Positions 1 to 56,003 of a stretch of 56,003 nucleotides of DNA are shown piece after piece. A program made the translations under genes and the position numbers. The notes under the pieces were generated by a model. That model made no database searches. It was not told the origin of the DNA and saw nothing but the letters and a program-made list of their open reading frames with translations. Source of the DNA: Bacteroidetes bacterium GWF2_33_38 (lineage in GTDB: Bacteria > Bacteroidota > Bacteroidia > Bacteroidales > GWF2-33-38); the NCBI GenBank assembly GCA_001769505.1, contig MEOF01000060.1:1-56003 (forward strand), written 5' to 3'. How positions within the stretch are numbered: position 1 is the first letter of the stretch; each line of letters begins with the position of its first letter.

Positions 1-3000
1 ATTACTGCTCAAACAAATGTGCTTTGCAGAGGAAACAGTACTGGAAATATTACCGTCACAACGTCAGGAGGAACTTCTCCATATACGTTTGCTTGGACAG
101 GAGGACAAACGGTAAACCCCGCCATAAATTTAGCTGCCGGTGAATATACGGTTACCGTTACCGATGCAAACGGATGTATGGCTAACGACAACACTTCGAT
201 TACTCAACCTGCTGCGGTTCTGAGTGCATCTATCTCCGACCAAACAGATGTAAGTTGTAAAGGTCAGGCTACGGGAAATGCAACTGTAACAGCAATGAAT
301 GGAACTCCGGGGTATTCGTATTTATGGAGCGATGGACAGGCGGTAAATCCTGCCATAAATCTTATCGCTGACGATTACATTGTTACAGTTACTGATGCAA
401 ATGGTTGTGAAGTTACTGCAAATGTTACAATCACTGAGCCAGATGTAATTATGACGGCATCAATTACGGCAGAATCTGATGTAACTTGTAATGGATTAGA
501 CAATGGTTCTGCAACGGTTACTCCTGCAGGAGGAGATTCTCCATATTCTTATGCATGGAATTCAACTCCAATTCAAAATACAGTAACCGCTTCAAATTTA
601 GCTCCTGGAAATTACACGGTAACTATTACTGATGCAAATGGTTGTAATAATGTTACTGCATCTGTAAATATTACAGAACCTTCTGAATTAACAGTTTCTA
701 TTACGACTCTAAATAACGTAAGCTGTAATGCTGGAAATAATGGAAACCTTACAGTTACTGCTGGCGGAGGAACAACACCATACACATATTTATGGACAGG
801 TGGGCAAACGACAAATCCAGCTGTAAATTTATCAGTTGGCGAATATACAATTACTGTAACTGACGCTAATTCATGCACCGAAACAGCTACGACTACAATC
901 ACAGAACCGAGTGTTTTAACTGCCTCAATCACAGCCCAAACCAATGTAAGTTGCTATGCAGGAAACAATGGAAGTGCAACGGTTACCGCAGGTGGTGGTG
1001 CAGGAAGCTACACATACTTATGGACAGGTGGGCAAACGACAAATCCAGCCACAAACCTCACCGCAGGATCATATACAGTAACCATTACCGATGCGAATTT
1101 GTGTACCAAAACAACTACGGCTACAATCACACAACCTTCTGTTATTACAGCCTCAATCACGGCTCAAACCAATGTAAGTTGTAATGCAGGAAGCAATGGA
1201 AGTGCAACGGTTACTGCGGGTGGTGGTGCAGGAAGCTACACATACTTATGGACAGGGGGACAAACGACAAATCCTGCCACAAATCTCACCGCAGGATTAT
1301 ATACAGTAACGGTTACAGATGCGAATTCGTGTACCAAAACAACTACGGCTACAATTACTCAACCAACATTATTAACAGCCACTATTTCATCTCAAACCAA
1401 CGTAAGTTGTAATGGAGATAATGATGGAGCTCTTACGGCTACAGGAGGAGGAGGAACAACACCATACTCTTTTGCGTGGGATAATGGACAGTTAACAAGT
1501 TCGATCAATACTCTTATTGCGGATAATTATGAAATAACTATAACCGACTTTAAAAACTGTACGGCAACTACATCAGCAACTATTTCAGAGCCGTCCATAT
1601 TAACAGCTGCAATTACCGCTCAAACAAATATAAGTTGTAATGGAGGAAACAATGGAAACATAACAGTCACAGCTGGTGGAGGAACCTCACCATACACATA
1701 CTTATGGACAGGCGGACAAACGATAAATCCGGCTACAAATTTAGTTGCAGGAAACTATACTGTTACTGTAACTGATGCACATGGATGTACAGAGACAGAC
1801 AACATAACTTTAACTCAGCCATTAATACTAATAGCTACAATTACCGCAAAAACTGATGTAAATTGCTTTGGAGGAAATAATGGAACTGCAACTGTTACAG
1901 CTGGAGGAGGAACAACACCATACTCATATTTATGGACGGGAGGGCAAACCATAAATCCTGCTGTAAATTTAATAGCAGGAACTTATACTGCAACAGTAAC
2001 CGATGGAAATGGTTGTACAAAAACAACTTCCTCAACAATTACTCAACCTGCTGTTTTAACTGCAATTATTTCTTCTCAAACAAATCCGGGTTGTAATGGA
2101 GATAATACGGGAAGTGCAACAGTTACAGCAGGAGGAGGAACTCCTTCTTATACATATTTATGGACAGGCGGGCAAACTACAAATCCCGCAACAAATTTAA
2201 TCGCAGGAGCGTATATAGTTACAGTTACTGATGATAATGGCTGCACCAAAACGACAACCGCAACAATTTCAGAACCTGATGAATTAACAGCTTCAATAAC
2301 AGCAAAAACAGATGTAAGTTGTTTTGATGGAACAGATGGCACTGCAACAGTTACTCCTGTTGGCGGAACAACTCCATACTCTTTCCTATGGAACGACCCA
2401 GCTCCGGCTCAAACCACTTCAATAGCGTCAAACTTATCGGAAGGCAATTATGAAGTTATTGTTACAGATAATTCTGGTTGTACGAAAACCATATCTACAA
2501 CGATAACTGAACCAACAGAATTAATTTTAACACCATCCCATATAAATGCATCTTGTGGCGATTCAAATGGTTCGGCTTCAATTACAGCAGTTGGAGGAAC
2601 CTCTCCATATTCTTTTAATTGGTCAAGTGGAGAATCTGTTGATGCTATTTCAGGAAAAGTTGCGGGAACATACACTGTTACAGTTACTGATGCAAATGGA
2701 TGCGAAAAAATCGAAAACATAAGTATTAATAACGATGGTTCGCCAACAGCAACCATCTCATCACAAACAAATGTAACATGTAATGGAGGAAATGATGGCG
2801 AAGCAATTGTAACTCCATCGGGAGGAACTGCTCCATACACATATTTGTGGACAGGAGGAGGTACTGATTCTACAAAAACAAATATGACAGCTGAAAGTTA
2901 TACTGTAACTATAACTGATGGTAACACCTGTATTTCATCAGCTAATGTAACCATTGATGAACCCGATCCAATTGATGCAATAATTTCAGCCAAGGCAAAT

Positions 3001-6000
3001 GTAAGTTGTAATGGAGGTAGCAATGGAACAGCAACTGTTCTTGCATCTGGGGGCGTAGTTCCATATTCATATTTATGGTCTGACGCTCAATTAACAGCAA
3101 CAGCAACAAATCTTGCTGCAGGGGTTTATGAGGTAACTGTTTCTCAAGGAAGCGGATGTTTAGCTACTGCAACAGCCTCTGTTACTATAACAGAACCTAA
3201 TGCCTTAACTGCTGGCATTACTTCTCAAACAAATGTGAGTTGTAATGGAGGTAGCGATGGAAGTGCTACAGTTACGGCAAGCGACGGAACGGCTCCATAT
3301 TCTTTCTTGTGGAATGATCCGGCTCCTGCACAAACAACAATCACAGCAACTTTATTGTCAGCAGGAAATTATGAAATTACAATAACCGATAACAAAGGAT
3401 GTACAACAACTGCTCCTGTAACTATTACCGAACCAGATGTTTTAACGGCTACTATTACAGATCAAAACAATATAAGTTGTAATGGAGGAACAGATGGCTC
3501 TGCAACAGTTACTGCGGCAGATGGAACTTCTCCATATACATATCTTTGGTCAGACGGTCAATCAAATAGTATTGCAAACAATCTTTTAGAGGGCACTTAC
3601 ACAGTTACCATTACCGATGGTAAAAATTGTACTGCATCAACCAACGTATCTATTATTGAACCCGATATTTTATCTGTAAGTATTCTTTCTCAAATAAATG
3701 TAAGTTGTAATGCCGGTAACGATGGTTCAATAACAGCAACCATTAGCGGAGGAACTACACCATATTCATATAATTGGACAGGTGGGCAAACAACAAATCC
3801 CGCAATCGGATTAAATGCGGGGGCATATACAATTACAGTTACCGATGATGCCGGCTGTACTAAAACCGCCTCTACTACACTTACTCAACCAAACGAATTA
3901 ATTGCATCAATTTCTGCACAAACAAATGTTGATTGTAACGGAAGTGCAACAGGTAGTCTAACAGTTAGTGCTGTCGGAGGAACATTAGCGTACTCATTCT
4001 TATGGTCAAATGCACAAACAGGAGCAACTGCCAACAATCTTATCGCAGGACCCTATACGGTTACGATTACCGATTCAAAAGGATGTACCGATTCAATAGG
4101 AGAAACAGTTACAGAAAACAGCATTGTTACAGCGGAAATTACCGATAGTACAAATGTGAGCTGTAATGGGGAAAGTACAGGAAATGCAACAGTAACTGCA
4201 AGTGGCGGAACATTATCATACTCATATATTTGGTCTGACGGTCAAACCACAAATATTGCAACTAATTTTGCCGAAGGAGAATATTTTGTTACTGTTAGCG
4301 ATGATAATGGTTGTACAGCTACAGCAAATGTAAATATTACGGAACCCACTATTCTTACAGCATCAATTCTTTCAGAAACTGACGTAAGTTGTAATGCCGG
4401 AAGCGATGGAGAGTCCACGGTTTCAGGAAGCGGAGGAACAACTCCATACACCTATTTATGGACAGGAGGCGTAACAACTCAAACATTATCAAATCAAATT
4501 TCAGGAATTTATAATGTAACAGTTACAGATGACAACTCTTGTACAGCTTCAACTTCTGTAGAAATTTTTCAACCCACAGCTATTTCTATTACAAATGTAA
4601 ATACTAATATCTATTGTCGTGGTGATTCAACAGGAGCAATAAATCTTTCGGTTAGTGGAGGAACCTCGCCATATACTTTTGCTTGGTCAAATGGTGCTGC
4701 AACCGAAGACGTATCAGATCTTCCTGCCGGAAATATTTCAATTACAGTTACAGATGATGCCGGATGTAATGCAAGTAAAACGATTACGTTGACACAACCT
4801 GCTGTTACATTATCTGCCTCAACTTCATTTACAGATGTTAGTTGTAATGGAGGGAGCAATGGAACAGCAACCGTTTCTGCTTCGGGAGGAACAACTCCAT
4901 ATTCATATTCATGGACTAGTGGTGCAACTACTCAAACTATTTCAAATTTAACAGTTGGAACTTATGACGTTACAATTACGGACAACAAGTTATGTACAAC
5001 CACATCATCGGTAAGTATTTTAGAGCCAACAACACTTTCAGCAATCATTTCTTCAAAAATAGATGTTAGTTGTAATGGTGGAAATAACGGAACGGCAACG
5101 GTAAATGCTTCAGGCGGAACTAGTCCATACTTATACGTTTGGTCAGGTGGAGGAACTGACTCTACAAAATTGAATATGATTTCCGGAAATTATACTGTTA
5201 CGATTACTGATGCACATGCTTGTACTACAACTGCAAATACTACAATAAATCAACCAACCGTGCTTTCAGCAAACATTTCTGCTCAAACAAACGTAAGTTG
5301 TTTTAGTGGAAATAACGGAGATGCAACGGTAAATGCATTAGGCGGAACAAATCCATATACATATTTATGGTCGAACGCTCAAAACACAATTACAGCAAGT
5401 AATCTAACCGCAAACACATATGCTGTGACTGTTACAGACAGTTTATTGTGTCAAGTTTCTACAAATGTTACTATTACTCAACCCGATTCGATAATTATAA
5501 ACATTGTTTCAAGAACAAATATTAGTTGCAATGGCGGAGATGATGGAGTAATTACAATTAGCGTGTCCGGAGGAGAAACTCCAATAGCATTTTTATGGGA
5601 CGATGCACAAACAGATTCTTTAGCTATAAATTTATCCGCAGGTATTCACACGGTTACAATTACAGATGCTAATTCATGTTCATTAGATAAAACCATAACT
5701 CTATCACAACCAAACATTTTGATTGTATCAGCAACTCAAAATAATGTTAGTTGCAATGGCGAAGCTGATGGGAGTGCAACTGCAACATCAATTGGAGGCA
5801 CGCCAATATATTCATACTTATGGTCAAATGGAGCAAGCACCGGAACTGCATCAAATCTTGTAGCAGGAAACTATATTGTAACAGTAACTGACTCAAAAGC
5901 ATGTACAGATACAACTTCCATTACAATTACACAACCTGCCCCTGTTGTTCCGGAAGCCGGTAATAATCAATCTATTTGTACAGGATATGAGATTACATTA

Positions 6001-9000
6001 TCTGCAACAGGAGGAGAAATATACAGTTGGAACAATAGCGTAACGCAAGATGTTGCTTTTGTTCCATTAACTACAACTACCTATACAGTAACTGTCACTG
6101 ACTCAATTGGTTGTTCTGCAATAGATTCAGTGACCATTAGTTTATACCCCGAACTCATTGCAAATGCAGGCAATGAACAATCAATCTGTGCTGGAAGTTC
6201 AGTCCAAATAGGTAGCACCCCCACAGCATCGGGAGGCATGAGTCCATATTCTTATTTATGGAATAATTCTGCAAGTCTTGATAATGACACAATTGCAAAT
6301 CCAATAACGGAAGCAATGACAAACACAACATATCAGTTAACCATTACTGATGCAAATGGATGTGAATCAACCGACGATGTGCTGATAAATGTAAACTTAC
6401 TTCCAACGGTTGATGCAGGATTAGAAAGTGTGATTTGTGAAGGATATAGCTATGTTCTTTCAGGAACTTATGGCGGAGGAGCCTCAAGTGTCACTTGGTC
6501 GTCGCCAACATCATTAACAGGTGATGCATTCAACAATGTGAATGATACTGCGGCAATTTACACTCCAACAATTAACGATATTTCAAATGGATTAGTTGTT
6601 CTTACCCTTACAACCAATGACCCAACGGGCTCTTGTGTTGCGGTTTCTGACAGTGTAACTTTAAGTATTAGTTTAGCTCCTATCGTTGATGCAGGGAATA
6701 ACCTTATTCTTTGTTCAAACAATATTGATATAAATCTAAATGGAAGCGTAACCGTAGGTTCAACTACAGGAATTTGGATGACAAGTGGAACCGGCTCATT
6801 TGCACCACATGATAGCGATTTAACCGCTGAATACATTCCGACAATAGATGACATTTCGAGTGGACAAATCTGGCTAAAACTTACATCTACCAATACACCA
6901 AACTGTAACGAGATAAGTGATTCAATTTCTATTACGTTTACTGACGCCCCCCTTGTTAGTGCGGGAAGTGACACAATACTTTGTGCAAACAATTCCGAAC
7001 TTCAGCTTTCGGGAACGGTATCGGGAGCTAATTCTACAGGAATTTGGACGACAAGTGGAACAGGAAACTTTAGTCCATTCGATACAACATTGAGTACCAT
7101 CTATACTCCTAGCGTTCAGGACACTACAAATGGAACAGTAACTCTATATCTTACTTCAACAAATATTGGGACTTGTAATTCAATTACTGATTCAATTGAA
7201 TTAATTATTACAAAATCTCCTTACGTTTTTGCAGGAGACAATATCAATATGTGTCCCGATGTTATGGAAATTCCTCTTGAAGGTATTATTTCGGCAGGAG
7301 CCACACAAGGAATTTGGACAAAATCGGGAACCGGAAGCTTTTTCCCGGATAATACAAGTTTGAATACAACATACACCTTGAGTTCTTTGGATACTATAAA
7401 TGGAGGCGTAAATTTATTCCTTACATCAGCAGATAATGGAAATTGTTTGACTGTTCGAGACACGCTAACGATTTCTATATCTTCTTCAATCGAGACTAAT
7501 GTAAGTGGCAACGATATTGTTTGTGCACATATTCCGTCGATTTCAATTGAAGGAGAAGTATGGGGAAATACCAACGAGGGAGTTTGGACAACATCTGGAA
7601 ATGGGAGCTTTAGTCCAAATGATACGTCCTTAATTGTTGACTACATAATTAGCCCCGATGATACATTAAATGGAAGTGTAAATTTAATTTTTACTTCAAC
7701 AAATAATGGGCTCTGCGAAGCAAAAAGCGACACGTTAGAATTAAGAATAGATCCTGGAATTTATGTCGAGGCGGGAAATGACAATACCGTTTGTGCAAAT
7801 AATGCCGAAATTTCTTTGTTAGGAAATGTATGGGGCGGTACGACATCAGGAAAATGGTCGTCAAGCGGAGATGGTTTTTTTACTCCAACCGACAGCTCTC
7901 TTGCTACCACTTATATTCCAAGTAGTGCAGACACAAGCAATGGATTTGTTACATTGTATCTCGAATCAACAAATAATGTCGACTGTCAACCAGTAGTTGA
8001 CTCAATTTTTGTTACAATCACTCCCGCTCCGCACGTAATTGCAGGAACTGACAAATATATTTGCGTAAACAATCCAACTGTAAATTTAAATGGAATTATT
8101 TTTGGCGGAAGTTCTTCAGGCTATTGGACAACAAACGGAACTAACGAATTTAGTACCGATTCAACAACATTAATTAACACATATTTACCATCTGAAGAAG
8201 ATACATTAAGTGATAATTTATTTTTCGTATTAACTTCAACAAACAATGGCGACTGCTTAATCGAATCTGATACATTGAACGTGTATTTTACTCCCGCCCC
8301 AGAAGTTTTTGCAGGAGATGACGAAGGAATATGCAGCAATAGCTCTTTCGATTTGATTGGAGTTGTGAATGGAGGAGCAGGAACTGGAATGTGGACAAAT
8401 ATTACAGGGTCTGGAAATTTTAATCCTGATAGAGAGGATTTGCCTGTTACTTTTATCCCTGCCGACGATGACATTATATTGGGTTATGCTCTTTTGCAAC
8501 TAGAATCTACAAATACCACAGGTTGTATCACTGTTTACGACACAATTAGAGTTTCGATTGCTCCTTCGGCAATAGTCGAAGCTGGCGATAGCATTACCAT
8601 TTGCGACAACAATAGTTTAGTTCAACTCAATGGTTCTGTTTCAGGTCCAACAACAACCGGAATTTGGACAACTAACGGAGATGGAATTTTTGCAACTTCC
8701 GACACATTTATGGATGCCACTTATGTTCCCGGTCCTCAAGATTTAGTTACGGGTGAAATCACATTTATTTTAACATCTACAAACAATGGAGATTGTGAAG
8801 GAAATTCCGATTCAGTCAACGTAGAAATATTACAAGCCCCGACAGTATATGCAGGTCCAAACAGAACAGTATGTAAATCGTTGAATGTATATCAAGTTGG
8901 ATCGGTAAGTGGAATTACTAGTTCTGGAACTTGGTCTTCGACTGGATATGGTTTATTTTTAACAAACACAACCCAATTAGCCGTTTATCAGCCAGGGGCA

Positions 9001-12000
9001 GCAGATATTGCAAACGAGTTTGTAGGTTTAATTTTAACATCTGATAATAATGCAACTTGTTTGGCTGTTGCCGACACAGCGTACATTATTTTAATTGACA
9101 AACCTAATGTTAATGCTGGAGATGACCAACATATTTGCTCCAATAATTCAATAATTCAATTAAATGGATATATCGAAGGAGCCACAGCAACATGGATAAC
9201 AAATGGCTCCGGGTATTTTATTCCTGATAGTATCACCCTTGATGCTCAGTATATCTCTTCTCCCGCAGATACATTATTGGGCAACATACAATTCATTCTT
9301 GAAGCCACAAATTCGTGTACTATTTCGGATAGTCTAGAAATAACATACACTCCCTCTCCTATTGTTGATGCTGGAGCGGCATTCCGTCCAACTTGTATTG
9401 GAGTAAAAAACATAAGTATGGTAGGAACTGTAACGGGAGGAGCAACAACCGGAAAATGGACAACTTCAGGAACCGGATATTTTATTCCTAACGATTCAAG
9501 TTTAGTTGCAACATATGTTAGAAGCGACCAAGATAGTATCGATGGTCAATTTATTATTTACCTTACAGCTACCAACTACGATAATTGTATCGAAGTTAAA
9601 GACTCTTCAAGATTTCGATTAACAACCATCCCTGTGGTAAACGCAGGTAGCGATTTTACATATTGTGCCAATAATGCTAATGTTCAATTAAACGGAATCG
9701 TTAATGGAGGTGCTTCTACAGGAATGTGGACGTCAAGTGGAACGGGGACTTTCTCTCCAAGCAATACATCTCTCAATGCAATCTATACCCCTAGCGTTCA
9801 AGACACCACAAATGGAAATGCTACTCTATTTTTACGCTCAACTGATGCTTGTGTAACCAGCTACGATACTGTTCAATACTCATTTACCCCAGCTCCTTTT
9901 GTTCATGCCGGTATCGACATTACCGTTTGTGCAAACAATAACATTATGAACCTCGACGGATACGTACGCTCAACTTCATCAACGGGAAAATGGTACAGTA
10001 CAGGAAGCGGAATATTTTATCCCAATAATACTTCTTTAGACGCTGAATATCAACCAAGTACAGCCGATAGAAATTCGGGGCAGATTGCTCTTACTCTTGT
10101 TTCAACAAACAACGGAATGTGTTATCCAGTAAAAGACACATTACTAGCAAGAATAACATCTGAGCCTATCGTTGATGCCGGTGAAGACGAATATATTTGC
10201 AAAGGAGATGTAATTGAACTTTCCGGATCTATAACCGGTGGAGCAACTTCAGGAATTTGGGAGTCATCAGGTTCTGGCGAATTTAGTCCTAATGCCGAAA
10301 GTTTAACTACAAACTATATTCCAAGTACAGAAGATACTACTATAGGTTTCTTGACATTAACGCTTACGTCAACAAACAATCAAAATTGTATTGCCGTTCA
10401 AGGTGTGAAATTCATTACCTTCACCGACAAGCCAACTGTTTTAGCCGGAAGCGATCAAACAGCTTGTGCAAACAATTCCACAATTCAGTTAAACGGATAT
10501 ATTGGAGGAAGTTCTACAACTGGTATTTGGTCAAGTTTAAGCGGAGGAAGCTTTACTCCTTCTACAACAAATTTAGATGCCGACTATACTCCAGGTCTAA
10601 CTGCCTTGCAAAATGGATTGGCAAATTTGGTTTTAACATCAACAAATGCTTGTGAGGTTCACGATACTGTACAACTTGTATTTACCAACGCCCCATATGT
10701 AAATGCCGGTTTCGACCAAGTTTTCTGTATTTCAAATCCTATTGTTGAGCTTGATGGAACTGTTTCAAATGGAGCAACATCAGGAATTTGGGAAACTTCA
10801 GGGACTGGATATTTCAGTCCAAGCGATACCGTGTTTGATGCAATATACTACCCAAGCATTACCGACACTTTGTTTGGAAATATTACACTATCCTTAACAT
10901 CAACAAACAATGGAAATTGTATTGCCGAAAATGATGAAATGACGGTTAGTTTTGTACAAAAACCAATTGTTGAAGCAGGTTTAGATCAAATTATTTGTGC
11001 CAATGCGATGTTGATGCTTGACGGTTTAATTCTTGGAGGAATTTCCGAAGGGTATTGGCAAACTACAGGCACAGGTTCCTTTTCACCCGATTCTTCAGAT
11101 TTGTACGCAGTATATGTTTTCAGTAACGAAGACACAACTAATCAGTACGTTCCGATGATATTGTCAACTCCGGAATATCATGGTTGTCAATCAGAGTCAG
11201 ATACAATGAATGTAACCATTACTCCCGCACCTCATGTTGAAGCCGGAAACGACATTACCGTTTGTGCCAACAACTCTGAAATTATACTCAATGGTCATGT
11301 TTGGGGTTCCTCTCACTCGGGAGAATGGACAACATTGGGTAGTGGTGTTTTTATTCCAAACGATTCCATTATCACGGCAACTTATCTGCCAAGTGATGCT
11401 GATATTGATTCTGGTTTTGTCAGGTTGATTTTAAAAAGCACAAATAATCAGGATTGCTACGCTGAACGCGATACAATTAATGTTACAATTTCTCCTTCTC
11501 CTGAGATTAACGCAGGAAACGACCAATACGTTTGTAATGGGAACAATGTATATTTGAATGCAACAATATCTGGCGGGGCAACTTCAGGAATTTGGTCAAC
11601 CAACGGAACGGGTACAATTACGCCAAGCGATACTAGTTTAAGTATTACGTACATTCCTTCTCCTGCGGACACTGTTATTGGAAATCTATATTTTATTTTA
11701 ACGGCACAAAATTATGGTTTATGTAATCTTGTCGAGGATTCGATATTTATTACATTTACTCCTCGTCCTTATGTTGAGGCGGGAACTGATGTGATTGCTT
11801 GTGCCAACAATGCAAATATTGTATTAGACGGTATTGTAAATGGAAGCACAATCACGGGAATGTGGGCAACAAGTGGCGATGGATATTTCTTATCTGATTC
11901 TACTCAACTTGACGCACAGTATATTCCGGGAGCTGAAGATGTTTCATCTGGTTATGCAACTCTCACGTTATCATCAACCTATGCTTGTTTAGAAATAGAT

Positions 12001-14370
12001 TCAATACGTGTTTCAGTTACTCCAGCACCAAATGTTAATGCTGGTTCAAACCAAGTTATTTGTAATAACGAAGGAGAAGTTTTTCTTGCAGCAACAATTA
12101 TAGGTGGAGCATCACAAGGCGAATGGTTTACAACTGGAAGTGGAGAATTCGTTCCAAATACAAACGATTTGAATGCAACATATTTAGTTAGTCCGCTCGA
12201 TAGTTTAATTGGTAGCTTTTCACTCATTTTGACATCAACTGATAATGGAGATTGTTTGGCTGAAAGTGATACCATGAGAGTTCGAATAACAACTGTTCCT
12301 TCCGTTTATGCAGGATTAGACCAAACTGTTTGTGCCAATGTAATTACACAACTCAACGGCTCAATTGATGGGGGGAATAATTCAGTTCGATGGATCACCT
12401 CCGGTTCCGGAACTTTTATTCCTAGTGATACGGCACGTAATGCTCAATATGTTTTCAGTCCAGCTGATACTAGCTTTGGAAATCTTGAACTTACACTTTT
12501 ATCTACAGGTGCATGTTTAGACATAACCGACAAAATGCTTATTGATATTACTCCGGCTCCTTACATTAATTCATGGATTGTAAATATGGCTTGTGCCAAT
12601 AACGATACGGTTGAATTACATAGCGAAGTTTCAATTGCCGGAGGGTTAACGTGGTCAACCATTACTGGAGGTGAATTTTTCGAAAGCGACACAACATTAA
12701 ATCCTCTGTATATAATGACATCTCAAGATTATGACAATGGAAATATTGATTTTGTTTTAACCACAATCGACAATGGCAATTGTAATGCGGTTATCGATAC
12801 GCTTTCATTAAACATTAATCCGGCTCCGATTGTAAATGCTGGTTTTGATCAAAATATTTGCTACGAAGATTTATACGTCAGATTATTTGGAGTTATTTCA
12901 GGGGGAGCATCTCATGGAACATGGGTAACTAATGGAACGGGAACATTTTCGCCAAGCAATATGTCGCTAAATGCAATTTATATTCCATCGCTTAACGATA
13001 CTACTTCTGCTCAAAATGGTTTAGATTTTATACTTACATCTTCTGATAACGGCTCTTGTATAGCCGTCTCTGATACAATGCACGTTTATTGGACAGAAAA
13101 GCCAATTGTTGAAGCCGGAAATGACGTTGAAATCTGTGCATATACCGATTCAATTTCGTTAATCGGAAATATTGTTGGTTCAAGTACAACTGGTATTTGG
13201 ACAAGCTCGGGCACGGGAGAATTTTATCCTAGCAATAACGATTTACAAGCTGTTTATCTACCGAGTGATTCAGATAAAGTTGTTGGGAATATTGTTTTAA
13301 CATTAACTTCGACAAACAGTTGTTCACCTGAATCGGATAATATACTTTTAAATATTTATCCCGTTCCGGAACTTAACTTTACAGCCTTAAGTATTTGTAA
13401 TTACAATACCGTTGCTTTTAGTAATTCATCTATCATAAATTCAGGATTAATTGAAGATTGGTATTGGAATTTTGGTGATGGAGGAATTGACTCCGTAAAA
13501 AGTCCTGTTCATTCGTTTGCAAATATAAGTTCATTCGCAGTACAACTCATTGCTACATCTGATAAATTGTGTAGCGATACACTTACAAAACAGGTTGCAA
13601 TTCGTGGACTTGATGCAAACTTTACATATCAAGCGAATTGTATTAACGATTTTGTATTATTGAACGATAGTTCTGTGGTTCAAAACGATTCACTCGTTAC
13701 GTGGTTGTGGACTTTTGGTGATGGCGAAAGCGATACGACTCAAAACACATTGCATATGTATGAGTATATTGATGATTATGACGTTTCATTAACAGTTGTA
13801 ACAAATACAGGTTGTATTGATTCGATTTCAAAAGAGATTTCGATTCACCCTGATCCAACAGCAGGATTTACATATACGCCAGAAATCCCTTTCCCACACG
13901 AAGAAATATCATTCTCCGACATTTCATTTGGAGCAACTACTTGGATTTGGCATTTCGATGATGGTTCTGATTCTACATCTTCGCAGAATCCTCTTCATAC
14001 TTATTACGAAATGAACACATATACCGTTACCCAGATTGTAATGAACGAGTATGGCTGCACGGATACCATGTCGGTTGATTTATTGGTTGAAGGAATTGTC
14101 GAACCTCTTATCCCTGCTGCATTTACACCAAATAACGATACTCAAAACGATATATTAAAAGTTCGTGGAGGACCTTTCTCTTCAGTTGAAATGACTATTT
14201 TCAATAGTTGGGGAAAACAACTTTTCCACACCGAAAATCAAAACGAAGGTTGGGATGGAACATATAAAGGAAAACCACAGCCAATAGGAGTTTACATTTA
14301 CATTGTTAATGTAAAAACTATTGATGGTGAAGAGTATGTTAAAAAAGGTGATATTACATTGTTGAGATAA
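1..14370 (+). CDS. Giant T9SS-secreted repeat protein, SprB-like, type B sorting domain (5' partial)
   Basis: The reading frame is already open at base 1, so the start lies beyond the left edge; the first GTG (base 19) is a repeat-internal valine. Four blocks are visible. Bases 1 to about 5,935 hold about 26 SprB-type repeats of 70-76 residues, each with a VSCNGG-like start, an SPYTYLW core and a YTVTVTDANGC end. Two related domains follow to about 6,400. About 26 repeats of roughly 89 residues (VxAGxDxxxCANN start, G.W.TSGTG.F.P core, LTSTN end) run to about 13,370. Three PKD domains follow (WNFGDG, WTFGDG, WHFDDG). The last ~90 residues (AAFTPNNDTQND ... WDGTYKGKPQPIGVYIY) are a CHU_C/gliding-motility type B T9SS sorting domain. 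The likely role is a very long cell-surface adhesin or filament resembling SprB. A PorP/SprF gene follows 57 bases downstream, as is usual for type B substrates. The ligand is unknown. Confidence 0.92.
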   Translation: MTAQTNVLCRGNSTGNITVTTSGGTSPYTFAWTGGQTVNPAINLAAGEYTVTVTDANGCMANDNTSITQPAAVLSASISDQTDVSCKGQATGNATVTAMNGTPGYSYLWSDGQAVNPAINLIADDYIVTVTDANGCEVTANVTITEPDVIMTASITAESDVTCNGLDNGSATVTPAGGDSPYSYAWNSTPIQNTVTASNLAPGNYTVTITDANGCNNVTASVNITEPSELTVSITTLNNVSCNAGNNGNLTVTAGGGTTPYTYLWTGGQTTNPAVNLSVGEYTITVTDANSCTETATTTITEPSVLTASITAQTNVSCYAGNNGSATVTAGGGAGSYTYLWTGGQTTNPATNLTAGSYTVTITDANLCTKTTTATITQPSVITASITAQTNVSCNAGSNGSATVTAGGGAGSYTYLWTGGQTTNPATNLTAGLYTVTVTDANSCTKTTTATITQPTLLTATISSQTNVSCNGDNDGALTATGGGGTTPYSFAWDNGQLTSSINTLIADNYEITITDFKNCTATTSATISEPSILTAAITAQTNISCNGGNNGNITVTAGGGTSPYTYLWTGGQTINPATNLVAGNYTVTVTDAHGCTETDNITLTQPLILIATITAKTDVNCFGGNNGTATVTAGGGTTPYSYLWTGGQTINPAVNLIAGTYTATVTDGNGCTKTTSSTITQPAVLTAIISSQTNPGCNGDNTGSATVTAGGGTPSYTYLWTGGQTTNPATNLIAGAYIVTVTDDNGCTKTTTATISEPDELTASITAKTDVSCFDGTDGTATVTPVGGTTPYSFLWNDPAPAQTTSIASNLSEGNYEVIVTDNSGCTKTISTTITEPTELILTPSHINASCGDSNGSASITAVGGTSPYSFNWSSGESVDAISGKVAGTYTVTVTDANGCEKIENISINNDGSPTATISSQTNVTCNGGNDGEAIVTPSGGTAPYTYLWTGGGTDSTKTNMTAESYTVTITDGNTCISSANVTIDEPDPIDAIISAKANVSCNGGSNGTATVLASGGVVPYSYLWSDAQLTATATNLAAGVYEVTVSQGSGCLATATASVTITEPNALTAGITSQTNVSCNGGSDGSATVTASDGTAPYSFLWNDPAPAQTTITATLLSAGNYEITITDNKGCTTTAPVTITEPDVLTATITDQNNISCNGGTDGSATVTAADGTSPYTYLWSDGQSNSIANNLLEGTYTVTITDGKNCTASTNVSIIEPDILSVSILSQINVSCNAGNDGSITATISGGTTPYSYNWTGGQTTNPAIGLNAGAYTITVTDDAGCTKTASTTLTQPNELIASISAQTNVDCNGSATGSLTVSAVGGTLAYSFLWSNAQTGATANNLIAGPYTVTITDSKGCTDSIGETVTENSIVTAEITDSTNVSCNGESTGNATVTASGGTLSYSYIWSDGQTTNIATNFAEGEYFVTVSDDNGCTATANVNITEPTILTASILSETDVSCNAGSDGESTVSGSGGTTPYTYLWTGGVTTQTLSNQISGIYNVTVTDDNSCTASTSVEIFQPTAISITNVNTNIYCRGDSTGAINLSVSGGTSPYTFAWSNGAATEDVSDLPAGNISITVTDDAGCNASKTITLTQPAVTLSASTSFTDVSCNGGSNGTATVSASGGTTPYSYSWTSGATTQTISNLTVGTYDVTITDNKLCTTTSSVSILEPTTLSAIISSKIDVSCNGGNNGTATVNASGGTSPYLYVWSGGGTDSTKLNMISGNYTVTITDAHACTTTANTTINQPTVLSANISAQTNVSCFSGNNGDATVNALGGTNPYTYLWSNAQNTITASNLTANTYAVTVTDSLLCQVSTNVTITQPDSIIINIVSRTNISCNGGDDGVITISVSGGETPIAFLWDDAQTDSLAINLSAGIHTVTITDANSCSLDKTITLSQPNILIVSATQNNVSCNGEADGSATATSIGGTPIYSYLWSNGASTGTASNLVAGNYIVTVTDSKACTDTTSITITQPAPVVPEAGNNQSICTGYEITLSATGGEIYSWNNSVTQDVAFVPLTTTTYTVTVTDSIGCSAIDSVTISLYPELIANAGNEQSICAGSSVQIGSTPTASGGMSPYSYLWNNSASLDNDTIANPITEAMTNTTYQLTITDANGCESTDDVLINVNLLPTVDAGLESVICEGYSYVLSGTYGGGASSVTWSSPTSLTGDAFNNVNDTAAIYTPTINDISNGLVVLTLTTNDPTGSCVAVSDSVTLSISLAPIVDAGNNLILCSNNIDINLNGSVTVGSTTGIWMTSGTGSFAPHDSDLTAEYIPTIDDISSGQIWLKLTSTNTPNCNEISDSISITFTDAPLVSAGSDTILCANNSELQLSGTVSGANSTGIWTTSGTGNFSPFDTTLSTIYTPSVQDTTNGTVTLYLTSTNIGTCNSITDSIELIITKSPYVFAGDNINMCPDVMEIPLEGIISAGATQGIWTKSGTGSFFPDNTSLNTTYTLSSLDTINGGVNLFLTSADNGNCLTVRDTLTISISSSIETNVSGNDIVCAHIPSISIEGEVWGNTNEGVWTTSGNGSFSPNDTSLIVDYIISPDDTLNGSVNLIFTSTNNGLCEAKSDTLELRIDPGIYVEAGNDNTVCANNAEISLLGNVWGGTTSGKWSSSGDGFFTPTDSSLATTYIPSSADTSNGFVTLYLESTNNVDCQPVVDSIFVTITPAPHVIAGTDKYICVNNPTVNLNGIIFGGSSSGYWTTNGTNEFSTDSTTLINTYLPSEEDTLSDNLFFVLTSTNNGDCLIESDTLNVYFTPAPEVFAGDDEGICSNSSFDLIGVVNGGAGTGMWTNITGSGNFNPDREDLPVTFIPADDDIILGYALLQLESTNTTGCITVYDTIRVSIAPSAIVEAGDSITICDNNSLVQLNGSVSGPTTTGIWTTNGDGIFATSDTFMDATYVPGPQDLVTGEITFILTSTNNGDCEGNSDSVNVEILQAPTVYAGPNRTVCKSLNVYQVGSVSGITSSGTWSSTGYGLFLTNTTQLAVYQPGAADIANEFVGLILTSDNNATCLAVADTAYIILIDKPNVNAGDDQHICSNNSIIQLNGYIEGATATWITNGSGYFIPDSITLDAQYISSPADTLLGNIQFILEATNSCTISDSLEITYTPSPIVDAGAAFRPTCIGVKNISMVGTVTGGATTGKWTTSGTGYFIPNDSSLVATYVRSDQDSIDGQFIIYLTATNYDNCIEVKDSSRFRLTTIPVVNAGSDFTYCANNANVQLNGIVNGGASTGMWTSSGTGTFSPSNTSLNAIYTPSVQDTTNGNATLFLRSTDACVTSYDTVQYSFTPAPFVHAGIDITVCANNNIMNLDGYVRSTSSTGKWYSTGSGIFYPNNTSLDAEYQPSTADRNSGQIALTLVSTNNGMCYPVKDTLLARITSEPIVDAGEDEYICKGDVIELSGSITGGATSGIWESSGSGEFSPNAESLTTNYIPSTEDTTIGFLTLTLTSTNNQNCIAVQGVKFITFTDKPTVLAGSDQTACANNSTIQLNGYIGGSSTTGIWSSLSGGSFTPSTTNLDADYTPGLTALQNGLANLVLTSTNACEVHDTVQLVFTNAPYVNAGFDQVFCISNPIVELDGTVSNGATSGIWETSGTGYFSPSDTVFDAIYYPSITDTLFGNITLSLTSTNNGNCIAENDEMTVSFVQKPIVEAGLDQIICANAMLMLDGLILGGISEGYWQTTGTGSFSPDSSDLYAVYVFSNEDTTNQYVPMILSTPEYHGCQSESDTMNVTITPAPHVEAGNDITVCANNSEIILNGHVWGSSHSGEWTTLGSGVFIPNDSIITATYLPSDADIDSGFVRLILKSTNNQDCYAERDTINVTISPSPEINAGNDQYVCNGNNVYLNATISGGATSGIWSTNGTGTITPSDTSLSITYIPSPADTVIGNLYFILTAQNYGLCNLVEDSIFITFTPRPYVEAGTDVIACANNANIVLDGIVNGSTITGMWATSGDGYFLSDSTQLDAQYIPGAEDVSSGYATLTLSSTYACLEIDSIRVSVTPAPNVNAGSNQVICNNEGEVFLAATIIGGASQGEWFTTGSGEFVPNTNDLNATYLVSPLDSLIGSFSLILTSTDNGDCLAESDTMRVRITTVPSVYAGLDQTVCANVITQLNGSIDGGNNSVRWITSGSGTFIPSDTARNAQYVFSPADTSFGNLELTLLSTGACLDITDKMLIDITPAPYINSWIVNMACANNDTVELHSEVSIAGGLTWSTITGGEFFESDTTLNPLYIMTSQDYDNGNIDFVLTTIDNGNCNAVIDTLSLNINPAPIVNAGFDQNICYEDLYVRLFGVISGGASHGTWVTNGTGTFSPSNMSLNAIYIPSLNDTTSAQNGLDFILTSSDNGSCIAVSDTMHVYWTEKPIVEAGNDVEICAYTDSISLIGNIVGSSTTGIWTSSGTGEFYPSNNDLQAVYLPSDSDKVVGNIVLTLTSTNSCSPESDNILLNIYPVPELNFTALSICNYNTVAFSNSSIINSGLIEDWYWNFGDGGIDSVKSPVHSFANISSFAVQLIATSDKLCSDTLTKQVAIRGLDANFTYQANCINDFVLLNDSSVVQNDSLVTWLWTFGDGESDTTQNTLHMYEYIDDYDVSLTVVTNTGCIDSISKEISIHPDPTAGFTYTPEIPFPHEEISFSDISFGATTWIWHFDDGSDSTSSQNPLHTYYEMNTYTVTQIVMNEYGCTDTMSVDLLVEGIVEPLIPAAFTPNNDTQNDILKVRGGPFSSVEMTIFNSWGKQLFHTENQNEGWDGTYKGKPQPIGVYIYIVNVKTIDGEEYVKKGDITLLR
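923..1378 (+). repeat. Two nearly identical 228-bp tandem copies inside the giant gene
   Basis: Two adjacent SprB-repeat units, 923-1150 and 1151-1378, are far more alike at DNA level than the other units, including long identical stretches at silent positions (for example around the GGAAGCTACACATACTTATG segment). The period is 228 bases, or 76 codons. This points to a recent in-frame unit duplication or gene conversion. Confidence 0.75.
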
Positions 14371-14427
14371 CAAACAATTATAATTGAAAAACGATGAATT
14401 GTTAATGGAAATCAAAAAATTTGAAAA

Positions 14428-15435
14428 ATGAAAAAGATAATATACATAACCGTTGCTTTTTTGATAAGTGTTAACGCTGTGAAAAGTCAGGATTTTCACC
14501 TATCGCAATACGACTTATCGCCTATGTTGATGAATCCGGCATTTACGGGTTTATTCGATGGACAGTATCGAGTGCATGTGCAGCATCGAAGCCAATGGAG
14601 TTCGATACTCGAAAATCCTTTTAAAACTGTGCATATTTCATTCGACAAACCATTTAAACGCTTTGGGGCAGGAATCTTGATTTTGAACAATCGTGCAGGT
14701 GTCGGAAAATTTAATTTTTTGAATATCGCTTTGTCAGGTTCGTACGAAGTTACCATCGACCCATCAGGAATACAGCATTTGGTATTTGGAACTCAAATCG
14801 GAATGGTTCAAAATAGTTTCGATTTATCGCAACTAACATTCGATAATCAGTACACAAGTGCTTTTGGAGGGAGCTTTGATCAAACGATTGATAACGGCGA
14901 AAATTTCTCAAAAACCAGTGTAATTCGCCCCGACGTGAATTTTGGTGTTCATTACATGATGCAACAACGATTTAACTATTTCAATTATTCGGTTTATAAA
15001 ATGAGTGAAATTGTTCCTTTTGGAGGAGCAGTCATTTTCCACTTAACGCAACCTAAATTAACATTCGGCGAATTTAAAAACACATTGTATCGACGGTATG
15101 TTGCTTATGGAGGAGCTCGCATAAAGGTTAATATTCCGCTATGTTTAGAACCTAAAATTATGTATATGCGACAACTCAATAACAATGAGTTTCAATTTAG
15201 CACATCAGCGTATTATTATATTGAAAATTACGGAGCTTACGCTTTTTCAACACTGAACCTTAGACCAAAAGATGCATTTATTGTTAGCTTAGGTGCAATT
15301 TATAAAGATTACCGATTTAGCGTAGGATACGATTTTAATACCTCGCCGCTGAAAGCATTAACCAAGGGACGAGGAAGTTTTGAAATCTCAATTACTTATA
15401 CAAAATTTAATAATAAATCATATCCAATGTTCTAG
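14428..15435 (+). CDS. PorP/SprF family type IX secretion outer-membrane protein
   Basis: The protein has 335 residues. It starts with a signal peptide (MKKIIYITVAFLISVNAVKS, cleaved before QDFHLSQYD), followed by the family hallmark LSPMLMNPAFTGLFDGQYR and an HRSQW motif. The rest is rich in alternating aromatic/polar strands, as expected of a small outer-membrane barrel. In this family SprF of Flavobacterium johnsoniae is needed for export of SprB, and such genes commonly follow type B CTD substrates. Here it lies 57 bases after the giant gene on the same strand, so the two are probably co-transcribed and this protein is probably the dedicated partner of that substrate. The substrate link is inferred from position. 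Confidence 0.9.
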   Translation: MKKIIYITVAFLISVNAVKSQDFHLSQYDLSPMLMNPAFTGLFDGQYRVHVQHRSQWSSILENPFKTVHISFDKPFKRFGAGILILNNRAGVGKFNFLNIALSGSYEVTIDPSGIQHLVFGTQIGMVQNSFDLSQLTFDNQYTSAFGGSFDQTIDNGENFSKTSVIRPDVNFGVHYMMQQRFNYFNYSVYKMSEIVPFGGAVIFHLTQPKLTFGEFKNTLYRRYVAYGGARIKVNIPLCLEPKIMYMRQLNNNEFQFSTSAYYYIENYGAYAFSTLNLRPKDAFIVSLGAIYKDYRFSVGYDFNTSPLKALTKGRGSFEISITYTKFNNKSYPMF

Positions 15436-15438
15436 ATT

Positions 15439-15777
15439 TTAGTACAGCAAATGCATTTTCGATTTATTGTTCCAACCAGCTTGCGATTCGTAATCGACAA
15501 AATAAATTTTTAAATCGGCTTGCGATTCGTAGTCAACAAAATAAATCTTTTTATCGGCTTGCGACTCATAATCTACAAAAAACCATTTTCCGTCTTTATC
15601 GGCTTGCGATTCGTAACTTACTTTATAAACTTTTAAGTCAGCTTGCGATTCGTAATCAACTTTGTAAACTTTAACATCGGCCTGTGATTCATAATCGACT
15701 GAATAAACTTTTTGTGCAAAAATTTGATTTGTAAATGTAAATCCCACAATCACAAGTAATAGAATTAAATTTTTCAT
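15439..15777 (-). CDS. Small secreted YESQAD-repeat protein, probable 7(1) septoil-knot (DUF6150-like)
   Basis: The protein has 112 residues from the ATG at 15777, preceded by a CAAGG ribosome-binding-like sequence. An upstream in-frame start at 15870 lies inside the neighbouring hydrolase gene and is less likely. Residues 1-21 form a signal peptide ending IFA, so the protein is exported. The mature part is six short repeats of the form VYxVDYESQADxK, the fourth preceded by a DGKW insertion and the last ending YESQAGWN. From memory, this repeat matches the small DUF6150 / septoil-knot family, whose predicted fold is a 7(1) torus knot, among the most complex known in proteins; I could not run a profile search. 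No catalytic motif is seen and the function is unknown. It is the last gene of a three-gene minus-strand group, 16 bases after the hydrolase. Confidence 0.7.
   Translation of the reverse strand: MKNLILLLVIVGFTFTNQIFAQKVYSVDYESQADVKVYKVDYESQADLKVYKVSYESQADKDGKWFFVDYESQADKKIYFVDYESQADLKIYFVDYESQAGWNNKSKMHLLY
15478..15703 (-). repeat. Six in-frame DNA repeats encoding YESQAD units
   Basis: Read on the plus strand, CTTGCGATTCGTAATC-like units recur six times at roughly 36-45 base spacing. They are coding repeats of the knot-like protein, not spacers of a CRISPR array. Confidence 0.85.
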
Positions 15778-15793
15778 ACCTTGAGTTTTTAAT

Positions 15794-16603
15794 TTATAAT
15801 TCGGTTTCGTTATTTGTAACAAATTGTTTAAGTGTAGATAAAAATACGTTTTTTTCTTCGATAAAACCAATATGTCCAGAGTTTTCTAATACAAATTTTT
15901 GACCATCTTTAGGAAGTTGAATGTTAACCGCAACTTTTTTATAGTCGATATAATTGTCTTTTTTTCCTTGAATCATCAAAAATGGCAATGTCGAATTTTT
16001 TAAAAAAGTTGACATGTCTTTTCGGTTTTTCATAGCAAATATGCACGAAATAATGCCTTCGTCGGGAGTTTGTTTGGCAAGTAATTTTGCAAAATCGACT
16101 TCTTTTTTAAACTTCAATAAATTTTCGTCGGCAAACATCTTCGGCGAATTTATCGAGTACATCTTTTCTTTTCCTCCTTGACGAATTAATTCAATTTCTT
16201 TAATCCTACTATCCGCTTTTTCATCAGAATCGGCATATGGATGCGAGTGCAACAACCCAAAACCTTTCACCTTTGCTGGATATTTTTCTACAAAAGCTAA
16301 GGTCGCATAACCTCCCATAGAATGACCAAAAATGAAAAATTTTTCGATTCGTAATTCGGCAAGGACAAAATTTACGGTATCGGCAATGTATTCCATGCTA
16401 TTGTTGGAGTTGACTTGTGATTTTCCATGCCCAGGAATGTCAATGCATATCACTTGGAAATGTTTTGCCAAATCGTTTGTAAATTCACTAAAGATGGCTA
16501 AAGATTCTAGAAAACCGTGTAACAAAACGACTGAAGTTCCAATGCCCTCGATGCTGTATCGAACTTTAAGATTATTGTATGTTGTAAATTTTATTTTCTT
16601 CAT
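15794..16603 (-). CDS. Alpha/beta-fold hydrolase
   Basis: The protein has 269 residues with a complete alpha/beta hydrolase signature: oxyanion HGF near residue 29, nucleophile elbow FGHSMGG with Ser95, a C-terminal acid region (QGKKDNYID) and the catalytic His in SGHIGF. It has no signal peptide and is probably cytoplasmic. The substrate (ester, lactone or similar) cannot be told from sequence. Its ATG overlaps the stop of the upstream aminopeptidase gene by four bases (ATGA), which implies translational coupling. Confidence 0.88.
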   Translation of the reverse strand: MKKIKFTTYNNLKVRYSIEGIGTSVVLLHGFLESLAIFSEFTNDLAKHFQVICIDIPGHGKSQVNSNNSMEYIADTVNFVLAELRIEKFFIFGHSMGGYATLAFVEKYPAKVKGFGLLHSHPYADSDEKADSRIKEIELIRQGGKEKMYSINSPKMFADENLLKFKKEVDFAKLLAKQTPDEGIISCIFAMKNRKDMSTFLKNSTLPFLMIQGKKDNYIDYKKVAVNIQLPKDGQKFVLENSGHIGFIEEKNVFLSTLKQFVTNNETEL

Positions 16604-17994
16604 CTTACTAGATTTTCGACTTCTTCAACAGTGATTGGAATTCGTTTTTTACCAAGCAGTCGGCTTCCAGTTTCGGTTAACAAAATATCATCTTCAAGTC
16701 GAATTCCACCAAATCCAATATATTCTTCTACTTTAGTAAAATTGATAAATTCATGATTGATTTTTTCGGTCTTCCATTTTTCAATTAAGGCAGGAATAAA
16801 ATAAATTCCAGGCTCGTTTGTAATTACAAAATTTGCTTGGAGTTTTTTTCCCATTCGCAAATATGCTGTTCCAAATTGGTCGATAGGTCTTATTTCGTCG
16901 TCATAACCGACATAAATTTGTCCTAAATCTTCCATATCGTGAACATCAAGTCCCATCATATGACCAAGTCCATGAGGAAAGAACATGGCATGTGCTCCTG
17001 CTTTTACCGCTTCATCAACATCTCCTTTCATCAAACCCAAATCCGTTAAGCCTTGAGCAATAATTCGAGCCGATGCCAAATGAATGCTTTGATAGGTTAC
17101 GCCTGGCTTAATAAGTTTTGTTGCACCATTATTTGCAGCCAACACTATTTCGTATATTTCTTTTTGCTTTTGCGAAAATTTTCCTCCTACAGGCGATACT
17201 CTTGTGTGGTCGGTAGCATAGTGTAATATTGATTCAAACCCTGCATCAACTATCACTAAGTCTCCTTTTTGAAGTTTATTTTCATGACAATGATTGTGTA
17301 ATGTTTCGCCGTGTTTTGAAAGAATAACTGGAAACGAAACCATACCTCCATGCGAAAGAGCAATTCCTTCGATTCGCCCAGCAATTTCTCTTTCGTAAAC
17401 CCCAGCTTTAGCCATTTTCATTGCAGATGTGTGCATTTCGTATGCAACGTCCATAATTTCGTCAAGGTGAGCAATTTCGTATTTATCTTTTACTGAACGG
17501 AGCTTAATCACAGCTTTAACAAGTTCTAATGATGCAGACTCTTTAAGATTTGATATTTTTATGCTTAATAAATCCTCAAGTAAAATTTTATTTTCAGCTC
17601 TATACGGAGGCAGAAAATGTATTTTTCGACCTTGTGATTTTGCTTTTGCAAGATAATCAGCAAGTTTGTCAAATGGTTTGTTTTGTTGAATACCAACTTT
17701 TAAGCATAATTCTTTTACTGATGGTTGAGGCCCCATCCAAATAATATCTTCGATATCAATATCGTTTCCAAAAATAGTTTCTTCACCTGATTCAACATCA
17801 ATTACTCCTGCAAATGCAGGTAAATCGAGTCCAAAAAAATATAAAAATGAACTGTCTTGTCGAAACTTGTAAGTATTTGCCGGATAGCTCATTGGGACAT
17901 CTACGTTTCCTAATATCAAAACAATTCCATTAGAGATATTTGACGTAAGATTTTTTCTTCTTTCTGAATATAGTTTAGCTTCAAACATTTGCAT
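16600..17994 (-). CDS. M24 family Xaa-Pro aminopeptidase
   Basis: The protein has 464 residues and would cleave the N-terminal residue of peptides with proline in position 2. An N-terminal creatinase-like domain is followed by a pita-bread catalytic domain holding the five metal ligands: VDAGFES and TDHTR (two Asp), FFPHGLGHMMGLDVHD (His), TNEPGIYF (Glu) and IRLEDDI (Glu). ATG codons at 17994 and 17988 are both possible starts; neither has a clear ribosome-binding site. It heads a minus-strand group with the hydrolase and the knot-like protein. A second, shorter M24 protein is encoded at 30,473. Confidence 0.93.
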   Translation of the reverse strand: MQMFEAKLYSERRKNLTSNISNGIVLILGNVDVPMSYPANTYKFRQDSSFLYFFGLDLPAFAGVIDVESGEETIFGNDIDIEDIIWMGPQPSVKELCLKVGIQQNKPFDKLADYLAKAKSQGRKIHFLPPYRAENKILLEDLLSIKISNLKESASLELVKAVIKLRSVKDKYEIAHLDEIMDVAYEMHTSAMKMAKAGVYEREIAGRIEGIALSHGGMVSFPVILSKHGETLHNHCHENKLQKGDLVIVDAGFESILHYATDHTRVSPVGGKFSQKQKEIYEIVLAANNGATKLIKPGVTYQSIHLASARIIAQGLTDLGLMKGDVDEAVKAGAHAMFFPHGLGHMMGLDVHDMEDLGQIYVGYDDEIRPIDQFGTAYLRMGKKLQANFVITNEPGIYFIPALIEKWKTEKINHEFINFTKVEEYIGFGGIRLEDDILLTETGSRLLGKKRIPITVEEVENLVR

Positions 17995-18111
17995 TACTTT
18001 TTGAGATTATTTTTTAATAAAGATATGAATTTTTGAAAAAAGAAAGCGAAAAAACCAATTCAATTTTCTTCATTTGTAAAGAAATGAACATTCAGACAAT
18101 TTTTTTTATAA

Positions 18112-18119
18112 TATATTTG
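18112..18119 (+). promoter_or_regulatory. Bacteroidota -7 box (TATATTTG) ahead of the methyltransferase gene
   Basis: An exact TAnnTTTG match lies 33 bases before the ATG at 18153, in the divergent intergenic region. No convincing -33 TTTG at the right spacing is seen. A near match, TATCTTTA on the minus strand (18018-18025), faces the aminopeptidase gene. Confidence 0.4.
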
Positions 18120-18152
18120 TTCAAAAATGAAAATGGTTTAGCAAAATAAATT

Positions 18153-18932
18153 ATGCAAGAACGCCACCAAAACGAAGAACTATATTTCTATGAACAATCG
18201 TTCACAGCACAGAAATATATAATACCATTTATTGAAGAATTTAAAGCTGTAAATTCCGAAACTTTAATTCTCGAAGTTGGAACCAACAAAGGCGGAAATA
18301 TGGAAGAATTCCTAAAACGTGATTGTAAAGTTGTTGGCGTTGATATTAACGAACCAGCTATAAAATTTGCTCAAAATAAATTTAAATCATATATTGATAA
18401 ACAAAAAGCAGAATTCATTTTTGAAGATATTTACAATTACAAAACTGCCGAAAAGTTCGATCTTATTTTTATGAAAGATACCATCGAGCATATTCCAAAT
18501 CAGGAAAAACTGATGTCGCATTTGAAATATTATTTAAAATCCGACGGCATTATTTTTATTCAATTTCCACCATGGTATATGCCTTTTGGCGGACATCAAC
18601 AAATTATGGAAAGCAAATTTTCAAAAATTCCATACATTCATCTTTTTCCAACATTTTTGTACAAATTCTTGATGAAAATTGCAAAAGAAGACCAATCAAC
18701 AATTGATGAACTTTTATATATAAAACGAGTTGGGATTAGCATCGATCGGTTGAAACGAATTTTAAAATCGAACAATTACCAAATATTAAAATCGGTTCAT
18801 TATTTTATAAATCCAAACTACGAAGTTAAATTCAAACTCAAACCAAGAGTTCAATGGGCGTGGGTTTCATCAATTCCATTTTTGAGAAATTTTGTAATTA
18901 CTTCGAGTTATTATATTGTTTCTTCAAAATAA
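18153..18932 (+). CDS. Class I SAM-dependent methyltransferase
   Basis: The protein has 259 residues. Motif I is LILEVGTNKGGNMEEFL, followed by the acidic end of strand 2 (VVGVDINEPAIKFAQ) and a motif IV region FDLIFMKDTIEHIP, all typical of the Methyltransf_11/25 group. The C-terminal 100 residues are lysine- and aromatic-rich with no recognised domain. It stands alone, between a divergent aminopeptidase and the Fic cassette. The substrate is unknown; small molecules or glycan precursors are typical for such proteins. Confidence 0.85.
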   Translation: MQERHQNEELYFYEQSFTAQKYIIPFIEEFKAVNSETLILEVGTNKGGNMEEFLKRDCKVVGVDINEPAIKFAQNKFKSYIDKQKAEFIFEDIYNYKTAEKFDLIFMKDTIEHIPNQEKLMSHLKYYLKSDGIIFIQFPPWYMPFGGHQQIMESKFSKIPYIHLFPTFLYKFLMKIAKEDQSTIDELLYIKRVGISIDRLKRILKSNNYQILKSVHYFINPNYEVKFKLKPRVQWAWVSSIPFLRNFVITSSYYIVSSK

Positions 18933-18961
18933 TTAGTAGTAGCAATGCTAAGAATTAAACT

Positions 18962-19021
18962 CTAAAATTTGGTATAAAAATTTGAAATTCTGGTTCTAAT
19001 TCCAACATAAAAATAACTATT
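18962..19021 (-). pseudogene. Relic 3' end of a second copy of the RemB/Wzi-like gene
   Basis: Read on the minus strand, 20 codons encode NSYFYVGIRT-RISNFYTKF-stop. The intact gene at 20,233-21,813 ends NSYFYVGIRT-SISNFYTDF-stop, and the nucleotides are similarly close. Nothing of the remaining ~500 codons is present here; the sequence passes directly into a direct repeat and then the Fic gene. It is best read as the stump of a tandem paralogue whose body was lost or replaced. Confidence 0.75.
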
Positions 19022-19080
19022 TTTGCCCTTATTGGTTTTATCACCAACAAGCACAATACACAAATCTAATCAAAAATTAC
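19021..19080 (+). repeat. Direct repeat, left copy, flanking the Fic gene
   Basis: This ~60-bp sequence (GCCCTT ... ACCAACAAGCACA, then CACAAATCTAATCAAAAATTAC) recurs in the same orientation at 20,077-20,135, on the other side of the Fic gene. The last 22 bases are identical and the first part is diverged. The two copies bracket about 1 kb. Confidence 0.8.
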
Positions 19081-19142
19081 CGATGAGAAATACTTGCTAT
19101 TTACATCAACAAAGGGAGAACGGTTTACTTTACATTTTTTAT

Positions 19143-20024
19143 TTAATTATTTTCTTCGTAGTAGTAAGAGTAGTCAATCCCTTTCATATACATTTCGCGA
19201 TTGTTGATTTTGTCGGTGAGTGCATTATTTAAAAGAGTCTTTAGAACATTGCTGTTTGTTGGGCTTAGCATCATTGCTTTCATATACTCCCCTTTGCTTA
19301 TTTTGCTCCAATCCACGCATTTTTTAAGGCTGTTTTTTAATATCAAATCCAACCATATTCGGGCACTTCTGCCATTGCCTTCCATAAAAGGGTGAGCAAT
19401 GTTTATTTCTACATATTTGTTTACGATTTCGTCAAATGTAGTTTCGGGCATTGCTTCTATTTGCTTTAATGTATCTCCTAAAAAGCGTGATATGGCAAAT
19501 TGAAAACCAGCTTTTGAAATATTTTTCTGTCTGATTTGTCCTGCAAAATCATACAATCCGCCAAATAAATATGCGTGTATTTGTTGCAAGCCTTTGGTTG
19601 TGCCAATTTCAATGCTGTCGATAAAAGAACTTTCAAACAAGGCATAGGCTTTTATTTTGCTTTTTCCGTCAATGCTTTCGTCGCTGAAAGTAAACCAATC
19701 AATAAACCGGTTCGCTTTTGTTCCGGGAAAGGTTTTGCCTAAGGAAATAATGCCCTTATAGTCGAGCATATCGGCTAAACGAATTTTACCGTCGGGGGCA
19801 ATAAATTTCAACTGGGTAGTAACACTAACCACTTGACTATTTTCTTTCTTCAGTTTGGCTTTTAGGTATTTCCAATAGTTGCGGGTTTTGGTGTAGTCGT
19901 TTTGGTCGGTAAGCACGGCAACAATATCCAACACAGAAAACCACCATTTGGCGTTTTGCTCGTCCCAAACAGCTCGCACCTCGCGGTCGTTAAAAAAACG
20001 GATGGATATTTTTGAATTATTCAT
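19143..20024 (-). CDS. BRO-N / Fic domain protein (probable AMP-transferase or toxin)
   Basis: The protein has 293 residues. Residues 1-110 resemble BRO-N / phage antirepressor domains ([28 protein letters not shown]). Residues ~130-270 form a Fic domain with a complete motif [12 protein letters not shown], catalytic His211, plus an upstream [14 protein letters not shown] flap. Fic enzymes usually move AMP from ATP onto a protein hydroxyl, and many act as toxins or growth regulators. I see no clear (S/T)xxxE(G/N) inhibitory helix in the protein and no separate antitoxin gene beside it. The gene looks richer in G and C than its flanks and sits between direct repeats, which suggests horizontal acquisition. 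The target is unknown. Confidence 0.88.
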
Positions 20025-20076
20025 AATTTAATGTCTTCTATTTTGCTGCTTTGTGATATTGCAAAGTTTTGATAAT

Positions 20077-20135
20077 TTTCGCCCTTGCTGTATGATTACC
20101 AACAAGCACATTACACAAATCTAATCAAAAATTAC
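20077..20135 (+). repeat. Direct repeat, right copy, flanking the Fic gene
   Basis: This is the partner of 19,021-19,080, about 50 bases upstream of the Fic ATG. It probably overlaps that gene's promoter region. About 45 bases further right, the stretch TTTACTGATGTGAAATATTT also resembles sequence just after the left copy. Confidence 0.8.
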
Positions 20136-20232
20136 AAAATCTTCAAGAAAACGAAAATCCGATACGTTAAGCTCTTAAATTTTACTGATGTGAAATATTT
20201 GCCGGTATTGCTACCACTAGAAAGCACACGTA

Positions 20233-21813
20233 TTAAAAATCGGTATAAAAATTTGAAATACTAGTTCTAATACCAACATAAAAGTAACTATTTCGTTTTT
20301 CGACAAGTTCGTTTTTATACAGTCGGTAGTTGTAACTAGCAAATATTTGCATATTGTTTCGTGGATTTACAGTGTAGCTAAACGAAAGTGCATGGTGAAT
20401 AATTTTTGTACGAACGCCTCTACCAGTTGCAAAGTCGCTTTCATCGGCAATAGCCGAAAACTGCGAATCGGAAAGATAAATATTTGAGCCGTAATGCGTT
20501 CCCATTGAATCGGCTCCCTGCGTAATGTGATTAAATTTGTACGAAAAACTAAATCGTTGATATCGATAGGTCAAAATTGACAAAAATTCTTTAAAATTTG
20601 CACCAAGAATATGTGCCATAGGTTGATTGTAAAACGTAAAATTTTGTTTTGCATTTTCTGATGCGTACATGTAAGGACTTGCTTGATTGTATTCAGCTTG
20701 GAAATAGAGATTTTTTACACCAAGTGGCTCAAAATATTTTCCACCGATTTGAAATGCTGTTTTTTTGAAAACAGTATCCGAATTTTGATATTTTCCGTCA
20801 AATGCGAACTGTGCATAAAATTGTATTTGCTTATGAGGGATAAACTTAATATTTGTTCCTATCAATGCGTTGTGGTCAGAATTAAACCCGACGAATGGAA
20901 GCCTTGAATAAATTACGGGAACAAAATACATTGCCGAAAATTTATTGTTTTCGGTTTCGGTTGTCGTTTCCCATAATATTGCTTCAAAAAAACCAATATG
21001 AATGGCTTTTGTAAGAATAATATTTAAAAAGTTAAAGGTGCCGTGTTTGCGTTGAAAGCCAATTAACAAAGGATTATCGTACGATTTTATTTTTTGAGAA
21101 GCATTAAACATGGCAACATATTGAATGCGTTTATGTGTAATGGTAAATTTAGCAAAGGGATAAGCTGGAGATACATCTGACAACAAAAGCGAGCGATACC
21201 CCTCTCCAATAACATTTTTACCATGCCCAACTTGAAGATTAAAAAATTGATTCGGAGAATACGATAAATGTCCGGTTGCAGGAGCAAAATCATAGCCATA
21301 CGACATTAAACCCTTTGTTCGACCTCGACCCGGTACAACTCGCGAATAATTTATAAACGAAGCTATATAATCGGGGAAAAATGCTTGACTTTCTTGAAAC
21401 ACCGAAACAAACGAGAGTTTTTCAGCTATTTTGCCTCGCACCATAACTCCTCTGATATTATAGTTTAATGCAGAATCGGAAAGAATATCAAGCCCTTTGC
21501 TATAATCAAGCAAAAAATTGACATCTAAATAAAACTCACTTGTATCAACATTAACCAAATCCTCGACCAATAATTTACGCAGAAAAATATTGTGTTTATA
21601 CTTATTTTTTGGTTCAAACGGAGTGAGCAGCGAATCAACATTTATGCCTGCAATATTGTTGTACACATAAGGTTTTGATGCTGTATGAATATTTAAATCA
21701 CTTGAATTTATACCATATTCAAGATTTTTAGTAACATCATTTTCGATTAAAATAATGTTCGATTGTGAAAAACAAAACAAGGGGAATAATGCGAGTAGAA
21801 TCGTAAGCCTCAT
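20233..21813 (-). CDS. RemB / capsule-assembly Wzi-like outer-membrane protein
   Basis: The protein has 526 residues. A signal peptide (MRLTILLALFPLFCFSQS) precedes a protein made largely of alternating beta strands ending in an aromatic C-terminus, as in outer-membrane barrels. The stretch NLQVGHGKNVIGEGYRSLLL resembles RemB gliding proteins and Wzi-type capsule-attachment barrels. It starts nine bases after the WecA-like gene stops, in the same operon. That supports a role in surface polysaccharide display or motility. The family assignment comes from motif recall and length, so the precise function is uncertain. A relic of a second copy lies at 18,962. Confidence 0.7.
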   Translation of the reverse strand: MRLTILLALFPLFCFSQSNIILIENDVTKNLEYGINSSDLNIHTASKPYVYNNIAGINVDSLLTPFEPKNKYKHNIFLRKLLVEDLVNVDTSEFYLDVNFLLDYSKGLDILSDSALNYNIRGVMVRGKIAEKLSFVSVFQESQAFFPDYIASFINYSRVVPGRGRTKGLMSYGYDFAPATGHLSYSPNQFFNLQVGHGKNVIGEGYRSLLLSDVSPAYPFAKFTITHKRIQYVAMFNASQKIKSYDNPLLIGFQRKHGTFNFLNIILTKAIHIGFFEAILWETTTETENNKFSAMYFVPVIYSRLPFVGFNSDHNALIGTNIKFIPHKQIQFYAQFAFDGKYQNSDTVFKKTAFQIGGKYFEPLGVKNLYFQAEYNQASPYMYASENAKQNFTFYNQPMAHILGANFKEFLSILTYRYQRFSFSYKFNHITQGADSMGTHYGSNIYLSDSQFSAIADESDFATGRGVRTKIIHHALSFSYTVNPRNNMQIFASYNYRLYKNELVEKRNSYFYVGIRTSISNFYTDF

Positions 21814-21822
21814 GTAATCGAA

Positions 21823-22872
21823 CTATTTAGTTGCAACATTCTTTTTTATAAGCTCAAGCATATAAATAAAAGCGATGTAAACGATGGCCAAAATTGCACC
21901 CAAATAGTAGTTTCCTAAATAATCGAACATAAACGAAATTACAATCAACAATAGCGAAAGTGCCGACAACGTAAGAGTGGCTTGAGTGTGCGACATCCCA
22001 ATTTTTAACAAAATATGATGAATATGGCACTTGTCGGGTTTAAACGGAGAACGTCTTCGAGAAATTCTTAATGTAAAAACTCTTAGCAAATCAATCAAGG
22101 GAACAAACAAAATTCCCATAGCAACAATTGACGAAGAGTGTAAACAATAAACGCCTGTATATGTTTCGTTAAAGTCGATAAATTTTACTGCAAACACCGC
22201 CATAATAAATCCTAAAATCATAGAACCCGTATCTCCCATAAAGATTTTGGCAGGAGTTACATTGAATCTCAAAAATCCGAGCAATGCTCCGGCTAATGCG
22301 AAGGCCAAAATCGGAAATTGCCCATCTTGATCGGTTATATAAAACCAAGCTCCAAAAGTTAACGAAGCAATTATTCCAAAACTTGCCGAAAGACCATTGA
22401 TACCATCAATCATATTGTAGGCATTGATAATTACAAAAATGGTAAATATCGAAAAAAAGATACTGACAATATATGGAATTTCGAAGACGCCAAAAATCCC
22501 CGAAAAACTTGATATTCTGACTCCGCCCCACACAACAACTATAGCCGAAGCCAATAATTGACCCATCGCTTTTTTCATTGGGGAAAGTAATAATATATCG
22601 TCTTTTAATCCTGTAAAGAACAGAACAACCAGCGAAGCTATTACATATTGCATTTGAAACCACATAGAAAAATCGCCCCAAAGCGAAACAGAGAAAATAA
22701 TGGCAGCAAAAATAGCCATTCCACCAAGAGTAGGAATGTTTTCGCTATGGCTCTTTCTTGCTCCGGGCTCGTCGTATAAGTGCTTTGCTTTTGCGACTGC
22801 AATTATCGATGGTATTGCCACAAAAGACAAGGCCAAGGAAGTTAAAAAACTAAAGATTATATTTTGCCACAT
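21823..22872 (-). CDS. MraY/WecA/TagO-family glycosyl-1-phosphate transferase
   Basis: The protein has 349 residues and about ten membrane helices. It transfers a sugar-1-phosphate from a UDP-sugar to undecaprenyl phosphate, the first step of a surface glycan. Signature motifs are DEPGARKSHSENIPTLGG (first cytoplasmic loop), NAYNMIDGINGL, the catalytic region AKIFMGDTGSM, and the HIHHIL motif of the WecA group. MraY proteins differ there, so WecA/TagO is favoured over MraY. I chose the ATG at 22872; the GTG at 22878 overlaps the promoter box. It is followed closely by the RemB/Wzi-like gene. Confidence 0.88.
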   Translation of the reverse strand: MWQNIIFSFLTSLALSFVAIPSIIAVAKAKHLYDEPGARKSHSENIPTLGGMAIFAAIIFSVSLWGDFSMWFQMQYVIASLVVLFFTGLKDDILLLSPMKKAMGQLLASAIVVVWGGVRISSFSGIFGVFEIPYIVSIFFSIFTIFVIINAYNMIDGINGLSASFGIIASLTFGAWFYITDQDGQFPILAFALAGALLGFLRFNVTPAKIFMGDTGSMILGFIMAVFAVKFIDFNETYTGVYCLHSSSIVAMGILFVPLIDLLRVFTLRISRRRSPFKPDKCHIHHILLKIGMSHTQATLTLSALSLLLIVISFMFDYLGNYYLGAILAIVYIAFIYMLELIKKNVATK

Positions 22873-22877
22873 AAACA

Positions 22878-22885
22878 CAAAGATA
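22878..22885 (-). promoter_or_regulatory. -7 box (TATCTTTG) directly before the WecA-like gene
   Basis: An exact TAnnTTTG match on the minus strand ends six bases before the ATG at 22872, so the transcript would have almost no leader. It supports that ATG as the start. Confidence 0.45.
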
Positions 22886-23037
22886 AAACAAAATTATAGG
22901 CTTGTGAAAATTTTTTATGCCTAGAATCGCTAATATACTGATATTTACAACATTTCTTTGATGAAAGAATTGTTTAACCGTTCAAATACTCGGTATAGAT
23001 TGACCAATTTACTATTTTATAAGGATGGTTGATATCA

Positions 23038-23076
23038 AAAAAAAAGCAGCAAACAACTCTGTTTACTGCTTTTTTA
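23038..23076 (-). terminator. Rho-independent terminator after fusA
   Basis: On the minus strand, just past the fusA stop at 23085, AAAAGCAGTAAAC pairs with GTTTGCTGCTTTT around an AGAGTT loop, followed by a run of T. This is a strong, canonical terminator. Confidence 0.85.
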
Positions 23077-23084
23077 ACTGTTCT

Positions 23085-25154
23085 TTATTGCTTTTTCTTT
23101 TCTGCCAATTCTTTCAGAATTTCTTCTTGCAACGAATCAGAAACCAATGTGTATTTATTGAACTCCATTGAGTAATTGGCTCTTCCGCTCGAAATATTTC
23201 TCAATTGAGTGGCATATCCAAACATTTCTTTCAATGGAACAAATCCATTAATTTTTTGTGAGCCTTTTCTGTATCGTCGCATCGACTCGATTGTTCCTCG
23301 TTTTCGATTTAAATTGCTTACAATATCACCAATATATTCGTCGGGGGTGTTAATCTCAATCTTCATGGTTGGTTCCATTAGCTTAGGTGTGGCTTTACGG
23401 AATGCTTCTTTAAAGCAAATCGAGCCACAAGTTTGAAATGCCATATCTGATGAATCGACCGGATGGTAAGTTCCGTCGAGTAAAACCACTCTTACATCGA
23501 CAACAGGGAATCCTGCCAAAATACCTTCTTCCAGGGTTTTTTTAATTCCTTTGTTTATCGATGGAATATATTCTTGCGGAATTCGCCCACCTTTAACCAT
23601 ATCAACAAATTCGTAACCTTTTCCAGGATTCGGCTCAATACGCATGATGGTATGTGCAAATTGTCCTCGTCCTCCGCTTTGTTTCGCATATTTATAATCA
23701 GCCTGAACTTCATGAGAAATTGCTTCGCGGTAAGCAACCGATGGAGCTCCAACTTCAACCTCAACCTTAAACTCAGTAATTAACCTATCCATAATAATTT
23801 CTAGATGCAACTCTCCCATTCCTGAAATAATAGTCTCGCAGGTTTCTTCGTTATATCGTGCATTGAACGATGGATCTTCGTTTGACAATTTGCCCAAGGC
23901 TTCGCCTAATTTACTTTGGTCTTTTCTAACTTTTGGTGCAATTTTTAATTCTATTACGGTTGGTGCAATATGAATATTTTCTAACAACAATCGATGTTCG
24001 TTATCGCACAAAGTATCGCCTGTTTTTGTATATTTCATGCCGATAAGAGCAACAATATCTCCGGGTCCGGCTGACGCAACTTCTTCTCGTTCTTTAGCTT
24101 TAATTTTCAAAATTCTACCTATTCGCTCGTGTTTGCGTTTGCCCGGATTATACAATTGCATTCCACCTTCAAGCGAGCCTGAATAAATACGAATAAATGT
24201 TTGTTGTCCTACGAATGGGTCGTTAATAATTTTGAAAGCCAAGGCTGAAAATGGTTCACTCGACGAAGGATTTCTTTTGTGTGTTTTTTCAACATCATCG
24301 ATATCGGTTCCGAAAATTGCTCCAATATCTATCGGAGAAGGAAGTAAATCGTTTACGGCATTTAACAACAAACGAATACCTTTGTTTTTGTAAGCCGCAC
24401 CGCAAAATACCGGTGTAATCAGAAGTTTTAGAGTCGCTCTTCGGGCTGCTTTTCTAAGCAATTCGGGCGAAACTTCTTTTTCGTCTAAATACAATTCGGC
24501 TATTTCGTTATCGAAATCCGAAAGTTTTTCAATTAGTTGGTTTCTAACTTCTTCGACTTTATCTTTATACTCCGATGGAATTTCTTTGATTTCTTTTTCG
24601 TGTTCTTCGAAAATATATGCTTTACGTTCGATGATATCAATAACTCCCGTAAAATTTTCTTCAGCTCCTATTGGAAGTTGAAGAGGAAAAGCATTTGCAT
24701 CAAGATATCGGTTCATCATATCAACTACTTCGTTGAAATCGGCTCCGGTGCGATCCATTTTATTAATAAAAGCTATTCTCGGAACTTTATATCTATCGGC
24801 TTGATTCCATACTGTTTCGGTTTGGGGTTCAACACCTCCTACCGCACAAAAAACAGCAACCATTCCGTCGATAACTCGCAGCGAACGTTCAACCTCAACT
24901 GTAAAATCGACGTGCCCAGGAGTGTCGATAATATTTATTTGATTTCCATCCCATTGACAAGAAATTGCAGCCGAAGCAATAGTAATACCTCGCTCTTGTT
25001 CTTGTTTCATAAAATCCATGGTGGCTTGTCCATCGTGAACTTCGCCTGTTTTTCGCGTTACTCCGGTAAAAAATAAAATACGTTCGGTTACGGTTGTCTT
25101 GCCGGCATCGATATGAGCAGCGATGCCAATGTTTCTAATTTTTTGTAAAGTCAT
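23085..25154 (-). CDS. fusA: Translation elongation factor G
   Basis: The protein has 689 residues and drives GTP-dependent ribosome translocation. The G domain has the P-loop AHIDAGKTT, switch [15 protein letters not shown] (G3) and NKMD (G4); domains II-V follow, with the domain IV stretch [10 protein letters not shown] and [11 protein letters not shown]. The ATG at 25154 gives the normal family N-terminus ([10 protein letters not shown]); the extra 21 codons upstream in the same frame are not conserved. It stands alone with its own terminator and not beside rpsL/rpsG, and the G-domain wording ([14 protein letters not shown]) differs a little from typical str-operon EF-G. It may therefore be the second EF-G paralogue that many Bacteroidota carry; that point is inference. 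Confidence 0.93.
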
Positions 25155-25327
25155 TGTGTAATTGTATTCTGTGGGTAAAAATTTAAGCCTGCAAAGGTCG
25201 TATTTTAATCGATACAAAAATATTTTTCGTCAAAATAATACGAAAAAAGGCTTCTTTATTTTCATTTATAAGAAGATGGGGTGAAATGATTGTCCTTAAG
25301 TATAATGATTTTTTGTTAATGAACTGA

Positions 25328-25807
25328 TTAATACCTTATTCTTAACCCAATTCCGTTATAGGAAAGTCCGAATTTAAACTCAACACTATTTCTTCCTGTT
25401 TGTTGCAAACCATTATTGTATATATCGACTGCTTTTCTGGTATGTTTAGTATAGGCTAACGAAAAAGGAATTGAAACAACAATCAGTCCTGCCCCAACAG
25501 CTGCCAAATTCCAATTTGGCTCCCCTCCACCCGTTGCTGTACCTAGCTGCCAGCCAAGCATAAAACCACCAGCAGAGCCAAAAACTGTAGCTATGTCAGA
25601 ATACCTTTTTGCAATTTTCATTTCATTATAAGACGCTTCATTTGATGCGGAAATTTCAAGAAGATTTCGTGGAGTTAGTTTTTTACCATTCTGTAAAAAA
25701 ATGACACTTATTGGTGCACTCTTTACTTCAATGGTATCAGTATTGTTTTGCCCATAAAGGGGAAATATTGTAATTAATAATAGCCCAAATATGAATGCTT
25801 TTCTCAT
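25328..25807 (-). CDS. Small secreted or inner-membrane protein of unknown function
   Basis: The protein has 159 residues. A signal peptide (MRKAFIFGLLLITIFPLYGQ) is followed by a polar region, then a glycine-rich hydrophobic pair of segments (VFGSAGGFMLGWQLGTA; AAVGAGLIVVSIPFSLAYT) and a C-terminal strand ending GIGLRIRY. Similar short proteins are scattered through Bacteroidota without a function. No catalytic motif is visible. It stands alone between fusA and the restriction-modification region. Confidence 0.7.
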   Translation of the reverse strand: MRKAFIFGLLLITIFPLYGQNNTDTIEVKSAPISVIFLQNGKKLTPRNLLEISASNEASYNEMKIAKRYSDIATVFGSAGGFMLGWQLGTATGGGEPNWNLAAVGAGLIVVSIPFSLAYTKHTRKAVDIYNNGLQQTGRNSVEFKFGLSYNGIGLRIRY

Positions 25808-25938
25808 AGCTTTATGTTGATATTTCTGATTATTACATACTCCTGCAAGTCTAAAAACTTAAATTTCATTGTAAATTTGAATAAAAATAACCTTCAAATG
25901 CGAGAATTCAAAATGTATTTGCGAATATTTTTTAGTTT

Positions 25939-26138
25939 CTACCTTTTCATCATCTGGTAGTAATAATAGTAGCGACTAAGCATTTTATTGTTTTCCATTG
26001 TCATCAATTTATTTTCCGTTTTTGTTAATTGTTCAAGGTTCACTCTATCTTCAAAGCCTTGTCAGTAAAGGTTCTTGCATAGGCAGTAGTTTCGCTTACC
26101 TTAGACCTACTCACATAGCGAAGCTTAGTGTTATTCAT
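25939..26138 (-). pseudogene. Possible decayed gene fragment with a frameshift
   Basis: This 433-base gap (25,808-26,240) has no intact gene. On the minus strand an ATG at 26138 opens a 32-codon frame (RYVSRSKVSETTAYARTFTD ... ALKIE, stop). One base out of frame the sequence continues as EDRVNLEQLTKTENKLMTME to SRYYYYYQMMKR and a TAG at 25939. Both halves have protein-like composition and would join through one indel. I do not recognise the protein. A hairpin with 7-bp CATGCAA/TTGCATG arms spans 26,136-26,158. Confidence 0.35.
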
Positions 26139-26240
26139 GCAAATATGCGGCTTGCATGATGTTATAGACAGTGAATTTTTTATAACTATTCTTTTTTCGA
26201 CATAAGAAATATCTTCTTTTGTGTCTAATGCAATAAAAAA

Positions 26241-26951
26241 TCAAGAGAAATTAAAGAGCAAATGATGTATTATAAATTCAGAGCTAAACCTATTATGGTA
26301 ACTATCGAAAGTAAATTCATTTTCTTCTATTGAATTATCTACAATTCTTATTAAATCGCCATCAGATGTAGTATTGAATTTTTCATTTAGTTTAGATATA
26401 ATCTCATTTTTTGCAGATAAAACATCTCCCTCTAACACAAAACCTATCATACCGCCAAAATCTAATTTTTGAGCATATTTTCCATTGAAGTATCGATAAA
26501 CACCGCCATCAAAGATGTTTTCATTGTTTGAGTCCTTCTTGTAAGTATTATAGTAAACGTATTTATTGACTAAATCTTGACTATCATTCAAATTTTTACA
26601 CTCAAAATGGAATTCTTTGCTTTTCCAATTCGTGCTATGTATGGTAATATCATAATTTCCCTCAACTTCTTCATCATTTGTATTTTCTCCAAAAGCCGTA
26701 AAATGATAGCTAAATTCCCTATCAGCATTTAGTTTAATCCTTAAAAATTTTGCAATTTCTCTTTCAACTCTTGGATATGATTTTTTAATCTTTTCTTTTA
26801 ATTCTATGCTATCGTAATTTTGATAAAATGTGAGTAAATAATAGAAAATCCATTTTTTCCAAAAATCATCATCCAATTCTTTTAAAAGATGGATATAGTT
26901 TGGCAATTGAGAGGGTTTATTAACTTTAATGTATTCTCTTTCCATTTCCAT
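26241..26951 (-). CDS. Probable PD-(D/E)XK restriction endonuclease subunit
   Basis: The protein has 236 residues and no match I can name. It carries a clear nuclease core: YDITI (Asp101) followed by EFHFECKNL (Glu117-x-Lys119), with a hydrophobic strand around each half, the spacing usual for PD-(D/E)XK enzymes. It starts inside the 3' end of the methyltransferase gene (26-base overlap), so the two are translationally coupled. From this pairing I infer that it is the cutting partner of that methyltransferase. A second possible start is the ATG at 26945. The DNA is strongly AT-rich. Confidence 0.68.
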   Translation of the reverse strand: MEMEREYIKVNKPSQLPNYIHLLKELDDDFWKKWIFYYLLTFYQNYDSIELKEKIKKSYPRVEREIAKFLRIKLNADREFSYHFTAFGENTNDEEVEGNYDITIHSTNWKSKEFHFECKNLNDSQDLVNKYVYYNTYKKDSNNENIFDGGVYRYFNGKYAQKLDFGGMIGFVLEGDVLSAKNEIISKLNEKFNTTSDGDLIRIVDNSIEENEFTFDSYHNRFSSEFIIHHLLFNFS

Positions 26952-29943
26952 TATGTATCAAATGCTTTAAAATATCTTGTCCATCTTCAAATGCCTTTGT
27001 TTCTGTCCAGTTTTGATTAATGTCTTTTTTTAGAATATAAATACAGTCTTTACCAAAGATAAATTCTTGATACAGAAAGAAGTTACCCATTTTATTTTCT
27101 TTAAAAATCTGTTCTAATGTATAGTACCCAACTTTCTTTGCCGTAGGATTGTCATTTGTGCCAAAAAAAACTTTTAAAACTCTTAAATTGAAAGCAATAA
27201 AGTTTTCAATAGTAATTTTTTGTGAAAAATAAAACTCTAAAGTTTCTATCAAAGTATCTTCGTAGTTTTTAATTAAAGAAGGTGTTGTTGGCTTTTTTGC
27301 ATTAAGTAAAAAATAGTCTTTAATTCGTTGCTTTTCCAAGTAGGATAACTCATATAAATCAAAAATGAGTTCATTCAATTCATTTTCTTTTTTTGAGTAT
27401 TCATACTTTCCATCGGTCAGGTCTTTGCTTATATTAGATATTTGAGTTACTAAATCTTGGTCTAATTCTTTTGGAATTGGGATATTTTTAATTGCAGATA
27501 AATCAATATTTGAATAATTTGCCTCACCTCTTTTCCTGTCAAAAAGGTTTAAATAATAATTACATATTTCTGAATTTAACAAAGCAGTAATTAAATAGTA
27601 TAAATTTTCTTTTTTTAGAGTTATACAGAATATATATGTAGAAAATGCAATCGTGTAATCAGCAAAAGCCGCATTAATTTTTCCACCAAACCTATTTAAT
27701 AATATTTTCTTTTCGCTAAAAGAACTTATTGAATTAAACCTTCTGAAATTATTATTATTTATCTCTGATAATTTAATAAATAAATCATTATCAACTTTAA
27801 AAGGGGATATTTTTTTTGCTGAATATAAATAAGGAACGGAGGAATTATCAATATACTCATTTGTCAAATATTTTTCTTTAGCATATTCTAAATGAAATTT
27901 ATTTCTTTCATTTTGGGCTAATTTATTAAAATCCTCATCAGTTATATTAAAATACGCTGCAAGTCTTTTATTCTGAATACGTTCTAATCCTCTATATGTA
28001 ATTTGATTTGTATTTAGTATTGAAATCAAACATTTATTATCTCTGATTTTTTTAACTAAATTTCTATCAAAATCATTTCCTATCAAAAAATCTCTTAATC
28101 CTATCTGTTTTTCAATAAGTTTTCCCTGCTCAATTTGAATAACTTTATCCTCTTGAATTATCAACAATTCAAATGGTTTTTCTGAGAACAATCCTTTATC
28201 AACAGAATAGTAATCAATTACATTATTCTTGTAGTTATTAGTTAAAACAATTGCCACAACGCTTTCTTTTGGTTTTTTAAACAAAATGTCTTTTACCCTC
28301 GAAAGCTCATATATTTTTTCAATTCCATAATTTGAATAAAAGAAATTTTGAAACTTTTCGGCTTCATTATAGAAATTAGAGCTATTCGATACAAATCCAA
28401 ATCTTGTATCAAGCTTACTCCACTCTTTTATTTTTAGTAAGAAGCATTGCGAAATCTGGTATCCATCAATAATATTTTTTGCAATATGTATATTTCCTAA
28501 ATGCTCAAGTTGATAGTTGTTTGTGAAATCCTTTGCTTCTTCACTTACTTCTTTTCTTACAAACGGAGGATTTCCTACTATGTAATCAAATGTTTTGTCT
28601 TTAAAAGCAGGATTATCAATGTCTAAAGTATTCTGACAGATGATATTTTTATAGAAATCATATTCTTTAAAAATCGTGATTTCATTATTCTTCTTTAATT
28701 CATTTGCTATAAACAATTTGATTTCTTCTGCTGGTATATTTTTGAAAATCTGTAACGAAAGAGAAAACAGTGTAAACCTTTTTGCTGTTAATTCCTTTTC
28801 AATCCCATAAATATTATCAAATAAAAGTTTAGTCCTAAATATTATTTTAGCAATATTATTTTCAGGTTCTTTGTTTTGTTTCTGTGCTATTTCTAAAAGC
28901 CTTTGATAACCAACAACAAGGAACATTCCAGAGCCGCATGAAGGGTCTAAAATTGAGCCTATTTTATCATCATTTATTACATCATCAACAATTAATTGGA
29001 CTAATTTTTTTGGGGTATAGTAAATTCCGTTTTCCTTTTGTTTTTCTGATAAGAAAACTTCATAAATATAACTAATAAGCTCAATGGGTAATAAATTAAA
29101 TTGAAAATCGAATAATCTTAATTGTCCTGTTTTTTCTGTATTAAATGAAGCTGCTATTAAATTGCGAACATCACTAGTTAAATATATATCATCAATTGTT
29201 GGATGGTCGAATAAGGCATTATTAAAGATTTCGTGAATTTTTTCAAATAAGATATTTACTTCGGTTGGATTATTTTTTAATAATTTTCTGTAATCAAGAG
29301 TAGAATCTTTAAAATAATGATTATAAAAGTGTGAGTTAATAATATGCTTATCTTCTAAAAATTTAATATAAAGCGTTCTATCTATTAAAGCTTGTACAAC
29401 TTTATTTAATTCATTTTCTTCAGAAATTAAATTGTTTAAGGTGTTATAAAGCTTGTCTTTCAAGTCCTTTAAAGTAGAAACTAACTCTTTATCAATTCCT
29501 TTGCACTTTGCTTTATCAATATACCTTTGATAGTTTAACCAAAAAGCACCACTATCAAACTGCCATTTATTGATATTTTCAAGTTTATCTAAATCTTTTT
29601 GAATAGTTGAAAAGGTTTCTAAAATACTCTCTTTGTTACTTATTTTAGGTGAGTATTTAGCATAATACATATCTAATTTTGAGTCATCATTAGGATAATA
29701 GAAAATTAAATCTGCATCATTTCTATTCCATATATATTTTCTGATTTCTTCAAATTCAGAAGTCTCTAAGTATGTTGTAATTAAATAAAATGAAGTATTG
29801 GTATTTTTGGGGCTTTTGTAATAGAAAACAGATTTTTTAAGTCTTTCAGTTAAAGCATAATTTTTTTCTACATCAATAGGTTTAGGCTTCAAATCTACTT
29901 TGAAGTTAAAACCCAAATCAGAGAAAATGTTTACATAATTCAT
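26926..29943 (-). CDS. N6-adenine DNA methyltransferase with target-recognition domain (restriction-modification)
   Basis: The protein has 1005 residues, large for a methyltransferase. Residues 1-~290 have no assigned domain. The catalytic part holds GIYYTPKKLVQLIVDD, the SAM-binding motif I DPSCGSGMFLVVG near residue 332 and the catalytic NPPFV near residue 457, which identify the Eco57I/TaqI/type I N6-adenine class. Residues ~640-860 resemble a TaqI-type target-recognition domain, so no separate HsdS is needed. The last 100 residues are a small extra domain. The nuclease gene overlaps its 3' end. The layout suggests a type II-like system with separate M and R proteins. Recognition sequence unknown; likely horizontally acquired. 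Confidence 0.87.
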   Translation of the reverse strand: MNYVNIFSDLGFNFKVDLKPKPIDVEKNYALTERLKKSVFYYKSPKNTNTSFYLITTYLETSEFEEIRKYIWNRNDADLIFYYPNDDSKLDMYYAKYSPKISNKESILETFSTIQKDLDKLENINKWQFDSGAFWLNYQRYIDKAKCKGIDKELVSTLKDLKDKLYNTLNNLISEENELNKVVQALIDRTLYIKFLEDKHIINSHFYNHYFKDSTLDYRKLLKNNPTEVNILFEKIHEIFNNALFDHPTIDDIYLTSDVRNLIAASFNTEKTGQLRLFDFQFNLLPIELISYIYEVFLSEKQKENGIYYTPKKLVQLIVDDVINDDKIGSILDPSCGSGMFLVVGYQRLLEIAQKQNKEPENNIAKIIFRTKLLFDNIYGIEKELTAKRFTLFSLSLQIFKNIPAEEIKLFIANELKKNNEITIFKEYDFYKNIICQNTLDIDNPAFKDKTFDYIVGNPPFVRKEVSEEAKDFTNNYQLEHLGNIHIAKNIIDGYQISQCFLLKIKEWSKLDTRFGFVSNSSNFYNEAEKFQNFFYSNYGIEKIYELSRVKDILFKKPKESVVAIVLTNNYKNNVIDYYSVDKGLFSEKPFELLIIQEDKVIQIEQGKLIEKQIGLRDFLIGNDFDRNLVKKIRDNKCLISILNTNQITYRGLERIQNKRLAAYFNITDEDFNKLAQNERNKFHLEYAKEKYLTNEYIDNSSVPYLYSAKKISPFKVDNDLFIKLSEINNNNFRRFNSISSFSEKKILLNRFGGKINAAFADYTIAFSTYIFCITLKKENLYYLITALLNSEICNYYLNLFDRKRGEANYSNIDLSAIKNIPIPKELDQDLVTQISNISKDLTDGKYEYSKKENELNELIFDLYELSYLEKQRIKDYFLLNAKKPTTPSLIKNYEDTLIETLEFYFSQKITIENFIAFNLRVLKVFFGTNDNPTAKKVGYYTLEQIFKENKMGNFFLYQEFIFGKDCIYILKKDINQNWTETKAFEDGQDILKHLIHNGNGKRIH

Positions 29944-30472
29944 TTGCTTTTAATAACTTATTGTTTTATAGTATTTTTTTTAAAGCAATAAAGATAACAA
30001 ATAAGAGGCAAATTCGCCTATAAAAATTAGCATTTTTATCTTATAAATTTCAAATTAATCGATTTTAGCACGAGAACCTTCATTCTTTGGCTCTAACTAA
30101 TTTATACATCCCCCTTTTTACCAAATACAAGTCATTAATATTTTCTAAAAATACAAAATAAATATTTAGTCAAATAATTTTAAAAGAGTAATTTTTGTGA
30201 GATGATGAGCTTCAAGCAAAATAAAAAAACCGCCAAATCAACAAGCTTATGAAAAGATTGGTAATTTAACAAGTCAAGAATCATAATTTTTTTTAAGTTT
30301 GTTTTTTTTTCTAATTGTTCGGTCTTTTTTTAGATTTCTCCTATCGTCGAAATGACAATGTGTTGATTTTTAGTTATTTGTCGTTCATATGCCAAGCGAG
30401 GAGTTTTGCTAATAACCAACATATTGTAAAAAATTGACCGAAATAGTGTTATTTGTAATCATTGAAATATAA
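29944..30472. other. 529-base intergenic region, AT-rich, no gene seen
   Basis: Separates the restriction-modification genes from the second M24 peptidase; both neighbours start here and diverge. I see no open frame with protein-like content. It includes a small AGGC/GCCT inverted repeat near 30,012-30,025 and a dispersed REP-like unit at 30,332. Promoters for both genes must lie here, but I find no exact TAnnTTTG box. Confidence 0.6.
30332..30359 (+). repeat. Dispersed REP-like unit (AGATTTCTC ... CGAAATGACAAT)
   Basis: The unit AGATTTCTCCTA then TCGTCGAAATGACAAT matches, in the same or opposite orientation, units at 43,700-43,775 and 44,499-44,574. It is a single copy here. Confidence 0.6.
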
Positions 30473-31747
30473 ATGAGATATAAAAAAATAAAGCCCGACT
30501 TGTTTATTAAAAATCGAAAAAAGCTATCCGACATTTTAGTTAAAAGTTCGGTCTTTGTGGTTTTTTCGTCCGATGAATTTATCAGAAACGGAGATCAATT
30601 TCACAAGTTTCGTCAAAACTCCGACCTTTTTTATTTAACCGGAATAGAACAGGAAAAAACAATTTTATGTATTGGGAATCAACATTCGATTGAAGAACAG
30701 TTATTTATTCTTCGTCCAAACGAAAAAATGGAAATCTGGAATGGTCATAAACTCACCATAAAAGAAGCCCAACAAATTTCGGGAATCAAAAATGTAAAAT
30801 ACATCGACGAATTTGAAAGCTATGTTGATTCGATAATTCCAAAACTCGAAAACATTTATCTCGACAATGTTATTGCTTCGAAAAATAACGTTGAATATAG
30901 CCACAAGTCGCTTCGATTTTATAAGGAATCTCTTAAAAAATATCCACATTTGAGCGTGCACGGATTTGAAAAAACCCTACACATTTTAAGAACGATAAAA
31001 GAACCCGAAGAAATTCGGCTTATCGAAAAAGCCTGCGAGATTACTCATAAAACATTCAACAAAATTCTTAAAATCGTTGACCCGAACATAAAAGAATACG
31101 AAGTAGAAGCAGAAATTACTTACGAATTTAATAAATCGGGGGCAAATCACGCATATCGTCCAATTGTAGCATCGGGAATAAATGCATGCTCGCTTCATTA
31201 TATCGAAAACGACAAAGTCTGCAACAATAACGATTTATTGCTGTTGGACTTTGGAGCAGAATATGCAAATTACGCCTCCGACTGTTCGAGAACCATTCCC
31301 GTAAACGGAAAATTCACCAAGCGGCAACTCGACTGTTATAATGCTGTATTGTCGGTATTCAACGAAGCTCGTAAGTTATTCGTTCCGGGAAATAGCATCG
31401 AAAAAATAAACGAAACCGTGAATAAATTAATGGAGGAGGAAATGATTAAACTCGGTTTATTTACAGCAGATGATGTAAAGAATCAAGACAAGGACTTTCC
31501 ATTGTACCGAAAGTATTTTATGCACGGAACTTCACATTTTATGGGATTAGACGTTCACGATGTGGGAAATAAAACCGATATTCTGCAAAAAGGCATGATT
31601 TTGACTTGCGAACCCGGATTATATATCAAAGAAGAAGCAATTGGAATTAGAATCGAAAACGACATATTGGTCGATGATGTTCCGATTGATTTAATGGCAA
31701 ATATCCCCATTGAAGCCAGAGAAATCGAAAAATTAATGAAAAGATAA
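30473..31747 (+). CDS. M24 family aminopeptidase (second Xaa-Pro peptidase)
   Basis: The protein has 424 residues. It has an aminopeptidase P-type N-terminal domain (FRQNSDLFYLTG) and an M24 catalytic domain with LLDFGAEY and SDCSR (Asp ligands), MHGTSHFMGLDVHD (His), TCEPGLYI and IRIENDI (Glu ligands), so all metal ligands are kept. It should remove N-terminal residues from Xaa-Pro peptides. Its stop codon directly abuts the ATG of the DUF454 gene. It is clearly related to, but not a close copy of, the protein at 16,600. Confidence 0.92.
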   Translation: MRYKKIKPDLFIKNRKKLSDILVKSSVFVVFSSDEFIRNGDQFHKFRQNSDLFYLTGIEQEKTILCIGNQHSIEEQLFILRPNEKMEIWNGHKLTIKEAQQISGIKNVKYIDEFESYVDSIIPKLENIYLDNVIASKNNVEYSHKSLRFYKESLKKYPHLSVHGFEKTLHILRTIKEPEEIRLIEKACEITHKTFNKILKIVDPNIKEYEVEAEITYEFNKSGANHAYRPIVASGINACSLHYIENDKVCNNNDLLLLDFGAEYANYASDCSRTIPVNGKFTKRQLDCYNAVLSVFNEARKLFVPGNSIEKINETVNKLMEEEMIKLGLFTADDVKNQDKDFPLYRKYFMHGTSHFMGLDVHDVGNKTDILQKGMILTCEPGLYIKEEAIGIRIENDILVDDVPIDLMANIPIEAREIEKLMKR

Positions 31748-32128
31748 ATGCAATACGGTTTTTTGAAATATCTTTTTATTGTACTCGGAATATTCTCGCT
31801 GTTTTTTGGAATAATCGGGCTATTTCTTCCCTTGTTACCGACAACTCCATTTTTACTATTATCGGCATTTTTATTTTGTCGAAGTTCGAAAAAACTTCAC
31901 AATTGGCTGCACAACAATCGAATATTTGGAAAATATCTAAAATCGTATAGCGAAGGCAGGGGGATTTCGTTGAAATTAAAAATTTTTGTCCTTACTCTTT
32001 TGTATGGAACAATTTTATATTCTGTATTTTTTGTCGTCGAAAATAGTTTGATAAAAATATTGCTAATTGGCATTGCTGTTGGGGTTTCAGTCCATATTTT
32101 CGCAATTAAAACAAACAAGAATTGTTGA
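31748..32128 (+). CDS. YbaN/DUF454 family inner-membrane protein
   Basis: The protein has 126 residues and three to four membrane helices. The family signature GIIGLFLPLLPTTPFLLLSA followed by CRSSKKLHNWLHNNRIFGKY is clear. Function is not established for the family. It abuts the M24 gene without a gap, so it is co-transcribed and probably translationally coupled. Confidence 0.88.
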   Translation: MQYGFLKYLFIVLGIFSLFFGIIGLFLPLLPTTPFLLLSAFLFCRSSKKLHNWLHNNRIFGKYLKSYSEGRGISLKLKIFVLTLLYGTILYSVFFVVENSLIKILLIGIAVGVSVHIFAIKTNKNC

Positions 32129-32162
32129 TTGTCCAAATACAACCCTAAACTCGTTATTATTA

Positions 32163-32195
32163 AACATTGACAAAGTTTCGAACTTTGTCAATGTT
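32163..32195. terminator. Perfect 15-bp hairpin between convergent genes
   Basis: AACATTGACAAAGTT, three bases, then its exact complement AACTTTGTCAATGTT. It lies between the stops of the converging DUF454 and gpsA genes, where a bidirectional terminator is expected. Neither strand has a proper T-run after the stem (the A-run is on the wrong side), so it may instead be a mobile palindromic repeat. Confidence 0.55.
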
Positions 32196-32229
32196 AAAAA
32201 AAAGGTATATTATTTTGTAGTCAGAAAAA

Positions 32230-33228
32230 TTACCTCAACTCTTCGGTCAATAATTTAATTTCGATATCTGGCGAGATTTTTCCGTATAGAATATTGTAAA
32301 CCGCATTGCATATCGGCATATGCACATTGTATTGTTTGTTGATTTCGTAAATACTTTGTGTAGCATAATATCCTTCGGCAACCATATTCATTTCCAATTG
32401 TGCCGATTTTACCGAATATCCTTTGCCAATCATGTTCCCAAAAGTTCGATTTCTACTAAATTGCGAATATGCTGTTACCAATAAATCGCCCAAGTAAACA
32501 GAACTGTCGATGTCGCGATGTTTTGGGTGTATCACATCTATAAACCGTTTCATTTCTTGTATGGCATTTGAAATAAGCACAGCCTGAAAATTATCGCCAA
32601 ATCCAACTCCGTGACAAATTCCTGCAGCAACTGCCATAATATTTTTTAAAACCGTTCCGTATTCAGACCCAATCATGTCGTCAGAAATAGTGGTTTTGAT
32701 ATACCTACACTCCATAAGATTCGAAATGTGTCGTGCATTTTCCGAAAAATTCGAAGCTACCGTTAAATACGACAATCGTTCTAATGCAACTTCTTCGGCA
32801 TGGCACGGACCTGACACAATAGCCATGTTATCTTTCGACACCTTGTATTTTTCGTTGAAAAAAGTACAAACAGTTTGATTTTCTTCAGGAATAATACCTT
32901 TTATTGCCGAAACAATGTATTTATCTTCCAAATCTTTAGCTGTAATTCCTTCGATAGTAACTTTTAAAAAAGCCGAAGGAACAACAAAGAAAATAATTTC
33001 GGAATCCAAAATTGCATCTTTGGCATTACCGTACAATTTCAACTTGCTTGTGTCGAGTTCTACCGAACTTAAAAAATTCGGATTATGATGATGTCTTTTA
33101 ATGAAATTAATTGCGTCTTTTGAACGAACATACCAATTGATTTTATCGATATTGTTCGATAATATTTTTACAATAGCTGTTGCCCAACTACCTTCACCGA
33201 TTACTGCTATTTTCGATTTTTTATTCAT
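32230..33228 (-). CDS. gpsA: Glycerol-3-phosphate dehydrogenase [NAD(P)+]
   Basis: The protein has 332 residues. It reduces dihydroxyacetone phosphate to sn-glycerol-3-phosphate for phospholipid synthesis. The N-terminal Rossmann motif is IAVIGEGSWATAIV, the conserved catalytic-side lysine is in VSAIKGI, and the C-terminal domain has GSEYGTVLKNIMAVAAGI and the GDLLVTAYSQFSRNRTFG signature. Length is normal. It is a single gene convergent with DUF454, with lysS upstream beyond a repeat-filled gap. Confidence 0.93.
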   Translation of the reverse strand: MNKKSKIAVIGEGSWATAIVKILSNNIDKINWYVRSKDAINFIKRHHHNPNFLSSVELDTSKLKLYGNAKDAILDSEIIFFVVPSAFLKVTIEGITAKDLEDKYIVSAIKGIIPEENQTVCTFFNEKYKVSKDNMAIVSGPCHAEEVALERLSYLTVASNFSENARHISNLMECRYIKTTISDDMIGSEYGTVLKNIMAVAAGICHGVGFGDNFQAVLISNAIQEMKRFIDVIHPKHRDIDSSVYLGDLLVTAYSQFSRNRTFGNMIGKGYSVKSAQLEMNMVAEGYYATQSIYEINKQYNVHMPICNAVYNILYGKISPDIEIKLLTEELR

Positions 33229-33234
33229 AACATT

Positions 33235-33402
33235 TAGTTATAAAGTTCATAAAGTTTATAAAGTCCATAAAGTTTGGAGTGTAGTTAAATTGATAAGCTT
33301 ATTCGCTAATAATTTTTTTGATTTAGTTAAACACGATAACCTAACAACAAAAATCAACGATTTCAACTTTACAAACTCTATGGACTTTACAAACTTTTAA
33401 CT
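33235..33402. repeat. Imperfect inverted repeat with AAAGTYYAT-type tandem units
   Basis: The left arm holds tandem TTCATAAAGTTTATAAAGTCC-like units (33,240-33,280). The right arm (33,361-33,402) is close to its reverse complement (TATGGACTTTACAAACTT). About 80 bases lie between the arms. It fills the gpsA-lysS gap. Similar TTTATGAACTTT/ACGAACTTTAC sequence occurs at 44,590-44,625 and a fragment near 43,652. Confidence 0.6.
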
Positions 33403-33405
33403 AAT

Positions 33406-35127
33406 TTATTTGCACCAATTTCTAACATCTTCAACACTTGGATTTGCTAATTCCAATTTGTGCTTTTTGTTCATTCCACAAAGTTCTTGATGAAATTTAT
33501 TTGGATTTACTTTTTTAAACGAATCAACCGTCATATATCCCATTTTTTGAATCACAGATATCCAATTTTCAGGAATACCCATTTGTAAATATTTTTCGTT
33601 ATCGTCACGCATGCTTTTCTTCTCTGGTCGCATTTGTGGGAAAAACAATACATCTTGAATCGAATGCGAGTTGGTCATCATCATTGTAAGGCGGTCGATT
33701 CCAATTCCCAAACCGGCAGTTGGAGGCATCCCAAATTCAATTGATTTTAGAAAATCTTCATCAAGCATCATAGCTTCTTCGTCGCCTCTTTTTGCAAGAA
33801 GCAATTGTTCTTCGAAACGATTTCGCTGGTCGATTGGGTCATTTAACTCCGAATATGCGTTACAAAGTTCTTTTCCATTACAAATTGCTTCAAAACGCTC
33901 TACCAACCCTTCTTTTGTTCTGTGCTTTTTAGCTAACGGCGACATTTCAACCGGATAATCGGTAATAAAAGTCGGTTGAATTAATTTTGCTTCACATGTT
34001 TCGCCAAAAATTTCATCAATCAACTTTCCTTTTCCCATGCTTTCGTCAATTTTGACTTCAAGTTTTGTAGCCGTTTTTCGAAGTTCTTCTTCGTTCATTT
34101 CCGAAATGTCGATTCCAGTATATTCTTTTATCGCTTCAAACATGGTTAAGCGTTTCCATGGGCTTTTGAAATTTATTACGTTTTCGCCTACCTGAACGCT
34201 TGTAGTTCCATGTAATTCGATTGCAATTTTTTCAACCATTTCTTCCACAAGTTTCATCATCCAATTGTAATCTTTGTATGCTACATACAGTTCCATTTGC
34301 GTAAATTCTGGATTATGAAAACGATCCATTCCTTCGTTACGAAAATCTTTTGCAAACTCGTAAACGCCTTCAAATCCACCAACAATAAGTCGTTTCAAAT
34401 AAAGTTCATTAGCAATACGCAAATATAAGGTTGTATCCAACGAATTATGATGTGTTTTGAACGGACGAGCAGCAGCTCCGCCGTAAAGAGGTTGAAGCAC
34501 AGGAGTCTCAACTTCTAAATAACCTTTATCTGATAAAAATTGACGCATGGTATTTACCAATTTGCTTCGTTTTATAAAGGTTTCTTTAACGTGATGATTA
34601 ACGATTAAATCCAACGAACGATTTCGGTATCGTTGTTCAGGGTCAGTAAAAGCATCGAAAGTTGTTCCTTCTTTTTCTTTAACAATAGGAAGAGGACGTA
34701 TCGATTTGCTCAAAATTGTCATTGAATTGGCACGAATAGAAATTTCGCCCATTTTGGTAATAAAAACATCGCCTTTAACACCAATAATATCTCCAATATC
34801 GAGCAATCGTTTAAACACAGTATTGTATAATGTTTTGTCTTCGTCAGGAGAAATAATATCGCGATTAACATAAACCTGTACTTTTCCGGTATGGTCTTGA
34901 AGCTCAACAAATGAAGCACTTCCCATAATTCTACGACTCATGATACGTCCAGCAAAACTTATGTTTTGAAAATTGTTTTTTTCTTCGCTAAAATTATCTT
35001 TTATATCTACTGCTGTAACATTTACTTCAAATTCATCAGCAGGGTAAGGATTAATTCCTAAACTTCTTAACTCTTCGAGAGAATTTCTTCGAATAATTTC
35101 CTGTTCGCTTAAGTCTAAATGGCTCAT
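33406..35127 (-). CDS. lysS: Lysyl-tRNA synthetase, class II
   Basis: The protein has 573 residues and charges tRNA-Lys. An N-terminal OB-fold anticodon-binding domain ([20 protein letters not shown]) precedes the catalytic core with motif 2 [18 protein letters not shown] and motif 3 [13 protein letters not shown]. The C-terminal ~75 residues after the core (FFPQMRPE onwards) form a small extension common in Bacteroidota LysS. The start at 35127 gives [10 protein letters not shown]. Confidence 0.96.
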
Positions 35128-35156
35128 AATTATTAATCTAACTATTAAATTGAGTG

Positions 35157-35164
35157 CAAAGATA
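35157..35164 (-). promoter_or_regulatory. -7 box (TATCTTTG) upstream of lysS
   Basis: An exact TAnnTTTG match on the minus strand, 30 bases before the lysS ATG, in the divergent lysS-lipB region. A -33 element is not obvious. Confidence 0.45.
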
Positions 35165-35293
35165 CAATTTTATTAAAGCCATCATTGTAAAAGTTGTTTG
35201 ATTTAATATAAAAAACAAAAAAAAACTAACTATATTTACCTACGAAACATTTACACGCAAGCCAATTGTAAGTGTTTGATATACAGCACACAA

Positions 35294-36001
35294 ATGAAAA
35301 AGCACGTTGTCTATAAAAACTTAGGAATTATCAATTATAAAAAAGCTTGGGATTTTCAAGAAGATTTATTTCAAGAAATCGTTGGCGTTAAATTAAAAAA
35401 TCGAGAAGTTGAAAAATCTCTTGCAAAGCCGACTCCTAATTATCTTTTGTTTTGCGAACACCCCAATGTATATACACTTGGCAAAAGCGGCGATGAACAA
35501 AATTTACTCGTTACCGAAAACTATTTAAAGAGTCAAGGGGCTGAGTTTTACAAAATAAACCGAGGTGGCGACATTACATATCACGGGCCAGGGCAAATTG
35601 TTGGTTATCCGATTTTAGATTTAGATAATTTTTATTTAGATATACATCGCTACATGCGAGATTTGGAAGAAGTAATTATTCAAACCATTGCTGAATTTGG
35701 AATTGTAGGAGATCGATTAAAAGGAGCAACCGGAGTTTGGATTGAGCCGGAAACACCAAAAGCCCGAAAAATTTGTGCAATGGGAGTCCGAGCAAGCCGT
35801 TGGGTTACTATGCACGGGTTTGCATTAAATGTAAATACCGATTTAAAATATTTTACAAATATAAATCCGTGTGGCTTTATCGATAAAGGAGTAACCTCTT
35901 TTGAAAAAGAACTCGGAAGACAAGTGAACTTAAAAGATGTTCATGAAATATTAAAAAGTAAGTTTGAAGCTGTTTTTCAAGCAAAATTAATTACATCGTA
36001 A
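35294..36001 (+). CDS. lipB: Lipoyl(octanoyl) transferase
   Basis: The protein has 235 residues from the ATG at 35294; an in-frame TTG at 35276 is less likely. It moves octanoyl from acyl carrier protein to lipoyl-dependent enzymes. Motifs are RGGDITYHGPGQIVGYPI, the catalytic lysine region KICAMGVRASRWVTMHG, and the acyl-accepting cysteine in NPCGFIDKGVTS. It precedes recJ by four bases on the same strand. Confidence 0.94.
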   Translation: MKKHVVYKNLGIINYKKAWDFQEDLFQEIVGVKLKNREVEKSLAKPTPNYLLFCEHPNVYTLGKSGDEQNLLVTENYLKSQGAEFYKINRGGDITYHGPGQIVGYPILDLDNFYLDIHRYMRDLEEVIIQTIAEFGIVGDRLKGATGVWIEPETPKARKICAMGVRASRWVTMHGFALNVNTDLKYFTNINPCGFIDKGVTSFEKELGRQVNLKDVHEILKSKFEAVFQAKLITS

Positions 36002-36005
36002 GCGA

Positions 36006-37715
36006 ATGGAAAAGCAGTGGGTAATAAAACACATTGAAACAACTCAAGAAGTTGAAAATTTAGCTTCAGAGTTAAATGTCGAAATTCCTATTGCAAAACT
36101 TCTTATTCAACGAGGCGTTAAAACATTTGACGAAGCTAAGGCTTATTTTCGCCCAAAAATTTCCGACCTCCACGATCCATACAAGATGAAAGACATGGGA
36201 GTTGCTGTCAATCGTCTTGAAAAAGCGATAAAAAACGACGAACGAATTTTGATTTATGGCGATTACGATGTAGATGGGACAACCTCAGTTGCCTTAGTTT
36301 ACAGTTTTTTGCAAGACCGGGTTTCTGAAATAAAATACTACATTCCCGACAGATACAACGAAGGATACGGCATTTCGTACAAAGCTATAGATTATGCCGA
36401 TCAACACGATTATTCGCTTGTTATTGCACTGGATTGCGGAATAAAAGCAAATGAAAAAATCGACAAAGCAAATGAGTTGGGGATTGATTTTATTATCTGC
36501 GACCATCATTATCCTGGAGATGAATTACCAAAAGCGGTTGCCGTACTCGATCCAAAACGAAAAGACTGTGAATATCCATTTAAAGAATTATCTGGCTGCG
36601 GAGTTGGGTTCAAATTTCTACATGCCTTTTGCATAAAAAACAGAATTTCGTTCGACGAATTGTACCAATACATCGATTTAGTTACAGTAAGCATAGCTTC
36701 GGATATTGTCCCCGTGATTGGTGAAAATCGAGTTATTGCACATTTTGGTTTAAAAAAACTGAATTCTGATGCAATGATTGGTCTTAAATCGATTATTCAT
36801 TTAGCAAATCTTGGTTCTGATATTACGATAAGTGATATTGTTTTCAAAATTGGTCCAAGAATTAATGCTGCCGGAAGAATAGATTCAGGCGAAAAAGCTG
36901 TCGATTTATTAATATCAGATAAAAATACCGCTGCCGATAAAATTGCAAAAATTATAAATGTATTTAACAACGATCGTAAAGATTTAGATCAAAATATTAC
37001 CGCTGAAGCCATCGAAATGATTAAGCAACTTGATGACATTGAATCGAAAAAATCTACCGTAGTATATAATCCAGATTGGCACAAAGGCGTATTGGGAATT
37101 GTTGCATCTCGTTTAATCGAAACATATTATCGCCCAACAGTTGTTCTTACAAAATCGAATGGATTTGTAACCGGTTCGGCTCGTTCAGTTGCCGGATTTG
37201 ACTTATATAAAGCGATCGAATCATGCAGCGATTTACTCGAAAACTTTGGTGGACACATGTATGCTGCAGGCTTAACCTTAAAGGAAGAGAATTTAGCTAA
37301 GTTTAAAAACCGTTTCGACGAATTTGTTTCAAAAAATATTACCGAAGTTCAGTTAACTCCTCAAATTGATATTGATGCAATAATAAATCTTGGCGATATT
37401 ACTCCAAAGTTTTATCGAATATTAAAGCAATTTCAGCCCTTTGGTCCTGAAAATATGAGTCCTGTTTTTGTAACTCGAAAAGTTTCAGATTTTGGAAGCG
37501 GAAAGCTTGTTGGAAAAGAATCGGAACATATAAAATTCGATTTAGTTGAAGAAACCGACCCTTACAAAAAATTTCCAGCTATCGGTTTTGGATTAGCAAA
37601 ATTTAAAAAAATCTTAACCAATCGACAAAGCTTTGATGTTTGTTACAGCATTGAGGAAAATGAATTTATGGGAAAAACCTCGCTTCAACTACGAATCAGA
37701 GATATCAAAGTATAA
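36006..37715 (+). CDS. recJ: Single-stranded-DNA-specific exonuclease RecJ
   Basis: The protein has 569 residues. It is a 5'-3' ssDNA exonuclease in repair and recombination. The DHH domain shows DYDVDGTTSVAL, ALDCGIKA and CDHHYPGDELP, and the DHHA1 part has FGGHMYAAGLTL. A C-terminal OB-like domain follows. It probably forms a two-gene operon with lipB. Confidence 0.95.
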   Translation: MEKQWVIKHIETTQEVENLASELNVEIPIAKLLIQRGVKTFDEAKAYFRPKISDLHDPYKMKDMGVAVNRLEKAIKNDERILIYGDYDVDGTTSVALVYSFLQDRVSEIKYYIPDRYNEGYGISYKAIDYADQHDYSLVIALDCGIKANEKIDKANELGIDFIICDHHYPGDELPKAVAVLDPKRKDCEYPFKELSGCGVGFKFLHAFCIKNRISFDELYQYIDLVTVSIASDIVPVIGENRVIAHFGLKKLNSDAMIGLKSIIHLANLGSDITISDIVFKIGPRINAAGRIDSGEKAVDLLISDKNTAADKIAKIINVFNNDRKDLDQNITAEAIEMIKQLDDIESKKSTVVYNPDWHKGVLGIVASRLIETYYRPTVVLTKSNGFVTGSARSVAGFDLYKAIESCSDLLENFGGHMYAAGLTLKEENLAKFKNRFDEFVSKNITEVQLTPQIDIDAIINLGDITPKFYRILKQFQPFGPENMSPVFVTRKVSDFGSGKLVGKESEHIKFDLVEETDPYKKFPAIGFGLAKFKKILTNRQSFDVCYSIEENEFMGKTSLQLRIRDIKV

Positions 37716-37737
37716 GCAAAATAGACTTGAAAAATTG

Positions 37738-38427
37738 TTACGGCACGAACTTATAGCCAACCCCTTTGAGTGTTTTGATGTGATTATCGCCTATTTTTTC
37801 TCTTAATTTTCGTATGTGAACATCAATGGTTCTGTCACCTACGAATGGGACATCGCCCCAAACCGATTGCATAATTTCTTCACGACTGAAAACTCGCTCA
37901 GGTTTAGAAAACAACAAGGATAATAGCTCAAATTCTTTTTTGGGAAACGACAATTCTTCTCCGTCTTTGATAACTAAAAAACGTTCTTTGTCAATCGAAA
38001 TTCCGACCATTGGAAATTCCGCATTTGTTGAATTTGTTTGATTCGACAAATTTGCTTTTCGTTTGAGCAATGCATGAACTCTCGAAATAAGCACTTTGGG
38101 TTTTATGGGTTTTATTACATAGTCGTCGGCTCCGGCATCAAAACCTGCGATTTGCGAATAATCTTCGCCACGAGCTGTCAAAAAAATAACGAGCGTATTT
38201 TTTAAATCGTCGGTATTACGAATTGCTTCGCAGGTCTCGATTCCGTCCATCTCAGGCATCATTACATCAAGAATGATTAAATCGGGCTTTATTTCTTTTG
38301 CCAATTTCAACCCATCTTTTCCGTTAGAAGCCGTAAATACTTCAAAATCTGATTTTTTTAGATTAAATCCAAGGAATTCCAATACATCTTCCTCGTCATC
38401 AATCAATAATATTTTTTCCTTATTCAT
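37738..38427 (-). CDS. OmpR/PhoB-family response regulator
   Basis: The protein has 229 residues. The receiver domain holds the acidic pair DDEED, phospho-acceptor Asp54 in LILDVMMPEMDG, the TARG switch Thr and Lys in DDYVIKPIKP. A winged-helix DNA-binding domain follows (FSREEIMQSVWG, RTIDVHIRKLREKIG, TLKGVGYKF). No histidine kinase lies nearby, so its partner is elsewhere. It converges with recJ, 22 bases between stops. Confidence 0.93.
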   Translation of the reverse strand: MNKEKILLIDDEEDVLEFLGFNLKKSDFEVFTASNGKDGLKLAKEIKPDLIILDVMMPEMDGIETCEAIRNTDDLKNTLVIFLTARGEDYSQIAGFDAGADDYVIKPIKPKVLISRVHALLKRKANLSNQTNSTNAEFPMVGISIDKERFLVIKDGEELSFPKKEFELLSLLFSKPERVFSREEIMQSVWGDVPFVGDRTIDVHIRKLREKIGDNHIKTLKGVGYKFVP

Positions 38428-38430
38428 AGT

Positions 38431-38460
38431 AAAAGAAAAAGGCTGTTTTTTACAACAGCC
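38431..38460 (-). terminator. Rho-independent terminator after the aldolase gene
   Basis: On the minus strand GGCTGTT / AACAGCC enclose a short A-rich loop (38,441-38,460) and are followed by TTTTTCTTTT. It lies 13 bases after the aldolase stop and just before the response regulator's ATG, so the regulator must be transcribed from its own promoter or by read-through. Confidence 0.85.
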
Positions 38461-38473
38461 AATGTATAAATAT

Positions 38474-39130
38474 TTATCCGTTTACTTTTTTGTAGTCGGC
38501 TATAAATTGAGCAATTCCTATATCGGTCAAAGGATGATTTAACAAACCCAATATTGCACTTAATGGGCAGGTTGCTACGTCGGCACCAACTTCCATACAT
38601 TTTACAATGTGCATTGTATGTCGAATTGAAGCGGCAATAACTTGTGTTTCGAATTCGTAATAATTGTAAACATCAATAATACGCTCAACAAGTTCAACTC
38701 CATCGGTTGAATTATCGTCTAAACGACCAACAAAAGGCGAGACATAAGTTGCTCCCGCTTTAGCCGCCAAAAGAGCTTGTCCAACCGAAAAAACTAAGGT
38801 GCAATTTGTTTTGATTCCATTGTCAGTAAAATACTTTATTGCTTTAATTCCGTCTTTTGTAACTGGAACTTTTACAACAATTTGTGGATGTAAAGCAGCT
38901 AATTTTTTACCCTCTTTAATCATTCCTTCGAAATCGGTTGAAATAACTTCGGCACTAACATCACCATCAACAATATTGCAAATATTAACATAATGTTGCA
39001 GAATGTTTTTTTGCCCTTTGATTCCTTCTTTTGCCATTAACGAAGGGTTCGTTGTAACGCCGTCTAATATTCCTAATTCTTGTGCTTCTTTTATTTGAGC
39101 AAGATTGGCTGTGTCGATAAAAAATTTCAT
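38474..39130 (-). CDS. fsa: Fructose-6-phosphate aldolase / transaldolase-like (TalC/FSA family)
   Basis: The protein has 218 residues, the short form of the family. It uses a Schiff-base lysine, Lys87 in [10 protein letters not shown]. The N-terminus [16 protein letters not shown] and [14 protein letters not shown] are typical. Such proteins act as fructose-6-phosphate aldolases or as small transaldolases in the pentose phosphate pathway; sequence alone does not decide between them. A TATCTTTA near-match to a -7 box lies about 31 bases upstream (39,162-39,169). Confidence 0.92.
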
Positions 39131-39395
39131 CTGTTTATATTTTTATGTGTGTTTTCTTGTGTAAAGATATAAAATAGTATCCGTGTTAACGACAAATTAA
39201 GAAAAAATAATGTAGTTTTTCGGTCTTGTTTGTTTTCTTGTCAGTTTAACAAAAACCAAGTACAGTAAAAAATGTTTTTTGCTTATATGAATTGAATGTT
39301 AGAATTTAATACTTGAATCTATGTATTTTACGGAACTACTTAATCGATTATTAATTTTGTAAAATTTGTAATGTCTTGATTTTTCAAGAATCAAG

Positions 39396-40619
39396 CTATG
39401 ATATTCCGAACATTTTTTTAACACGAATAATCGCTTCAACAAATAAATCTATTTCTTCAATTGTATTGTAAAAACACATCGAAGCACGAACAGTTCCCTG
39501 AATATTAAATCGTTGCATAATTGGCTCTGTGCAATGCGTTCCAGTACGGACAGCAATTCCAAGTTTATCCAAAATCATTCCAGTGTCGTAGTGATGAACG
39601 GTGTTTACTAAAAAAGAAATAACACTTGCTTTGTGCTCCGATGTTCCATAAATCGTAAGATTTTCGATTCCTGCTAACTTTTTGTTAGCGTACTGTAACA
39701 ATTTTGCTTCGTAATTTGCAATATTTTCGATTCCAAGACTTTGAATGTATTCAATCGCTGTTCCAAGTCCGACTGCTCCCGTATAATTGGTTGTTCCAGC
39801 CTCGAACTTAAATGGCAGACGATTGTAAATAGTTTTTTCGAACGTAACTGATTTTACCATGTCTCCCCCACCCTGATACGGAGGCATTTCTTCTAAATAT
39901 TTTTCTTTCCCGTACAAAACTCCTATTCCGTTTGGACCGTAAACTTTATGTCCTGAAAATGCGAAAAAATCACAATCCAATTCTTGAACGTCAATTATTG
40001 TATGTTGAATGCTTTGAGCTCCATCGATTAATACAGGAATATTATGTTCGTGAGCTTTTGCAATAATTTCTTTAATTGGGTTGATTGTCCCAAGCGAGTT
40101 TGAAATATGATTTACAGCAACAATTTTTGTTTTATCGGAAAGCAATTTTTCGTATTCTTCGAATATAATTTCGCCTTTATCGTTGATTGGAATTACTTTT
40201 AAAATCGCATTTTTACGTTCACAAAGCATCTGCCAAGGAACAATATTAGCATGATGTTCAAGGGCAGAAATTAAAATTTCATCACCTTCGCTTATATATT
40301 TTTCTCCAAACGAAAAAGCCAATGCGTTAATCGAGCCGGTTGTTCCTGAGGTGAAAATAATTTCGTGATTGTATTTTGCATTGATAAAATTTTTGACAAT
40401 CGCACGAGCATTCTCGTATGATTCGGTCATTTTTCCACTCAAATAATGTACTCCTCGATGAATATTACTATTTTCTTTGGTAAATATTTCAACCATTCGA
40501 TCGATTACAATTTGAGGTTTTTGAGTCGTTGCTCCATTATCAAAATACACAAAAGGCTTGTTGTAAATCTTTTGATTTAAAATTGGGAAGTCGGCTCTTA
40601 TTTTATTAATGTCAAACAT
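39396..40619 (-). CDS. sufS: Cysteine desulfurase SufS
   Basis: The protein has 407 residues. It is a PLP enzyme that releases sulfur from cysteine for Fe-S cluster assembly. The PLP lysine is in FAFSGHKVYGPNGIG and the active cysteine in VRTGTHCTEPIM, as in the group II SufS branch. It is the last suf gene in this cluster, separated from sufD by the RAYT gene. A weak hairpin (39,375-39,395, CTTGATT arms) follows its stop. Confidence 0.94.
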   Translation of the reverse strand: MFDINKIRADFPILNQKIYNKPFVYFDNGATTQKPQIVIDRMVEIFTKENSNIHRGVHYLSGKMTESYENARAIVKNFINAKYNHEIIFTSGTTGSINALAFSFGEKYISEGDEILISALEHHANIVPWQMLCERKNAILKVIPINDKGEIIFEEYEKLLSDKTKIVAVNHISNSLGTINPIKEIIAKAHEHNIPVLIDGAQSIQHTIIDVQELDCDFFAFSGHKVYGPNGIGVLYGKEKYLEEMPPYQGGGDMVKSVTFEKTIYNRLPFKFEAGTTNYTGAVGLGTAIEYIQSLGIENIANYEAKLLQYANKKLAGIENLTIYGTSEHKASVISFLVNTVHHYDTGMILDKLGIAVRTGTHCTEPIMQRFNIQGTVRASMCFYNTIEEIDLFVEAIIRVKKMFGIS

Positions 40620-40696
40620 ACTTATATTGCTATATTTAAAATATCAAAACTCTGATTTCGGTAAAACTTATACTCTCATCTTCTTTCTAGATTTAA

Positions 40697-41296
40697 CTAA
40701 TACAATAACTCCATTTCCTGAGCAAATTTAGTTATACTCTTTTCTTTATGAAATGCTACAAAGTTATCCTTATCGTCAAATAATTCTATTACAAATTCCT
40801 TATCTAATTTAGTTGGCTTACTATCTATAAAAGCATTATATGAGCTGTATTTCCATTCATCAATTTCATCAGCTAAATTATGCAGAACAGGGTTTTGATG
40901 TATATAATTTATTGTATTTTGAAGATACGATTCTAAATTGATTTTTTTACGATTAAATCTTGGTATAAACAAGCTTCCTTTGCGATTGAATTTTTTGTTG
41001 TAGGACTTGGTATATGAATTAAATAAATTGCTAAATTGTTTGCTATAGAAACCTTCAAGGTTTTTAAAACCTTGAAGGTTTGTGATTGGCACTTGCTTCA
41101 TTTGCACCAAAAAATGAAAATGATTAGGCATTAAACAATAAGCTAATGTTTTAGCAATTGGGGTAATGTGTAAGTCGTATTGGCGTAAAAAATAAAAATA
41201 GTTTTCATCACTGCGAAACAATTGCTCACAACCATTTGCCCGATTGTAAATATGGTAAAAACTTTCGGGCTCTAATATGGATTTATAGTTTTGCAT
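40697..41296 (-). CDS. REP-associated tyrosine transposase-like protein (RAYT, Y1_Tnp)
   Basis: The protein has 199 residues. The start SFYHIYNRANGCEQLFRSDE, the HUH-type metal site CLMPNHFHFLV and the Tyr-bearing YIHQNPV helix identify the Y1 transposase / RAYT family, single-strand DNA nucleases that act on short palindromic REP sequences. It lies in sense orientation between sufD (64 bases) and sufS (77 bases), so it is probably transcribed with them. The segment NLQGFKNLEGF is encoded by a palindrome and looks like an insertion relative to the family. No terminal IS ends are visible; RAYTs are usually single domesticated genes. Confidence 0.88.
   Translation of the reverse strand: MQNYKSILEPESFYHIYNRANGCEQLFRSDENYFYFLRQYDLHITPIAKTLAYCLMPNHFHFLVQMKQVPITNLQGFKNLEGFYSKQFSNLFNSYTKSYNKKFNRKGSLFIPRFNRKKINLESYLQNTINYIHQNPVLHNLADEIDEWKYSSYNAFIDSKPTKLDKEFVIELFDDKDNFVAFHKEKSITKFAQEMELLY
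41049..41081. repeat. 33-base near-perfect palindrome inside the RAYT gene
   Basis: A 16-bp arm (AAACCTTCAAGGTTTT) meets its exact complement across a single central base. It is in frame, encoding NLQGFKNLEGF on the minus strand. It has the look of a mobile palindromic repeat that has entered a coding region. Confidence 0.85.
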
Positions 41297-41360
41297 TTAG
41301 CAATTTTAATCGTTTATTATTTTTACAATTAATCCGTTTGATGAATTGTAATATAGAAAG

Positions 41361-42701
41361 TTAACAACAATTAATCACACAATTACTGCATCGAGAAAGT
41401 TCACCTCGAAGTCGTTTTGCAACCATATCGTCAATTCGTTCACGGATACCATCAACTTTTATTTCTTTTATTACTTCGTAAGCAAAACCAAACATCAGCA
41501 ACATTCTTGCTTCTTTTTCAGAAATTCCGCGCGAACGCATATAAAACATTGCATTTTCGTCGAGCCGTCCAACGGTTGCTCCGTGACTGCATTTTACATC
41601 GTCGGCATAAATTTCAAGTTGCGGTTTGGTATTTATTTTTGCATCGTTGGTTAACAAAATATTGTTGTTTCGTTGAAAAGCTACAGTATTTTGAGCATCT
41701 TGCTTTACCAATATTCTTCCATTAAAAGCTCCTGTTGCCGTATCGTCAAGAATTCCTTTAAATAGCTGATTGCTTCTACAATTTGGTTTTGAATGTTCGA
41801 TATTTACATAATTATCGATATGCTGGAATCTATCGGTTAAATAAAGTCCATACAAATTATTTTCGCAATGTTCGTCATCCATTATTACGTTCACATTATT
41901 TCGGACTAAGCCGCCATGCAAAGTAAATAACCCAGCTGAGACTACACTATGTTTTTTTTGTTTTATAAACACTGATGAGATATTTGAAGCCCCATTGTGC
42001 TGATTTTGCAAATTATAAAAATCGAAAATAGCATTTTCTTCGGCAAAAATTTCCGTTACCGAGTTTGATAAAAATTTGTTCGCAGATAAAGTATGGTCGC
42101 AAACAACCAATTTTACCTGACTATTTTCTTCAATAATGAATAAATTTCGTGGACTAACCGATAAATCTTCTTTTCCCGAGAGAATATTAATTAGTTGAAT
42201 GGGGTGCTCAACAATTAAGTTTTTAGGAACATAAACAAAAAACCCATCAATGGAGAGCAAGGTGTTTAACGAGCTAACAACGTCGTTATTATTAATTGAT
42301 TTAGAAAAATATTTTTGAAATATTTCAGGATATTTTATCGATGCTTCTTTCAAACTTCCTATGATTAAACCATTCTCGTGAACGGTTAATTTTTCTTGCT
42401 CAGCATACTTTCCGTTTATAACAGAAATTGTTTCGGTATTTAAGTTTGGAACATCGCAATGAAAAACATCGTCTAAACTGAACTTATAGCTTGAATCCTT
42501 TAAATCGAACAGATATGAATTATTAAATTCATTTTTGATGAAAGTATGCTTATATCGCTCGTCCTTTTTTTCAGGAAATCCTTTTGTTAAAAAATCACCT
42601 AAAGCTGCCTTTCTTATTTCACTTACTCCTTGAATTGAGTTTGAAATTGATGAAAGATTTTCTTTGTAAATCTGATGATATTTTTCGATTAATTCTTCCA
42701 T
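41361..42701 (-). CDS. sufD: Fe-S cluster assembly protein SufD
   Basis: The protein has 446 residues from the ATG at 42701 (MEELIEKYHQIY); a 13-codon upstream extension is possible but looks non-conserved. It is part of the SufBCD scaffold. The beta-helix core and the C-terminal block CSHGATVGRLDENAMFYMRS and RGISEKEARMLLMFGF are diagnostic. The assignment to SufD and not SufB rests on length and on the context after sufC. Confidence 0.93.
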   Translation of the reverse strand: MEELIEKYHQIYKENLSSISNSIQGVSEIRKAALGDFLTKGFPEKKDERYKHTFIKNEFNNSYLFDLKDSSYKFSLDDVFHCDVPNLNTETISVINGKYAEQEKLTVHENGLIIGSLKEASIKYPEIFQKYFSKSINNNDVVSSLNTLLSIDGFFVYVPKNLIVEHPIQLINILSGKEDLSVSPRNLFIIEENSQVKLVVCDHTLSANKFLSNSVTEIFAEENAIFDFYNLQNQHNGASNISSVFIKQKKHSVVSAGLFTLHGGLVRNNVNVIMDDEHCENNLYGLYLTDRFQHIDNYVNIEHSKPNCRSNQLFKGILDDTATGAFNGRILVKQDAQNTVAFQRNNNILLTNDAKINTKPQLEIYADDVKCSHGATVGRLDENAMFYMRSRGISEKEARMLLMFGFAYEVIKEIKVDGIRERIDDMVAKRLRGELSRCSNCVINCC

Positions 42702-42765
42702 TTTGGTAGTTTGTAAAGTTGAATGATTTATAATTTTCAAATTAGCACATTATCAAATTGATAAA

Positions 42766-43518
42766 TTATTCTTCTAATTCTTTTTTTATCCAGTCGTATC
42801 CTTTTTCTTCGAGTTCCAATGCAAGTTCTTTTCCGCTGGTCTTTACAATTCGTCCTTGATATAAAACATGGACAACATCTGGCACAATATAGTCGAGTAA
42901 TCGTTGATAATGTGTAATCACAATGCTTGCTGTTTCAGTCGATTTAAGTTTATTAACTCCATTTGCGACAATTCGTAAAGCATCTATATCCAAACCCGAA
43001 TCGGTTTCGTCAAGTATCGACAATTTGGGCTCTAACATAGCCATTTGAAGAATTTCGTTTTTCTTTTTCTCGCCACCCGAAAAACCTTCGTTAACCGAAC
43101 GACTAATAAGCTTTGGGTCTATCTCGACAAGTTCTGATTTCTTTCGAATAATTTTCAAAAATTCAGACGCAGAATACGGCTCCAATCCTTGATGTTTTCG
43201 TTTTTCATTCAAAGCTGTTTTCATAAAATTTACCATGCTTACACCTGGAATCTCAATAGGATATTGAAAACCAAGAAATATACCTTCTCTAGCTCTTTCT
43301 TCGGGAGACATTTCGAGTAAATTTTTACCGTTGAACGAAATTTTTCCTTCGGTTACCGTAAAAAGCTCTCTGCCTGCTAATACCGAAGCCAACGTACTTT
43401 TTCCCGATCCGTTTGGTCCCATAATTGCGTGAACTTCGCCAGCCTTAACTTCAAGGTTTATCCCTCGAAGAATTTCTTTTCCGTCGATATTTGCATGTAA
43501 ATTTTCAATCTTAAGCAT
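42766..43518 (-). CDS. sufC: Fe-S cluster assembly ATPase SufC
   Basis: The protein has 250 residues, an ABC-type ATPase of the SufBCD scaffold. Walker A is GPNGSGKST, the signature is GFSGGEKKKNEILQMAML, and Walker B is LSILDETDSGLDIDA. The first gene of the operon here: the usual sufB does not precede it and it has its own promoter box. Confidence 0.95.
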   Translation of the reverse strand: MLKIENLHANIDGKEILRGINLEVKAGEVHAIMGPNGSGKSTLASVLAGRELFTVTEGKISFNGKNLLEMSPEERAREGIFLGFQYPIEIPGVSMVNFMKTALNEKRKHQGLEPYSASEFLKIIRKKSELVEIDPKLISRSVNEGFSGGEKKKNEILQMAMLEPKLSILDETDSGLDIDALRIVANGVNKLKSTETASIVITHYQRLLDYIVPDVVHVLYQGRIVKTSGKELALELEEKGYDWIKKELEE

Positions 43519-43547
43519 ATCTTATATTGATTTAATCTAAATAAGGA

Positions 43548-43555
43548 CAAAGATA
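43548..43555 (-). promoter_or_regulatory. -7 box (TATCTTTG) upstream of sufC
   Basis: An exact TAnnTTTG on the minus strand, 30 bases before the sufC ATG. It suggests the operon starts at sufC. Confidence 0.45.
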
Positions 43556-43699
43556 TAAAGAAATTCATAAATAGAAAAGGAAAGCCGAGATAAAGAAAGG
43601 CGATAGCTAGAAAAAATAGTGATAATAAAAAAGATAAAACGAATTTCATCTCTATAAACTTTACAACCTTATTTTTTTTGCTTCACTTCACAAAGGCAA

Positions 43700-43775
43700 A
43701 GATTTCTCGTCGTTTCACTTTCCTCGAAATGAATAGCCACTCACTGATTGTCATTTCAAACGCAGGGTTAAATCT
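43700..43775. repeat. REP-like inverted pair upstream of the toxin-antitoxin genes
   Basis: AGATTTCTC ... CGAAATGA is followed by GATTGTCATTTC ... AAATCT, two related units in opposite orientation. The 34-base core at 43,724-43,757 recurs at 44,473-44,506 with about three mismatches, on the other side of the toxin-antitoxin pair. The rest of the 317-base gap (43,519-43,835) holds promoters but no gene. Confidence 0.7.
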
Positions 43776-43810
43776 CTACAAAAAAAATTTATTTTTAAAT
43801 CAAATTGAAT

Positions 43811-43818
43811 TATATTTG
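43811..43818 (+). promoter_or_regulatory. -7 box (TATATTTG) of the toxin-antitoxin operon
   Basis: An exact TAnnTTTG, 18 bases before the antitoxin ATG. Probably the autoregulated promoter of the pair. Confidence 0.5.
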
Positions 43819-43835
43819 TACTAAATAAGTCTGTT

Positions 43836-44060
43836 ATGAAGCAAATTGTTTTAAATATTCCCGACAGTAAGTATAATTTTTTTTTAAAAGTTATTGAAAA
43901 TTTCAATTTCGTTAAGATTGCCGAAGAAAAAGAAATAAAGTCGGATCGTAAACACAAAAATATTATCACAGATTTAAAACAATCATTTCACGAAATTGAA
44001 CTACACGAAAAAGGTAAAATTAAACTTAAATCAATTGACGAGTTGATAAATGAGTTATAA
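43836..44060 (+). CDS. Antitoxin of a type II toxin-antitoxin pair
   Basis: The protein has 74 residues: a short N-terminal strand (MKQIVLNIPDSKYNFFLKVI) then charged helices (IITDLKQSFHEIELHEKG), as in small Bacteroidota antitoxins that precede RelE/ParE toxins. The assignment rests mainly on size and on the 11-base overlap with the toxin gene. Confidence 0.78.
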   Translation: MKQIVLNIPDSKYNFFLKVIENFNFVKIAEEKEIKSDRKHKNIITDLKQSFHEIELHEKGKIKLKSIDELINEL

Positions 44061-44382
44061 TATTTACACAACAAGTTCTTTTGAAAAAGAATTAAAAAAC
44101 TTATCTAAAAAATATCGTTCTATAAAAGAGGATATTTTATCCCTATCAAAATCATTAAAAAATAATCCATTACAAGGAATTTCACTTGGAAAAGATTGCT
44201 ACAAAGTTAGAATGGCAATTACTTCAAAAAATACTGGAAAATCGAGTGGTGCAAGGGTAATTACTTGTGTGAAAATTGTAAATAAAAACATTTATTTACT
44301 GTCAATTTTTGATAAATCTGAAAAAGAAAATATTTCTGACGAAGGACTAACAAAAATCATCAAAAGTTCAGAATTAATTTAA
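44050..44382 (+). CDS. RelE/ParE-superfamily toxin
   Basis: The protein has 110 residues. The N-terminus YTTSSFEKELKNLSKKYRSI, the central CYKVRMAI and the C-terminal VKIVNKNIYLLSIFDKSEKE follow the RelE/ParE/HigB fold pattern. Such toxins either cleave mRNA on the ribosome or poison gyrase; sequence does not say which. It overlaps the antitoxin, and REP-like repeats bracket the pair. Confidence 0.82.
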   Translation: MSYNIYTTSSFEKELKNLSKKYRSIKEDILSLSKSLKNNPLQGISLGKDCYKVRMAITSKNTGKSSGARVITCVKIVNKNIYLLSIFDKSEKENISDEGLTKIIKSSELI

Positions 44383-44472
44383 AAATTGCATATTTTCCAA
44401 TGTCATTTCAACCGCTTGAATAAATATAATTTCTTTAAAATTCAACAGAATTCTCAATCACCTTCGCTCATT

Positions 44473-44574
44473 TCGAAATGAACAGCCACTCTCCGATTGT
44501 CATTTCGAGTTTCCTGCGAGAAATCTACAATCATTTGAATAAAAAAGATTCCTCACAAGGAAGTTCGGAATGAC
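44473..44574. repeat. REP-like elements after the toxin gene, with a 29-base inverted pair
   Basis: It holds the direct-repeat core 44,473-44,506. GTCATTTCGAGTTTCCTGCG...AAATCT (44,499-44,526) is mirrored by AGATTCCTCACAAGGAAG...GGAATGAC (44,546-44,574), a BIME-like hairpin with a ~19-base loop. It could also terminate the toxin transcript. A TTTATGAACTTT-type repeat follows at 44,590-44,625. Confidence 0.7.
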
Positions 44575-44654
44575 CAAAAAACACGTTAAACACTTTATGA
44601 ACTTTTTACTTTACGAACTTTACAAAATTTAACTTTATATAAGTTCAAAAAAAT

Positions 44655-44662
44655 TATCTTTG
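44655..44662 (+). promoter_or_regulatory. -7 box (TATCTTTG) directly before the head-GIN gene
   Basis: An exact TAnnTTTG ending five bases before the ATG, implying a transcript with almost no leader. Confidence 0.45.
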
Positions 44663-44667
44663 TGTAG

Positions 44668-45399
44668 ATGAAAAAAGTGTTCGCAATTTTAATAATAATG
44701 GCTTTTTTCTCTTGTAAAAAAGAGAATATGTTCGATTGTTTCAAAGGAACTGGTGATATTATTTCTAAAAAAATTGAACTTGCTGAATTTCAAACCTTGT
44801 ATATTGAAGATAAATTTGATGTGAATATTTTTCACGACTCAATTGATTTTATAGAGATTTCGGCTGGCGAAAATCTTATTCCCTCGATAATAGTTGAAAA
44901 TAAAAATGGCACATTGAGCATCAGAAACGACAACAAGTGTAATTGGACAAGAAGTTATCGTAAATTAATTAGCCTTGATGTTCATACTCAGAATTTAAAT
45001 AAGATTGAAATTTACGGCCCAAGCGATATTTTTTTTCACGACACTCTCTCAGTCGATACATTTTATATCGATATTCGCACTGGAGCATCAAGCGTTTATG
45101 CAAAATTAGACTGTAATGCATCCTATTTCAGAGTTCACTCAGGAACAGGAACATTCAAATTGGAAGGTCATACACAGTTTAACTATGTATATTCGATAGG
45201 ATATGGATTTGTTTATTCGCATAACTTTATCGCAACTAATTGTCAGGTTATAAATAATTCTACTGGAGACTGTTTTGTTTATGCCTCTGATAAACTACAA
45301 GTTGAGTACAATTCTGTTGGAAATATCTATTATTATGGAAATCCAGAAACAATTGAAATTCTTGAGCAATCGACAGGCAAAATTCTCGCTATGGAGTAA
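44668..45399 (+). CDS. Head-GIN (DUF2807) domain lipoprotein
   Basis: The protein has 243 residues. A lipoprotein signal (MKKVFAILIIMAFFSC, lipid-bearing Cys16) precedes a DUF2807 'head GIN' beta-solenoid: GDIISKKIELAEFQTLYIED, then VNIFHDSIDFIEISAGENL and a run of short strand repeats. The family is abundant in Bacteroidota and was once called putative autotransporter adhesin; the role is not settled. It converges with uvrB, 20 bases between stops. Confidence 0.88.
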   Translation: MKKVFAILIIMAFFSCKKENMFDCFKGTGDIISKKIELAEFQTLYIEDKFDVNIFHDSIDFIEISAGENLIPSIIVENKNGTLSIRNDNKCNWTRSYRKLISLDVHTQNLNKIEIYGPSDIFFHDTLSVDTFYIDIRTGASSVYAKLDCNASYFRVHSGTGTFKLEGHTQFNYVYSIGYGFVYSHNFIATNCQVINNSTGDCFVYASDKLQVEYNSVGNIYYYGNPETIEILEQSTGKILAME

Positions 45400-45419
45400 A
45401 AAATAGGCGTTTATACATT

Positions 45420-47429
45420 TCAAAAACCATACTTTTCATTAAATATTTTTTCGAGTTCGAACATTTCGTCTCGTAAACGAGTAGCTTCGATAAAATCGAG
45501 TTCTTTTGCTGCTGCTTCCATCGCTTTTTTAGTTTTGGTAATTGTTTTTTGCAAACCATCTTTTGTCATGTATTTTACAATTGGGTCGGCAGCAATTTCA
45601 ACTTTATCGGGTTCTATATACGATTTTCCTTTTTTGTTTTTCTCAAAAACCGATTCGGTGGTATTTATGATTTGTCGTGGAGTGATATTATTTTCGATGT
45701 TATATTTTATTTGTTTTTCGCGTCGTCTTTCGGTCTCATCTATCGTTCGCTGCATTGAATTGGTAATTTTGTCGGCATACATAATTACTCGACCGTTTAT
45801 GTTACGTGCTGCACGACCAGAGGTTTGTGTAAGCGAACGTTCGGAGCGTAAAAAACCTTCTTTATCGGCATCGAGTATTGCAACTAGCGAAACTTCGGGT
45901 AAATCTAATCCTTCGCGAAGTAAGTTTACGCCAACCAACACATCAAACAATCCTTTTCGCAATCCGTCCATAATTTCGACTCGCTCAAGCGTATCAACAT
46001 CAGAATGAATATATCGACAACGAATATTTATTTTCGCCAAATATTTTGTAAGTTCTTCTGCCATACGCTTGGTAAGAGTTGTAATTAAAACTCGTTCTTC
46101 CTTTTCGACACGAATGTGAATTTCGTTTACCAAATCGTCGATTTGATTTAAGCTTGGACGAATTTCGATGGGAGGGTCAAGTAAACCCGTTGGACGAATC
46201 ACTTGATCAACGTAAGCACCTCCGCATTTTTCGAGTTCATAATCGGCAGGAGTCGCACTCACATATATGGTTTGCGTAGTCATTTGTTCAAACTCATCGA
46301 ACTTCAGCGGTCGATTGTCAAGGGCAGCAGGAAGTCTAAATCCATATTCAACCAAATTTACTTTTCTCGCTCTATCGCCACCATACATCGCTCTTATTTG
46401 CGAAATTGTTACATGACTTTCGTCAATCACCATCAAGAAATCTTTAGGAAAATAATCAAGCAAGCAGAAAGGTCTGTCGCCAGGTTTTCTCCCATCAAAA
46501 TAGCGAGAATAATTCTCAATTCCAGCACAATGTCCAACTTCACGAATCATTTCTATATCAAGCGAAACACGACTTTCGATACGCGAAGCTTCGAGATGTT
46601 GCTCGTTGTTTTTAAAAAATGCTGCTTGTTCAAACATATCGATTTGAATCTGTCGCAACGAGTCGTTTACTCTCGCTTTTGATGTCATGAAAATATTTGC
46701 AGGAAATATAACTGCGTTTTCAAGAGTTTCAATCGTATGCCCATTTAATGGGTCAAACTTCTCAATTTCATCAATCTGGTCGCCAAAAAAAATTACGCGA
46801 AAAGCAAAATCATCGTAAGCTGCATAAATATCAATTGTATCGCCTTTAACACGAAATGTTCCGCGTTTGAAGTCAATTTCGCTTCGAGAATATAGCGAAT
46901 CGACAAGCGTTCGCAGAAAAACATTACGTCCGATTTTATCGCCAATGCCGATATTTATAATATTATCATGAAAATCTTTCGGGTTTCCTATTCCATATAT
47001 ACAGGAAACCGACGATATTACAATTACATCTTTTCGTCCCGATAGCAAAGCAGATGTTGTACTTAATCGATATTTTTCGATTTCGTCGTTAATCGATAAA
47101 TCTTTTTCGATGTAAACCCCAGTAACAGGCATGTAAGCTTCGGGTTGATAGTAATCGTAATACGAAACAAAATACTCAACAGCATTGTCGGGAAAAAAAT
47201 GTTTAAATTCATTGAAAAGCTGAGCCGCAAGAGTTTTATTATGGCTTAAAATTAAGGTTGGACGATTCACATTTTTAATAACATTGGCAATGGTAAATGT
47301 TTTTCCCGAACCAGTAACTCCCAATAATGTTTGACTTTTCACCCCATTTTGAAGACCTTCGGTTAATTGACGAATGGCTTCGGGCTGGTCTCCGGTTGGT
47401 TGATATTCTGATTTGAGATTAAAATCCAT
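45420..47429 (-). CDS. uvrB: Excinuclease ABC subunit B
   Basis: The protein has 669 residues, the damage-verifying helicase of nucleotide excision repair. Motifs are Walker A GVTGSGKTF, the beta-hairpin YYDYYQPEAYMP, DESH, motif V/VI GVNLLREGLDLPE and QTSGRAARN, and a C-terminal UVR motif (KAMEAAAKELDFIEATRLRD). It lies five bases after the MATE gene stop, so they are co-transcribed. Confidence 0.97.
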   Translation of the reverse strand: MDFNLKSEYQPTGDQPEAIRQLTEGLQNGVKSQTLLGVTGSGKTFTIANVIKNVNRPTLILSHNKTLAAQLFNEFKHFFPDNAVEYFVSYYDYYQPEAYMPVTGVYIEKDLSINDEIEKYRLSTTSALLSGRKDVIVISSVSCIYGIGNPKDFHDNIINIGIGDKIGRNVFLRTLVDSLYSRSEIDFKRGTFRVKGDTIDIYAAYDDFAFRVIFFGDQIDEIEKFDPLNGHTIETLENAVIFPANIFMTSKARVNDSLRQIQIDMFEQAAFFKNNEQHLEASRIESRVSLDIEMIREVGHCAGIENYSRYFDGRKPGDRPFCLLDYFPKDFLMVIDESHVTISQIRAMYGGDRARKVNLVEYGFRLPAALDNRPLKFDEFEQMTTQTIYVSATPADYELEKCGGAYVDQVIRPTGLLDPPIEIRPSLNQIDDLVNEIHIRVEKEERVLITTLTKRMAEELTKYLAKINIRCRYIHSDVDTLERVEIMDGLRKGLFDVLVGVNLLREGLDLPEVSLVAILDADKEGFLRSERSLTQTSGRAARNINGRVIMYADKITNSMQRTIDETERRREKQIKYNIENNITPRQIINTTESVFEKNKKGKSYIEPDKVEIAADPIVKYMTKDGLQKTITKTKKAMEAAAKELDFIEATRLRDEMFELEKIFNEKYGF

Positions 47430-47434
47430 CGGTT

Positions 47435-48766
47435 TTAAAATTTATGGTGTTTCCAATTTCCAAATTTAAGATACAAAAAAGAAACTGTGCCCAACAGAAT
47501 TGCATATACAAATTCAGAAGTCCAAACAATTGCCGGTGTTTGCGGATTCACAATTGTTACGTAATAAATGTAAATTAAATACATGCCAATAACAGAACTT
47601 TCGATTAAAAGAGCAGTTAATGTTTTGCCTGTTCCAGTAACTCCATTAAAAAGTATAAATGCAGGAGAAATAATAAGCAACGCACCATTAACAACATTTA
47701 ATGACGCAAAAGAATCCCGAATTAAATTTACATCGGGTGTATAAACACTCAAAATAATTTCGGGGAAACACAAATTAAAAAAAGTTAAAACCAACTCAAA
47801 TCCTATACACATTAAAATTGCTTTAGAAATGAGTCTCATGACTTCGTTTGGTTTTTTCTGTCCCATTAAATTACTAGTAAGCGTATTAACGGCAGAAGCA
47901 AATCCCCAAACTGGAACCATAAGTACAATATAAACGCTTCGTACAATGTTTGAAACAGCAAGTTCGTGTTCTCCTAATTTTTCGATTAAAATGAAAAAAA
48001 TTAACCACGCACTCATCGATATTAGAAGTTGAATCATTACCGGAAATGAAATTTTGAGAGTGGTTAAGAAAATCAATTTATTAAATTTGGAAAAGTATAA
48101 CAGTCCATACTTTTTTAAATCGATAATACGGAAAGTATAAATTATCAGAAAAACCGTTGCTACAGCCTCTGATATTGCCGATGCAACTGCAGCACCTCGA
48201 ATTCCCATTGGAGAAAAACCCAGTTTTCCGAAAATCAACACATAATCGAGCACAATATTTACAACTGCCATCAATATAAAACTGTACGAAATCACCCTTG
48301 TTCGTGAAATTCCAATATAAAAAGCTCCAAAAACTAAATTAATAAATGCGAAAATAATTCCCCACGAACGAGAAGATAAATATGCCGACGCATTGCTCAA
48401 AATATTTGTGGAAGTGATTGTTTTAGATAGTATTTCGGGCGTAATAAATCGTAAAAAAAGGAACATTAATATTCCAAATAAAAACAAAAAGTAAAACGAA
48501 TGGTCGATGGTTCGCCCAATCAGATTGTATTTTCGCTCTCCGTTTCGTCGAGCAACAATTATTTGCGTGCCGATTGCAAAGCCATTTCCAATCATAAAAA
48601 TTACAAAATAGAAAACCCCAGCAATTGCCGATGCTCCCAATTCGTACTCTCCCACTCTACCCAAAAAAGCCGTATCGGTAATATTTACAACATTTTGTGC
48701 AATGCTGCCCAAAATGATTGGATAAGCTATACTCCAGATATTTTTATATGAAAATGTCGACATCAA
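47435..48766 (-). CDS. MATE family multidrug/cation antiporter
   Basis: The protein has 443 residues and twelve predicted membrane helices in two related halves. The start YPIILGSIAQNVVNITDTAF and GELGASAIAG-like loop (VGEYELGASAIAGV) are typical of MATE transporters, which expel organic cations in exchange for Na+ or H+. The substrate is unknown. It is the first gene of an operon with uvrB. Confidence 0.9.
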   Translation of the reverse strand: MMSTFSYKNIWSIAYPIILGSIAQNVVNITDTAFLGRVGEYELGASAIAGVFYFVIFMIGNGFAIGTQIIVARRNGERKYNLIGRTIDHSFYFLFLFGILMFLFLRFITPEILSKTITSTNILSNASAYLSSRSWGIIFAFINLVFGAFYIGISRTRVISYSFILMAVVNIVLDYVLIFGKLGFSPMGIRGAAVASAISEAVATVFLIIYTFRIIDLKKYGLLYFSKFNKLIFLTTLKISFPVMIQLLISMSAWLIFFILIEKLGEHELAVSNIVRSVYIVLMVPVWGFASAVNTLTSNLMGQKKPNEVMRLISKAILMCIGFELVLTFFNLCFPEIILSVYTPDVNLIRDSFASLNVVNGALLIISPAFILFNGVTGTGKTLTALLIESSVIGMYLIYIYYVTIVNPQTPAIVWTSEFVYAILLGTVSFLYLKFGNWKHHKF

Positions 48767-48780
48767 ACAAATTTAGCCTG

Positions 48781-48788
48781 CAAAGGTA
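48781..48788 (-). promoter_or_regulatory. -7 box (TACCTTTG) of the MATE-uvrB operon
   Basis: An exact TAnnTTTG on the minus strand, 15 bases before the MATE ATG. The wider sequence GCCTGCAAAGGT also occurs upstream of fusA (25,188-25,198), where the box is imperfect. Confidence 0.5.
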
Positions 48789-48845
48789 CGTAAGAAGTAT
48801 TTACTATTGAGAGAATGTAAAGAGTTTTTTTAAGTAAAAAAAATA

Positions 48846-48885
48846 AAAAAATCTAGACAGCCTTAGAAAGTTTGTCTAGATTTTT
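48846..48885 (-). terminator. Rho-independent terminator after the second giant gene
   Basis: On the minus strand AAAAATCTAGACA and TGTCTAGATTTTT form a long stem around a 13-base loop, followed by TTTATTTTTTTT. It lies about 50 bases after the stop of the giant gene. Confidence 0.88.
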
Positions 48886-48933
48886 ATTAAAGACTATATT
48901 GAAGATAAATGCTTTACATATTGTCTAATGTTG

Positions 48934-51900
48934 CTAATTATCTACCACAATTTTGAATACATTATCGTATTTTTCTCCAATCACTAATCTTAGAAAATAC
49001 ACTCCTGTTGGGAAATTTTTCAAATCAATTTTTTTATCGGATAAATAATTTTCAAATCGTTGATTTATTAACTGTTTTCCTACAATATCAGAAATTACAA
49101 TTTGTATGGGTTCAAAATTATTTTCAACTCCAAAATTAATATATCCATCGCTTACCGGATTTGGATAAATGTGTACGTTAAAATTGTTGTTAACCGATAA
49201 AATTGATGTTAAATAATTGCCAATATATATGCTATCAATTGCTACACATCCAAGACTGTCGGTAATGGTAACTGTGTAAAATTGACTACATAAATTTGTT
49301 ATATAATCGCTTGTATCAAGTGTCAAATTATTCCATTGATAGCTGTACTGTTCAGTAATATCGACTGGCATAATATGAATAGTTCCAACACATAAGCTAT
49401 CGGTATCGCGAACAGTATTGAAAACATAATTCAAATTATGAACATCTAAAAATGCTTCGGTTGAGAACAAACTTCCGCAAGTAGTTGTTAATTTACAATA
49501 ATAGCCTGCTTCACTTGAGGTAGAAATCTGCGAAATTTTAAGAGTATCATCAACACTAAGGGTTAGATTTGAGCCTGTTTTTTTCCATTGATATGTTATA
49601 TTTTCGCCTTCAGCAGCAATCGCAAAATACACACTGTCACCCATACATTTTTCTGTACTGACTGGATTCGTCAAAATAGCTAAATTATTGAGACTTAAAC
49701 TCGCCGAGTCAGTCATAACAGTATCTCCACACGAATTCCCTATTTGACAGAAATAATATCCTAAATCATTTTGGGAGATTGAATTCAAAGCCAATACATT
49801 TGATAATTCATTCGGTATGTCAACTCCATTTTTAAACCACTGGTATGTTAATGATGGTCCTGTTGCTGTTGTTTTAAACTGAACGGAATTTCCAATGCAT
49901 TTTAATTGGCTGATTGGCTGATTAATAATATTCGTTGTATATACAGTTAAAAAAGCAGCATTGCTTGTATCGATGCCACACATATTTTCAACTATACAAA
50001 AATAACTTCCTGATAATGTGTTAATTATATATGGGATAGAATACTTATTTGAATTTGCTCCAATAATATTGCTATCGTTAAAAGTCCACTGATAATTTAA
50101 ACCCACACCACTAGCCGATACAGAAAAGCCTACAGAATCTCCTTCGCAACCAGTTTTATTAACTGGATTGGTTATAATATATAAATTGTTAAGAGCGAGT
50201 GTTGCAAGACTACTAAAAACACTTCCGCAACTAGACGTAATCTGACATTTATAATCAGCAATATCCGATGACGATATGTTGTATAACGTAATTGCGTTTT
50301 GAGTCTGCCCCGTCATGTAATCATTGTTCTTAATCCATTTGTAAGTAATATCATCGCCAATAGCATCGAGTGCAAAATTTATAGTATCTCCCTGACATGC
50401 AACAACGCTTTGTGGTTGCGACAAAATCGTAACTACGTTGATACTTAAATTTACAGTATCGGAATAAATCGTATCACAGATATTGCTAATTCTACAGAAA
50501 TAATAACCCGAATCTAATGCAAGAATGTTTGTTTTGGATAATAGATTTGATGTTGCTCCATCAATAATCACATCATTCATATACCACTGATAAGAAATAC
50601 CTGTTCCTGAAGCAAGAACTGTAAAATTTGCACTTTGTCCAGGACACTTTTGTAAACCGATGGGTTGGGAAGTAATAACTGGAGTATTAATAAGTGATAT
50701 TGTCTTTATTACGGAACTTTTTGAACAGTTGCTAATAAAAGCCTCAACAGTATAATTTCCGGCAGAACTAACCACAATGCTATCCGAATCAGCTCCTCCG
50801 ATAATTATTCCATTTACTTTCCATATATAAGAATCGTAAATATCGTTAACCGAAAGAATAATTGAAGCACCAGAACAAACAAAATCATTGGCTAAAATTG
50901 TAGGCGTTTCTACATTGATAACTGTAAGAACATGGCTATTTGATTCGCCATTACAATATCCATCTGAGACTTTTACGGAATAAATACCTGAGGAATCTGT
51001 AATAACTGTACTATTGTTTGCTCCAAATATATCAACGCCATTCAACATCCATTGATATGATATATACGCTGTTGATAGGCTTAACGTAGTTTCTGAATCA
51101 CAAACCGTATCTGAACCAATTACAAAAGGAGCAATATTTATAGGTTCGTAAACACGAATACTATCCGTTTTCAAACAACTATTATTATCGGTTACTGTTA
51201 CAAAATATGTTCCTGCTGAAATGTTTTCAAGATCTTCAATTGTACTATCATTCGACCATAAAATATCATATGGGGAAGCTCCTCCAAATAAAGTAAAATC
51301 GATAGCTCCATCATCAAAAGAGTAACATGAAGCATCTGTAACATTAAAATCAAAATTTATCGAGTCGGGTTGAGTAATCTCTAATGAATCGACAAAAGTA
51401 CAACCTAAGAAATCGCTAATCGTAACATAGTAAATGCCCGAACATAAATCACTTACAGAAGTAGAGACCGCATCATTTGACCAAATTATATCATATGGAG
51501 AAGTTCCTCCGGTTATGTTAATTTCAGCAATCCCTGAGCACTCTGCATAACAAAGGTTATTAGTAATCGTAATATTTGCAGTAGGAGCATTATTGGTGAA
51601 CACAGTATCTTCAATAGTATATGAACAATTATTTGCATCTGTAACAGTCAATCCATAAACTCCTGCATTCAAAGCGATATTGGGATTAACATAAACACCA
51701 TTTGACCACTCATAGTTATATGGGAAAACTCCTCCGGAAACAATCGCTTCAAGAATTCCATTGCTATTTCCACAATCAGTAGATGTAGAAATAATATTTA
51801 CGCTAATTTCATTAGGCGTTCCAAGCTGCACAGAATCTATTTTCGAACAACCGCTATTGTCTTGTACCGTTATATAATAAAGTCCTGCTGTAAGTCCATC

Positions 51901-54900
51901 ATTATAATCACTCAATATTTCATTTGACCATAAATAACTATATGGTGATGTTCCTCCTGAAATCTCTGCTTGCACACTTCCATTATTCTCTCCGCTACAC
52001 AATACATCAACAACATTGAATGAAATTGAAATACTGTCGGGCTGATTCACAAAAACAGAATCTACAACTTCGCACCCAACTGCGTCTGTAACAGTTACAG
52101 AATACCAATCGGAACATAAATCAGAAATATTTGTTGAAATATCTAATGTTGACCAAAGGTAATTGTAAGGTGATGTGCCTCCTGTTACAAAAAGAGAAGC
52201 ATTGCCATCGCAAATACCATTACAACTTGTATTAACTGAATTGAATGAGAGTATTGGTTGATCATTTGTATTGACAAAATAAGTTAGAACTGTATCGCAA
52301 CCATTAACGTCTGATATAGTAACGATATAACTTCCTCCCGAAATTCCAAATATTGGATTATTGCTGTATCCCGACGACCAATTATAAGAATATGGTAATG
52401 TTCCTCCGATTGTATTAATAATTATACTTCCATTACTAAGCGAACAATCTGAATTAGAAATAATTGTATTCAAACTAAATTCTTCGGGCTCTGATATAGT
52501 AACCTGCGAAACCGAAGGACATAAATTTCCATCGTTAACTGTTACAAAATACTCTCCTGCACAAAGATTATTTACATTATCGGAGATTGACGAACCTGCA
52601 TTTTCTGACCATAAGAATGTGTATGGACTTAATCCTCCCGATGCTATAATACTTGCTGTTCCATCACATATCCCATAACAAGTTGCGTTTGTTGATGTCG
52701 ATTGAATAACTACTGTTGGATGATTCAAAATTTCAATAGAATCGTTAATCGAACAACCATATGAATCTGTAACCGTAATGTAATAGTTTCCAATATCAAC
52801 ATTTAAAATGGTTGCTGTAGCCTCTCCATGCGACCAAGAATATTCGTAAGGACTAACTCCACCCGAAGCCGAGCATGAAATAAAACCCTGACAAGAAGTT
52901 AGACCAGACATTAATGATATAATAGGATTGCTAATATTTATAACGGCATTATTAGAATTTTCTATACCACAAATGTTAGACATTTCACATGAATAAATCC
53001 CTGTATTTGTTATATCTACAGAGCTTAATGATAGGGTGTTTGTATTTTCACCACTTAAAGGCAATCCATTATATTGCCATTGGTACGACAATCCAGAGCC
53101 TGAAACATCAACATTCAATAATACATTATCTCCATCGCATACATTTTGACTTAGGGGTTGGGAATTGAAAACAATATTATTTATTGATAATTGAACTTCT
53201 ATGCTGCTTACCACTCCACAAGAATTTGAAACTTCACAAACATACTCTCCCTCATCACCATCTAAAACCGAGGAAAATTCTAGAACATCATTTGATTGAC
53301 CAGCAATATCAATCCCGTCTTTCAACCATTGGTACGACAGAGCTGTTTCAGCAGTTGCTCCAACAACAAAACTAAGATTATCTCCTAAACAAGCTGACTG
53401 AGAAATGGGGTCAATCGTTATTACTGGGAAATTGTTTATTAAAGAAACCGTATCTGAATATACAATTCCGCATAAATTTGACACGATACAAAAATATTGT
53501 CCAGTATATAAATCGCTAACAGCCCCTATATTATATGTGCTATTCGTTGCATTTACTATTTGGACTTCGTTTTTATACCACTGATATGCTAATCCAGAAC
53601 CTTCTGCTATTACTTTAAACTGAGCACTTGTTCCCGGACATTTTACAAGGGTCAATGGCTGTGTAATAATTTCTGGAGTATTTAATGTTAATGTTGCCTC
53701 ATTACTTGTAATTAATGAACATTCATTTTGAATTTCACAAGTATAAATTCCTTCATCATCTTCCGATACAGAAAATAATGTAATTTCATTTGATGTTTCA
53801 CCTAAAATTTCACTCCCATCTTTTTTCCACTGATAAGTTATGTTATAACCTGTTGCCAACACGGAAAATGTAACATTATCGTTAGCACAAGTAATTTCAG
53901 ATTCAGGATGAGTTTGAATTCCTAATTGGTTTACTTTTAATTCAGCAACATCACTGATAATATTTCCACACGAAGTTGATACCTTACAAGTATAGTCTCC
54001 TGAATCTCCACTTGTTAATGAGTTAAGGCTCAAGTTTGGCTGAGTTTTTCCGGACATCAATACCCCATTTTTATACCATTGATACGACAATGCTGTACCC
54101 AAAGCACTTACGCTAAAAGAAACTGTATCTCCAGGACATCTAGTTTGACTGATAGGTTGAACGACTATTTCGGGTGAGTTAATGTCTAATATTGCTGTTC
54201 CCGAACTAACTGTTCCGCAAATATTTGTAACTTCACAATAATATCCACCTTCATCATTTATAGAACCAATTGTAAAAGAATATGTTGCACTAGTAGCTCC
54301 AAGGATAGAATTTCCATCCTTGTACCATTGATAATGTTTGTCAATACCCGAAGCAACAACATTGAATGTTGCTGTATTTCCAATGCATTTTAATAAATTA
54401 CTTGGATTTATAGTGATAATCGGAACAGATGGACTTACCGTGATACTTATCGGACTTGAAAACACTCCAACCCCACAATTATTCTGGGATTGAACGATTA
54501 GCGTCCCTGTTGTTGCATTAGAAGCAAAGTCCAATGTAATATTTTCGGTATTTCCATTAATTGTAACTCCATTTCCTGAATATATCCAATAGTACGTATC
54601 TACATTAGCAGCAGTAGGAACAGAATATTCAACACTTGTTTGACCTGCACACACAATCGATTCTCCAGATATTCCATTAGCATTATCTGGCAACGGATTT
54701 ACGACAACTTCAAAATCAGGAGAAGCGACTCCTACCCCACAAACATTTGTACAGTATACGCTAATAGTTCCTGATGTTGCATCGTCGGTCAATACCAACG
54801 CACTATTTATTGAAGAAGTACTAAAAGTCCCTCCTATTCCACTATAAGACCAATGATATGTTTCCGCTCTTGGGACAATTCCTACAGTATATAATGAGCT

Positions 54901-56003
54901 TTCTCCGGCACATAAAGTATCGGCTCCAGATATACTGCCAACTGCGTCAGGGACATCAGATGTAACGGTAACCGAATATGCTGAAGAAAGACTTCCAAGT
55001 CCGCATGCATTTTGACCTCTAACTTTCACTTGACCAGAAGTTGCATTAGAAGCAAAATCCATTGTAATTGAATTTGTATTTCCATTTATTGTCTCTCCCA
55101 AACCCGAGTATGACCAAACATAATCCACCGCATTTGGAATCGCAGTTACTGAATAAGAAACTCCTGTTTGACCAGCACAAATTTTCGATGTTCCGGAAAT
55201 AATCCCTGCACTTGATGGAAGTGGATTTACAGTAATGGGAAATGCGATTGATTCGTTCCCAAATCCACAAGTATTTTTTCCTTTTACAATAAGATTTCCA
55301 GAAGTAGCATTGTTGGCAAAACTTATTGTTATATTATTGCCTGTTCCACTAATCGTTGCTCCTATGCCAGAATATGTCCATGTGTAACTTGTTGCACCAC
55401 TTACAGCTCCAACACTATAACCTACTCCGCTCTCGTCTTGACATACTGTTGATATTCCAGAAATTAATCCTGCATCTGCAGGAATAGAATTTACACTAAC
55501 ACCGAAATTTGCAGAAGACACTCCGTCGCCGCAAGAATTTGTTCCATAAACTGTTAAGTTCCCCGAAGTAGCATTGCTCGCAAAATCTATTGCTACACTA
55601 TTGCTTGTGCCATTAATCGTTGCTCCTGTACCTGAATATGTCCAAACGTAACTTGTGGCTCCGGTTATTGCAGACAACGAATACGAAACAGATGATTGTC
55701 CTTCACAAACCAAAGTAGAACCTAATATTAATCCTGCATTTGAAGGAATTCCATTCACATTAATACCATAGTTGGCTGATACGGTTCCGTCGCCACAAGA
55801 ATTTGTGCCTTGAACTGTTAAATTTCCGCTTGTCGCATTTGAAGCAAAATCTATGGTGATGCTATTGCTCGTTCCGTTGATTGTTGCTCCTGTGCCCGAA
55901 TAACTCCACGTGTAACTTGTTGCTCCACTAATTGCTCCGACTGAATAAGCTATTCCGCTCTCTCCTTGACAGACTGATGATGTCCCACTGATTATTCCTG
56001 ATG
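48934..56003 (-). CDS. Giant T9SS-secreted mosaic protein with PKD-like, Ig-like and SprB-like repeats (5' partial)
   Basis: The frame is open to the right edge; the GTG at 55758 is a valine within a repeat, not a start. In protein order: 88-residue PKD-like repeats (GATSYTWTYSGTGATI, FASNATSGNLTV) down to about 54,440; six Ig-like domains (YQWYKDG, GYYCEVTNICG) to about 52,930; eight SprB-like repeats to about 51,120; two short linkers; five more Ig-like domains to about 49,430; one SprB-like unit; and a type A T9SS sorting domain (IYPNPVSDGYINF, FPTGVYFLRLV, FKIVVDN) in the last ~80 residues. It should be exported and anchored or released at the cell surface, where such modules usually bind glycans or other surfaces. 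At least 2,350 residues are visible. Confidence 0.92.
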   Translation of the reverse strand, partial: SGIISGTSSVCQGESGIAYSVGAISGATSYTWSYSGTGATINGTSNSITIDFASNATSGNLTVQGTNSCGDGTVSANYGINVNGIPSNAGLILGSTLVCEGQSSVSYSLSAITGATSYVWTYSGTGATINGTSNSVAIDFASNATSGNLTVYGTNSCGDGVSSANFGVSVNSIPADAGLISGISTVCQDESGVGYSVGAVSGATSYTWTYSGIGATISGTGNNITISFANNATSGNLIVKGKNTCGFGNESIAFPITVNPLPSSAGIISGTSKICAGQTGVSYSVTAIPNAVDYVWSYSGLGETINGNTNSITMDFASNATSGQVKVRGQNACGLGSLSSAYSVTVTSDVPDAVGSISGADTLCAGESSLYTVGIVPRAETYHWSYSGIGGTFSTSSINSALVLTDDATSGTISVYCTNVCGVGVASPDFEVVVNPLPDNANGISGESIVCAGQTSVEYSVPTAANVDTYYWIYSGNGVTINGNTENITLDFASNATTGTLIVQSQNNCGVGVFSSPISITVSPSVPIITINPSNLLKCIGNTATFNVVASGIDKHYQWYKDGNSILGATSATYSFTIGSINDEGGYYCEVTNICGTVSSGTAILDINSPEIVVQPISQTRCPGDTVSFSVSALGTALSYQWYKNGVLMSGKTQPNLSLNSLTSGDSGDYTCKVSTSCGNIISDVAELKVNQLGIQTHPESEITCANDNVTFSVLATGYNITYQWKKDGSEILGETSNEITLFSVSEDDEGIYTCEIQNECSLITSNEATLTLNTPEIITQPLTLVKCPGTSAQFKVIAEGSGLAYQWYKNEVQIVNATNSTYNIGAVSDLYTGQYFCIVSNLCGIVYSDTVSLINNFPVITIDPISQSACLGDNLSFVVGATAETALSYQWLKDGIDIAGQSNDVLEFSSVLDGDEGEYVCEVSNSCGVVSSIEVQLSINNIVFNSQPLSQNVCDGDNVLLNVDVSGSGLSYQWQYNGLPLSGENTNTLSLSSVDITNTGIYSCEMSNICGIENSNNAVINISNPIISLMSGLTSCQGFISCSASGGVSPYEYSWSHGEATATILNVDIGNYYITVTDSYGCSINDSIEILNHPTVVIQSTSTNATCYGICDGTASIIASGGLSPYTFLWSENAGSSISDNVNNLCAGEYFVTVNDGNLCPSVSQVTISEPEEFSLNTIISNSDCSLSNGSIIINTIGGTLPYSYNWSSGYSNNPIFGISGGSYIVTISDVNGCDTVLTYFVNTNDQPILSFNSVNTSCNGICDGNASLFVTGGTSPYNYLWSTLDISTNISDLCSDWYSVTVTDAVGCEVVDSVFVNQPDSISISFNVVDVLCSGENNGSVQAEISGGTSPYSYLWSNEILSDYNDGLTAGLYYITVQDNSGCSKIDSVQLGTPNEISVNIISTSTDCGNSNGILEAIVSGGVFPYNYEWSNGVYVNPNIALNAGVYGLTVTDANNCSYTIEDTVFTNNAPTANITITNNLCYAECSGIAEINITGGTSPYDIIWSNDAVSTSVSDLCSGIYYVTISDFLGCTFVDSLEITQPDSINFDFNVTDASCYSFDDGAIDFTLFGGASPYDILWSNDSTIEDLENISAGTYFVTVTDNNSCLKTDSIRVYEPINIAPFVIGSDTVCDSETTLSLSTAYISYQWMLNGVDIFGANNSTVITDSSGIYSVKVSDGYCNGESNSHVLTVINVETPTILANDFVCSGASIILSVNDIYDSYIWKVNGIIIGGADSDSIVVSSAGNYTVEAFISNCSKSSVIKTISLINTPVITSQPIGLQKCPGQSANFTVLASGTGISYQWYMNDVIIDGATSNLLSKTNILALDSGYYFCRISNICDTIYSDTVNLSINVVTILSQPQSVVACQGDTINFALDAIGDDITYKWIKNNDYMTGQTQNAITLYNISSSDIADYKCQITSSCGSVFSSLATLALNNLYIITNPVNKTGCEGDSVGFSVSASGVGLNYQWTFNDSNIIGANSNKYSIPYIINTLSGSYFCIVENMCGIDTSNAAFLTVYTTNIINQPISQLKCIGNSVQFKTTATGPSLTYQWFKNGVDIPNELSNVLALNSISQNDLGYYFCQIGNSCGDTVMTDSASLSLNNLAILTNPVSTEKCMGDSVYFAIAAEGENITYQWKKTGSNLTLSVDDTLKISQISTSSEAGYYCKLTTTCGSLFSTEAFLDVHNLNYVFNTVRDTDSLCVGTIHIMPVDITEQYSYQWNNLTLDTSDYITNLCSQFYTVTITDSLGCVAIDSIYIGNYLTSILSVNNNFNVHIYPNPVSDGYINFGVENNFEPIQIVISDIVGKQLINQRFENYLSDKKIDLKNFPTGVYFLRLVIGEKYDNVFKIVVDN
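54960..56003 (-). repeat. 264-bp tandem repeats encoding PKD-like modules
   Basis: Units recur with an exact 264-base (88-codon) period: the TTGCTCCT-type anchor is found at 55,357, 55,621 and 55,885, and a diverged copy at 55,093. Adjacent units are closely similar at DNA level, more so towards the right edge, and continue out of the window. Confidence 0.8.

Follow-up and report, generated by a model that had tools for sequence, protein, structure and literature searches.

How deep knots are tied in proteins is an open question, to which help from the ribosome or from cytosolic chaperones is one proposed answer. The only solved structure resembled by the predicted shape of the protein treated here is Q9PR55 of Ureaplasma urealyticum (PDB entries 8IWA, 8IWB and 8JRM), the most complex knotted protein known. 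Q9PR55 was predicted to form a 7(1) knot with a core at residues 27-83, and its homologue P73136 was predicted to form a 5(1) knot (PMC9278004); the 7(1) form of Q9PR55 was confirmed by crystallography (PMC13352647). Knots also occur in other repeat proteins, namely designed knotted tandem repeat proteins and the natural Knotted Solenoid, which appear to have other folds (PMC10598012, PMC13123833). AlphaFold disregards topological barriers and can predict knots that should be inaccessible to folding (PMC10672856).

The present analysis concerns a gene for a 112-residue protein (positions 15439-15777, minus strand) in a window of 56,003 nucleotides, the whole stretch of DNA analyzed, from Bacteroidetes bacterium GWF2_33_38. 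The preferred reading, with a probability of roughly 0.6, is that this is a Sec-exported protein of the DUF6150 family that forms a compact, torus-like ring of six units, probably torus-knotted, with its turns packed together.

The open reading frame listing and its translation place the ATG at 15777 and the stop codon at 15439-15441. A leader of 21 residues (MKNLILLLVIVGFTFTNQIFA, 15715-15777, minus strand) is followed by a predicted signal peptidase I cleavage site before Q22, as judged from the sequence and from family conservation of the site, leaving a mature protein of 91 residues that consists of six units and a C-terminal cap. On the minus strand, the units lie at 15673-15711 (KVYSVDYESQADV), 15634-15672 (KVYKVDYESQADL), 15595-15633 (KVYKVSYESQADK), 15550-15594 (DGKWFFVDYESQADK), 15511-15549 (KIYFVDYESQADL) and 15472-15510 (KIYFVDYESQAGW), and the cap, NNKSKMHLLY, lies at 15442-15471 and includes a helix predicted by AlphaFold2 at residues 105-110. 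Copies of YESQA start at residues 29, 42, 55, 70, 83 and 96 (spacings of 13, 13, 15, 13 and 13), so that the six YESQAD repeats of the original prediction were recovered where it had located them. The consensus of the 13-residue unit is K-[VI]-Y-x-V-D-Y-E-S-Q-A-D-x; the VYxVDYESQADxK unit quoted previously holds as a description of six repeats, but not residue for residue, because the sequence is VSYESQAD in unit 3 and the last residues of unit 6 are AGW. Similarly, the DGKW insertion that had been assigned to the fourth unit amounts to a net gain of two residues before WFFV, ahead of the fourth strand. In the alignment of relatives, G63 is invariant and W65 nearly invariant, both in repeat 4.

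Membership in DUF6150, which had been proposed earlier, was borne out by a profile search in which the protein matched Pfam PF19647 over positions 3-98 of 98 (E 9.6e-28, 96.5 bits against a curated cut-off of 27). The protein shares with this profile the six units, a W after the third and AGW after the sixth, and no notable difference was seen. One scan of species genomes identified relatives at 80 loci, at 60-80% identity and nearly full length, and together with the E value this places the six-repeat pattern far beyond chance. Pfam gives no described function for DUF6150, the family was not named in the literature searched, and searches of NCBIfam and PHROGs gave no significant match for the protein.

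By label, nearly all of the 80 loci belong to Bacteroidota and a few to Ignavibacteria or Chlorobi, with some labels resembling misbinned contigs. Distribution within the phylum is patchy: the family was present in 20 of 395 genomes, and in 21 of 60 nearer-relative genomes sampled, most of which were from one order. The window's own genome contains a second, much diverged member on another contig (29.5 bits; C6:126006-126308, loci L002 and L128), which is a DUF6150-like exported protein lacking the repeated motif. Fifteen relatives were found on IMG/VR contigs, while phage and plasmid records gave no match to the protein and two further viral scans yielded no relatives. The copies on IMG/VR contigs called viral (L096-L106) mostly have a turn motif that varies from unit to unit, as opposed to the uniform motif of nearly all genome copies.

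Export is well supported by the sequence of the leader and its conservation. Of 116 aligned family members, 112 have Ala, Ser or Gly just before the predicted cleavage site and 112 have Gln at +1. Such an A/S/G-Q junction is what the Bacteroidetes Q-rule describes for substrates of signal peptidase I (PMC5837995, PMC10653852), and the DUF6150 protein has the hydrophobic leader, the small residue and the Gln at +1 that this rule calls for. The signal peptide that had been predicted is a good one, and passage through Sec is well supported. A search for the C-terminal sorting domain of type IX secretion gave no CHU_C or Por_Secre_tail match in the protein.

Structure prediction from the single sequence gave an AlphaFold2 model with a pLDDT of 42, which was rejected. 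When an alignment of 48 relatives was supplied, one model of five was confident (pLDDT 91.8, pTM 0.75) and the other four had values of about 50. In the confident model, a helical turn of three residues comes after each of six strands and includes E-S-Q from the motif. A Foldseek search of 350,542 PDB chains with this model returned Q9PR55 in all of its top four rows (8iwa, 8iwb and 8jrm; E 1.9e-3 to 3.5e-2), while the row after these had an E value of 0.7, which makes Q9PR55 the sole clear fold match in the PDB. The Foldseek alignment was 25% identical over 73 columns, and its pairing had an rmsd of 10 A. Superposition on 8IWA with VIA-align gave a Z of 6.4, which is below the tool's own caution level of Z 8, with 2.3 A over 62 residues and 24% identity. 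This superposition matched residues 23-84 of 8IWA, a part that spans the predicted knotted core, to model residues 20-102 and required a 21-residue gap. The two tools thus indicate a fold shared with 8IWA at moderate strength and with that gap in the alignment. HMMER searches of the PDB sequences did not list Q9PR55, whether the query was the protein itself, any of three profiles or any of four additional single sequences, including an artificial consensus probe. A search of a viral structure library found nothing.

These comparisons support placing the modeled protein in the same fold class as Q9PR55, and lend indirect support to the knot that had been proposed. Mature lengths are alike (91 residues here and 89 in Q9PR55), but the present protein would be exported with a leader that is cleaved off. 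In Q9PR55, by contrast, the N terminus seems to remain part of the fold, with 79 of its 89 residues ordered in the crystal. P73136, likened here through its published description, would belong to the same class by way of its homology to Q9PR55, and like the DUF6150 protein has 112 residues. The 21 model residues skipped in the superposition amount to approximately one and a half units, and, together with the 10 A rmsd of the Foldseek pairing, suggest that the chain path may differ from that of Q9PR55 by one winding, a difference of the sort that distinguishes a 5(1) from a 7(1) knot. By our estimate, some knot is probably present, and the chances that it is a 7(1) knot are evenly balanced.

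The part of this analysis most worth a specialist's attention is a new observation, that the turn motif switches as a set. Among 110 complete relatives, the Y-x-x-Q motif hardly varies among the six units within a protein but differs between proteins, the types including YESQ, YENQ, YDYQ, YEHQ, YKSD, YKSE, YKYD, SKYD, AEYK and KKYN, as well as KERE, which belongs to a leaderless member. The residue two positions after the conserved Tyr (+2) is fully uniform in 90 of the 110 proteins, and at least five of the six residues are alike in 97. In the first 81 proteins, pairs of units within a protein agreed at +2 at a frequency of 0.956, in comparison with 0.637 after shuffling, a null in which proteins were permuted within each unit and kinship was not kept. 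The flanking positions exhibited much less set-wise sameness, or none. Because the shuffles are blind to kinship and the available tree, built on 58 columns, is poorly resolved, the argument is carried by two other comparisons. In 12 mutually divergent proteins (<55% flank identity), agreement at +2 was 0.79 versus 0.44. Furthermore, two orthologues with the same gene neighbors, one with Ser in all six repeats (L015:5989-6333) and one with Asn in all six (L025:1019-1354), differ at six of six +2 sites and at only 8 of 86 other mature sites (Fisher p 4e-6). Parsimony on the weakly resolved 58-column tree gave about 30 changes of state at +2. Where Tyr occupies +2, Ser, Ala, Lys or His often replaces Tyr at position 0, a pairing that fits volume balance in a shared core. 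Altogether, the pattern suggests that the six turns pack symmetrically. Couplings between +1 residues, uncorrected for kinship, were strongest between repeats 1 and 4, 1 and 6, 3 and 5, and 4 and 6; a contact map of the repeats based on these couplings was dropped, because the tree was too poorly resolved for a kinship correction.

A mechanism consistent with these data begins after export, when the 91 mature residues would fold into a compact ring, torus-like in shape and built from six strand-turn units, which probably holds a torus knot, either 7(1) or, as in P73136, 5(1). Closure of a pseudo-symmetric ring would bring the six turns together, and residues packed against one another would have to match in size. 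Because the turns would pack on one another, the residue two positions after the conserved Tyr would need to be alike in all six of them. A stronger form of this proposal, which we hold tentatively and at somewhat short of even odds, is that the torus-knotted protein is exported unfolded by Sec, becomes knotted in the ATP-free periplasm and has a packed core of six-fold pseudo-symmetry, in which the six side chains could change only together, so that switches of the whole set, such as six Ser to six Asn, occur between close orthologues.

Ordinary beta-solenoids, too, contain stacks of identical Asn, Ser or Tyr, which counts in favor of a chain that has the same local units and is unknotted or differently knotted (an open solenoid, a 5(1) knot or another torus knot), with AlphaFold misplacing one repeat. 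The failure of four of the five models, the 10 A in-register rmsd and the 21-residue gap all point the same way, as do the different knots predicted for two homologues of the Q9PR55 family (PMC9278004) and the blindness of AlphaFold to topological barriers (PMC10672856). Against a different path stand the knotted protein's position as the only fold match and a superposition at 2.3 A that covers its predicted knotted core, and we regard such a path as unlikely, though it is the most serious competitor to the packed, probably knotted ring. Somewhat less probable still is that sameness of the motif arose mainly at the DNA level, by gene conversion or slippage between repeats, and not by packing. 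Codons for Ser at +2 do tend to fall in one block within a gene, all TCN or all AGY (0.82 versus 0.56 expected from local usage), and in one relative (L011) the 15-base motif DNA is nearly identical in all six repeats. Recent copying of whole motifs would also match the wobble bases of the neighboring Tyr and Gln codons, but agreement at these bases is no higher than expected from local codon usage (differences of -0.016 +/- 0.021 and 0.005 +/- 0.022), which argues against it, and the strands between the motifs retain repeat-specific sequence throughout the family. The shared Ser codon block may be read as a more ancient trace, left by common origin or by a shared mutational route. Selection would be needed at least for keeping motifs alike after copying, and both causes may act; copying may start a switch, and selection for sameness would keep it.

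It is improbable that the variable motif is instead a specificity code, in which six copies of a short binding loop for a surface ligand are varied between lineages by selection. The motif does vary as one unit between proteins, and the protein is exported and patchily distributed, but the compensation seen between position 0 and +2 is more suggestive of core packing. Far more doubtful is a joint function with the genes upstream, an M24 Xaa-Pro aminopeptidase-like gene (16600-17994, minus strand) and an alpha/beta hydrolase gene (15794-16603, minus strand), both identified by profile match. The peptidase gene comes first and overlaps the hydrolase gene by 4 bases, and a 16-base gap separates the latter from the DUF6150 gene; this tight spacing on one strand makes a local operon plausible, as had been predicted. 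As a feature of the family, however, the operon did not stand, because the peptidase gene accompanies DUF6150 in none of the fetched loci. The order of hydrolase and DUF6150 genes does favor a partnership in the close relatives L003, L117 and L118, and among the fetched loci it is kept only there, whereas recurrent neighbors of DUF6150 elsewhere differ between clades. Furthermore, no signal peptide was seen in the hydrolase and peptidase sequences, so these enzymes probably act in another compartment than the DUF6150 protein. A defense role was also considered and rejected, as PADLOC gave no match for the protein or its two operon partners.

The packed-ring protein would likely act in the cell envelope, as a small module of great stability with a structural or binding role, and would be neither an enzyme nor tied to one pathway. 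We infer this stand-alone envelope function from two observations. The absence of conserved gene neighbors speaks for a stand-alone role, and a domain-fusion form of the family, seen in L142:1420-2136 (minus strand, counted on the reverse complement) and in G041 C1:45204-45398, points to the envelope. In L142, KYAYEAD-type repeats without a leader form the N terminus and are linked through a serine-rich stretch to a membrane span and an SH3_3-like domain, the match to SH3_3 being weak and sub-threshold.

A protein related to the most complex known knot, if exported, would have to tie after passage through Sec, without ribosome or cytosolic chaperones, and would therefore offer a clean test system. 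The set-wise switch of six residues is a rare natural experiment on symmetric cores, as it allows the stability and folding of orthologue pairs that differ largely by the switch to be compared. Should the chain prove unknotted, one kind of sequence repeat would be compatible with a knotted fold as well as an open one, and this would also be useful.

Near the DUF6150 gene, no RNA family, tRNA or terminator-like site was found. Its convergent neighbor, a PorP/SprF-like gene (14428-15435, plus strand), ends 3 bases away, and adjoins an open frame of 4783 residues (19-14370, plus strand) with 26 SprB repeats, PKD domains and a CHU_C type IX sorting domain. At L126, among the close relatives, a PorP/SprF-like gene and a gene for a PKD-type protein also adjoin DUF6150. 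A second giant type IX cargo protein of 2274 residues, with Ig, PKD-like and SprB repeats and Por_Secre_tail, is encoded at 48934-55758 (minus strand). Elsewhere in the window, a likely restriction-modification gene encoding an N6 DNA methylase that matches the MmeI methyltransferase domain lies at 26926-29943 (minus strand), and a Fic domain protein with a BRO-N-like N terminus (19143-20024, minus strand) matches the PADLOC candidate defense model PDC-S04 at 2e-160.
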